A stretch of DNA of 64,000 nucleotides. Source: Clavelina lepadiformis. Taxonomy: Eukaryota; Chordata; Ascidiacea; Aplousobranchia; Clavelinidae. The notes under the pieces were generated by a model. It searched no databases, was not told where the DNA came from, and saw only the letters and a program-made list of their open reading frames with translations. This document shows positions 1-64,000 of this stretch, piece by piece. The position numbers and the translations under genes are program-made. Each line of letters begins with the position of its first letter. Position 1 is the stretch's first letter. The stretch spans positions 19,158,001 to 19,222,000 of the forward strand of contig NC_135242.1 of NCBI RefSeq assembly GCF_947623445.1, given 5' to 3'.

Positions 1-110
1 TTTGTACAATTACTCGAAGTACGATGGGTCAATTTTGACAACTAAAACATTTCTGACACGGCAGGACATTCATCTTTCGAACCGTGTAATCGCTTTTCTT
101 TTAACTAAAG

Positions 111-421
111 CAGTGGTTCTCAAACTGTGGTACGCGAGAGCTTTTTAAGTGGTACCGCGTACCGCTGAACATGATTTTCGATGTGCTGTGAGTAATGTGT
201 TGCCCCGGATAGACAAGCTTGTGCAGAAGAAACAGTTGCTTCTATCAAATTAAATTGTGTTTTCTTGCTATTCATTGGTGTTATGGTATAGTAATAACGG
301 TAATAACTAATAAATACCGGTACATTTGAGTAAAATAAGTCATTCAGGAGCCAGGTGGTACGCAGTGTAGCAAAAAAAACGAATGAGTGGTACGCGATCG
401 CAAAAAGTTTGAGAAACACTG
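111..421. mobile_element. hAT-type MITE (non-autonomous)
   Basis: The ends are inverted repeats: CAGTGGTTCTCAAACT at the left and AGTTTGAGAAACACTG at the right. Flanking 8-mers aactaaag (103-110) and aactacag (422-429) match at 7 of 8 positions, as expected for an aged hAT target-site duplication. The interior has no credible coding frame. The 422-660 stretch to the right holds nothing I recognise. Confidence 0.8.
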
Positions 422-660
422 AACTACAGCGATAAGAAAATAAATTGAATGTTTACAAGTCTAGCTCCTGCCATCAAAACTAGATAGCAAGCATTATTAC
501 ATCATCCAGCATTCAAGTCAAACAAAGCCTTTGTTACATCATAAACATTTTGTTGCATTTGAATTCACACCTAGGGTGGACTCACCACCTTTATTTAAAG
601 ACGAAACGTGTACAAATGTGTAACATACAAATTAAAATTGCGTTTCAGTTTACGCAGAAT

Positions 661-1596
661 TTATCCTCCAACATACTCGAGAATACTAATTTCATCAGGA
701 GTGAGGTTACTTGATGGCAATTCTGTTGTATTTTCTGCGTGTATTTTCCTAGAGTAAACAATCCAACTTATTGCAATTGATTTCAGAAAGTTGGAACATA
801 TTATACCACACCATTCAATATCAGTATAATACAACATTAATATCTTATCACATTAAATGTTAAGCTGAATCATAAAAATATATACCTGAGAAAAAGATCA
901 AACATTTTTCTTGTGGCTTCAAGTGATTTGCATCGATCTGCATTCGGGCCAAAAATATGAAGAATTCTAGATATGCCATCTATACTAAACGTTGTCAACA
1001 ACTCAGATCCATTTGGTTTGGTGGCGAAAATGTTCATAAAGTAATCAATGGCTTCTGTCGTCAAATCATCTGGTGATTCACATACCTCAACCCACATACT
1101 TTTAATTGTTTTGCAAGAACACGTCTCAGAGGAAAAGCCTTAAAAAATGTTAGCTTGTGAAAAATCCTGTATTTGGCATACACACAAATTTATCTTGCTA
1201 AACATGTAAACTTATAAAAATATATAAAACCTTAAGGCTGCAGGACTTACCTAAATAACCACGATGCTTGACCTTTTGATGAACTTCAAAACCTCGCTGA
1301 CTTTTAAATTTTTCATCACAGTATTTACACCTAACCAGTAACATGCAAAAGTAAACTCATTAAATGCATCCAACCTTCTATTTTCCTGGTGTGAGAGATA
1401 GTTTCTAAATCATATAAAGCTATAAGCACCTTATACTTAAAAGGTCTCTTAGCCTCAGCCTATCTTAATTCTTAACTTACTGAAAGAGATCATTAGCTTG
1501 CAAAGCAGAAGATGATACAGGCTTGATTATACACTCTTCATCGTCGACAACGATTTCAATTAAATATTCAGCAGTAAGTGCTGGTGCAGACGACAT
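661..1596 (-). CDS. Small C2H2 zinc-finger protein, four exons, 178 aa
   Basis: Minus-strand exons 1481-1596, 1251-1330, 886-1138 and 661-748 join with GT-AG introns and matching phases into a 178-residue frame ending in TAA. Exon 2 is a single zinc finger (CKYC, 12 residues, then HQKVKH, i.e. C-x2-C-x12-H-x4-H). Exon 3 (from GFSSETCSC) has no domain I recognise. The protein ends DEISILEYVGG, which resembles short motifs near the end of some THAP/P-element-type proteins, so it may be a shortened relative of a transposase-derived gene; that is inference. The ATG at 1596 is the first Met of the frame. A 1.1-kb gap separates it from the divergent LRATD-like gene, so the two could share a promoter region. 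Confidence 0.7.
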
Positions 1597-2707
1597 GTTG
1601 GCAACTGATAGGCTACACACGTTTGAATCGTCAAAACAACGTAAACAGCAACCTCACTTCTCAGTAATCGATAAACGAACCATGCAAATGCGTATAACTT
1701 TTCGCCACGACTCACATAGTGTGAATGAGTAAGTGTCCGCAACCATGCGTGACGCGGGCGAAACAAAACCTTCTCTTCTCATAAAAAAGAAACAAACGAG
1801 GAGGGGGTAGTTTCCCATCATGTTCTTTATATCGTTGATGAAATTGTATCAAAAAAGTTACTGTTAGGATGTGTATTGATGCGTGAAATTTTTATATGAT
1901 GTTGTTCTCTCAACCTGCTTTTTGCGTGAAAATGATTTCGACCACTGGGTTTTTTAGGATTGTAAATCATAGACTACTATAGGCTAGCCTAGTAATCTAG
2001 TATAATATTTTACTTCTCAAAAATATATCACTATATGTTTCAGTAGAACTTGTTTTATTTGAATTGAAATCAGCAGGATAGCATTCTAAGTACATGGGCT
2101 AGCCTACACAGTTGGAATGTTCCAAACTGTAAAAGATTCAGGTTCATGAGAATAAAAATAATAGGTTTTGATAAACGTCTCGATCCTACCTACCGGTACT
2201 AGTCAAGCAACAAAACCACGCTTAAGCTAGTAATTTTTATTCGGAAATGAAACAATAAATCCATTTTTATCCTTTACAACTTAACTACCATCTAACGGTA
2301 AAACATCTGGCAACCATTTAATTAACTGTGTTTACAGTCGATCATACTATAAAAAATTTAAACGTTTTGCTGCTGATTTCTAACTTTAGACAAAACAAAT
2401 AAATAATAACTCAGGCTGAATCTGGAATTAAGATTTGGATTTGGACAAGATTTAGATTTTTGAAAATAATAGAAGTGTTGAAATGTTTATGTTTAATATT
2501 CTCAAATTTTTTGTGTTTGATTCGACGCATTCCTCCCCTACATTAGTAACTTTTAGTATACCTTACTAGAGGCACATAGGAAAGCTTTTTTCTGAGGAGT
2601 TTTTAAATTTTTTTCCAAAGTGTGTGTGTTTTTAAGTGACTAATTGTTTACACTTGTATTTTAAATTGTTTTTTAAAAGTTTGTCTTTGTGGAATCAAAT
2701 GTAAGTC
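1597..2707. other. Intergenic region between two divergent genes
   Basis: This AT-rich stretch lies between the starts of a minus-strand zinc-finger gene and a plus-strand LRATD-like gene. Promoters and 5' UTRs of both must lie here, but I see no clear TATA box, repeat or further exon. Short frames at 1523-1766 overlap exon 1 of the zinc-finger gene on the other strand and look accidental. Confidence 0.5.
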
Positions 2708-3436
2708 ATGGGTCAGAATGAGTCAAACAGTGCTTATAAACAAGTTGCATCTGCAACTGAAGGTGACCCTACAAAAAATGAAGACCTAATGTTTGTCTTC
2801 CATACGACGGATGAAGATTCTAGTGACAGAGTAGTCCATGATAACAAAATGGACTATGAAATGTGGCCATATTACGTTACGTGCAATGGGCGACTGCTTG
2901 CAGAACGCAAGTATTACTGTGAGCCTGTTGATAATCTGGAATTTTTTAGACAAGTTCAACCTGGAGATGCTGTTGAGTTTGTCAAAGCAGGAAAACGTTT
3001 TCATTGGGCCATTTATGTTGGTCATGATATGTTTGTTCATTTGCATAAAGGAAAAGTCTGTGAAGTCAAATCTTCTGAGATTTGTACAGATCGGCAAGCC
3101 AGGCCAGCCAACATTATTTATAAGCAAAAATCCTTGCCTGCAGTTCAAATAGTGAACAACGCTCAGACTCAAGTGGGTAAGACTTCTATATGGAGCAGCA
3201 GTGAGTGTTTTGCAATGTGGTGTCGAACGGGCAAAGCAGAGTTCACAAATGAAGAAACCCAAATTCATAACCTTGATTCCAAATCACCAAAAATTTCACA
3301 AGGGAAATACGTTTTAGAAATGCAGTTGGATGCTGAAACTGCCACGAAAAGATTTCACACCCTATCGGAACTTGTTGAATTCAGAAGAAATGTCGAAAAA
3401 TTTGGTAAAGAAATATTTATTATAGAACATTTATAG
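2708..3436 (+). CDS. LRAT-domain protein, LRATD (FAM84)-like, 242 aa
   Basis: A single-exon gene, as LRATD1/2 are in vertebrates. Residues 84-175 form an LRAT/NlpC-P60-type fold: PGDAVEFV, then HWAIYVG with the conserved His99, HLHKG at 111-115, and SSSECFAMWCRTGK at 163-176. In active LRAT enzymes the last block reads NCEHF; here the Cys position is Ser165 (Cys167 lies two residues on). Vertebrate LRATD proteins also carry Ser there (NSESF). Acyltransferase activity by the usual Cys-His mechanism is therefore doubtful. The N-terminus MGQNES fits an N-myristoylation signal (Gly2, Ser6), suggesting membrane attachment. The C-terminal KRFHTLSELVEFRR also recalls the LRATD tail. The ATG at 2708 gives the myristoylation motif and is preferred. 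Confidence 0.85.
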   Translation: MGQNESNSAYKQVASATEGDPTKNEDLMFVFHTTDEDSSDRVVHDNKMDYEMWPYYVTCNGRLLAERKYYCEPVDNLEFFRQVQPGDAVEFVKAGKRFHWAIYVGHDMFVHLHKGKVCEVKSSEICTDRQARPANIIYKQKSLPAVQIVNNAQTQVGKTSIWSSSECFAMWCRTGKAEFTNEETQIHNLDSKSPKISQGKYVLEMQLDAETATKRFHTLSELVEFRRNVEKFGKEIFIIEHL

Positions 3437-5397
3437 TTGTGACTATAATTAGCTAAAGATGTTATTTTTTTTTGTACAAGCACAAAATATGTGTTTTCAA
3501 GATTATATTTGAATTTTTGAAGGGCATATTGCGGGTATGTTTTAACATATATTTGCCATACTGTTTGTAAGCATAAATTTACTTAATTGGTTTACTTCAT
3601 TAGAATAGGTGTGTAGAGACCATTTCTACTCTCTCTTTTCAGGTGGAAAAATATTCCTTTTCAGCTAGACTAATACCGCTACTTTTATAGACTCATTTTT
3701 TAATTTGAAAATAATTGAGCTTTTTTAAACTTCTTTTATTATGTATCCCATCTTTTCGATGTGTGGTACAATTATAGTTTTACTTAACTTTCTGAATTCA
3801 ATGTTAAATTACTTGTATTCAACTAATGTTAACTGACTTCCATTGTTTATCCAGTGTGCAGACTTGCAAAAAGCTGCGGTCATGTCATTTGCACTGAGAC
3901 CTTTATGACTAAAACCAAGGACCAGTGCAATATTTTCCATTTTCATGCGCAATGCTTTTGTTTAAAATTAAATATTTTATTTGTAGGTTATTATGTCCGT
4001 GTGTTATTTTAAGCTGATATCTGATGGGTTAGTAACATCGCAGATGCATTTCATACTAATGTATTATTCATTTTATTGTGTCTGTATTTGACTTGTCTAT
4101 ATTTCATAAATTATTAAATAGGACTCCTTTACGAAACCTTTGAAAGAAAAGTAGAGAATGATATTGTTTGAATCACATTATCTCATCTTTCGAATACCAT
4201 ATTATTTCCGGAGTTTGCTTTGATTTGTGTTTCCACATTTCACTCTCAACATCCATGCAGATGTTATGTGTTGGTTTCTGCGTAGTTATGGTGTTTTGTA
4301 TGAATGTATTTGTTTTAGTTTTTAGAATTTTGCTGTCATTGTAACTCTGCCGCACGCACCTACAACCAGTTAAAATTGTATATTGTTTACCATGATTAAA
4401 AGTCATTGAGGTATTGGGTTTAAATTTTTTTTTACTTTTTCTTGTTCTATGTAGCCCAGAATTCTAGTATGAAATTGATTACTAAGCTGGATTCTTTTCA
4501 GTTCTTAGTGGAAAACGTTATTTTCTTATATTGGTAATGGTATTAGTTAATGAAAAGTGTTTAACCATTTATTCTGTTGCCGCTTTTTAAGTCCGCTTTA
4601 GTCATGGGTACTTTTACTCTCTCTCTGCAGAAATTCAGTCCTGTTACTTAGATGAAATGAACCTTTCATGATAATTTCCTCCAACTACTGGTACGATTGC
4701 TTTGTACTGTGTCCTTTCAACACAATTTTTTACTGTTTGGTTATTAACTCAAAGCTGGAAGCATTTGTTACATTTTTTATGTAAAACACCATTTCGGCTT
4801 GATTTATGTTGATTACCTGTGAATAATGTTCTGTACAAGTTGTTTAAAATTTCCCACATACGTTAAATTCGATGCTTATGGAATCCCATATCAAATCACA
4901 TTGCATTCTGCATTCTAACATTTGATAATTCAACACAGGGGGAAGGTGGTAAACTAGGTAATTAACATGTGCCCATGTATATGTGAAAACTAAATGTCAG
5001 TTGTTATACTAAAAACTTACTGTAGTATACTAAATATATTTATTTTTAAGTGAGTGTGTTATAAGTGCATCTGTCTTCTTTTGATTTATGCCATTTTCTT
5101 AAAATGCTAATCCTCTTTTCAATTTGGTATGGGTATAATGCCAATAGTGTAATGTAATGCCAATTTGAGCTTGCCGAAGTGCCGACAAATACTTAATTTG
5201 GCATTTGTGATGGATATCCTTGCATAGTCCTCATGTTACATTGCATTTAATTGAACTTGATCTATTACACATTTGACTGTAAGTTAACAGCATTTTATTG
5301 TCTTATATTGTATATGGTTACTTTTTATTATTACTACATTTTGCTTGTTTGAAGTTTAGTGTTAACTTAAGCCTTAGGGAAATAGGCTATCTAGAAA
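3437..5397. other. 3' UTR and intergenic DNA
   Basis: About 2 kb of T-rich sequence between two plus-strand single-exon genes. It presumably holds the 3' UTR of the LRATD-like gene and the promoter of the YOD1-like gene. I see no transposon ends, RNA gene or conserved frame; the minus-strand frame at 4173-4406 has no recognisable content. Confidence 0.5.
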
Positions 5398-6291
5398 ATG
5401 AGTGCACTTCAATTGCGCTGTAAAACTGATAGTGGAACTCATAGACTAACCACAAAATTATATGGCAACTCTACGCTACATGACTTAAAGAAAGCTATTA
5501 AAGCCGTTTCTGGCATTGCTGAGGATTTTCAGAAGATTCTGTCTGGTTATCCACCGAAGCCAATAGATCTGTCAAACACATCAGCGACTTTGGATAATTT
5601 GCGTGTAAAATCTGGTGACACTTTTACTATTGTTAATGTGGAACACAAAATGTCAAAACCTCCAGTTCTTGAACCATCTATGATTCGAAAAGAAGTTCCT
5701 GCAGACAATTCTTGTTTATTTTACAGTGTTTATTTTGCCTTGAATGGATATTTATCAGAAAGAGATTACAGCAGGGCAAAGAAGTTTAGAGGAGACATTG
5801 CTAATGTGGTTCAATCAAATCCATCCAAATATACTGAGGCATTTCTTGGCAAAGCTCCATCTGAATACAGTATTTGGATACAGTGCGATACATCATGGGG
5901 TGGTGGCATAGAGCTTTCAATTCTGTCTGAAATTTATCAAATTGAGATCGCCGCTGTTGACATCCAAACTTTGCGAGTGGACAATTATGGTCAAGATTGT
6001 GATTACAAGACAAGAGTATTTCTGTTATATGATGGCATACATTATGACCCGATGTTTTTAGATTCTGGTGATAAAAACCTGCCCATACAAACTATTTTTT
6101 CTGTGTCAGATGACCTCGCTTTGGCCAAAGCTTTAAAAATCGCTGAAATTGCCCATTCTGCGCGCCAGTACACCAATGTGGGGAATTTTAAACTACAATG
6201 CTTGACCTGTAACACCAGGTTGACTGGACAGAAATCAGCCCAGCAACACGCTAAAGAAACTGGACATGGAAATTTTGGAGAAATATGTTAA
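5398..6291 (+). CDS. YOD1: Ubiquitin thioesterase OTU1/YOD1-like, 297 aa
   Basis: A deubiquitinase of the OTU class; its relatives work with the AAA ATPase p97/VCP in ER-associated degradation. Domain order matches OTU1/YOD1: an N-terminal UBX-like ubiquitin fold (about residues 3-80, LQLRCKT...TFTIVN), the OTU domain (about 97-220) and a C-terminal C2H2 finger (CLTC...HAKETGH, about 264-285). Catalytic residues are visible: Asp103 and Cys106 in VPADNSCLFYS, and His215 in YDGIHYDP. WGGG at 167-170 is the usual substrate-loop block. Length is close to the family norm and there is no break. The stop codon overlaps an AATAAA, although a longer 3' UTR seems more likely. Confidence 0.93.
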   Translation: MSALQLRCKTDSGTHRLTTKLYGNSTLHDLKKAIKAVSGIAEDFQKILSGYPPKPIDLSNTSATLDNLRVKSGDTFTIVNVEHKMSKPPVLEPSMIRKEVPADNSCLFYSVYFALNGYLSERDYSRAKKFRGDIANVVQSNPSKYTEAFLGKAPSEYSIWIQCDTSWGGGIELSILSEIYQIEIAAVDIQTLRVDNYGQDCDYKTRVFLLYDGIHYDPMFLDSGDKNLPIQTIFSVSDDLALAKALKIAEIAHSARQYTNVGNFKLQCLTCNTRLTGQKSAQQHAKETGHGNFGEIC

Positions 6292-8425
6292 TAAACCACA
6301 GGTCACAATTTCACAACATAGCTATATTTACCTAATGATTAGTGTTATTGCTAAATTTAAAAAAAATGTTCTTGTATGTTCTTCATGCAGATTTTTTCAT
6401 GTACTTTGTGGTACTGTTGTCTTTTTTAAACATCAGAAGCAAACTTTAGCTTAGTTTTAAGGTTGTGTGCACAGATTTTTTATGTCAAAGTTCTTGCATG
6501 TACAAACACACTATGGAAAGGTTCCTGACCTCCTCTACTTTGCAAATTATTATAATTTTCCCTGATGTACTCTGAATGTTATAAGCAGTTTGTTTGAAAG
6601 TGGAATATGCATTTTAATACCTACCAGAGCCCCATGAACACAAGTTTTGCACCTGATATCTTATTGTATGTTGGTATAACCATTTAATGAAGAAATCCAC
6701 CAAAAGATTTACATTATTTGAATGGCGATAGTAATTTGATCATATGAATTTTTGTATGTGTGTAATCCTGGGTACCCTTTTGTACAATTGTCATTGGGAA
6801 GATTAACATTTTGTGTGTTGGGTAGTCAATTGCATTTACAATTGGCCTATTTATTATCACTAAAAATGAAGTTTTTAGCAGTTATTTTACCCACTGTTCC
6901 TAAGTAATGCTACCTCAGCAGATGTTTTTGAAATTACAAGTATAATATGTAGTTATATAATACAATCTTATATAATACACAGTTACTATACTGTGCTGAG
7001 ACAGTTGCAATGAATTGCTTTTTGACGTCAGGGAGATTGTGAAAAATAAAATCATTTTCACAGTTCACTGTTTTGGCAAGTAGCAATTATTTTAATAGTG
7101 ATTAAATGTGATTCTCTTTTTAACATATCGGTAATCCAAGAACACCACAGGATGTGTAAAAGGTGACTACATTTTTACATTTTTGACCTTACGCTATTCA
7201 CATTAACTGGTTTTGTTACTAGTATTTGATTCAGTTAATTAATGTTCATTTCCAATGCGTGGCATTAGTGAAAATGGACATGAAACATTTTCATTTGCGA
7301 CTTTGATAAATACTGTTTAAATGATAAGAGATTAGTTTTGAAGACCTAATTTGAAGCTACTTTACTGTACAATATAAATATCTGCATTACTATATCAACA
7401 AACGGAAGCCACGTGTGTTCACAGCCACACAGCGTCAGAAAAGAATACGAAGTCAGCTTCCGTTAACAGGTTGCTTTATGGTCGCTTGTCTGCGTTTCCA
7501 CTAAGCACACCGTCATAGCAGGCTATCAACCGTGAAATAGGATAGGGAGTACCGCACTTTATTATCTTTGTAGGAACAGAAGCCCATGGCTTTTTAAATG
7601 AAGATGGACCTCTGGTCTAGTGGGGGTGACCCGGCAAAATGTTTTCTAACTGATCATTTTATCGATCTGTTATCACTTGAATTTTGGTCAGAGATTTCCA
7701 GAAGGCAGCTGGCTTTGTTTAACGGAAAAGTATTTTTTCGGGCTATTGTGAAACTTCCGTCCTTCAAAAGTGCTTCATCGCTGTTATCGAGCACCACTTG
7801 AAAAACGTATTGGCTTATAGGTCAATGTTTCGGAAATTACTTTACGAAAACGTTTATCACTGTACAAACTACAAATCCATTGCAAGAATATTTAATTCGC
7901 AGTGCTATAACAAACGTCTGTTCACGTAAATACATTTCTACATTTGCTTGAATAGTGATCGGACCGGTCAAGTCAATCTTTTTATATCCCTGGCTGACTT
8001 ACATTAATTAATTATAATTGGTCAATTTGGCAAGATTTTTAAATAGCTTGAGACGAAAAGGTTTTGTTGAAACAGTCTTGCTGAGAAACAAAGTCAATTA
8101 ACCATAAAGTCAGACGCAAAACGCATTTAGAGATTTTTGGATTTTGGTGCTACGCATTTGATCTAGTAGCGTCACACCATAAACCTTTCTTAAAAATATA
8201 AGTAGCCTATAAATATAAACATAAAGCCTGCACCCGTGAGCGCACTCTTTCGGTTATTATTCAAGATTCATGACCATAGGTGAGAAATGGAAGTAAAACT
8301 GACTTATAAATTGAGATCATTGCGGGTTTAGAAAGCTCTCACTTCATGACCTCCGAACGTTGAAGATCACGCATGACTGCGCTTGCTTTACCAATTAGGG
8401 TGTTTAATAGAGTGTTCTATCTTAC
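6292..8425. other. 3' UTR and intergenic DNA
   Basis: About 2.1 kb with no exon, RNA gene or transposon end that I can support. Small frames at 6266-6454 and 7598-7801 have no homology I recognise. The first part is likely the YOD1-like 3' UTR; an AATAAA occurs near 7045. Confidence 0.45.
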
Positions 8426-8429
8426 GGTG

Positions 8430-8789
8430 GTCGGACGATTCAACCCACGGACGATTCAACCCCGGACGATTCAACTCGCGGACGATTCAACCCGCGGACG
8501 ATTCAACCCAGGACCATTCAACCCAGGACCATTCAACCCACGGACGGTTCAACCCGCGGACGATTCAACCCAGGACGATTCAACCCGCGGACGATTCAAC
8601 CCACGGACGATTCAACCCAGGACGATTCAACCCCGGACGATTCAACCCCGGACGATTCAACCCCGGACGATTCAACCCGCGGAGGATTCAACCCACGGAC
8701 GATTCAACCCCGGACGATTCAACCCGCGGACGATTCAACCCACGGACGATTCAACCCCGGACGATTCAACCCAGGACGATTCAACCCAT
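8430..8789 (+). repeat. Left minisatellite arm, about 22-23 units
   Basis: Head-to-tail copies of GGACGATTCAACCC with linkers AC, C, GC or A. A few units carry variants (GGACCATTC, GGACGGTTC, GGAGGATTC). It is complementary to the right arm, so a single strand could fold into a long hairpin in many registers. Confidence 0.95.
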
Positions 8790-9330
8790 TTACAAAAACG
8801 TCTACGCAGTTCGTTATCAGGCACGGATGCCGCTTTTACCACTATACCAATACACATCTTGTGTTGAAATAAAAACAAGTTTATGTACCGTGTTGTAACT
8901 AGTAGGCCTGCTTAGCGAAAAATAAATAAAGCCTACACGTTGATTAAAATTCAAACCTTAGAAACAACTGTTTGTTGATTGGAATGAAGATTGCACGCAA
9001 AAAAAGTCAATATAGTCAATTTTTTTTAACCTGCTCAGAATGCTATCACAAAACAAATTTCAGTCTTGTGCGACGTGTAGTATAGAAGTTATTAGGCCAA
9101 TATAAAGTCAAAATGTTACCTTAGGTCAAGATACGGTCAATTGTTTCTTTTAGGTCAAAATCTATTAAACTTGTAATTTTGTAATATTATTCTTCCGTTT
9201 TTCTCTTTTCTTGTACCGCAAACAATTCCAGTGCCCCAAATTAGAGGCCTACTTTGAACCAAAGCCACCAAGAGAGGGAAGGCCTTTCAGCGCGTCTGGT
9301 GACGTCACGATGTGAAGGCATTGCATTGCG

Positions 9331-9672
9331 TGGGTTGAATCGTCCTAGGTTGAATCGTCCTGGGTTGAATCGTCCGCGGGTTGAATCGTCCGGGTTGAAT
9401 CGTTCTGGGTTGAATCGTCCGTGGGTTGAATCGTCCGCGGGTTGAATCGTCCGGGGTTGAATCGTCCTGGGTTGAATCGTCCGTGGGTTGAATCGTCCTG
9501 GGTTGAATCGTCCGCGGGTTGAAAGGTCCGTGGGTTGAATCGTCCGCGGGTTGAATCGTCCGCGGGTTGAATCGTCCGCGGGTTGAATGGTCCGCGGGTT
9601 GAACCGTCCGTGGGTTGAATCGTCCTAGGTTGAATCGTCCTGGGTTGAATCGTCCGTGGGTTGAATCGACCT
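9331..9672 (-). repeat. Right minisatellite arm, about 22-23 units
   Basis: Copies of GGGTTGAATCGTCC with linkers, the reverse complement of the left-arm unit. Variant units also occur (TTGAAAGG, TTGAATGG, TTGAACCG), but their order does not mirror that of the left arm, so the arms have been shuffled or expanded independently. Confidence 0.95.
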
Positions 9673-9732
9673 GGAACCCTATCTTACATCACTCGTGACA
9701 GGGTTCAGTGAGAAGCAGAGTACCTCAGTTTT

Positions 9733-10130
9733 CTATATGCTTATTTTCATCCCGAAGTCATAACAAACAGCTGCAAAACGATCGAGTGCATGTTGAAGAC
9801 CAGATTCGAAAGAAGCCAGACGAACCAGATCATCTGCAAACAATAAATCACTGATTCTGCTGCTTTTCACCATGACACATTCTTCGCCAAAGCTGTGCCT
9901 GTCTATCCAGTTCATGTCTATGAAAAGGAAAGGTCACAGCACATTCCTCTGGCGGAGTACAAAATCCACAGTAAATTGTTATGACTTAATAGCCTACGAT
10001 TCAAACAGACACAAACTTTAGGGCAATTTTACATTGATTTAATGTCTACTAGTAAGCTACCATCAATACCGTACTCCTGCAGCAATCTCCAGAGCTTATC
10101 TTGAGGAAAACGTTCCACGTTGCAAGCCAC
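9733..10130 (-). mobile_element. Decayed non-LTR retrotransposon (LINE) reverse-transcriptase fragment
   Basis: The minus strand encodes two blocks typical of LINE reverse transcriptase: RFPQDKLWRLLQEYGIDG (about 10048-10110) and, downstream, MNWIDRHSF...ISDLLFADDLVRLAS (9733-9915) with the FADD form of the YxDD catalytic motif. The stretch between them retains traces of the usual LRQ...VL..PFLF block but has stops, and much of the interblock is missing or replaced. No LINE ends are visible. It is a dead fragment. Confidence 0.75.
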
Positions 10131-11438
10131 AATAGTAATTGCATATTTATTCATGTAGCTCAACACTACCAAAATTAATAAACAATACAATATCACCTTG
10201 CCTCGCTAAATCACTAACTACGCGACGTCACCATTCACCAATAGCAGGGTGCTTTACCGATCAGCAACCATGTGACGTCTCCAAATGCAAGGTGCTACTC
10301 AAAAACAGCAGGCTGAAATTGGTGTCGTCACGAGAAAATTTTAACATTTGCTCAGTTAAAACTGCTATTGTTACTTTTTGTGAAATATTTTTTTAATTAT
10401 TGTTGCCGACTCATTTGTGTAACTGCAGAAGTGTCGCTGGGAATTTGAGCGATGCCGGTTGGACACTCGGCGATGCTACACTGTCGTTGTTATACGCAAA
10501 AGGCATTATGGACGTTTACTCTACAGTTTCAAATTAAAAAAATGCATAACTTCGAAGAAAAATTGCAAAAAGACAAGCTCAGTTATCTGACACCGTACTC
10601 AACCCATGGTTAACTGATAATCACCACGTGCCTCGCTTATTCTATTATTATTACGCTATTAATATTTGTTTCCGTTAAATGCGTCTAACGAGGAAAGAAC
10701 AATCGATTGTATCGTTATTACAGGATGTTGACATCATCTACAAATAGCTTTATTATTGCAAATGGATATATGAAAGGTGAACGCACATATATAACGCAAT
10801 CACCGCGTTAATAAAGAGCTTGGCACAACAATAAATGTTTAGTAACAGGGATAACTACTTACTACACCATTTCAACGATTAAAGTTAAACGAGTAATTAC
10901 GCAATGAACTTTAAAAGCATAATATAAACTTACAGCAAACGCATTTAAAATAGGCCAACACTGATCAATAATTCCAATTGTATATGTTGTCGTTAAGACT
11001 GTAGAACAAATCGCCTGATTCATGATTTAACTTTCAGATCGCAAATTTGTACAAGTTACTTCAGGCTAAACTTTTAAAACAGAAAACAGTTTTAAAATGG
11101 AATCAAAACTTCAACCATTACGCTATATATTATATAAATTAATCGGCTTGGAACACTTCAAACAAAGCAAGAAAATAAAAACTAATTACAAGGAAGACTG
11201 TTAAACTGATGAAGCCGTTTTACTCGAAGCTGAAGAGACTGATTATACCTTTGGGCTACCCAGCTTGAGTTACTCAGAGTTTGATATTACTTAATAATAC
11301 GAAACAGGAATTATATGGAAACTTGTTAAGTTACTTTGAGCTATTCGATATTTTAAGTAAAACCAAGTAGAATTGACAAAATAAACACAAACAAGCAGAA
11401 ATAGAGATTTATCTTCTTTGAGAAAATGGCAAAATCAG

Positions 11439-14400
11439 TTATTGAAGAATAAAATCTTCAAGGGGATGCAATTCTGAAGCATTGTGTAGTGCTTCCACAG
11501 TTGCAGGTGTGGCTGTATGAAGAAAAAATATGAAAAGTTAAAAAGCTATTATATAATTGGTAATTTCATAAAGAACATCATATCAATGCAGTTTTATTGC
11601 AACCTTATAGAGGTTTTAATGTAAATCAACAGATAAAACAATGATACAATGCTCTAAACCAGGGCTGGCCAACCCGCGGCTCTTTGCCCGGTATTATGTG
11701 GCTTTTTCGTTCATAATGAACCCCCGAAAGAGAGCACATTTTACCCATTTTAGGCAGATAAATAATACAGAAAAGTAATCTCTACTGGCTAATGTTCAAT
11801 TGATATTTGCTAAATAATGACTGATTACATCAGATTTCGACCCAGTATAAAGATGATGAAACTGAAACAATATCTGATGCAGTATTATGACGTAATAAGA
11901 AACTACGTCATAAATCATAATGTTTATGATGTGGCTCTTTGCGGTTAACACAGTAAGAAGTGAGGCTCTTAGTCTCAGGCTGGTTGGCCACCCCTGCTCT
12001 AAACGAAGCAGCAATTAGATTAGACCCACGTAATGGAAAATAAGTTTTTAGTCCACGTTCTCGTTTCGATGCTTCAACCGCCAACTTAAGAGCATCAGCA
12101 ACACAAATGGACATGCACATTGGTGGCTCTCCAGTTGCTTTAGATCGAAGAATTCCAAGAGGATTTGGTGAATTTTTTAAAAGCTCAATATTCCACTCAA
12201 TGGGAATATCCTATAGCGAAGCATGTTTACGATATGAAAACATCCAATTTTAACTAGGAAAAATACTATTACGGCAAGATTCCAAAATTAACCTGATGGT
12301 AGTAAATTAAAAATTTGAGGCAAATAACTACATAAAATATCACCATTAACAAATCACTTACACATAGAGTTGTAATAACCAATAACATCACATGATGCTA
12401 TAAAAAAGATTCGCTATAAAAGTTATTTACCTTAGACGTAGGTGGCTTGTACTCCCAGGTACCATTTGTGACAAGTTGGCCAGAGCTTTCGTCATAAATC
12501 ATCTGTTCACTTGTCCAAAAGCCAATTCCCATCACGAAAGCTCCTTCCACTTGCCCAATATCAACAGACGGATTCAAACTGCACACAAAACAGAAATTTT
12601 ATTGCTATTGTGCACAATATATGACTTCTCTCACACAATGACATTACATCAATTTTCACACACAAAGCATTCTCTCACACAAGTAATTACATCACACCAC
12701 TAATTACACCAAAACAGATGCATGACGTCAAACAATAAAAACTAACACAAACCTTATTCCACAATCGAATATTGTGTCCACTTTCAAAATCTGATGCTCC
12801 CCTGTCAATACATCATATTCCACCTCAGCACAGGTCACTCCGTAGGTGAAGTAACTTCTTGATCCAAGCGTTGGGCTCCTATACCAAGTGATATGAGCAT
12901 GAATGACCTCAATATCAGTGCTAGTTAGTCTTTTATACAGTAATTGAGAACAAATTCACAATGAGAAATAGATTTAGGTACAGACATCAGATATCTCTCG
13001 TTTCATAATGACAACACAGGCAAACATAAAACATGGAAATATTGCTTTGAAACTTGTCAATAATTCACTGGTCAACAAAAATTTTGTTGCATTTCTACCA
13101 ACACTTGTTCTTACCTAGTTTGGGGGCGCTGAATCCGAATCTGACCTTAGTTTTTTTCTGCAAGGTCTAGATTTTTTGCAAATCGAGATTTTTTATTTTA
13201 TCTTTACTAAATTCAAATTTTCTGAAAAATTACATGATTTGTCAAATGACGTTCTTGCTTATAGTCGAATAACCAACCTCAAAACAAAAATAGATTCCCA
13301 GAAATTATTGTGTTACCACTAGCAATTGTATTTACAGACAATTAGGCACCAAATGTTTGAAAAAATGTAACAAAGAACATTTTTGCTGGTAAAATACATG
13401 TAATAAGCGAGTTTTTTTTGCAAAATGACATTGAAAAGAATGATGGCAATCCACAGTATTAACTTAAAGCTATCGATGAAAAGATGCAAAAAATTCAATT
13501 ATTCTACAAGCCCGGAAAAAATTTCCTCTTATAACTTCTGCGTTTGTACGCTTTTTGAGGACAGTCACGTTTGATGCCCCAACAATAATCCGCCATCATA
13601 TGTCGATCCCACCGACCTTGGTAGCGTTCTTCCCCTGTCATGAGATCCAGGTGGAAACGCTCTCCCTGTTCACCACTGACAGCCCCAAGGTTTTCAGGGA
13701 ATTTGTCCAGGTGGCTGTACAGGAAATGTACTTTTATGCTCATGTTGCATCCTAAATCACGAAACCCTGAGAGCATCTTGAATACAAGTGTTTCATAGTT
13801 TGGAGCCTTTCTGGTGCCGAGGAAGTTCTTTATAACATCTACAAAAGATAGCCATGCAGCTTTCTCCTGGACATTCATTTTCTGAATGAAGTTTTTGTCA
13901 CGAATAAGTGTAGGTATCTGTAGTCCATCAAACACTCCTGCTTTAATTTTATCATATGACAAAGCAGGGAAAGTATAAAGAAGATGATGAAAGGATTCAT
14001 TGTCAGGATTTAGACCTTTCACAAACTGTGTCATGAGACCTAGTTTGATGTGCAGGGGCGGAAAAACAATTTTGTCTCTGCTTACGATTGGGTTGTGTGT
14101 TACATTAGGCATGCCAGTTTGAAATGTTTCACGTAAGGGCCACTCCTTCTGTGTCCAATGTTTTTCACGTGCTCTGCTGTCCCACATGCATAGATAACAT
14201 GGAAATTTAGTGTATCCTCTTTGCTGACCTAGCAGAAAACTAACCATTTTGAGGTCAACACAAATGATCCAGTTGTGCTCATGATATCTGAGCAAATCCA
14301 TAACAATTCTAATGTCATCATGCCATTCCTTCAAGACAGTGGAGTGACCAACTGTAACAGCTCCATAAACATTTCCATTGTGTAAAAGGACACACTTGAG

Positions 14401-17400
14401 GCTGCGCTTGGAACTGTCCAAAAACAATCGCTATTCTCCTGGATCATACGAGGAGATACCCAATTGTCCGAGAAGACCAGGTATATCGTTGCAATATACC
14501 AGCTTATTTTCCTCTGAAAAATAGGGAAGAAAGAGTTCTTCTCTTTTTCGAAAAAAAGGATACCTTTACAGATTGATCTAGAACAGGCATGTGCAACCTT
14601 TTTCACTGGAGGGCCAAATACAAAATTTTGAATGACAACGCGGGCCACATGATTTTTTCAGAAAAAATTAGTATCATAAAACGACTTTCCTATGCAGTTT
14701 ATATAGTTAAGAAATAGATTTAATTTAGTCCACGACACGAAAATGCGAAAATTTCGAAAATTTCCATTGCTTTGATGTAAACTGCATCAAATAGTGATGG
14801 CTAGTATGAACTTCTAACATTTTGCTGAGCACCACGCGGGCCGCTTGGAACAACCTGGCGGGCCGCACTGCGGCCCGCGGGCCACTGGTTGCACATGTCT
14901 GATCTAGAACCTGTTTTTCCTTGATTCTGGAGTCTAAGAGCTCAGCTGCTTGCTTGGGCAAATCTAAATCACGCACTAAGTCATTCAGTTCTGATTGGTT
15001 AAAATGCTGAAAAGCTACTCTGGTTTCACAAGAAGAGTGTTCAGATTCTGTATCTGTTCTTTTATACTCCATTTCCATAACCTCTTCCCTTTCCGATTCA
15101 GTTTCCTCATCTTCAGAAAATGTAAAACCACTAAAGACTAGAGGAGGGAATCTATCAGAGTGCGGAACGGGTCATATAGCTGATGGTATACTTGGATAAT
15201 AAAGCATTTGTCGGCTCTTCCTGCCAACACCTTTTATATTTACCATGCAAAAGTAGCAGTCAGTCGTGTGATCTTGGGGTTCATGCCACACCATTGAAAT
15301 GCCAAAAGGCAGACACTTCCGCTTTCCTTTTGTCCAGTCTCTGAGCATTTCTTCGCAGTTTTGGCACACAATATGTGGAGACCATTTCATATCTTGATCG
15401 CCAAGATGGATGTCAAAGTAAGCTCTGTAGGCACGCTTCACGAATGATGTTATATTTCGTCTTTGACGAGAAAGCGTGTACACACCACAGATATAACAAA
15501 ATGAATCAGGTTTATTTTTGCATTTACGTCTACTAGAAGAAGCCATGACCTGAAAAATATATGTGCTTAACTGTGGAACAGAGGTTTACCACATACAACC
15601 AAAAAGAATAAAAAACCACGGTTCTAATTAAGGCTACCAGCAGACGAGTGTAAAATAGAGCTTATAGCCTATCCTACAGCATCTATCCGCAATACCTCAC
15701 AGCCTCACTATAATCAAATTGCCTAACTTCTTCAAACGCCCTTAAACAGCAGTAGGCTAAACTTAAAAGAGCTGCAAAGCTTCTATCTGAAACACTGGTA
15801 CTGTACCATACAGAGAACGCACACGAAATATGCGCCAGAAACGAAAAAATTTAAATTGTCGATTGCATGAAAACTAGAGCATGCATAAAGAAACTGATTG
15901 CAGATTTGAAATCAGCATCCCAAAATTGTGTAGAATCAGTTAAAAAACCTCATGCAACAAGAAACAAAAAAAAAATGTTGACCAGTGATATAATCGAAAT
16001 AAACACCCACATGTGTGACACTGTGAGATCTACATCTTCACTGTAGCACTTCGCTATTAAATTTTTCCACGTAACATCTTTCCTCATCTTTGCTCTGATA
16101 GGTTCAATTCTAGAATTCAGAACCTCACAACATCCAATAACAGACTGTGAAACATACACACAGCAATTTGGCATTACCCACAAGAGCAAAATGCATTTTA
16201 TTATGTTATATTAAACATATTTAATGAGGAGTTACTCAATAGTATGCATGCATCCAGATTACAACAAGCTAGCATTGTATGCAAAGCAAAAAATTTTCAA
16301 ATCACCTTGCATGTCGCTTCACTGGTCATACTACCACCAGTAAAATCGCTGTTTGGGCCAGTCAATGTGCTCGCTCGTTGTACAGAAATTAAATCCATAG
16401 AAATTCCAAGCTTGTAAGCTGCCACTTGGGTAACCTGCAAGAAAAACATTTTGAAAACATTTACATTCAAGTACAACCTTCACATATGTTGCCTATTGAA
16501 GGAGTACCAAGGTATGCGTAAAACATGATCAAACAAGTTCTTTTTACAGCTTACATGCCAATAGAAAACAGGCAAGAAATTCTGTATTGTTTTGATGTAC
16601 CTTTGTGTTAATTCCCTGGCCACATTCAATTCCACCATGAGATATAACCACAGAGCCATCATTGGCATAAACAGCCATTAACACAGAGTATTTAAATAGA
16701 CCCAAGTCCAATCTGGAACGTATCACAAAACACAAGGCAAAAAATAAATACAAAGTGCTTAAAGCAGTAAGAATTCAACAAAAAAATTAAACACCAAAAC
16801 CTTAAGAACATAACTGTTACACATGTATGTTATATAAAACATTTTTCCTACTTATATTTCATTGGACTTATGGCAATGCCTTTCTTTTTCCATTTATTTG
16901 TTTCATTGAATGCTTCAATGTTTTGTTGCCGCTTCCTCACATTGCATTTGTCCAACAGATCTAAAATTTATTTCGAAACCCATGTTTTTGTGCATGGTTG
17001 AACATTTCTAATAACATACAGAGATTAATGAACACTGGAATTGTTTGAATTCGGGTAAATTTTACTTTGATAGATGTCTCTAATCTGGCAATACATAAGA
17101 ACAGTTCCCTTCAGATTGGTTTGTCCTTTCTTGTAGAGGTTGGCAAACTTCACATCAATGGCATCTTTTCCAAGGAAAGATGCAACATGTTCCATCATCA
17201 GATCTGCATGTGCAGTCATCTGCAAGCTTCCTATAGTTAAAAGAAAGTGCCAGTCAATTACTTAAAAATTATAATAATTTCTAATTAGCATATGATCCTA
17301 TTTGACAAACTGTTACAATAATCTCAAGTTGGGTTTTACGTGAACAAAAAGAGTTTATTTGTGGCACATAACAAAGCATCTAAAACAAACACAGTTGCAC

Positions 17401-20400
17401 ATCAATCAAAAGAAATCTTATACATATCGGTGAGTTCAAAAAAACAGTTACCTGGCGCACGACACCAAGTAGTAGACGGTATATTGGTCTTGCAAACGTA
17501 AGACTTATATCTTCGATTGGGACAGTAATATGCTACAACACATTTTACCGATATAAGTAATGCTAACAATAGTACTGGTAAATACAATGTATTGCTCTTA
17601 TTTGTTACTATATTTATTTATAAGAAAGCTTTAAAGCAGGGTAGAAAACATGTATAAAATAAATCTTTTTAGCATAAATATTTTCACCACTGTCAGCAAA
17701 CAATTCCACAGTTGTTGGATCATCGACTTCAGCCTCAAAAACAGAAGCTCCACTGTTTCCATATAACTGGCAATCTACTCCTTCCATTATTCCATTGTCA
17801 TTAAACCCTAACAAAATTTAGAAACAGATCTAAAGCACAGTAAATTTAAGCGCAAAACATAAAATTTTTATTTTGAAAATGAAATCAATGCTCTTGAGCT
17901 GTCTTTAGTAGGCAGGTTAGAGCAGGGTTTCCAAAACTTTTTGGGCCACGAATCCTTATTTATGAAACTGATATTTTTTTGGAGCTCAGCCTTATGTCAT
18001 GTCAAATTTTTCTGAGCAACCGGCACGGAAGGAAATGCAGAACAAAAAATAAATAACATCAATGGGATGGATGAGGTTGCTTATACAATAGCAAAAGCTT
18101 ACAAAATCATTTCAATTACGAATCACTGTGGCAATTGTCTATTTTTAAATTTTATCACATCGTCATGGAACCCAGTGGTCCGCAGACCCTAGTTTGGGAA
18201 ACCCTGGGATAGAGAACTCTGTATACCACTTCCCTTTAACTATACAGTAATATCCCAGTTAAGCTTGCAACATTTGATTAAAAAAATATACATTCGTTTT
18301 CTACAGCAATTTATTGGTACTTACAGTAAATTCAACAGGTCAACTTGTGACTAAAAAAGTTAAAGTCATACTAAAATTCAGGATTTAAACATTTGTAAAA
18401 GGACTACCAAAGCCCCCATTCGGTCAGATTGCTATAAATATGATTATATACAAATTGCGTTTGTTGCAGGCTACTTACAAAAAAAATAAGTTACAGCAGT
18501 TACAGCACCCATCACTCGTAAATGGTTACCAATAGGTACCTTCAGTTTTGCTGATACATACTTTACAGAATAATACACCTATATAGCTACTGTATTTACA
18601 AAAACATAATCGCTATTTACAAAACTTTGCACAAACTGTTCAGAGTAAAGTTGCAAACTTAACCAGGATGTTACTGTTTTTTAACAATACGATAGATCAC
18701 TTCATCTTACATATGCAAATGGAAAATAAATGTGCAAGGTAAATACTTCTCAAAGTTCAGTAAATGCATCAAAACCTAATTAACAAGCAAAATACTGTGC
18801 AGTAATCACATCATCCCACCTAATCTGTACTTGATAGTGTAGGGAACGCGGGAACCAAATGTGGACATGCAAGTTTTAAGATCAGCATGAAATCGAACTG
18901 GTCTACGGGTAACATATGAACCCAATGTAGCTGCTGCCGCTGAAATGAGCGAATTTGTGGCCTTCCCCCCATAAGCTCCACCAATTCTCTTCGTTGTGAT
19001 CTCAATTCTGAGTAAATATGTGACACAAGATATACTGAGACTTCTAATAGTCAAATACCAAGGACTGCCATAGGTCAAGGTATGAGGGATTATTATAACA
19101 ACACCTGCTAAAACGTATATATTCATGCAGAAGAATGTTACTTGTTCTGAGATACACCAAATGCATAAGATATGACATTTTGAATATAAATATGAGCTTG
19201 TGAGGCCGAATCCAACGTAAATCCTCCCTCCTCTGTGCATTCAGCCCGGCAAATTTGAGTTTCCATGTAGAAGTGATACTGTGAGCCCATGTTAAACTCA
19301 CCACTTACCTAAACAAAGTGTTTATTGCAGTAAACAATCAAATCATGCCATAAATCAGCATTCCCACTTACACTGCACAAACAAAACTATATGAAGCACA
19401 GTTGCATGATTTTAATTGCCCTAATTTGAGCCTTTCATGAACTGCTTAACACAAATTGAAATGGTTTGCTTAGATACCACATGCTTGGCCTTCTTTAGGG
19501 CTTCATCTGGATTGCCCATTTCAACTGGTGGTACAACATCTGGATAAAAAGATGCCTGGGTAATTGCATCCTGTGTCGTCAGAATAGGTTTCTGAATGTT
19601 TTTGTAAGTAACTTTCACTGCCTTAGCAATAAGCACTGACTGCTCCCATGTTTCTGAAAAGTATAGTTTATGGTGTAATGCTACACTATAGCTTGGCAAT
19701 ATCTAATATATCATTTATGTATCTTTGATCTTTTAGTTGGACATGTTTCTGGATAACCTGCTATCACCAAAGCAACAGGTTGCCCAGCAAAATCGACATG
19801 ACTTGTAGCTATGATAGGCTGTGATGTATCAAATGGATACAAATAAGTGTTTTGAATTTCAGATGGAAAATTGTCGCCTAAAAAGAAATGTAAAAAGATT
19901 TACAAGTTTTAAGAATTTTTACAGAGCCCCTGATACATTCTATACGAAAAGAAGCTAATTGCTGTACCTGTGACGATAGCTACAAAGCTCGGCATTTGTT
20001 TGGCAAGGGAATCATCAATATTATCAATGTCTGCATTGGGCACTTCAGATAAAACAAAGGTACAGAATAATTCATCATTGCTTGGCACGCGGTCGCTGAT
20101 GTATTGGGCCTCACCAGATGCCTGTGATGTGATAAATAAAAAACTGAAAGATAGATTGTAACAAAATAACAAGTTTTTTGAATCACTTGGTTCATCATGT
20201 TGCCAAGCATTACTACATGCTGCAGTGTTTTTTGTAGAACCCTGTGTGTTATCTTAAAGCCACAATGATGAACTAATCGAGTTAACATTAAATACTTAAT
20301 CCGCCAAAGATGTCACAATATTAAGAAGAAGACAATTTAAAACTATGATGTCAGTTTCACATTAAACCTGAAGGATTCCAGAAAGTTTTGGAACTTCTTT

Positions 20401-23400
20401 CGACACTGGGTAAGTTGTTTCATCTGTTGTAAATGTCTGCATTCCTTTCGAAACAGGTCGCACCAGTGGGTAAACTCCACTTTCTATACCAGGACCAAGT
20501 TTGCTGGGATTGCAAAGGGACAAATAGAACTGCAAAAAATTAGCTTTATCATCAGCGAAGATAAACTTAAATATTTATTGAAGCCTAAGTAAATAGAACA
20601 AAATTGATATAACAACATCACAAGACCAAGTCCAGCCATATCAGCAAACATTTTACTTTGTAAAACAAACCCAAGGCCAGGTTTCGTTTGTATTCTGAGG
20701 TCCCAGTTTGCTTGATTTGATCAGAAAGCAGGTTAAGTGCATCTGCAAAATAAAGAGTACTCAAGCACAAGAATGTTAACACATGTCAAATAATTTGTTC
20801 ACGTGACTACAGCAGCGATTAGAAAAATTTATCAGTTTTTTGTGTAATTGGTTGCCAGTGCTGAAAGTTGTAAGGGTTACCCCTATGACAGGATTTAATG
20901 AGCCAATATAATACACGAGAATTTTATTGACATTACCTTTGAGAGTTTCACTGACAATTGATTTCCCTTTGAGGAACTCTTCCGTTTTTACTGCCCTTGC
21001 AAATGTTGGGCTAATTCCACCAAATACTGCTGTAAACTGTAAAATTTGACTTTGATCTTCCGACAACTCAGCAAAAAATGCAGCATTCACATACGCATGA
21101 GCATTCTGCACAAATGTAATAAGATTCACATGAATAGACGTTCGATGCAGTTTTAGTGGGAATGGGGTTATCTGTCTATTGAAAAGAGGCACAATGTCAG
21201 ATTACATTACGATTCACACAAAATACTTAACACAAAGTATTTCGTGTCATGCCATGCCTATTGTAAGCTGCATTAAAAACTCTTTAAATTTTAACAACAA
21301 ACCTGAGAACGTGGCATGACTTTGTATGTTTTCATTTTGAATTGCTTGCCAGTTAGTTTAGGAATGGTAATAGAAATAATCAACTGCCAAAAATATTAAT
21401 AAATAAAAATATGAAATAATACAAGTAATATATTAGTTATCTTAAGATATCTAGTATAATTCATATAAAACTTTACACTCAAAAAGTTACTTAACATGTC
21501 ACAATCCAAGAATTAGGTTTTATTCATGACAAAAACTTCACATTTTATCTTTGAAATTTGATTCCTTATGCATATCTCAATTAACACACCCTCAAATGCA
21601 GGTTTGCTAGAAAGTTCTTTGCAAAAAAAATAAAATTGCGGAAGATAGTGAGCAACTTCACTTTCTTACGTCAGAACTCAAAGCAACACAAACCGCCATT
21701 AACAACCAATTTTTATGTTTGGCAATTTTCTATGTTTGGTGAATGTATCAAAGATTGGTCAATGACAGTGCTTGACTCATGTGATAAACTTTAGAACTGG
21801 CATTATTAGGATACCTTATCCGTAAGATGAAGTAATGTTGAACCATCAGCTGCAAAAACAGTGTGAGTAGAATATTCATCCGCAACAATATCATAAACTT
21901 TAACTTTTGCCTTGGCCGCTTCCAACAAAACACAAACGTCAGATGGAAATTCAGGATGTTGACATTTCAAGGCAACATTACCAGCCCAAGATCCAGCCTA
22001 CATATTATATACAAAAATATGCTATGTTCACATGACATATTAATGATATGAGATAAAACTATAAACATGAATTACAGACATACTATATGCAAATTATGTA
22101 TATTATCAGCACTAAACTGTTTGACAGCAGATAGTCCAGTAACTGCATAAACTATCTGATTAATCCCATTCATTCAGATTTCATAGTTTATTTGTACTAT
22201 GTGACAATAATTCATAATAAAAGTTAGTATGATCAAACAATGCCTCACATTTCTCACAGGAACACTGGCTACTTTCTTCAAATGCTTTGCTATTGGTTCA
22301 AAGGTCACTGATTCTGAGGATCGTTTTGTCAATGTTTTCAAAATTTCATTCAAGGTGACTGCAGCACCAAAATCGATGCTGTCACCATGGTTGTCAATAC
22401 TTCGAAGAACCGGCAATTGCCCAATGTCAATCATAAAGGCATATGATGATGTCAGTTTGTATACTCCTGACAAAATAGAAGACATCTTTTGAAATAGAAA
22501 TTTAGATGATGGACTCTAAATCGTAGGTCACAGAATATCTATAAAAGTTTGAAATATATATATAGCATAATGATTTTGATTCAATGGCAAAAAAACGATA
22601 CAAAACTAGCATTAATGTATGGACCTGAGCCAGTATTCCCGGATATTAATCGCCAGGATCGTTTCTCCAAAATCAACTCCTGCAGGAATGATTTCAATTC
22701 TGAAATAGATGATGGTCGAATCCAAGTAGTAGAATCCCCTGCAAGCTGAATTGGACGCAGGTCACCTAATCTCATTTTCTGCTTCTTTGCACACTCAGTT
22801 GTGGTTAAATCCTTTCAAAAATAATTGGTAATATGAAAGGTTTCATAAAATTTATTCTCGGCTGACAAAATTTCAAAATAAATATTATACGCAATATAAT
22901 GTACATCCGAGACCTCTATATCTTGACATTTATCCCTCAATGATGAATCTGCATCACAAGCAAAGCATTTCATTGCATCAAGTATTGAACGATATCCCGT
23001 ACATCGGCAAATATGACCATCAAAATTATCTTCAATAGTTTGTTGATTTGGGGATTCCTCCTCTTCCAGCAAGCTTTATAAAAACATTTTACTGTGACTT
23101 ATTAAGAGCTCAATTAACATTCTATTAAACAAAACAACAACATGTGACACACTAACTTATGACAAGCAAAAATAGGAAATTAAGGATCCAGTCTAGTAGG
23201 ATCAGTAAAAATCTACAACATAAAGCTCTAAGCAGATATATAAATATTACCTATGCATTGACATCACGAAACCAGGGGTGCAATAACCACACTGACTTGC
23301 ACCAAACTCAGCAACCCGAGACTGAATTTTATTAAAACCTTTTCTTTGTGATCCGATGCCTTCAACAGTGGTTATTTGGCACCCATCCACTGAACACAAG

Positions 23401-23708
23401 GGCAGCAAGCACTGTCACAACATGTTCAAATAAGAAATCTTCCAAGCAAAATGAATTTAACAAAGATACAGTAAACTTCAAAGTTAATTACATTGAACAC
23501 TTACAGAGTTAACTGCTTTAGCTGAATCCAATGGACGTTGGAGTGCGACAACGCAACATCCACAGCCTCCTTCTCCACACATAATCTTGGTGCCAGTTAA
23601 ACCTGGCTGTGAACGAAGCCATGAATTGAAACTGGAACTTGGATTTGGATTACTGACAAAATATTCCTTTTGATTCACAAAAAAGGAAATTGCATTATTG
23701 CTAGCCAT
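11439..23708 (-). CDS. Aldehyde oxidase/xanthine dehydrogenase family molybdo-flavoenzyme, gene A (26 exons, 1278 aa)
   Basis: Exons: 23505-23708, 23251-23411, 22914-23073, 22625-22811, 22249-22466, 21815-21997, 21303-21383, 20937-21105, 20657-20742, 20368-20529, 19968-20121, 19758-19877, 19478-19653, 19142-19308, 18820-19007, 17688-17807, 17452-17532, 17066-17230, 16852-16960, 16601-16712, 16306-16434, 16011-16144, 12753-12920, 12431-12578, 12030-12210, 11439-11512; all GT-AG and in phase, no stop. Domains: plant-type 2Fe-2S (Cys44, 49, 52, 74 in CGEGGCGCC...CLLPLC), second 2Fe-2S (QCGYC, HICRC), FAD domain, Mo-pterin domain ([15 protein letters not shown]) ending LEDFILQ. Catalytic Glu is present in RSKATGEPP and the Mo-site Gln in SASQAH. 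Bovine XDH E802, R880 and F914 align to Ala, Thr and Pro (the last in WCRAPG), and [11 protein letters not shown] recalls insect aldehyde oxidases. Expected cytosolic oxidation of aldehydes or heterocycles; substrate unknown. Start at 23708 chosen for its AACCATGGC context. Confidence 0.93.
11660..11996. mobile_element. hAT-type MITE in intron 25 of gene A
   Basis: Terminal repeats CAGGGCTGGCCAACC (left) and GGTTGGCCACCCCTG (right), flanked by a perfect 8-bp duplication ctctaaac at 11652-11659 and 11997-12004. Gene B has the empty site (gctctaaatgaagc near 35810), so this insertion is younger than the gene duplication. It lies between the exon 25 donor and exon 26, so it does not touch coding sequence. 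Confidence 0.92.
13065..15989 (-). mobile_element. DNA transposon, superfamily unassigned, in intron 22 of gene A
   Basis: The ends are the inverted repeat CACTGGTCAACA (13066 and ending 15987), with ATAAT just outside on each side, a probable 5-bp target duplication. Gene B has an uninterrupted site (cttgtcaataatcgaaat near 36890). The minus strand carries decayed coding sequence: a Cys-rich N-terminal part (15172-15546, CYICG...CQNC...CYFC), a middle part (14725-15078) and a long C-terminal part (13504-14427) with FPCYLC, HIKLGLM, FPENLG and EQGERFH. This protein type is widespread in animal genomes as an uncharacterised transposase; I cannot place it. The CAC terminus and 5-bp duplication would suit a CMC/Transib-like element, but that is a guess. 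It is inactive: a nested MITE splits the frame, and a TAG lies just upstream of 13504-14427. Confidence 0.75.
14584..14901. mobile_element. hAT-type MITE nested in the intron-22 transposon
   Basis: Terminal repeats CAGGCATGTGCAACC and GGTTGCACATGTCTG, with a perfect 8-bp duplication atctagaa at 14576-14583 and 14902-14909. The interior includes GC-rich stretches (GCGGGCCGC, GCGGCCCGCGGGCC) also seen in the hAT element at the right end of the window, suggesting a related family. It interrupts the transposase frame of its host element, so it arrived later. Confidence 0.9.
17933..18206. mobile_element. hAT-type MITE in intron 15 of gene A
   Basis: Ends CAGGGTTTCCAAAAC and GTTTGGGAAACCCTG; flanking 8-mers ggttagag and ggatagag match at 7 of 8. 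The same element sits at the same place in gene B (38791-39102), so it predates the duplication. Confidence 0.85.
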
Positions 23709-23796
23709 GGTTAAACATAAGCATTTACGCCAATTCTGCAAAAAATAAAAGCGATTAACATCGGTTGCCTATTACCCGACTCGCCAGTTTTTGACA

Positions 23797-23938
23797 CTGA
23801 GCAAAATCTTTACAATTCAATGCCCAGAACAATAATAATTTAAATAAAAATCAAAGTGGGTCAAAAATTTCCATTGTTAAGTATATAGACAGTCGAAAAA
23901 ACCTTGCCACCGAGACAGTAACTCCGAAAGGGTATATT
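23797..23938 (-). promoter_or_regulatory. Conserved upstream block of gene A (candidate promoter)
   Basis: About 140 bases, 90 bases upstream of the chosen start codon, are nearly identical to 47835-47975 in copy 2. In gene A the block is close to exon 1; in gene B it lies 3.1 kb away. A partial inverted copy exists at 46660-46800. Proximity to the start suggests promoter or 5' UTR, but no core motif is obvious, so the role is inferred. Confidence 0.4.
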
Positions 23939-23940
23939 GG

Positions 23941-26900
23941 TTTTTAGGATAAGTTTAAAGCAGTGGTTTCGAGATCGTCCATGGACACTTGAAAACGGAC
24001 GATTTTTGCGTATGCGTCCATGGACGATTTTAGGATAAGCTTAAATAACGGATATGAGGAAAGTGTCCATGGACTGTTTTAAGAAAGGATTAAATAGTAG
24101 ATATGATAAAAGTGTCCGTGGACTGCTTTGGAACAGGCTTATATAGTCGGTATGATGAAAGCGTCCATGGACGATTTTAGGATAAGCTTAAATAGCGAAT
24201 ATGAGGAAAACGTCCATGGACGATTTTAGGATAAGCTTAAATAATGGATACGAGGAAAACGTCCATGGACGATTTTAGAATAAGCGTAAATAGTGCATAT
24301 GATGAAATTGTCGATGGACAGTTTTGAATTTGGCTTAAATCAATTTTTTTGCAACAAAGCAGCCATGGACGGTTGTTGAAATAGGCTTAAATCAGTTATT
24401 TTGCAACGAAGCGTCCATGGATGGTTGTTGAAATAGGCTTATATCAGTTATTTTGCAAAAAAGCGTCCATGAGTGATTTTAGGATAAGTTTAAAGCAGTG
24501 GTTTCGAGCAGAGTTGGATCAATTACATTATTTCAGTTCAATTACAATTACAATTACAATTACTCCCTTACATGTTTCAATTACATTACAATTACAATTA
24601 CAATTACTCCCTTACATGTTTCAATTACTCCGTGCTAAAAATATCAAATTACAATTACAATTACAGTTATAATTACTGTTAAACATGTAATTGATTAATC
24701 ATAAATTCAACTTCGGTAGAGAGGTGCTCTTTGAAAACCGTAGCGACGTAATTAGCAACAATCACAAACTATTCATGTTTCATTCATGATACGTAGAATA
24801 CCCTTTAATTAAAAAAAACTCGAACGTTTTCGAATATTTCAACTATTCGTAATCATGAGTACTGAAAAATACAAACACAGAAAAAATTTTTAAGCGACTG
24901 TTAACAACCAAAAGTTTGAGCGACTGGCAACGACTAACAACGAATAGGCTACAAGACAGGCAATGAAATGTAATCAAACGAATACACAAAGCTGATAGCG
25001 GTAAGGCGCCAGCGATAAGGTGTGTATTTGTGTAAAATTAAAATAAATTCAAAAGGAAAGAAGCTCCTGATAACTACAAATTACAAAATTTTGGTTCGCA
25101 TTTACATTTTAACTTGCTCAAAAACTGTTGGATTGCATTTGATGAACATTAGGGTGCGAAAAGTTTCTGGCCCCAGTAAATTTCTTCTTGCCGTATAAAA
25201 GTTACCCGAAATTGAAAATATTCTTTCTGATGGGGCTGATGTTGCTGTTAGTCCCAAATAATCCTTGGCTAAAGTAGAAAGCGGGGGAAGTTCTTCTGAC
25301 TTCTTCTTCCAATATATTAGTGGGTCTTCATCGAAATGCATGGTTTCTAGTTTCTACCCCCAAATAGCTGTCGACTTCACTTATTGAATTTCTCGGTCTT
25401 TTCTTTTTTAAGCCTTCTGCCATAAAGTTAAATAGCTTTGGCTTTTTTGCAGGGTTTTCATCCTCTGTGCTACAACTTTCTTCGTCATCCTTGCCAAGTC
25501 TACTTGCCACATGAGTTTTTAGCAAACGTATTGCTTCTTCTTTTTCAACGTCATCTTTAATCCAGCTGTTTTTAAATCGTGGATCAAGAAGAGATGCAAT
25601 TCTGTTTTCCGGAGAATTTATATATGGCAAAAACCTTTTAGAAACAGAGTCTTTAAGATTAGCTGCCAGTTTCTGGCAATAGTGGAGATTTGAGTTTTTT
25701 AGTAGTTCCATTGCTTTCAGTAAGCCAAGCACTACCGGACAAATGCAAGAGGATGTTACAATATTTTCTCCTTCAACTTGCTGCATTGCTTCCTTGAAAG
25801 GCAGTAGCACACTCATGAGCTCACTCAATGCCAAATAATCTTGATTTGTTATTTTTCCCCGTGACTGGATCAAGGTGAGAGCCGCATTAACTTCTTCGTG
25901 ATGCTTTAAGACACTTTGCAACATAACAAGCTGGGAATTCCATCTTGTCACATTCTGTGCTCTTAACGTTATTTTTTTACGTTGCAAATAAGAGGTAGCA
26001 TTTACAGATTTTCTTACTGAATTTACAATTTTGGCCACCTTTCCCAGCTTTCCTTTCCCAACGTAAGACTTAGCAAACTCCGAATGTTGCAGACAATCCT
26101 TAAATCAAAGTTGTTGTGTATGAGCAAAACAGCTTACTCTTTCTGGTAAGTAAGTGAGAAGAGCATGTAAATCAGCACCCTCCTCGGACATTTCTTGTTC
26201 AGGATCAGGATTCAACTATTTCTCATTGTCCTCATTGATTTCTTCACCAGTTTTATGCAGTGTGAACTCAGGAAGGGAAACCTGAAATGCTTTTATCATG
26301 GAGGAAGCATTGTCTGACACAACCTTTTTTACTTTTGTTGTAAGTCTAAACTTTTCTATTACGTTGTCATAAGCCTCAACAATGTTTTCAGCTGTATGCC
26401 GTCCTAAAAATGAGTCCACTGCCAGGACAAAGCTGCGTAGCTTCCATTCTGCATCAACAAAATGCATAGTGATGCCCAAGAAACTTGTCATGTTGCGGTT
26501 AGTCCAGAGATCAATTGTCAAGTAAACATTTGACAAACGTGCAATTTCACGTCTCGTCTCTTCTTCCATTTGCTGAATAACCGTTGGTATAAGGGAATTT
26601 CTAAATGTGGAGCGGCTTGGTATTACATATCTTGGTTCAGCAGTCAACAACAGATTTCTGAATGTTTGACTATCTACAATACTTAATGGTAACTGATCAC
26701 AAGCTATTGATTTGAGTAGAGCTTTTGTTAATGCTTTTTGAGTGGCATCATATGAAGCAAATCGCTGGGAAGAAGAAGTTTGAAAAAATGACTTGATAGG
26801 TGGTTGACTCTGATCTACCTTTGTCTTCTTCGTGTTTTCCTGGTGTTTTCTTTTGAGGTTTATATATTTAGGATAAAGATTGGGAGAACATCTCTTCAAA

Positions 26901-27595
26901 TGTGTGATCAAGTTTGATGAAGCCTTGGTTGAATACTTGAATTTCTTTTTGCAATTGTTGCAGCAAGTCTCAGTACTGGTCAAAGATTTAAAAAAACTCT
27001 GACAGTGGCGTAGGAAAGGGTTCAGCACAGGTTTCGGAAGAGTTTATTTGCTGTTCATCCATTTTTGAAATATTAAGATTTAGAGTAGACTATATTGTAA
27101 TTTACTAAGTTTTCTGTTACTGCTGAAGTATGGGAAACAGTTTAGCATGGCTGAATTATCTAGTTAACGAGGCATGCATAGCACACCTATGTAAATAGGC
27201 TTAATCATTTTATGTTGTGCTTGTCAGGTCTTAATAACAATGTAATTGAAATTGTAATTGGGCAAAAATTTTATCAAATTACAATTATAATTATAATTAC
27301 ACAAAATAAAAATGCTTCAATTACAATTACATGAAAAATGTAATTAATTACATTCAGCTCAATTACAAATTACAATTGATCCAACTCTGGTTTCGAGATC
27401 GTCCATGGACACTTTAAAACTGACGATTTTTGCGTAAGCGTCCATGGACGATTTTTGCGTAAGCGTCCATGGACGATTCTAGGATAAGCTTAAATAGCGG
27501 ATATGAGAAAAGCGTCCATGGACTGTTTTGGAACAGGCTTAAATAGTCGGCATAATGAAAGCGTCCTTGGGATAGGCTTAAATAATAGATATTGG
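23941..27595. repeat. CCATGG-rich minisatellite array, split by a hAT insertion
   Basis: About 60-base units containing the palindrome GTCCATGGAC followed by gattttaggataagcttaaa and a degenerate atatgaggaaaa stretch. About ten units lie at 23941-24508 and a few more at 27390-27595. The hAT element at 24509-27389 interrupts the array inside gtttcgag|atcgtcc, a site that also occurs uninterrupted at 23958. Copy 2 has about 260 bases of unrelated DNA here, so the array is specific to copy 1 or was lost from copy 2. Confidence 0.9.
24509..27389 (-). mobile_element. hAT transposon with decayed BED-finger transposase
   Basis: Terminal repeats CAGAGTTGGATCAATTAC and its complement at 27372-27389, a perfect 8-bp duplication gtttcgag at 24501-24508 and 27390-27397, and subterminal runs of CAATTA at both ends. 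The minus-strand transposase begins near 27062 (MDEQQ): a BED zinc finger (CCNNCKKKF...HLKRC), the RNase-H-like core (26216-27028, LTIDLWTNRN, VSDNASSM), a central part (25328-26038) and the C-terminal dimerisation region (25102-25341, TSAPSERIFSISG). It is broken: a frame slip in a T run near its start, stops around 26040-26215, and a frame change near 25335. The well-kept ends and target duplication indicate a fairly young insertion. Confidence 0.92.
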
Positions 27596-29040
27596 AAAGA
27601 GTGACTGATAAAATGTTTTTGATTAACACGTATTTTAAATGGTAATAGTTTTATTTATTTCCATCTTATCACGAATTAATAAGGGGCGTGAAAAATCATG
27701 AACAAGCGAATTATACCATAGTGCTTTAAAACATATGTTATGTTATGGTAGAACATGCTTCTTATTGATTAAATGAAAAAACTTACTAGTTTTAACTAAG
27801 GGGCTCCCCCCAACATAAATACCAACCAGAATGCTTTTTCGGGCTTTAATGTTTATTTGTCACATTAGCTAGTTGCCATCAAACCAGAAAGCTAGAAACA
27901 TGCTGCATATCAGAAAACATATGATCAAAGCAAGATATAACAATAATAATTCGTGCATGTCCTGGGTTGCCATGTACTGTATATATTTTATTGATGTTTA
28001 AATTCCCTTGGATCAAGACTCAGTTCACTAAGCTAACTAGTTTAAGTTGTTTTTATTAGATCTTGGCTTTCCAATTGAAGTTCAAGAAGCTATTGCTAGA
28101 GGTACAAAAACCTACCCTGGAAAGAAACGAAACGCATTTTTGTACCCCAACATTTGTTTTGACAAAACAGTATGTCATAATATAAAGAATATTGTCTTTA
28201 GCCTTTATACCATTAATTTTTTTTATCAAAGCAGCAAACACAAAATTGATGAAAAAAATTTGTTAAATGTAAATTATTTTGTAGTTACCATATGCTACTT
28301 TGGATAATTACCGATTAATTGTTAGTCTTGGTATTGTGACAGTTACGTCACGAGTCATGGGTTGTTTTATAAATGCTGAAATTCGATTTTGGGATCTTGT
28401 GATATAATTGCTGACCAAACTTAAATTTTTGGTAATGACTTACAGATAAATTACGCAACCTTGGGGTGTGACTACTATATAAATACCAATGTAATGTTTG
28501 CAATCTTCCTTTTTATCTTTCACTTGTTACTACTGCGCAATGTAACAGCAGTAAGCTTTGCCCAAAGGTGTAATCTTTTGTGTTTGAGAATAAAAATGGG
28601 AACTTTATCGTTTAGTAATATGCGTATCCAGAATTTAAGCAACTAAACAGCGTTAGTCACGCCGTTTTAGGAATGGGAACTCATACCATCGAGTCAGAAG
28701 CAAAACAAGTTTTCAATTTAATAGTACTTACCTCGCTCATATCGTAACAATAGCCGCCAGTGTACGCGGTTTTTATGGCGAATATGGTTGTTATGTAATA
28801 CTTCACAAAAGTAATATCACAATAAAATTTTATTTGTCATAGTATCAGTTTCAGAATTAAGCGTTTGTCACATTACAAAAATAGAAGGAGTTGAGACAAC
28901 GCAAATGGGCTCAAGACTGCATTGTTATAATGCAATGTCCATGCTAAAAACATAATGGGCTGTTCGTCAAACATGGTACGTTGTCAAGCATTGAGAGCAA
29001 GTTATCGATGACCTATTTCCACAAAGTAAATCGCCAATTG
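27596..29040. other. Gene-free tail of duplication copy 1
   Basis: This stretch matches 48240-48661 and 51753-52745 in copy 2. A short frame at 28055-28150 (LLDLGFPIEVQEAIARG) is partly kept in copy 2 at 51760-51880, but the two differ in frame further on and I know no homologue, so I do not call it a gene. Confidence 0.5.
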
Positions 29041-32000
29041 GGGGAAACCAGTGTAATTTGGACCCCTGTGTAAATCGGACCAAGGCTGATTTCAGACTAA
29101 TCGCGGTAGGTGACGTCACAAACATCACGCGACATGGAAGACGTTAGCAAGAAAATGTGGCAGCAGTTGTGTTTGGTCTCGTTTCTTTTGTGGTCTAGTT
29201 ACGAAAACGCAAGTAAACTATTAGGGGTGCTTGATCTTATTTTAGGTCATGCGTCATTTCAATATAATCGGAGGCTAGAGGCAGGTAGGAAAATAATTTA
29301 AACGTTTCGAGACAACTAAAACATTCGCAGATACTGTACCATGACAGTATTAGACTGTCAGTTTAAAATTTTAGTGAAGAGCCTGAAAGAAATTTCAGCT
29401 TAGATTTGTGTAAAATGGACCGCAATAAAACGTGTAATTTGGACCCCCCCCCCCCTAAATTACACGTAGAGGCAGATAACATTACCTGTTTTCTTAGGAT
29501 ATTAAACTTTCATTTTGTGATCCTTCTGATCTTGAACTTAGTACAAACATGACCACAAAAGCTGAGCGTAAGAGCAAAGGAGTGTATGGAAAGTGGGATG
29601 AAGAAGCGATGCGACATGCAATAGGGGCTGTAAGAGATGGCACAATGGGTATAAAAAAAGCAGCCGAACAGTTTCATGTCCCCAAAACGACTCTTCTAAG
29701 AAGACTGAAAAAGAAGAACAAGATTGCTCTTGGCAGCTGCAAGATGTTAGGAAGATCTACTGACCTCCCGGAAGAGATTGAAAACCAATTGGCAAAGCAT
29801 ATTGAAGATATGGAAGCCAGGTTTTATGGCTTGACATTGATGGACCTTCAAAAGCTTGCATTCCAAATTGCAGAAGCTAATAACATTTCTACTAGATTCA
29901 ACAAAGAAAAGAAAATTGCTGGCTATGATTGGGTGAAAGGATTTCTGAAAAGGCATCCAGAAATATCTCTTCGATCCCCGGAGGCAACATCACTAGCGAG
30001 AGCATCCGGATTTAACAAACCACAGATAGCTAAGTTTTTTGAACTCATTCATGACATTTATGAAAAGAACAACTTAACTGCTGCCAGAATTTATAATATG
30101 GACGAATCTGGGATAAACGTTGTTCAGAAATTGTCAAAAGTTTTAGCTAAGAAGGGGAAACATCAAGTTGGCTCGATAACTAGTCAAGAGCGAGGATAAA
30201 ATGTGACGGTTATTTGCTGCATGAGTGCAGCAGGAAATTTTGTCCCACCAGGCTTCATCTTTCCACGAGTGCGTATGAAGGAAGAGTTGAAGGATGGAGC
30301 TCCTCCAGGAAGCATGTTCACTTGTCAAGTGAGTCATGTTTAATTGTCTAGCAATCCTACCAGGCAAAACCCATCTTTTCTATGTTGATGCTATGTGTGC
30401 CGACATTGAATCTATGTAGGACTGTCAAAATGGTGGTTGTTACCACTGGGATGCTAAAGATGTCAAATTTTATAGCCTGCACTATTTACGTTTGCTAGTG
30501 TTTTCAAATGTTTCAACCAATTGGGCTATAAATTAATTAAACTATGCTCATACTGACAATTTGTTATTTGTAAAAATTGGTTTTATTATCACTGTATGGT
30601 GCATAAATTTGGCTTTGCTTTACAAAATGTTAGTCTCTCTATGCTCAATAGCTCGTAATAAATTTTGAACCTTTTTTCAGAAAAAGGGATGGATGAACAA
30701 CGACATATTCTTGGAATGGATAAAACACTTCAGCCAGCATGCAAAGCCTAGCCAAGAAGAGAGGGTCCTGCTGATCTTAGATGGACATAAAAGCCACACG
30801 CACAATATCGAAGCTTTAGAGTTGGCATCAAAAAGTGGTGTTATTATGCTTTCATTACCACCACACACCAGTCATCGGATGCAGCCATTAGATTTAACTT
30901 TTTTCAAACCACTGAAGACCTATTATTATCAACAAATTGAGCAGTGGCTGCGTGCAAATCCTGGACGAGCAGTCTCTGCGTTTCAAATTTGTCGTTTGTT
31001 TGGTCTTGCATACGGAAAAGCTGCAAATGTTAGCTGTGCGGTGAATGGATTTCGAAAGGCCGGAATTTATCCAGTTAATATGCTGGTCTTTAATGACGGT
31101 GATTTTGCTGCTGCTGATGTCACAGATCAACCCGATCCAGCTGAGAATTCAGATGATCTAATCGCCACCACAAGCTCAGCTCTAGTGGAAAATGCAAGCT
31201 CAACTGCAGTTAACACCACTCCTGCTTGCATCAACAAAACAGCTGAAACCAGCAATCTAGTTTCTGACATGCAAGCCAGCCCTGTAGGCTTACTCTCATC
31301 CATTTCTTATTCTGAGAAAAAAAAAAGTGTTGTAACTGTCACAGATATCAGCCCTCTACCAAAGCGAATCCGATCTATGAATCCTGGTACCAAACGGCGA
31401 AAATCTTCACGCGCCACAATTTTGACAAGTTCTCCTCATAAAAACACTCTGAATAAAAGAGACAGTGATGTGACAAAAAGAGGCGGTGCACAAAAAACGA
31501 AACAGAAGAGAGGAAGGAAAACAGAGAACAAACAGAATTCCATCTGCCTGGTGTGTGGAGATTCTGCAGATGAAGACTGGATTCAATGCAAAAACTGCAA
31601 GGAATGGACCCATGAAGAATGTGCTGATATTAGTGATTCCAAGTATTATTACTGCGACAACTGTTCGTAAATGTGTGTTTCTGTTTTTGCATGGGTTGTT
31701 CTATTTTTGTGAGTTATCGATGGTTCCAGATTGCACAATCACACATTGTGTAAATTGGACCCCTCATTTGAAAAAATTAAAATTGACTATTTACCAGCAG
31801 TGTCATTGAATTAGAAACTTATACAGTGAAGTTAGGTGCTATCCGAATGAAATTGAATATTAAGTTGTATGTTTTGTTCAAAAATGGAAGGGGTCCATTT
31901 TACACAACAGTTGTGTAAATTGGACCCTTAGCATGAAAAAATTTAATTTGGTAGTGCACCTCCAGTTTAAATTATTTAAGCCCGATACTTCGTTATGTTG

Positions 32001-32109
32001 TACCTTTCATGTATGTGAATAAACAAGTGAAGTTTGGAAGAAATCGACTAAGGACTTTCGTTATTATCAAAGATTTTGCTTAAGGGGTCCAAATTACACT
32101 GGTTTCCCC
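29041..32109 (+). mobile_element. pogo/Tigger-type DNA transposon with PHD finger
   Basis: Inverted ends starting GGGGAAACCAGTGTAATTTG at 29041 and ending at 32109, matching over about 26 bases. A TA follows the right end (32110-32111), but the left flank reads ttg, so the expected left TA is absent. Copy 2 shows the pre-insertion site (cgccagttgtacaagc near 52750). At least nine copies of a motif close to GTGTAAATTGGACCCC, in both orientations, lie near the ends (29051, 29068, 29408, 29430, 29454, 31749, 31890, 31913, 32085) and are good candidates for transposase binding sites. Confidence 0.93.
29549..31670 (+). pseudogene. pogo-family transposase with C-terminal PHD finger, one premature stop
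   Basis: Two exons, 29549-30328 and 30681-31670, joined at phase 0 (CAA|GTGAGT, TTTTTTCAG|AAA). Residues 14-57 are a psq-type helix-turn-helix, about 72-145 a CENP-B-type DNA-binding domain, and the DDE catalytic core follows with Asp185 (NMDESG), Asp294 (LLILDGHKSH) and Asp331 (MQPLDLTFFKPLK), the last two 36 residues apart. The final 45 residues are a C4HC3 PHD finger (CLVC, CKNC, H, C, CDNC), preceded by a Lys/Arg-rich linker that looks like a nuclear signal. The only break found is TAA at codon 217, where relatives would have Gln (CAA), just after SITSQERG. Otherwise it looks whole, so it was probably active recently. Confidence 0.9.
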
Positions 32110-32373
32110 TACAAGCAAACTTAGTTTATTTATATTTTCTAAGATAGGTGTGTAAAGATTTGTGAATGTGTACTACGCTATTCGACATTCAACAGTAACT
32201 TTAGCTAGTTTTGATTTGGATTATGTGCTGCTGCATTTCAATATATAATGTACTGACAGTTTGAGTGAGTCCTTTAATTGCAGCCATACTTGAGTCAGCC
32301 CAGTTGGCGGGGCAACTGTTATCTCTAGGACCTGGCAATAACTGACAAACTTAAGGTTAAGGTTCCATACACC
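32110..32373. other. End of copy 1 with a dispersed repeat
   Basis: The first about 95 bases (to 32202) match 52757-52850 in copy 2. The next about 160 bases (32203-32360) have no match there but match 54616-54790 in inverted orientation, inside intron 1 of gene C. No coding sequence is seen. Confidence 0.6.
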
Positions 32374-32605
32374 CTACACTGTCATTGTTATACGCACAAG
32401 ACATTATGGACGTATACCCTACAATTCCAAATTTTAAAAATGCATAACGTCGAAGAAAAATTGCAAAAAGACAAGCTCAACTATCTGACATCGTACCCCA
32501 CCCATGGTTAACTTATAATCACCACGTGCCTCGCTTATTCTATTATTTATTATTACGCTATTAATATTTGTTTCCGTTAAACGTGTCCAACGAGGAAAGA
32601 ACAAT

Positions 32606-34881
32606 TGCTGCCGCTGCAAAAACTACGAATAAATATCAGCATAGTCAAAAAAGTAAAACTCTATTTAAACAAAGAAAACCTAACTACCACTTACTACTCT
32701 TTAATGGAAAGTTACACTCGATATTGCATACCTGTGTGGAAGCATAGTCAGAGGTCTTTAATAAACAAGTTCCAAAAAATCTCTAATTAGGCTAATTTGA
32801 AGAAATGATAACATGAAGCAAGAAGAACAGTACATTGTAGTCAATTGAGAGTTTGTTTAGCCTAAACATGTGTACTTTGATTCATAAATTTAGGCAATAA
32901 AATTTACCCTCTTGTTATAACGACTTGTTTAATAAAAACCGTACATAAATACTAGAAATAGTTCTACTTCTTGCACTTTACCTTTTTTCAGCAAGCAGGT
33001 CACTCAACAGTCTTTAAAATATTGTGAACCAAAACAATGGAATAATTTACCAGGCTCTATAAGGGTATGTAGTGGCCTGGGAGCCGCTTTTAATACCAAT
33101 ATATTATTCGTGGGAACGTACTCGCCATTTATTTATTGTGATATTGTTTACTGATAAAACCGCAATTATTGTCGTTTAATATTTGGAAACTTGCTCTAAA
33201 TAACTTTATGTGAAAACGCCGTTTAGTACGTTACCAGGTGATTTCATAACATCCTAGTTTTAACTGAATGTAATTCCCATTGCCAACGCTTTGTTTTTTA
33301 TCGTTCACACATTCTGAAATGTTCGTGTATATTGTGTTGAATATTTCCGCTCACATCGCTCCGCTTTATAAACTCGAACTTCTGCGCGAGTAACCGCGCA
33401 GACAGAGATACAGAATCGTACGAACGTATTACGTTAGTCGTGTAAAATGTAATTCGTTAGACTTGTTTTAAATGGTGAATGCTAAGTTTGTGATTGTATC
33501 ATATTCGGAACCTGTACAGTTCCTACAATAAAGGATCGTTTCTGATAAACTGTATCTGTGATAACGTAAGAGCTTTCGGCTAGTACAACGTTAGGTTAGA
33601 GAATTCTAACCGCACGCAACCACGGAGTCAGATCATTAATTCGGCAGGTAAATTAAGTCCGAATAACATAAGATAAGACTGACAACAGTGCTATCCTCTG
33701 CAGGTACTTACATCAACTACTCTCTTTAGTAACAAATTAAAAGCGTATTTACTAGAGAGACAGTCTAAGAGCATGTACTCCGATTGGCAGCTACTCGACT
33801 AATTCACCTATATCTTCATGTTTATGCACTTTTAAATTTACCCTTATTTTTGAATCACTGTAAACAAATTGTACTTATGACCACTAATAGAACTTTTTAT
33901 TTTACGGCGTTCTGTAATCACTGAGGTCAGATCTTACTCATAAACACTTATTTACGTTCACATTCCCAGAATGCTTATTAACTTGCGCTTTTTTTCTCCC
34001 TTTTGTTCACATTGCTGTGAGTGTGCTTTTATACACAAATGCTTATGCTGTCTATTGCACCTTGTGTTTGTATGACAAAAATTGATTTTGTATAAAGGCA
34101 GCCTACTTTACACAACCACACTACCTCGTTTGTTTCTATCAAAATTAGTATTATTGCTCTTTCTCTTGCATCATATGCCACTCTCCATCTATTTTTTCTT
34201 TTATGTCGATTATTCTCTAAATAACGGCTGTTGAAAATTCAAACTCCAGTACTCTTTCCTGCGTTGTAAACATTGTTTTTTGAAACACAAATAAAAAGAC
34301 TTTGGAAAAGATATTCAACTCTTCCTGGCACTTGCAGTACATCACTGTTGATGTATGCATATTCAAACAAGCTGATCAAACCATATGGCTGGACATGAGT
34401 GACGTATCTGACCATCTTCTATTTCCGCTCACAACCGACCTGTGTAAACATTCCTACCGCGTAAACAGGCCACCTGAACGGGAAACTAGTCCCATAGATG
34501 GAGTTCATTTTAGTGGGGGTTTTCTTCTTCCATCTAGACAAACAGGTCGGTTCCATCTTGACGGTGACACAACGCTTATGTCCTGCCAAACTATCAGCGT
34601 AACTTTTGTTTTTCATTAAATCTGTTTAAATTATGTGTTTGTGTTAAATTATGTTTTAATAACGTGTTTATAATTTGGGTTTGGTGGCCGTGCTTACGCT
34701 AATAATTTTTTTACATTTTCTGATTGGTTCCTAATGCACGTTTTTGCCCTCCAGGCCTTGTCACCTTTTTCCCGTCCAGTTTGTGGAAAATGTCGATAAC
34801 TACTAATATGTTTGCGACCACCTGCGTCAGCACAATTTTTTCGTTCCCCACATTAAAACGAAAAAAAATAAATGAATGAAT
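32606..34881 (+). mobile_element. 5'-truncated LINE inserted 3' of gene B
   Basis: Copy 1 reads straight through this site (aacaat|cgattg near 10703). The insert begins inside the region after the reverse-transcriptase core (LRINISIVKKVKLYLNKENL, YYSLMES, IPVWKHS), has the usual end of a LINE ORF2 (PKQWNNLPGSIR before and LFSNKLKAYLLERQSK after an embedded solo LTR; stop near 33800), then about 1 kb of 3' UTR and the A-rich tail aaaaaaaataaatgaatgaa. At most a 3-bp target duplication (AAT) is visible. There is a stop after QKISN at 32790 and further decay. It arrived after the gene duplication. Confidence 0.82.
33068..33702 (+). mobile_element. Solo LTR of an LTR retrotransposon, nested in the LINE
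   Basis: A TG...CA element of 635 bp (tgtagtggcctggga to cctctgca), flanked by a 4-bp duplication ggta (33064-33067 and 33703-33706). LINE coding sequence continues on both sides, so the LTR came after the LINE. A second solo LTR of the same family lies at 46927-47540. No internal region remains. Superfamily is not determinable (Gypsy- or BEL-like by duplication size). Confidence 0.9.
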
Positions 34882-35614
34882 CGATTGTATCCTTATTACA
34901 GGATGTTGACATCATCTACAAATAGCTTTATTATTGCAAATGGATATATGAACGGTGAACGCACATATATAACGCAATCACGGCGTTAATAAAGAGCTTG
35001 GCACAACAATAAGAGTTTAGTAACAGGGATAACTACTTACTACACCATTTCACCGATGATAGTTAAACGAGTAATTACGCAATGAACTTTAAAAGCATAA
35101 TATAAACTTACAGCAAACGTATTTAAAATAGGCCAACACTGATCAATAATTCCAATTGTATATGTTGTCGTTAAGACTGCAGAACAAATGGCTTGATTCA
35201 TGATTTATCTTTCAGATCGCAAATTTGTACAAGTTACTCCAGGCTAAACTTTTAAAACAGAAAACAGTTTTAGAATGGAATCAAAACTACAACCATTGCG
35301 CTATATATTATATAAATTAATCGGCTTGGAACACTTCAAACAAAGCAAGAAAATAAAAGCTAATTACAAGGAAGACTGTTAAACTGATGAAGCACCTTTA
35401 CTCGAAGCAGAAGACACTGATTATACCTTTGAGCTACCCAGCTTGAGTTACTCAGAGTTCATTTACTTAATATTACGAAACAGGAATTTTATGGAAACCT
35501 GTTAAGTTACTTTAAACTATTCGATATTTTAAGTAAAACCAAGTAGAATTGACAAAATAAACACAAGCAAGCAGAAATAGAGATTTATCTACTTTGAGAA
35601 AATGGAAAATTCAG
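34882..35614. other. 3' flank of gene B
   Basis: Closely matches the flank of gene A at 10702-11438. It contains AT-rich sequence likely to include the polyadenylation region. No separate gene is seen. Confidence 0.5.
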
Positions 35615-38600
35615 TTATTGAAGAATAAAATCTTCAAGGGGATGCAATTCTGAAGCATTGTGCAGTGCTTCCACAGTTGCAGGTGTGGCTGTATGAAGAA
35701 AAAAATATGAAAAGTTAAGAATATAATTGGTAATTTCATAAAGAACATCATATCAATGCAGTTTTATTGCAACCTAATAGAGGTTTTAATGTAAAACAAA
35801 AGATACAATGCTCTAAATGAAGCAGCATTTAGATTAAACCCACGTAATGGAAAATAAGTTTTTAGTCCACGTTCTCGTTTCGATGCTTCAACCGCGAACT
35901 TAAGGGCATCAGCAACACAAATGGACATGCACATCGGTGGCTCTCCAGTTGCTTTAGATCGAAGAATTCCAAGAGGATTTGGCGAATTTTTTAATAGCTC
36001 AATATTCCACTCAATGGGAATATCCTATAGCAAAGCATGTTTACGATATGAAGAAAACATCATCTGATTTTAACTGGGCAAATTGCTATTATAGCAAGAT
36101 TCCAAAATTAACCTGATGGTAGTAAATCATAAATTTGAGGCAAATAACTACATAAAATATCACCATTAACAAATCACTTACACATAGAGTGGTAATAACC
36201 AATAACATCACATGATGCTATAAAAAAGATTCGCTATAAAGGTTATTTACCTTAGACGTAGGCGGCTTGTACTCCCAGGTACCATTTGTGACAAGTTGGC
36301 CAGAGCTTTCGTCATAAATCATCTGTTCACTTGTCCAAAAGCCAATTCCCATCACAAAAGCTCCTTCCACTTGCCCAATATCAACAGACGGATTCAAACT
36401 GCACACAAAACAGAAATTTTATTGCTATTGTGCAAAATATATGACTTCTCTCACACAATTACATTACATCAATTTTCACACACAATGCATTCTCTCACAC
36501 AAGTAATTACATCACACCACTAATTACACCAAAACAGATGCATGATGTCAAACAATAAAAACTAACAGATAGCAGCAACACATACCTTATTCCACAATCG
36601 AATACTGTGTCCACTTTCAAAATCTGATGCTCTCCTGTCAATACATCATATTCCACCTCAGCACAGGTCACTCCGTAGGAGGAGTAACTTCTTGATCCAA
36701 GCGTTGGGCTCCTATACCAAGTGATATGAGCATGAATGACCTCAATGTTAGCGCTAGTTAGTCTTTTATACAGTAATTGAGAACAAATTCACAATGGGAA
36801 ATAGATTTAGGTACAGACATCAGATATATCTCGTTTCATGATGACAACACAGGCAAACATAAAACATAGAAATATTGCTTTGAAACTTGTCAATAATCGA
36901 AATAAACACCCACATGTGTGACACTGTGAGATCTACATCTTCACTGTAGCACTTCGCTATTAAATTTTTCCACGTAACATCTTTCCCCATCTTTGCTCTG
37001 ATAGGTTCAATTCTAGAATTCAGAACCTCACAACATCCAAGAACAGACTGTGAAACATACACACAGCAATTTGGGATTTTATTATGCTACATTAAACATA
37101 TTTAATGAGGAGTTACTCAATAGTATGCATGCATCCAGATTACAACAAGCTAGCATAGTATCCAAAGCAGAATATTATTAAATCACCTTGCATGTCGCTT
37201 CACTGGTCATACTACCACCAGTAACCTGGCTGTTTGGGCCAGTCAATGTGCTCGCTCGTTGTACAGAAATTAAATCCATAGAAATTCCAAGCTTGTAAGC
37301 TGCCACTTGGGCAACCTGCAAAGAAAAACATTTCACATTTACCTTCAAGTACAACCTTCACATATGTTGCCTATTGAAAGAGCACCAAGGTATGCATCAA
37401 AACATGATTAAACAAATACTTTTCACAGATTACATGCCAATAGAAAACAGGCAAGAAATTCTGTATTGTTTTGATGTACCTTTGTGTTAATTCCCTGGCC
37501 ACATTCAATTCCACCATGAGATATAACCACAGAGCCGTCATTGGCATAAACAGCCATTAACACAGAGTACTTAGATGCACTCAAGTCCAATCTGGAATGT
37601 ATTACAAAACACAAGGCAAAAAATAAATACAAAGTGCTTAAAGCAGTAAGAATTCAACAAAAGTAAATACAGTACACTAAAACCTTAAGAACATAACTGT
37701 TACACAAGAATGTTATATAAAAAAATTTTCTTACTCAAATTTCATTGGACTTATGGCAATGCCTTTCTTTTTCCATTTATTTGTTTCATTGAATACCTCA
37801 ATGTCTTGTTGCCGCTTCCTCACATCGTATTTGTCCAATAAATCTAAAATTTATTTCAAAATCCATGTTTTTGTGCATGGTTGAACATTTCTTTAATAAC
37901 ATACCGAGATAAATGAGTACTGGAATTGTTTGGATTTGGGTAAATTTTACTTTGATAGATGTCTCTAATCTGGCAATACATAAGAACAGTTCCCTTCAGA
38001 TTGGTTTGTCCTTTCTTGTAGAGGTTGGCAAACTTCACATCAATGGCATCTTTTCCAAGGAAAGATGCAACATGTTCCATCATCAGATCTGCATGTGCAG
38101 TCATCTGCAAGCTTCCTATAGTTAAAAGAAAGTGCCAGTCAATTACTTAAAAATTATAATAATTTCTAATTAGCATATGATCCTATTTGACAAACTGTTA
38201 CAATAATCTCAAGTTGGGTTTTACGTGAACAAAAAGAGTTTATTTGTGGCACATAACAAAGCATCTAAAACAAACACAGTTGCACATCAATCAAAAGAAA
38301 TCTTACACATATCGGTGAGTTCAAAAAAACAGTTACCTGGCGCACGACACCAAGTAGTGGAGGGTATATTGGTCTTGCAAACGTAAGACTTATATCTTCG
38401 ATTGGGACAGTAATATGCTACAACACATTTTACCTATATAAGTAATGCTAACAATAGTACTGGTAAATACAATGTATTGCTCTTATTTGTTACTATATTT
38501 ATTTATAAGAAAGCTTTAAAGCAGGGTAGAAAACATGTATAAAATAAATCTTTTTAGCATAAATATTTTCACCACTGTCGGCATACAACTCCACAGTTGT

Positions 38601-41600
38601 TGGACCATCGACTTCAGCATCAAAAACAGAAGCTCCACTGTTTCCATATAACAGGCAATCTACTCCTTCCATTATTCCATTGTCATTAAACCCTAACAAA
38701 ATTTAGAGACAGATCTAAAGCACAGTATAAAATTTTTATTTTGAAAATGAAATCAATGCTCTTGAGCTGTCTTTAGTAGGCGGGTTAGAGCAGGGTTTCC
38801 AAAACTTTTTGGGCCACGAATCCTTATTTGTGAATCTGATATTTTTTGGAGCTCAGCCTTACGTCATGTCAAATTTTTCTGAGCAACCGGCACAGAAGGA
38901 AATGCAAAACAAAAAATAAATAACATCATGTTTATCACAAAAATTAACAACATCAATGGGATGGATGGGGGTTGCTTATACGATCGCAAAAGCTTACGAA
39001 ATCATTTCACTTACGAATCACTGCAGCAATTGTCTACTTTTAAATTTTTGTCATATCATCATGGAACCCAGTGGTCCGCAGACCCTAGTTTGGGAAACAC
39101 TGGGATAGCGAACTCTGTATACCACTTCCCTTTAACTATACAGTAATATCCCAGTTAAGCTTGCAACATTTGATTAAAAAAATATACATTCATTTACAGC
39201 AATTTTTTTGTACTTAGAGTAAATTCAACAAGTCAAGTTGTGACTAAAAAAAAGTTAAAGTTATACTATAATTCAGGATTTAAACATATGTAAAAGGACT
39301 ATATATCCCCCATTCAGTCAGATTGCTACAAATATGATTATATACAAATTGCGTTTGTTGCAGGCTACTTACAAAAAAAGTGAGTTGACTTAAGTTACAC
39401 AAACCAATCACTCGTAAATGGTTACTGATAAGCGCCTTCAGTTTTTCTGATATATACTTTACAGAATAATACACCTATATAGCTACTGTATTTACAAAAA
39501 CATCTTTACCAACTTTGCACAAACTGCTCAGAAAAAAGTTGCGAACTTAACCAGGATGTTATTGTTTTTTAACAATACAATAGATTACTTCATCTTACAT
39601 ATGCAAATGGAAAATAAATGTGCAAGGTAAAAAAAAAGATTTCTCAACGTTCAGTAAATGCATCAAAACCTAATTAACAAGCAAAATACTGTGCAGTAAT
39701 CACATCATCCCACCTAATCTGTACTTGATAGTGTAGGGAACGCGGGAACCAAATGTAGACATGCAAGTTTTAAGATCAGCATGAAATCGAACTGGTCTAC
39801 GTGTAACATATGAACCCAATGTAGCAGCTGCCGCCGCAATCAGCGAATTCGTGGCCTTTCCCCCATAAGCTCCACCAATTCTCTTCGTTGTGATCTCAAT
39901 TCTGAGTAAATATGTGACACAAGATATACTGAGACTTCTAATAGTCAGCTACCAAGGACTGCCATATTTCAAAGTATGAGGTATTGTTATAACAACACCT
40001 TCTAAAACGTATATATTCATGCAGAAGAATGTTACTTGTTCTGTGATACACCAAATGCATAAGATATGGCATTTTGGATAAAAATATGAGTTTGTGAGGC
40101 CGATTCCAACGTAAATCCTCCCTCCTCTGTGCATTCAGCCCGGCAAATTTGAGTTTCCATGTAGAAGTGATACTGTGATCCCATGTTAAACTCACCACTT
40201 ACCTAAACAAAGTGTTTATTGCAGTAAACAATAAAATCATGCTATAAATCACCGTTCCCACTTACACTGCACAAACAAAACTATATGAAGCACAGTTGCA
40301 TGATTTTAATTGCCTAACTTGAGTCTTTCATGAACTGCTTAACATAATTTAAAATGGTTTTCTTAGATACCACATGCTTGGCCTTCTTTAGGGCTTCATC
40401 TGGATTGCCCATTTCAACTGGTGGTACAACATCTGGATAAAAAGATGCCTGGGTAATTGCATCCTGTGTCGTCAGAATAGGTTTCTGAATGTTTTTGTAA
40501 GTAACTTTCACTGCCTTAGCAATCAGCACTGACTGCTCCCATGTTTCTGAAAAGTATAGTTTATGATGTAATGCTACACTATATCTTGGCAATATCTAAT
40601 ATATTATTTATGTATCTTTAATCTTTTAGTTGGACATGTTTCTGGATAACCTGCTATCACCAAAGCAACAGGTTGCCCAGCAAATTCGACATGACTTGAA
40701 GCTATGATGGGCTGTGATGTATCAAATGGATACAAATGAGTGTTTTGAACTTCAGATGGAAAATTGTCGCCTAAAAAGAGATGTAAAAAGATTTACAAGT
40801 TTTAAGTATTTTTACAAAGGCCCCGATACATTCTATACAAAACTAAGCTAATTGCTGTACCTGTGACGATAGCTACAAAGCCCGGCATTTGTTTGGCGAG
40901 GGAATCATCAATATTATCAATGTCTGCATTTGGCACTTCAGATAAAACAAAGGTACAGAATAGTTCATCATTGCTTGGCACGCGGTCGCTGATGTATTGG
41001 GCCTCACCAGATGCCTGTGATGTGATAAATAAAAAACTGAAAGATAGGTTGTAAAAAAATAGCAAGTTTTTTGAATCCCTTGGTGCATCATGTTGCCAAA
41101 CATTACCACATGCTGTAGTGTTTTTTTGTAGACACCTGTGTGTTATCTTAAAGCCACAATGATGAACTAATCAAGTTAACATTAAATACAAAATCCGCCA
41201 AAGATGTCACAATATTAAGAAGAAGACAATTTAAAACTATGACGTCAGTTTCACATTAAACCTGAAGGATTCCAGAAAGTTTTGGAACTTCTTTCGACAC
41301 TGGGTAAGTTGTTTCATCTGTTGTAAATGTCTGCGTTCCTTTCGAAACAGGTCGCACCAGGGGGTAAACTCCACTTTCTATACCAGTTCCAAGATTGCTT
41401 GGATTGCAAAGGGATAAATAGAACTGCAAAAAATTGAACTTTATCATGAGCGAAGATAAACTTAAATATTTATTGAAGCCTAAGTAAATAGAACAAAATT
41501 GATATAACAACATCAAAAGTCTAAGCCCAGCCATATCAGCAAACATTTTACTTTGTAAAACAAACCCAATGCCAGGTTATGTTTGTATTCCGAGGTCCCA

Positions 41601-44600
41601 GTTTGCTTGATTTGATCAGAAAGCAGGTTAAGTGCATCTGCAAAATAAAGAGTATTCAAGCACAAGAATGTTAACACAAGTCAAATATTTGGTTCATGTG
41701 ACTACAGCAGCAATGCATTATCAGCAGTGCAGTATATAACGTTTATGAGGCACTAAAAAATTTATCAGTATTTTGTGTAATTGGTTGCCTGTGCTGAAAG
41801 TTGCAAAGGTTACCCCTATGACAGGATTTAATGAGCCAATATAATACATGATAATTTTATTGACATTACCTTTGAGAGTTTCACTGACAATTGATTTCCC
41901 TTTCAGGAACTCTTCCGTTTTTACTGCCCTTGCAAATGTTGGGCTAATTCCACCAAATACTGCTGTAAACTGTAAAATTTGACTTTGATCTTCCGACAAC
42001 TCAGCAAAAAATGCAGCATTCACATATGCATGAGCATTCTGCAGAAATGTAATAAAATTTACATGAATAGACGTTCGATGCAGTGTTCGTGGGAATGGGG
42101 TTATCTGTCTATTGAAAAGAGGCACAATGTCAAATTACATTACGATTCACACAAAATACTTAACACAAAGTATTTCGCGTCATGCCATGCCTATTGTATG
42201 CTGCAATAAAAACTCTTTAAATTTTATCAACAAACCTGAGAACGTGGCATGACTTTGTATGTTTTCATTTTGAATTGCTTGCCAGTTAGTTTTGGAATGG
42301 TAATAGAAATAATCAACTGCCAAAAATATTAGATAAATAGAAATATGAAATAACATAAGTAATATATTAGTTATCTTAAGATACCTAGTATAATTCATAT
42401 AAAACTTTACACTGAAAAAGTTACTTAAAATGTCACAATCCAAGAATTAGATTTTATTCATGACAAAAGCTTCACAATTCATCTTTGAAATTTGATTCCT
42501 TATGCATATCTCAATTAACACACCCTCAAAAACAGATTTGCTGGAAAGTTCTTCGCAAAAAAATAAAATTGCGGAAGATAGTGAGTAAGTTTACTTTCTT
42601 ACGTCAGAACTCAAAGCAACACAAACCGTCACTAACAACCAATTTTTATGTTTGGCAATTTCTATGTTTGGTGAATGTACCAAAGATTGGTCAATGACCG
42701 TGCTTGACTCATGTGATAAACTTTTGAACTGGCATTATTAGGATACCTTATCCGTAAGATGAAGTAATGTTGAACCATCAGCTGCAAAAACAGTGTGGGT
42801 AGAATATTCATCCGCAACAATATCATAAACTTTAACTTGTGCCCTGGCCGCTTCCAACAAAACACAAACGTCTGAAGGAAATTCAGGGTGTTGACATTTC
42901 AAGGCAACATTACCAGCCCAAGATCCAGCCTACATATTATGTACAAAATATATGCTATGTTCACATGACATATTAATGATATGAGATAAAACTATAAACA
43001 TGAATTACAGACATACTATATGCAAATTATGTATATTATCAGTACAAAACTGTTTGACAGCAGATAGTCCAGTAACTGCATCAACTATTTGATTAATTCC
43101 ATTCATTCAGATTTCATAGTTTATTTGCACTAAATGACAATAATTCATAATAAAAGTTTGTATGATCAAACAATGCCTCACATTTCTCACAGGAACACTG
43201 GCTACTTTCTTCAAATGCTTTGCTATTGGTTCAAAGGTCACTGATTCTGAGGATCGTTTTGTCAATGTTTTCAAAATTTCATTCAAGGTGACTGCAGCAC
43301 CAAAATCGATGCTGTCACCATGGTTGTCAATACTTCGAAGAACCGGCATTTGCCCAATGTCAATCATAAAGGCATATGATGATGTCAGTTTGTATACTCC
43401 TGACAAAATAGAAGACATCTTTTGTAATAAAAATTTAGATGATGGACTCTAAATCGTAGGACACAGCACATCTATAAAAGTTTGAAATATATATTGCATA
43501 ATGATTTCGATTCAATAGCAAAAAAAAAAACGATACAAAACTAGCATTAATGTATGGACCTGAGCCAGTATTCCCGGATATAAATCGCCAGGATCGTTTC
43601 TCCAAAATCAACTCCTGCAGGAATGATTTCAATTCTGAAATAGATGATGGTCGAATCCAAGTAGTAGAATCCCCTGCAATCTGAATTGGACGCAGGTCAC
43701 CTAATCTCATTTTCTGCTTCTTTGCACACTCAGTTGTGGTTAAATCCTTTCAAAAATAATTGGTAATATGAAAGTTTCCAAAAAATTTATTCTCGGCCGA
43801 CAAAATTTCAAAATAAATATTATACGCAATATAATGTACATCCGAGACCTCTATATCTTGACATTTATCTTTTAATGATGAATCTGCATCACAAGCAAAG
43901 CATTTCATTGCATCAAGTATTGAACGATATCCTGTACATCGGCAAATATGACCATCAAAATTATCTTCAATAGTTTGTTGATTTGGGGATTCCTCCTCTT
44001 CCAGCAAGCTTTATAAAAACATTTTACTGTGACTTATTAAGAGCTCAATTAACATTCTATTAAACAAAACAACAACATGTGACACACTAACTTATGACAA
44101 GCAAAAATAGGAAATTAAGGATCCAGTCTAGTAGGATCAGTAAAAATCTACAACATAAAGCTCTAAGCAGATATATAAATATTACCTATGCATTGACATC
44201 ACGAAACCAGGGGTGCAATAACCACACTGACTTGCACCAAACTCAGCAACCCGAGACTGAATTTTATTAAAACCTTTTCTTTGTGATCCGATGCCTTCAA
44301 CAGTGGTAATATGGCACCCATCCACTGAACACAAGGGCAGCAAGCACTGTCACAACATGTTCAAATAAGAAATCTTCCAAGCAAAATGAATTTAAAAAAG
44401 ATACAGTAAACTTCAAAGTTAATTACATTGCACACTTACAGAGTTAACTGCTTTAACTGATTCCACTGGACGTTGGAGTGCGACAACGCAACATCCACAG
44501 CCTCCTTCTCCACACATAATCTTGGTGCCAGTTAAACCTGGCTGTGAACGAAGCCATGAATTGAAACTGGAACTTGGATTTGGATTACTGACAAAATATT

Positions 44601-44643
44601 CCTTTTGATTCACAAAAAAGGAAATTGCATTATTGCTAGTCAT
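35615..44643 (-). CDS. Aldehyde oxidase/xanthine dehydrogenase family molybdo-flavoenzyme, gene B (26 exons, 1278 aa)
   Basis: Exons: 44440-44643, 44186-44346, 43849-44008, 43560-43746, 43182-43399, 42747-42929, 42236-42316, 41870-42038, 41552-41637, 41262-41423, 40861-41014, 40651-40770, 40371-40546, 40036-40202, 39714-39901, 38573-38692, 38337-38417, 37951-38115, 37735-37843, 37480-37591, 37187-37315, 36914-37047, 36586-36753, 36251-36398, 35844-36024, 35615-35688. Every exon length equals that of gene A, and I found no break. The protein is near-identical to A, with the same iron-sulfur, FAD and Mo-pterin motifs, catalytic Glu in GEPP, and Ala/Thr/Pro at the three bovine XDH specificity positions. 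Differences cluster at the exon 19/20 join ([11 protein letters not shown] against KYKLDLGLFKY), next to the substrate-channel region around bovine F1009/T1010. The start codon context (AACTATGAC) is weaker than in A, and the conserved upstream block is displaced by 3.1 kb, so expression may differ. Confidence 0.93.
38791..39102. mobile_element. hAT-type MITE in intron 15 of gene B
   Basis: Orthologous to the MITE at 17933-18206 in gene A: same ends (CAGGGTTTCC, GGGAAACACTG), same intron position, with a short extra internal stretch (gtttatcacaaaaattaacaa). Shared presence shows it predates the duplication. Confidence 0.85.
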
Positions 44644-45890
44644 AGTTAAACATAAGCATTTACGCCAATGCTGCAAAAAATAAAAGCGATTAACATTGGT
44701 TGCCTATTTACACGACTGGAAAGCAAGGCAGTTTTTGACAAAATATCGTGCATGCAAAGATGCAAAGTTCGGCACGCATTGAAAGCTTAATTCTTTGTTT
44801 ATTTCTTATAAATTTGCATTCAAACAGCTATGGCCTATTAAGTTCCACTTTCAACTATAGCCTATTAAGTCGTTACAAACCTTACAAAACGTTACAAACC
44901 TGCATACAGTAGCTTAAATAAGTCTGTCTATTTAGTCTAGTAGATTAGTTTTGTAGGTCTATAGGCCAGTTAGAAACATCTTTCAAGTGATGTACACATG
45001 ATATCGTACACTAGCCAAGATATTTGTACTGTATAGCCTAGTCCCTTTCTCGGTTACCGCTGCCATTTATTTGAGTGAAAAGATCTTTTCAATCAATAGG
45101 GTTGAGTAGCCAGCGTACAAAAAATCACTCAATCTTGCTGATTCAACCCCAAACAAAACAACTTATACTCAACGTACAACAACAAAATTTATACCATCGC
45201 ATGCAGAATTTCATCTTACGTAACTAACTTTTGTGAGTACTTTTGTAAACTGCGTCATATACGCATAACATTTTCAAGTAATTCTAACTTTTTTGCAGTG
45301 TACTCAGTTTCTTCTCGAATGGAGCCGGTCAACAAAATTACTGCCAGTGAACAAAAACAAAATTTTTCAGTTTCATATGTACTCATGCTGAATTTGCTAT
45401 TTTCTGATTGGTAATTTTTTAAATATGGATATCAGATGTTTTCAATATTAAATTTTTGAATAATTTTTTATTAATAAATTTAGCTTTATTTTGCAAAACC
45501 TTTCTTCAAACATCACCAGAAAATATCAGGTAAACTAAAAAATTAATTTTGTCATGCAGTGGTTGAAGATTCTGTTTACGATATTGCATAATAAACGCGA
45601 AAACAATTAGTATAACGGGAAGTTGCGGGATACTTTAAATAAGCCAAACAAATTAATCATGTCTAGGCTACATTGAATTGGAAATAATTAAAAACCGAGC
45701 ATGCTTTCTCTGCCTGTTTCTGTACCGATAACTAAGCTATACTCCAAATGGAAAGATTCTTGTCTCGACATCGGCATATCGTCTCAGTGCAAAGGTAAAT
45801 AAGAGCAGTGAGGTAAAAGAGCGGTGCTTCTTAAATATTTTATTTTAATATGTTTCTGTAATTTTAGTCATGGATGGGATATAGAAATAC
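44644..45890. other. Upstream DNA of gene B, start of the 3.1-kb block absent from copy 1
   Basis: Up to about 44738 this follows gene A's upstream sequence; after tttttgaca the copies part, and homology resumes at about 47835. The 44739-45890 part has no transposon ends or coding sequence that I can recognise. Confidence 0.5.
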
Positions 45891-46306
45891 TAGGGATGGG
45901 CCGATACGAACCCAAACCCGAATAGATTCGCCGAATATCGCCTTTATGGAAGATTCGGGCGAACACGAATACCAACAATGACGAACCCGAATACAATATT
46001 ACTGATAAATATACTGATTTTTATTAAAAATGATGATCTAGTTTCCCTACAAAGCTAAACTAGAATCAGCATTACTTACAATGAAGGTCGTTTTCCTAAC
46101 GAATTTGCTTTTTCAATCATTTTTTAAACACTATTTTTCAAAAGAAAGCGATTTGTTTTTCGATTATATCATGTTACAAGCAAGACTTGACAACTTTTGG
46201 ATGAAATTTTATTGCTTGGTTCTAATACGAATAGATTCGGGATTCGTTCGTGTCGACCTTCATGATATTCGAATACTCGAATAATCTTCCTCACGGCACA
46301 TCCCTA
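45891..46306. mobile_element. hAT-type MITE upstream of gene B
   Basis: Ends TAGGGATGGGCCG and CGGCACATCCCTA, with flanking 8-mers agaaatac (45883-45890) and ataaatac (46307-46314) matching at 7 of 8. The interior has inverted GAATAGATTCG motifs. The frame at 46081-46284 is accidental. Confidence 0.82.
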
Positions 46307-46659
46307 ATAAATACCTTTTTAATGTATCCAGTGTCGTAGCCTACTTTTCCATAGACATCGAGTAACGTTAATTTAATTAGCAGAGAAAATTAGTTAAAAA
46401 AAAGCTTACAGAAAAGTTACCTCCACAAACATTTCAAGAAACATAAAGGAGTTAATGCAAAAGTGTACATAAAAAGGGCACTCGATTCTTTCGTGAGATA
46501 CTACAGTTTTTGTGCTGGACAACAAAACAACCTTGAAATTTGGTCTACAGTTAGAAGAAGAATCTTGCTTACTACCTGCAAAAACTCCATTAAATTGGAA
46601 CAAAGTTTAATATTAAAAAAGTGATTTTTTGGTAAAAATCTGACACTGGTTACTTTCGT

Positions 46660-46800
46660 AGACTAGCTACTCGATTCCACTCAACAATGGAAATTGTCCA
46701 CCCACTTTGATTTGTTTTAATTAAAAAACGTTCTGGGCATTGTATTGTAAAGATTTCGCTCAGTTGAGTAGGATATAAATTCCTTTATGCAATAAAAAAA
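46660..46800. repeat. Inverted partial copy of the upstream block of gene B
   Basis: Read on the minus strand this segment (aaaggaatttat..., gagcgaaatctttacaata, aatgcccagaac, atcaaagtgggt) matches 47800-47925 and 23797-23890. It forms an inverted-repeat pair with the block at 47.8 kb, with a solo LTR between the arms. Confidence 0.75.
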
Positions 46801-46926
46801 TTTTGGAAAACGTGTTGCGTCCTATTTATTGTTTTACAGTGGTTTGACTCCTACGAACTGGACTAGTTTATTATGACGTCTAGATAAGTGGTCAGCGAAA
46901 CACGTGACATAAAATCTGTAAGAGTT

Positions 46927-47540
46927 TGCAGAGGACTGCACTGTTTATCTTATGATATTCGGACTTAATTTACCTGCCGAATTAATGATCTGACTCCGTG
47001 GTTGCGTGCGGTCAGAATTCTCTAACCTAACGTGTACTAGCCGAAAGCTCTTACGATTAACAGATACAGTTTATCAGAAACAATCCTTTATTGTAGGAAC
47101 TGTACAGGTTCCGATTATTACACAATCACAACTTAGCATTCACCATTTAAAACAAGTCTAGCAGATTACAATTAACACGACTAACGTAATACGTTCGTAC
47201 GATTCAGTATCTCTGCGTCTGCGCGCTTATTCGTGCATCAGCTCGAGTTTATAAAGCGGAGCGATGTGAACGGAAACACAATATACACAAATATTTCAGA
47301 ATGCGCGAACGATAAAATAAACGTTGGGCAATGGGGATTATTTACAGTTAAAACTCGGATGTTATGAAATCACCTGGTAACGTACTAAACGGCGCTTTCA
47401 CATAAAGTTATTTAGCGAAAGTTTCCAAATATTAAGTGACAACTGCAGTTTCATCAACAAACAACATTTCAATAAACAACTGGCGAATACTTTCCCACGA
47501 ATGATATATTGGTATTGGAAGTGGCTCCCAGGCCACTACA
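46927..47540 (-). mobile_element. Solo LTR of an LTR retrotransposon
   Basis: Minus-strand TG...CA element of 614 bp of the same family as 33068-33702, flanked by a 4-bp duplication agtt (46923-46926 and 47541-47544). No internal retroelement sequence is present. The two solo LTRs are clearly alike but visibly diverged, so they are not a very recent pair. Confidence 0.9.
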
Positions 47541-47834
47541 AGTTTGTGTGCTATCTGCGGTGCCGTTGCATAACACAGGCTAATTTTTTTTCGCATATCA
47601 AGCAAATTTTTAAATAATCAACTAGAAGTAAATACAAACCGAATTACTACATTCAAATGCGCCGCAGATAACATGTCAACTTGTACACATTTTACGCAGC
47701 ATCCCACACTGACCACGTAATGTGAATTGGTATTGAATAAGTTCAGCGCATAGGATTCAAACTGCTGTAAAATCAGAACTAGGCAACATATTTTCAAAAC
47801 TTTTGTTTAACTCGTAAAGGAATTTATTCGATTC

Positions 47835-47975
47835 ACCTGAGCAAAATCTTTACAATCCAATGCCTAGAACGATTGTAATTTAAATAAAAATCTAAGTGGG
47901 TCGAAAATTTCTATTGTTAAGTATATAGATAGTCGAAAAAACCTTTCCACCGAGACAGTAACTCCGAAAGGGTCT
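47835..47975 (-). promoter_or_regulatory. Conserved upstream block, copy 2
   Basis: Counterpart of 23797-23938, now 3.2 kb upstream of the gene B start codon. If it is promoter or 5' UTR, gene B either uses a long 5' intron or has a new promoter. The role is inferred only from position and conservation. Confidence 0.35.
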
Positions 47976-48664
47976 ATTGCCTGCATCGAAAGTTAGTGAC
48001 ATCTCCACAACAAATTTAAATGCACTAGCCAATTCAATAATAATCAAACATTCTCATTAAAGCCAAGACTCTTAAAGATTTCCTTCCATGACAACCAACA
48101 GTTGACGCTGTGAAGGTTTCCTACTTTGTTCACTTCAACAGTGGAATTCTACTCTTTCAAATTAGTTACATTTTTTCTTTCTTGGTTTGGAGTGTTGGGC
48201 GCTCAAGCCGGCTCAGATGACTAAAACATGACTAAAGTGACTGATAAAACTGTTTTTAATTAACACGTATTTTAAATGGCAATAGTTTTATTTTTTTTCC
48301 ATCTTATCACGAATTAATAAGGTGCGTAACAAATCATAAACAAGCGAATTGTACCATAGTGCACTAAAACATATGTTATGTTATTTTAAAACATATGTTT
48401 TAGTGATTATAAGAAAAAACTTCTTAGTTTTAATTAAGGGGCTTCCCCGACATAAATACCAAAAAATCGCTGCTTATAAGTTTGTTTTTCACATTAGCTA
48501 GTGTCCATCAAACCAGAAAGCTAGAAGCATGCTGCATATCAGAAAACACATGATCGAAGCAAGATATAACAATAATTCATGCATATCCTGGGTTACCAAG
48601 CACTGTATATATTTTATTGATGTTTAAATTGCCTTGGATCACGACTCCGACTTCAGTTCACTTA
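47976..48664. other. Gene-free DNA before the Harbinger element
   Basis: 47976-48237 has no counterpart in copy 1, where the minisatellite lies. From 48238 the sequence matches 27603 onward. No genes are seen. Confidence 0.5.
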
Positions 48665-49271
48665 GGGTGGGATGCACCACTGCAGATCATCTTGATCAAG
48701 GATTAACGCTACAACTGTGATCACATGATTTAGGTTTTAAGGGGACCCTTAGTTGCCATGCACCAAACACGATCTCGTGATGATCAATTGATCGACGCAT
48801 GATCTCGATCAACGCTAAAAGCGTAATGATTTGGAACCGAGAACCATGTTTATACATATCTTGGGTATGTCCACAATGACTAAAGGGTGAAAAATATGAG
48901 CTAGGCTTGGGTTTATATGTTGAAGAACTACTGTATACTACTGTGGTATGCTTTAACTAACCGTAATTACGCTAATGTTTGTCGACTGCGTGATCGTAAT
49001 GACTAATGAGCGGAAAGGTATCTGTACTACTCTGCAAGAAGTTCTATGATATGCAGACTGAATGACATCCCATTGTTCAAGACAGCATAAGGTAATACAG
49101 AGAGAGATAGGCCAAGCACTTTCTGACAGATTTATAAGCAATGGGCATCATTAGTTTGTTGATTGGCATTAGGCATCATTAGCCTGGGTATCTATCTGTT
49201 TATGAGATCCTAGATATAGCCCTATCAGGGATGTATCAGCCAAACTTGGGCTTTGGTATCATAAATAGATT

Positions 49272-49463
49272 GCTTGTGCAGAAGTTGTACATCCATGTAA
49301 GCGTGCAAAGTTGAGTAGCGATAGCCACAACAAAACTGTTTCTCTGAATGACATCAACAACATGAAAATGGAGTTAATGGCAAATGAGTTGAGACAGAAG
49401 AGGCAAGAACATGAGCTCAAAATGGAAATTTTACAGATGAACAAATATAAAAGTGAAAGCTAA
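49272..49463 (+). pseudogene. C-terminal piece of the accessory (Myb-like) Harbinger protein
   Basis: An open frame without its own start reads HPCKRAKLSSDSHNKTVSL and then a charged helical stretch (MKMELMANELRQKRQEHELK) ending at TAA 49461-49463. Such a coiled-coil tail is typical of the DNA-binding partner protein of Harbinger elements. I could not find the Myb/SANT part upstream, so it is partial or decayed. Confidence 0.45.
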
Positions 49464-49599
49464 TCAGCTAGCATTTAATGGTGTGGTGAAGTCAAGTTGT
49501 ATCTGATATTGTCAGTAACATGATATTTTGTTTTCATTTTTGAAAGTTGCATTATACGACTTTCATTTTTAATGAGCTGTTGATTCTGTGAATTAAGAT

Positions 49600-49865
49600 T
49601 GAGATAAAATATCCAGCCAGTAGTTAACATTCAGTAGTAGCCAGTAGTAGTAGTAGTAGTAGCCAGTAGTTCTCGTTAACCTAACTCAATGCCTTTCTTA
49701 AAGAGATAAAATATCCAGCCAGTAGTTAATGTTCAGTAGTAGCCAGTAGTTCTCGTTTACCTAACTCCAAGCCTTTCTTAAAGAGATAAAATTGAGATAA
49801 AATATCCAGCCAGTAGTTAACGTTCAGCAGTAGCCGTTTAGTAGTTCAGATTCTTGTTAACCTAA
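49600..49865. repeat. Three-copy tandem repeat inside the Harbinger element
   Basis: A unit of about 100 bases (gagataaaatatccagccag, tagttctcgttaacctaact, gcctttcttaa) is repeated about three times; the first copy contains a short (tag)n expansion. Confidence 0.85.
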
Positions 49866-50084
49866 CACCTAACCCAACTTATTTAAACTCCACAATAGGA
49901 GTCTACCATAACATACTTCACAATTATCACGTTTTTTATTCTCACTCTTAAGGAGAATATTTTGCAATTAGCAGTATGACTTTATAATATATGAATCTTT
50001 GGAAATAAATAAATTTAGATGATTCCCCAATTGTACTTACAATGCTGCAAATCACATTGACCAACCACTATGGTTATTTTAAAA

Positions 50085-51096
50085 TTAGTTATTAATAATT
50101 TGTTGTCGTACTACGTTTCCAGCCACTATGGTGGACAAAGAAACTTGCTCATGGTTAAAATGATCTCCAACAGCGACTTCCATGAAATTATCTATCTCGC
50201 CCTGGCGTCGAGCAAAGTTGTGTAGACAGGCTGTGCTTACAATAATAGGCAAGGTATTATGTAAAGATGTTCTCAGTGGAATTCTTAGGCACTGAAATCT
50301 TTGCTTCCAAATACCAAACATTCTTTTTCAACAACTATTCTTGTGGCAATATGTGATTTAGAAAAATTCTGTTCTTTTTGTGTTATACCTTCTGCAAGCA
50401 TAGCCTCCATCTCCAAGCATAGCCTCCATCTCCTAACAAAATGCCATCAAGAAGATTGTTTTCAAATTTGTAGGAAAGTGAGCTGTTGTCAAAAATTCTG
50501 CAATCGTGTGTAGATCCAGGCCATCTACAAACTATATTAGTAAAGCACATATTTACATCTGTGACTGCTTGAACATTGATGGAGAAATAACCTTTGCGGT
50601 TGCGATAAAGTTCTCCATTGTCTCCACTCTGCCTTTCAATTGGAATATGGGTGCAGTCAATTGCTCCTAGCACACCTGGAATCTGAGCAATATTTTTAAA
50701 ATGAAATTTCACGTTGTTCAAATCCTGATTGCTCGGAAATCTTATGAACTGCTGATGTCTGGTGGCAATTGCCCGTGTTACTCTATGAATAACCCGGCAA
50801 ACACTGGATTGGTCGATGCCGATTAAGTCACCATCCGTCCGCTGAAAATGTCCTGCGGCATAAAACCGTAAAGTAGTGACAAATTGCAGAATTGATGGAA
50901 TACAGTGATTACGACTTGTGTTATGCTCTAAATCAGAGGAAATCATCCCCAAAAGTTGAAGAACTGAATCCTTTCTAAAGCGAAAACGTTCGCGAAATTG
51001 CTCTTCTGTAAAATTTTCAAATGAGTTAAGTCGGTCTCTAATGTTTCTTCTAGGTGGTGTCTCAATAAGATGTTCAATAAATTCAATACAATCCAT
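50085..51096 (-). pseudogene. Harbinger transposase (HARBI1-like, DDE_Tnp_4), broken
   Basis: The main frame 50383-51096 (237 aa) has the helix-turn-helix region (DQSSVCRVIHRVTRAI), the first Asp in GVLGAIDCTHI, the second in RWPGSTHDCRIF, and GDGGYA. The C-terminal part continues in another frame at 50085-50321 (FGIWKQRF, STACLHNFARRQ) with the final helices. A 19-bp tandem duplication in GGAGATGGAGGCTATGCTT (about 50400-50437) shifts the frame, and a second slip lies in an A run near 50325, so two or more breaks separate the halves. The start at 51096 (MDCIEFIEHL) is plausible for the family. Confidence 0.88.
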
Positions 51097-51752
51097 TTTT
51101 TTATTAAGTTTATGTTTTGGGCCTAATTGCTATTTAAATTATTATAATATTTGCAATTTTTTATAGCTAAATCTGACAGAAAATGACACAATAAACATAG
51201 GTTAACCGAGGCTTGGTCTCATAGTTTTATTTGTATTCTATAAAAAATCTATCTAACAGTATCGTAGTGGCGCGTAATCTCTCTGCTATGTAGGTTGTAA
51301 TTAATAATATAATCAAACAAGGCAACACAAGCCTCTGCTACCTGTCATTTAAGTTCAACGGTTGATACCCTTCTGTAGTATTACTGCCATTGCATATAAT
51401 AGCACTAGAAGTTATGTCGATAACGCATACAGTTGGATAGTTCTACTCGCCTGAACTTATTAACCTGCGCAACTCCTGACTCACAGGCTAATAGAACTTC
51501 CAAGGCACAACCTATAGCGTTCTCCAGTACTTCCATTAGCTTGCTTCCTATCAATTATTCACATTGATCTTAATTTAAACCTCCTCATCAGTAGGAGTAA
51601 TTTTAAGGATTAAATGCCTTATTTTAACCCTCGATTATCTCTGATCGTCGCTGGTGCATACCGTTAGTAAGGATCAACAGTAGTTGTTCACAGATCACAG
51701 GCTGGATATAATCTGTACTTTCTCAAATCATTTTCAGGGCATCCCACCCTTA

Positions 51753-52856
51753 GAAAAGTTTAAGTTGTTTTTATTAGATCTTGGCTTTCCGATTAAGGTT
51801 CAAGAAGCTATTGCTAGAAGTACAAAAAGCTACCCTGAAAAGAAAAAAAAACGCATTTTTGCACCCCAACATTTGCTTTGACAAAACAGTATGTCATACT
51901 ATAAAAAATTTTGTCTTTAGCCTTTATACCGCTAATTTTCTTTGATCAAAGCAGCAAACACAAAAATAGATGCAAAATTTGTTAAACGTAAATTATTTTG
52001 TAGTTACCATATGCTACATTGGATAATTACCGATTAATTGTTAGCCTTGGTATTGTGACGGTTACGTCACGAGTCATGGGCTGTTTTATAAATGCTGAAA
52101 TTCGATTTTGGGATCTTGTGATATAATTTCTGACCGAACTTAAATTTTTGTTAATGACGTACAGATAAATTACGCAACCTTGAGCTGGTGTGACTACTAT
52201 ATAAATACCAATGTAATGTTTGCAAACTTCCTTTTTCTCTTTCACTTGTTACTACTGCGCAATGTAACAGCAGTAAGCTTTGCCAATAGGCGTAAGCCTT
52301 TGTGTCTGACAATAAAAATGGGAACTCATTTAGTAATATGTATAGACAGAATTTAAGCAACTAAACAGCATTAGTCACGCCGTTTGAGGAATGGGAACTC
52401 ATACCATAGAGTCAGAAGCAAAACAAGTTTTCAATTCAGTAGTACCTCGCTCATATCGTAACAATAGCCGCCAGTGTACACGGTTTTTATGGCGAATATG
52501 GTTGTTGTGTAATACTTCACAAAAGTTATATCACAATAACATTTTATTTGTCATAGTATCAGTTTGAAAATTAAGCGTTTGTCACATTACAAAAATGGAA
52601 AGAGTTGAGACAATGCAAGTGGGCTCAAGACTGCATTGTTCTAATGCAATGTTCATGGTAAAAACATAATGGGCTGTTCGTCAAACATGGCACGTTGTCA
52701 AGCATTGAGAACAAGTTATCGTTGGCCTATTTCCAACAAAGCAAATCGCCAGTTGTACAAGCAAACTTAGTTTATTTATATTTTCTAAGATAGGTGTGTA
52801 AAGATTTGTGAATGTGTACTGCGCTATTCGACATTAAACAGTAACTTCCATTAGTG
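51753..52856. other. Tail of duplication copy 2
   Basis: Matches 28046-29040 and 32107-32202 in copy 1, with the pogo element missing. Similarity ends at gtaactt near 52848. No genes are seen. Confidence 0.6.
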
Positions 52857-54169
52857 TTAGATGCCGGCTTCGCGGCTGTCATTCCTTAGTCGAGTGAGAT
52901 GGATGGTGAAGTTGATGCTGTTTCCCAGCTATTCCTCAATACTGACGAATCTCATCTTGAGGCGTGAATTTTTGCTTGTTAGTAGTTGTCCTTGGAATAA
53001 CTTGCATACGTTCAGATAAACACATGTTAATTTTCCAGTTGTTTTATTAGTACGAACGTCAGAGCTAAAAAACTCGTTGTATGTGTGTTTAATATGAATT
53101 ACTACATCCTTCCCTGTTAAAAAATTAGTTGTCTGATAGAGGTACTGTCCTTCTTAAATACAATTTGTTCGAGGCTAAATAGTTATGTAATTAACAGCTG
53201 TGACCATTGCGTCACAAATAGTAAAAAGAAATACGTTACAAAACTTATTATGACGTAAATATGAATACGGAGCCTAGACAATACAAGCGTTTTTTGTTTA
53301 AAAACTTGACTGAATCTTCCATAATATGTTCATTATTGGTTGGTTATGCGGTATTTCAAAATTATCTGTCATAAATTGCCAGCTACTGTACTTATAAATA
53401 TGAAAATACATTTCATTTATGATATCAAGACAATTTTTGAGGTGTAGAATAGAATTAGATGGTAGGATGAATAGTGACTCCTATGTTTCGTCCAAGTACT
53501 TTTCCATTACTCAAAATAATTTAATTTTTTCATGAAATAATTTTTGAAAACTGTGTAAATCCAAAGGTGTATACTTCAAAGGCTAAAATACTTCTCATTA
53601 CGTATTTAAAAATCTCAAAAATTATTTCGAAAAACAATTTCAGGTTATAGAAAAATATTTAAGTTAAATATAGGAACCACTAAAAAGTTGAGATTAGTAT
53701 GTGATAACTTTTAGGCTATTATAACATATAAGCAACAAAAACCACTCTGTAGTTTCAATTTTTGTTGGTGTAATAGACGCTGCCTAAAGTTTGAAGGTGA
53801 ATTGCTCATGTGGAGTGACTGTGGGGCACTTACCATCATAAACATTTGTAGAAGTATTTAAAATAAAGAAAATATGCATGCTGTTGACAAGCAATGCAAA
53901 CATTGTGTAAAGATGTGACTGATGTAAAAAGATAGCTTACATTCTGACATCCCATATCTGTTTTAAAACACAGTTTAAGGCATTTTTAATTGTCTTGCGG
54001 TATATAAGTAGCATGAAATGTAACCTTCAGTTTAAAAAAGTTTTCATCAGAAGTGTCAGTTTAATTATTATACCATTTGCATGACCCCTACAGATTGATT
54101 ATTGCTTCATGACACTCTTTGTATGTACAGGCTGTAACTGTATGTGTATGTCCTATAAACGCAAAAAAT
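52857..54169. other. Upstream region of gene C
   Basis: About 1.3 kb of AT-rich DNA between the duplicated block and the first exon of gene C. No repeat or coding sequence is recognised; the promoter of gene C should lie here. It does not resemble the upstream block of genes A and B. Confidence 0.45.
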
Positions 54170-57100
54170 ATGATGAAAAATGGCATTTCTTTTTATGTCA
54201 ACAATGAAAAGTTTGCAGTCGAATATCCTGACATTGGCATCTCATTTAATTCCTGGCTTCGATCACAGCCTGGTTTAACTGGAACCAAGATAACGTGTGG
54301 AGAAGGAGGTTGTGGAAGTTGCGTTGTCGCACTACAACGTCCCTCAGAGGGCATTAAAGCAGTTAATTCTGTGAGTATGAAAAGCATAACAAAACGATGT
54401 TGTTTTGTAAACAACTTAAATTCATTAAGCATTTTTATCAATTGCTCTGTTTATTGAATTTCTTTTAATATTATTACAATATCTGTAAAACTATACACTT
54501 TTTAAGTTTTAGTGTTTGTATTAATTATTACATCAATTTAGCTTTGCATAATAATCATCTGTATATGTTACAGTTATTACTTTAGCTTACATATTTTGAA
54601 AAATAAATTGTTGTGTTACCAATAAGTTTGTCAGCTATTACCAGGTCCTAGAGATAACAGTTAACATAACAACTGGGCTGACTCAATTATGGCTGCAATT
54701 AAGGGACTCACACAAACTGTCAGTAATCACATAATAACTGTCAGTAATCATCTCAGTAGTCACATAATCCAAATGAAAACTAGCAGGGGGTTCCCTAAAA
54801 GCACTTATTCACTAAAAAACTTTTTTCTCAGCCAACAGATGAAACAATTAGTGTCCCCCAGCCTGCCAAGTCTAAAATGACTCGTAGCTCAAACAAAATT
54901 TCACCATGCACTAGGCGATTATCACGCCACTTCGCGAAACATGAAGTCACTTTGGACCAGAGGGAAAAAAAACAAACGTAACGAGGGGAGGCCTTAAACT
55001 TAAACAAATAGTAAGAGTGAAGACAAAATAACACAGCACAAATAAAACTTTGACTGATAAATAAATATTTCGATAAAACAATACGACACAAATAAAGTAA
55101 TGCCAACAACGCAACACAACGCAAAAAGTATTCTAATTGTGAGTAACGTAAACACATAAGGTCCAATAATTTAAGTGAAACATTATGTAACAGATGCAAT
55201 AACAGATGTTTATATATGTTTTTATACACCCCCCTTGTTTAGTGTCTCCTTCCCCTGTGCTCAGTTGATGGATGCCATGTTATCACTATAGAAGGTATTG
55301 GCTCACAAAGAGAAGGCTTTAGTAATATACAGTCTCGGATTGCTAAGTTTGGAGGAAGTCAATGTGGTTATTGCACCCCTGGTTTTGTCATGTCAATGTA
55401 CAGGTACTTGGGTGTTAAAATAAAAACTGTGTATGTGTGAGTTTTGCCACTTCTACAAAAAGCTGCTTTGAATTTAGAAGAAATTTTTGTCTTTCAGCAA
55501 TGTGTGCTTGCACCACAAATCGCTAAGAATCAAACTTATCAAATAACACATTTTACAAGGAAATATTGTAATTTTGTAAGAGTTATAATTAACTTTCAGA
55601 AAACCTACACAACCTGCAATAAACAGACTAGATGTATTCATTTATATATATATTCACTATTCATATTCACAACCAGCAAATCATTGCAATGTGCCTGTTA
55701 AATTCGATGATCATTAAAGAAATTAATGAAACGACAATTGTCTGAGTTTTAACAGTGTTGTTCTCAACGTTTTTTTTTCCAAATTCGTAGATATTACACT
55801 CTTAAATACTCCAAAAGTGTTAGATTATTGTCACAATATTATTAATAAAGTTATTAATATTAGATTAGATAAGAAATTAATTAATATTAGGTAGGTAATA
55901 TTTGCCTCAAGAGTGAACAGTCTTTGGTTTAAACTTTAATACTCATGTGATGATAATGTCGTAGTGGGAATATAAATGCAGTATTTGTTTGACATTTTTA
56001 AGTTCGACAATACCAGCATCCTGCTTTACAAATTAAAATTTTTTAAACAATAAAATGTTTATTGAAGAATACTACATAAATATGGATATGTAGATGTGAC
56101 AGATAGTGACCTCAGAAATACTGTTTGATTGGTGGAAAAGTCCATTCTGTAACTAGATTAAGTTATTGAAAATTTTTACTGTTTCAAAAATGTATTCTAT
56201 AAGACTTTAACCACAAACTTTAACTTTAACACTTAATATTGATAAAAATATTAATAGTTTACTTGAAGAAGATGAACATCCTACTCAGCATACTATTGAG
56301 GATAATTTTGATGGTCATATTTGCCGATGTACAGGATATCGTCCAATACTTGATGCAATGAAATGCTTTGCTTGTGACACAGACTCATCTTTGAAAAAAA
56401 AATGCGAAGACATAGAGGTATCTGTGTTTATCAGTGAGTTGCAGTATAACAAAGTTTTAATTTTTTGTATATTATTATGAAGGATTTGATGTCTTTAAAA
56501 TGCCACAGTAAGCGGCCGCCAAAGAGCCTGATTACCGTCAACATTCAATCCTTAACAGTTACTGATGGCGTTGCTACATGGATAAGACCTGCATCTCTTG
56601 GCGACTTGAAAAGTCAGTTAAGAAATCTTCAGCAGGAGCATAAATGCATAAAGTTGGTTTGTGGCAACACTGCCTCTGGTAAGGAGTTTCCATATTGATA
56701 AATTATATTAACTTGTGATAAAAATTTCCAGTGGTAATTGTAAACTACAAATTTATAATTGACATTGATTTATCAGTTTATGACGAATTAATTGATCGTT
56801 AATCTACTCAATTGAAACATACTTAATAGTACTACGTGAGTAAAATTGTATTTCAACAGGCATATACAAGAGTAAATCTAACTTCGGATATTTCCTTGAT
56901 ATTGGGCAAATGGAAGAACTGCGAGCTATTAACAACTATGATGATTGCATTGAGTTGGGTGCCTCAGTTACATTGAGTGAAATGATCAAAACACTGTTGA
57001 AGCACTCTGATGAATCTGTTACATTTGGTGCTGTTGCAAGCCATTTAAAGAAAGTTGCCAGTGTTCCCATAAGAAATGTAAACTATTTTATAATATGATA

Positions 57101-60100
57101 TGTACGTACCACAAAGTACTTACAATTTGTCACCGATGTAAGTTACAATGCTTTAGTAATGATAGAAAAATGTATTTATCCATTTAATTGGATCTGTTTC
57201 AAGTTGTGATAAAATCTGCGTTTTATTAGGTTGCTTCGTGGGCTGGTAATATTGCCATGAAATGTCAACATCCTGACTTTCCTTCAGATGTTTGTGTTTT
57301 GTTGGAAGCAGCCAAGGCAAAAGTTAAAGTATATGATGTGTGCACTGGCAGAATTGTGACTCAATCCGTGTTTGGAAGTGATGGGGCTACACTTTCCCAT
57401 TTTAATGACAAAGTTTGTTACCATATTTGTATGGTCTTTGAAGACTAATAAATAAGGAGTTTTCTTGTTCGGATCTGTTTCAACTTAAAGTAAAGTTCTT
57501 GAAAAGGATTGTAGATTGTAATTGAAACAGTTGTTTAGATGATTCAGTGCTTAGTTTTCCACATAATGCATTTTTCCTAACATTCTATAGATTGGTAAAG
57601 TATTTACAGAACCTAATTTATTTATATATTTGTTTATTTACTTGCTGTATTAACTAAAAATGAAGATGGCACTATCGGGAAAGATACATTTCTTACACTG
57701 AATGAGCATTTTACTGTTGTTGGTTTTTTGATTTCCTTGTTGCAGTTTTTAATTTTACACAGAATTTAAAAGCGTTATTTACAATATTTACCTTTGGCAT
57801 TTCACACCTGCTCAGTGTTCTTGCGCAAATTGTTTTAAAGATTTTTTAGCAATATGAATCGTCTCTTGTGATGTGTTTCACTAACCGTTTACTGGTTAAG
57901 TATTTACTTTGCTGAATTAACATGTTGAAGTATTTTTTTAATTTACTTCAGGTATTATTGTCTGTTACTTTGCCCAAGCTTGATGATATTAAATTGAAGT
58001 TCAAAACATTTAAAGTGATGCCACGCTCTCAGGTTTTATGTTTGGCTAGTACTTTTATTCCCTTTAAGTAACATATATATTAAAATATTTTTATAGTACT
58101 TTGTTGCTTATTGAAATGTGTTAGCAGTTTCATAGCTTGTGCTAGGAGTCTGTGATTTTGTTAATTGTAATACGAAAACAGCTTAAACATGTTCAGTTCT
58201 TAGTTGTAGAAATTGTTTTTATTCATTTTGGTGCAATTTTTTTATACAGAATAGTTATGCTTATGTGGCAGCAGCCTTTCGGGCTGGTTTAGCCAGCGAT
58301 GAAGATAGAATTGAAAATTGTGTTGTGGTATTCGGGGGATTAGGTTCTGCTTTTGCACGAGCTCAGCAAACAGAATGCTACCTGAAAGGAAAACAAACAA
58401 ACAGCATGGAAACTTTAAAAAGTGTGAAAATAAATGTACTTATACAATATTTTAAAGATGTACAATACTTATACAACTTGTTTAGTTGTTTTCTGTAATA
58501 AATAAATAAATTTTAATTCGTTTTGTTTTTGTCACGCGGTTCAATTTATATGAAACTATACTGTACCTCGCATGTAACCAACAGTGCTTTGTGCAAATAT
58601 TCAGATGCATTAAACATACTTTCTGATGAAATCAAAAATGTTACACTTGAGAAATACGAATACAACTTAGCTCTTGGACTATTTTACAAGGTATTCAGTA
58701 ACACATGCAGTTGTTCCAGCGCATTGAAGATACTTTTATTTTCACTTACTATTTTTTGGCTTTTGGGTAACTTTTTACAATGGATGTTCTGAGTTAATGA
58801 TTAATGGAAAAGCTTTGTTTGCAGTTCTACTTGTCGTTATGTGATCCTAGTAAACTTGGGTATGGCATTTCCAGTGGTATTGGTTCACTGGTACGACCAC
58901 TTTCAAAAGGAACTCAAACGTATGAAACAGACCCTGAAATTTATCCAATATCTCAAGCAATGTCCAACATATCATCAGATATACAAGTTAGCATATTGAC
59001 TTGGCAATTTCTTTATTGAAAGTCGCCCATTATCATACTAATTATACTAACTATATACAAGATTATTGTATTAGCATACTTTCTTAAAAACTTAGTTGCA
59101 TTTTACAGAATTTGTTAAACTGCAAAGTGCTAATGTTCATAATCACACTTCACAAACAAAATTTTTCACCTAAACAGGCATCTGGTGAGGTTCAGTATGT
59201 TGGTGACGAAACACCAACTACAGATGAGTTATTCTGCACATTCGTTTTGTCAGATGTGGCAAATGCAGAGATTAAGAACATTGACTATTCCATTGCTAAA
59301 GATATGCCTGGTTTTGTGAAAATTATCACAGGTAGTGATTACTAAAGCTATTGGATGGTGGTACATTTTACGATAAAATAGTGTTTTTTATATACGTTTG
59401 CTGATACATTTTTTTCTTATTTTACTTTTTTTGTACATATACCCATACTTTTGCAGTCATCAAAGGCTATCTATTTTTGCAGTATTTAGTAAAATGCCCA
59501 CAGAGCCAGTATTGTATGTGTATTTTCATTACGTTTAGGAGAGAATTTTCCCATGGTAGTTAAAAATCATTCTCATTATGATGGATTGAGTGAATGTTTA
59601 GCAAAATATTGTATTCAATTTGCTGGACAACCAGTGGCTATTGTGATTGCAGGTGTCTTTTTAGCATTACTTTTTACTAGTGTTTTATTGAATTTGGAAC
59701 CTAGTGGAAATTAAAGTGGAGCTGTAATTGAAAAGTATAACTTAATTATTGTATTGAATTTTATCATCTGCTAAGTATATAGAATCGACTGATGCAACGT
59801 TAACATAATGACAATAAACACTTTGCTGCGTAGAGTCAAGGGAACAATCGAAGCAAATTGCAGAATCTGTAAAAGTGACTTACAAGAACGTACAAAAACC
59901 TGTTTTATCTGTACAAGATGCAATTGAAAATAACTCTTTTTATCCTAACAACTTGAAGCCATTTCAAATGGGTAATCCAGACGTGGCTTTTAAAAATGCT
60001 GAGCATGTTGTAAGTAGCTTTACTACCTAATTTTTTATATATTCATTAAAATGCCTTGAGTTTAAAAGATAAAAACATGCAAAAAAAAGCCTCCATGTTT

Positions 60101-63100
60101 TGTGAATGTGTCAATATAGGTCTCTGGAGAAGTTGATTTGGGTTCACAATATCACTTTTACATGGAAAATCAGATCTGTCGAGCTGAATGCACAGAGAAT
60201 GGTGGATTTAAGTTGAATGTTGCCACCCAAGCTCAGCTGTGGATCCAAAAAACAATTTCCCATTCATTTGGCATCCCCAGCAATAAGTATGTTATCTTAC
60301 TTTTAGTGATATTGTACCATTTATTTTTATTATACTGTACCCATCCTACATTTTCAGTTTATAATTATTGTAATAAGCTTACAGTAACTACTTACGTCAT
60401 GCCAAATTGTGTTGTTTTTCCTGCTTACAGCTAGTCAGCGTAACCAACATTTGCTCTTAAAACTTGTAAGAAAATCATCTTAACTGGTATGGAATAAAAA
60501 TAACAGTATTGCCAATCATCACGACCAATGAACCAGCCATAATCGAAACAACCAAAACGTAGAATGTGTGCCCCCACCCAGAAATCTTAATCCCTACATT
60601 GCAATCAATTAATGGGCAAGACAAAAAAATTGCGGGCGGTGCTATATGCCTTGGGGAGAAGCCAGGTACAAGTTGTGCACGTGTACCCGAAACTCATTAA
60701 AAATGATAAAAAAATCACAAGTCACATACGAGTAACATTAATAATATAGATGCCACACATTGTGCACACTGAGACACATTAACGCTTACCTTGTGCATAA
60801 GAGTGATCATAACAATATGAATAGATCTAAAAGCATATCACTGTGCAATTGTAAACAAACATGTATATTGGCATTATTAATACAAAAAGACTACAAACTC
60901 TAGGGCGAACCAATTGCAATAACACTGATGTAAACTAACATGAAAGTTTTTGATGCTTACTCCAAGTAAAGACAATAAAATGCATCAAATGGTAATCATT
61001 GAAACAACATTAAATCTGTCTACTAGACTCTACTAGAATGATTAAATTAGTATTGATAAACATTTGTCTACTTTGGTAATTATTTTGTGATTGAAATTTT
61101 TTTAGAATTGAAATAACAACAAAGAGGCTTGGAGGAGGATTTGGTGGGAAGTTATGCAACTCCACCATTGCAGGAATGGCCGCTACTTTGGCTGCTTTTG
61201 TCACGAGGAGACCTGTTTGCTTCCATGCGGATCTTAAAACCTGCATGAGCACATTTGGGTCTCGAATGCCATATTTTATGAAGTACAAGATAGGTAAAGT
61301 AGTGAATTTATAAAATTAACAACTTTGTTGGAAACTTATGCATGATTTCCTTGACATAAAAACAATGAACTTGTGGTAAACTTATCGTTTATACAGTCGA
61401 ATCCGCTTAATTCGGACACCGGATAACCCGGACAACCGCTTTATTCGGCCAAAATGCTCAGGAACGGAACAAAAGCAAAAATTGAACGTAAAAAACTCCT
61501 GTTAATTCGGACAATTCTCCGCTTAATTCGGACACAGGTTCGCAATTCCTATCGTTAGGTTATGACACAATAAACAGTACTTTGTTCGTTTTACCACAAG
61601 ATGCAATTGCATTATGAGTGATTATGGTGAAACAATCACGATTCATGCTGTAACAATCGACAATGAACTCATATTACGCCGTGCAGGCTTCATAGTCGCA
61701 TAGTCATAGTGTTACACAGTAATATACAGTATTTGTTGAATCGTTTGGTATCGAAATAGCCTACTGTAAGCAATACAACTAACCTGAAGGTATAACTCTT
61801 GTGCGTTTTATGCGATCAGTGCCAATTACTGCAGTATAGCGCAGCTGCAATTCATTTATTACGCAACATTACAGTATTTTAAATGCGTTTTCTGCCTTTA
61901 CGCATGACCATGAAACGAACAATTGATTTTCCGCTTAATTCGGACAAAGCCGTTTCTCCGCTTAATTCGGCCAAAAGTGAGCGGAACCAAAGTGTCCGAA
62001 TTAAGCGGATTCGACTGTATATGAATTCTTTTATTTCTAGTAAGGTACCTGTTTCAGGCTATTCTTTTTGTTCTAAAACTTGACAAAAACGTGCGAATAT
62101 CTTGTACCAGCATGGAGTTCTTATGATAATTGTTTTGTTTGTTGTCATTGCCGTTATTATACAGTAATTGTTATGATACTAGTATGTAAATTGTGTTGCG
62201 TCTGTGATTTTTAGGTTTCAATGCAAATGGTATAGTGAACTGCCTATCATGTGATGTATATGGTAACTGTGGATCTGCACCTCGGGCTGTGAGAGAGTTG
62301 GCTGGAGTTCAGCGAGCTGCTGACAGTGGTAATCCTTAATCTCACTGTTTAAGTTTTGCTTTCAGACAAAGGAAAATGGTAATACAAGCCATAAATGGAT
62401 GGTGGTACCAACTATGAGTCTGAAGCAATGTAATTGGTTTATAGATTAAACACTCAATATTCCTGGTGTTATTAGCGGTGTAGATTTCATGAAACAAATA
62501 ATTGTCATTCTAAAGTTTTAGTGTGATTTTTTTTGTTCTTTTCAGCTTACTTCTGCCCGAATCAGCTTTATAAATGTTACGCTTGCAAAACTAACATCCC
62601 TGCTCCTACTTGGTGTCGTGCACCCGGTATGTCATTTGACAACTTGCATATTCTGCTAAACTTTTTTTTCAAACTGATGTGCACTTTACACATAGCTTAT
62701 TGATGATTTTTTGCTTTCAATTCAAACACAGTAAGTGCTTTCAATATCTTCTTGTAATGTAATTCATCTGGCAGGAAGTTTACAGTTGAATGCACTTGGT
62801 GACATAATGATGGAACATGTAGCTTCTTATCTTGGACAGGATCCAATTGGTATGAAGTTTGCCAATCTATTCAAAAATGGTCAAATTACTCTTCAAGGAA
62901 ACCTTGTTACTCATTGCCAAATAAGGAATTTATATCAAAGTATGTTAATGTTTTAAATGACAATAAATTTGGTTGACTCATAAATTTACCAGAATAAAAC
63001 ATTTGAAAAACTACATGCATGCGAGCTGTATGTTTGTAAAATGTATCTAAAGACAATTGTACTCCTAGCAATTAGATATTGTCGCTTTATGATAGTTTAT

Positions 63101-63543
63101 ATTTTTGTGAAGCTATTCTACTAACTTAAACAAAAATACATCATTATCTATATGCACATCGAAAAGGCATAATATTGTTCACAGAAGAGTGATACAAAAG
63201 AATATTTAAAGAAAACTGCATGTTTTTCTAAGATCTTATGGAAAGTTGCGGCATTAGATCTCGACAGGAGACTGTTAAGTCATTTAATGAAAAAAATAGG
63301 TGGAAGAAAAGAGGATTATCTGTTAGCCCTTCAAAATTCAAGTATAAATACTTATTGTTGTATATTTTCATGCACGCTACGTTAATAATATAGTATTTGG
63401 TATTTGTTAAATATGTGATATTATGATTTAGCGTAAAGTTGACCTGGCAAAAGTATGCAGTACTGGTAAGTATTTATGCTTTTGACGGTTCGGTGGTCAT
63501 TTCTCATGGTGGAATCGAATGTGGTCAAGGAATCAATACAAAG
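54170..63543 (+). CDS. Aldehyde oxidase/xanthine dehydrogenase family enzyme, gene C (exons 1-20, runs off the window)
   Basis: Exons: 54170-54370, 55243-55403, 56258-56417, 56483-56678, 56860-57077, 57230-57412, 57952-58032, 58250-58421, 58605-58690, 58825-58986, 59178-59331, 59539-59652, 59834-60009, 60120-60286, 61106-61293, 62215-62328, 62546-62626, 62775-62939, 63233-63341, 63432-63543. Intron positions and phases match genes A and B; five exons differ by one to three codons. No break is seen. It keeps CGEGGCGSC, QCGYC, HICRC, GGGFGGK and GGIECGQG, and the Mo-site Gln (ATQAQ). Bovine E802 aligns to Leu, R880 to Gly, and F914 to Pro (WCRAPG), so a substrate other than xanthine is likely. 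The six expected C-terminal exons, with the catalytic Glu, lie beyond 64000. Start 54170 aligns with the starts of A and B; an upstream in-frame Met at 54119 is less likely. Confidence 0.9.
54616..54790 (-). repeat. Dispersed repeat in intron 1 of gene C
   Basis: The minus strand (ctagttttcatttggattat, gagtcagcccagttg, gttatctctaggacctgg) matches 32200-32360 at the end of duplication copy 1. No ends or target duplications are clear, so its type is unknown. Confidence 0.75.
61394..62017. mobile_element. Tigger/pogo-type MITE in intron 15 of gene C
   Basis: Inverted ends CAGTCGAATCCGCTTAATTC and its complement, flanked by TA on both sides (61392-61393, 62018-62019). Further CCGCTTAATTCGGAC motifs occur inside near 61510, 61930 and 61953. 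No transposase frame is present. Confidence 0.92.
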
Positions 63544-63591
63544 GTGAGTTATTAAAGAACTTACAGAGAAAGAATTAGGTTTAATTTAGAA

Positions 63592-64000
63592 CAGCGTGGT
63601 CCAACTTCTTTTCATCGCAGGCCAAAATCAGAAATTTTTTTTATCTTGCGGGCCAATGTTTTTAAATTAGAACTGAAAAAAGTTCTCTTTTTTAATTAAA
63701 ACTGAAATTAGAATAGTTCAAAATTTAGCTATTAAATGCTGATCAATGTGACATCTGCGGTCGAGGTTCTTCGTCGACAATAGCGTTGGTATCCACGGGA
63801 ATCGTAGTTGTGGCCATGCGAAGGCAAGCCTGAAGAGCCTCGTTTCCAAGTTGATTTCGATTTTTTGTTTTAATATTGTTCATTGCTGAAAACGTACATT
63901 CACAAATGTATGTACCTACTTCCAAACATAGAGTACAGCTTCATAGCAGCATCTTTTAAAAGGGGAAACCTCTCCTTTGAGACAAACTTGCGGCCCGCGG
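63592..64000 (-). mobile_element. hAT element, left part only, in intron 20 of gene C
   Basis: Begins CAGCGTGGTCCAAC at 63592 and runs past the window. The minus-strand frame 63743-63925 holds the hAT C-terminal dimerisation motif (CECTFSAMNNIKTKNRNQLG), like ZBED5/FAM200-type hAT proteins. The GC-rich cttgcggcccgcgg at the very end recalls the nested MITE at 14584-14901. Confidence 0.8.

Follow-up and report, generated by a model that had tools for sequence, protein, structure and literature searches.

The question raised by this locus is whether two minisatellite arrays lying in inverted orientation form a mobile element or a local rearrangement. The locus is contained in a 64,000-nucleotide stretch of the Clavelina lepadiformis genome (C3:19158001-19222000, hereafter the window), and the assembly searched comprised 209 Mb in 95 contigs. 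The initial annotation described a foldback element with inverted minisatellite arms, and this form was borne out: the core GACGATTCAACCC was matched 23 times in forward and 22 times in reverse orientation, the repeat arrays were located at 8432-8788 and 9329-9668, and the two arms (Table 1) are about 92 % complementary. The element occupies positions 8426-9678 of the window (1253 bp, plus strand, A end to the left and B end to the right) and thus ends one base before 9679, the end first proposed. The target duplication had been given as the 8-bp word tatcttac; it is instead the 9-bp CTATCTTAC, because the C preceding that word is also repeated. When the first 1000 of the 1253 bases were folded as a single strand in silico, a value of −185.5 kcal/mol was obtained compared to a mean of −122.5 kcal/mol for 20 shuffles. 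The strong predicted folding is due to the inverted arms and, being an in silico result, makes no statement on the cell.

Table 1 Features of the element and its flanks, in window positions
Feature	Position	Strand	Remark
Left target-site duplication CTATCTTAC, 9 bp	8417-8425	none	Flank comparison
A-end terminal motif GGTGGTC, 7 bp	8426-8432	+	Absent from opposite end
A arm, array of 23 units	8432-8788	+	Core GACGATTCAACCC reading inward
Spacer without transposase domain	8789-9331	+	Collinear with 5' interior of coding copy L050
B arm, 22 units in inverted orientation	9329-9671	-	
B-end terminal motif GGTTCCA, 7 bp	9672-9678	-	Letters are those of the minus strand
Right target-site duplication CTATCTTAC, 9 bp	9679-9687	none	Flank comparison

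Searching the genome with the whole element gave at least 209 matches. Two 21-base end patterns had 209 and 295 matches with at most two mismatches, while the reversed patterns had 1 each. A sample of 56 copies was examined: the window copy, 21 elements in 20 loci found by similarity (L011 holds two), 4 copies with a MULE hit, 20 further complete copies and 10 end pairs. A fifth fetched MULE copy, L053, was left out of the sample since its second end was beyond the fetched stretch. The last 30 copies and the 4 MULE copies were picked for having both ends listed, and for these 34 the pairing of A and B ends is given and complete copies are favoured. The duplications were exact over 9 bp in 43 of the 56 copies and over 10 bp in 4, matched at 8/9 in 2 and at 7/9 in 1, and were lacking in 6; the independent exact 9-bp cases number 42, because L068 and L069 have one duplication in common. 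A flank match of at least 8/9 was found in 45 of the 56 copies, whereas 2000 shuffled flank pairings gave 0.097 such matches on average and never more than 2; chance is therefore excluded. In the 22 copies chosen independently of their ends, one A and one B end were present in 22/22, with GGTGGTC and GGTTCCA as differing 7-bp ends in all of them, and the duplications were exact over 9 bp in 17, exact over 10 bp in 2, 8/9 in 1 and lacking in 2. The search for other loci and the flank test suggested with the initial annotation thus revealed common outer borders and new duplications, not the solitary structure that would speak for a chance match of the 8-mer.

The tandem-repeat build of the arms, with its shuffled unit variants, would agree with a minisatellite that was duplicated locally in inverted orientation and has flanks alike by chance. 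However, the same ends occur together with fresh duplications at loci dispersed over all nine chromosomes fetched or listed. The end-pattern counts and the duplications of the 56 copies rule this explanation out, and its probability is negligible.

Profile searches placed MULE-domain matches inside copies of the family. PF10551 (MULE) scored above the cut-off in L049, L050 and L053, and the 432-residue frame of L053 contains a partial FLYWCH domain in addition to the MULE domain (PF04500, 26.6 bits with a cut-off of 23.6, covering profile positions 27-62 only). No THAP domain match was found in the three coding copies scanned. A search with the L053 frame gave at least 99 matches, with 97 of 590 candidates scored, and at least 20 of the matches had 70 % identity or more. 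Eighteen of 20 such matches were on the body side of an A or B end, at most 1.6 kb from the nearest, among the first 100 listed ends of each kind; two of the 18 sit in one element. The other two were a match at C5:10872687 (72 %), which touches an A end from outside that element, and one at C4:21122714 (70 %), with none of the listed ends nearby. The residues D157, D219 and E351, which we take to be the DDE triad of the transposase, were invariant in an alignment of the transposases of five families of this genome.

The common ends at many loci, the 9-bp duplications and the coding copies with the same ends together identify a Mutator-superfamily foldback transposon. Mutator-like elements usually duplicate 9 bp (8-10 bp) of their target, and both duplications of this size and, in same-ended relatives, a MULE transposase were found. 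The Phantom type rests on domain content, i.e. the FLYWCH and MULE domains of L053, and foldback, as a description and not a clade, refers to the long inverted arms of tandem repeats. We thus consider it highly probable that the window element is a non-autonomous, internally deleted Mutator-superfamily DNA transposon, Phantom type by domain content, with foldback-type ends. Counting against the transposon reading are the 6 of 56 copies without a duplication and the 2 of 20 transposase matches outside listed elements. A foldback element of the hAT or P superfamily was also considered. Tandem-repeat foldback arms are known in the P-type Galileo, as described in passages of two papers (PMC3688188, PMC4079207), and the 8-bp duplication counted in the initial annotation would suit hAT. 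Against this, the duplications are of 9 bp, none of the 56 copies has an exact match of 7 or 8 bp that reaches the element border, and the enclosed protein is of the FLYWCH and MULE kind. Membership in hAT or P is very improbable and was ruled out by the duplication length and by the FLYWCH-MULE protein with no THAP match.

The spacer of the window copy follows the 5' interior of L050 in the same order, with 96 % identity over 264 bases and 99 % over 117 bases. As the window copy also had no MULE match, it is a deletion derivative. Spacer sequence was common to 31 of the 40 loci of the non-coding sample, over at least 300 bases in 23 of them and with a median identity of 95.7 %, and 9 of the 40 had no spacer sequence in common. 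Several internally deleted forms have multiplied. Two MITE-like sequences with inverted ends AGGGCAACC/GGTTGCCCT are present in another locus (L014:4878-5481 and 5727-6381). Their body resembles part of the window spacer (9002-9327) at 83 % and, at about 91 %, part of L047, which belongs to another MULE family.

The transposase of the coding copies would act in trans on these ends and would insert the element by a 9-bp staggered cut, and its DNA-binding domain may recognise the units of 15-16 bp as repeated sites. The initial annotation gave a unit of 15-17 bp, of which 15 and 16 stood and 17 did not: in 46 two-armed copies nearly all steps between successive unit starts were 16 bp (1289) or 15 bp (669), and the mean period in the family was 15.66 bp. 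This corresponds to roughly one and a half helical turns. Control by helical phase was considered and rejected, since the succession of 15- and 16-bp steps wandered by 0.70 compared to 0.63 when shuffled, with 0 of 80 arms at p < 0.05. The mean period differed little among arms (SD 0.076, about 0.106 expected).

Unit numbers in the 46 copies ranged from 7 to 90 in the A arm and from 3 to 64 in the B arm (medians 21.5 and 22). They were equal in the two arms of 5 copies only, and their correlation was weak (Spearman 0.25, p 0.098). In L010 (2403-4910) one arm has expanded to 90 units, about 1.4 kb, which is near satellite size. The most informative pair was L068 and L069, located 63 kb apart, with flanks identical over 61/61 and 60/60 bases and spacers differing at 2 of 557 bases. 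The pair may result from a duplication in the assembly or from two haplotypes. Their arms contain 27/27 and 19/39 units, respectively, with outer and inner ends alike and the middle altered, in agreement with the earlier suggestion that the arms change length separately. L023 and L024, which sit at sites with differing flanking duplications, match at 99.7 % over their full 1367 bp, and their arms are of equal length. The two comparisons together indicate that the arms are carried over at insertion and that later change is internal and occurs arm by arm. Each arm would in general gain and lose units internally with its partner not in step, as seen in the one pair, possibly by slippage, unequal exchange or gap repair. 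The arms are not fully independent, as a copy's own B arm ranked in the top five by similarity in 15 of the 46 cases, when about 5 were expected. Its rank spanned 1 to 46 of 46, and the idea of the arms as matched partners was rejected, the arms being neither tightly paired nor fully independent.

Four further MULE families, represented by L031/L048, L094, L095 and L096, had proteins 33, 38, 33 and 30 % identical to the L053 frame, respectively. In each of them the FLYWCH and MULE domains both scored above the cut-off and arrays of 15-16 bp were present in inverted orientation. One copy per family was examined, except for the L031/L048 family, in which such an array was present at 19/19 loci, most of them cut before the second arm. 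The flanking duplications were GTAATGCCC in L048, CTTTGTGTG in L094 and CCAATGATT in L096. In L095 the flanks, compared by eye, gave CAAGATTT with T or C as the next base (8/9), the longest common word found by the program being another one of low complexity. L029, one of the four putative families in the motif scan described next, was not included in the five families, because its single array is short and its protein does not significantly match the family of the window element.

A motif, GACNNTTNA, was present on the inward strand of all 7 arms scanned, from four putative families, and had 0 matches on the outward strand; its six columns common to the scanned arms were equalled by 0 of 500 shuffles. 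A prediction of this motif, of arrays and of a 9-bp duplication was written for L095 and L096 before they were fetched. The predicted arrays were found in both, in degenerate form (64-73 % matches at a period of 15-16), and of the predicted 9-bp duplications one was exact (L096) and one was the 8/9 match seen by eye (L095). The motif itself was found in neither of the two, apart from one outward-oriented match in the right array of L095 and none in L096, and was rejected as a general binding motif. The period persists in families where this motif does not.

It is possible, though we hold it only tentatively, that selection keeps the spacing of the arm units and not their letters, and that the arrays are a scaffold for multimeric transposase assembly. 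The suggestion is based on the five families, which keep the period of 15-16 bp with differing units and with the other transposases 30-38 % identical, and on the identical period of 15-16 bp published for Muta1 in the part of the mosquito study available to us (PMC5225508). If so, the protein would fix the spacing and the recognised word would drift with the protein. An equally tentative alternative is that the arms are passive, the transposase needing the terminal bases alone and the arrays arising as a side effect when replication slips or gaps are repaired. The wide range of unit numbers would fit this, as would the short-armed L062 (23/3 units), which still has an exact 9-bp duplication, the order of the steps without phase control, and the unit words, which differ among families, together with the failure of the motif GACNNTTNA in both new ones. 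The conservation of the 13-base core argues against passive arms (84-100 % per position over 2076 matches, a figure inflated by the two substitutions allowed in finding them), and so does the period kept in five families. In addition, the foldback element Galileo is described, in the text available, as binding the THAP domain of its transposase at the arm repeats (PMC3688188).

Other repeats are present in the window. Minisatellite arrays with GTCCATGGACG units (23966-27570) flank two open frames on the minus strand (25328-27028), whose matches to DUF659 and to a BED zinc finger are weak and below the cut-offs. The longest word common to the flanks is only 7 bases, and the whole may be a hAT-like element that ends in repeats. 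A direct duplication connects 10701-22888 and 34879-43823, with about 92-98 % identity in ungapped pieces. Its spacing drops from approximately 24.2 to 23.8 and 20.9 kb along its length, which points to indels that distinguish the copies. A second direct-repeat pair (28255-29021 and 51974-52735, 94-95 %) is about 23.7 kb apart. Remains of DNA transposons are seen as open frames with Tc5/DDE_1 and PHD finger matches (29549-31670) and as an open frame with a DDE_Tnp_4 match (50383-51096).

A survey from 2019, in the sections available, reported limited evidence of MULEs in chordates, with one Ciona savignyi sequence, and named the significance of long, variable MULE inverted repeats as an open question (PMC6446971). 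In the present tunicate genome, FLYWCH-MULE families with array arms number at least five, and one family has approximately 200-300 end sequences. With these and with the L068/L069 pair, in which almost only the arms changed, the turnover of arms becomes measurable within one genome, and so does its bearing on copy success.

Elements of this kind are already known from insects and nematodes. No earlier description of the window element was found in the literature listings searched, the search on Clavelina being too broad to be informative. The TU elements of sea urchins have long inverted arms with internal tandem repeats of roughly 15-bp units and 8-bp duplications; no sequence description of them was found in the literature listings searched. 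The likeness to Drosophila FB proposed initially holds for the foldback form, FB being compared by description, and the nearest published relatives are instead Tm1 and Muta1/Muta5. According to the accounts available, FB/NOF, Tetris and Galileo share the long inverted arms with internal tandem repeats (PMC4079207, PMC3688188), and Tetris also the duplications of 8-10 bp (PMC4079207), but their units are different and the Galileo transposase is of the P type (PMC4079207, PMC3688188).

The survey, in the same sections, places Muta within Phantom and includes the Ciona savignyi sequence in Phantom group 20, which resembles our families in its animal FLYWCH-MULE transposases, duplications of 8-10 bp and Tunicata hosts, and differs in its one chordate sequence compared to at least five families in this genome (PMC6446971). 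Muta1 and Muta5 of Aedes aegypti belong to the Phantom group, and FLYWCH was found in 13 of 14 mosquito families; in Muta1 the terminal motif precedes 12-bp repeats spaced 3-4 bp apart, giving a period of 15-16 bp, and in Muta5 it precedes 15-bp repeats (PMC5225508, from the passages available). Judged from these descriptions, they have duplications of 8-9 bp and derivatives of varying repeat number in common with the window element, whereas they have about 9 repeats per end and duplications of either 8 or 9 bp (PMC5225508).

Tm1 is a Mutator/Foldback family of root-knot nematodes and, as far as the available text describes it, shares with our family the 9-bp duplications, a FLYWCH and MULE protein, many non-coding derivatives, and differing 7-bp end motifs followed by GGA and by inverted arms whose tandem units differ in number (PMC3169594). 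It differs in the letters of the end motifs, in having GGA where our B end has GGT, in its unit of mostly 14 bp (motif C, CGATTCAGTATCGC) compared to 15-16 bp, and in its 1-9 units per arm compared to medians near 22 (PMC3169594). The unit CGATTCAGTATCGC as such was not found in our family, the agreement being limited to the first seven bases, one of which differs in M. hapla, where the published unit reads CGTTTCA (PMC3169594). With a free register, the unit likeness to Tm1 was weak, with p values of 0.02-0.13 for M. incognita and 0.22-0.26 for M. hapla. At the A end, however, the 7 terminal bases are followed by GGA CGATTCA, i.e. ten consecutive bases in the position of motifs B and C of Tm1 (PMC3169594), an agreement noticed post hoc. 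At the level of sequence this agreement provides a lead to common descent, rather than proof of it.
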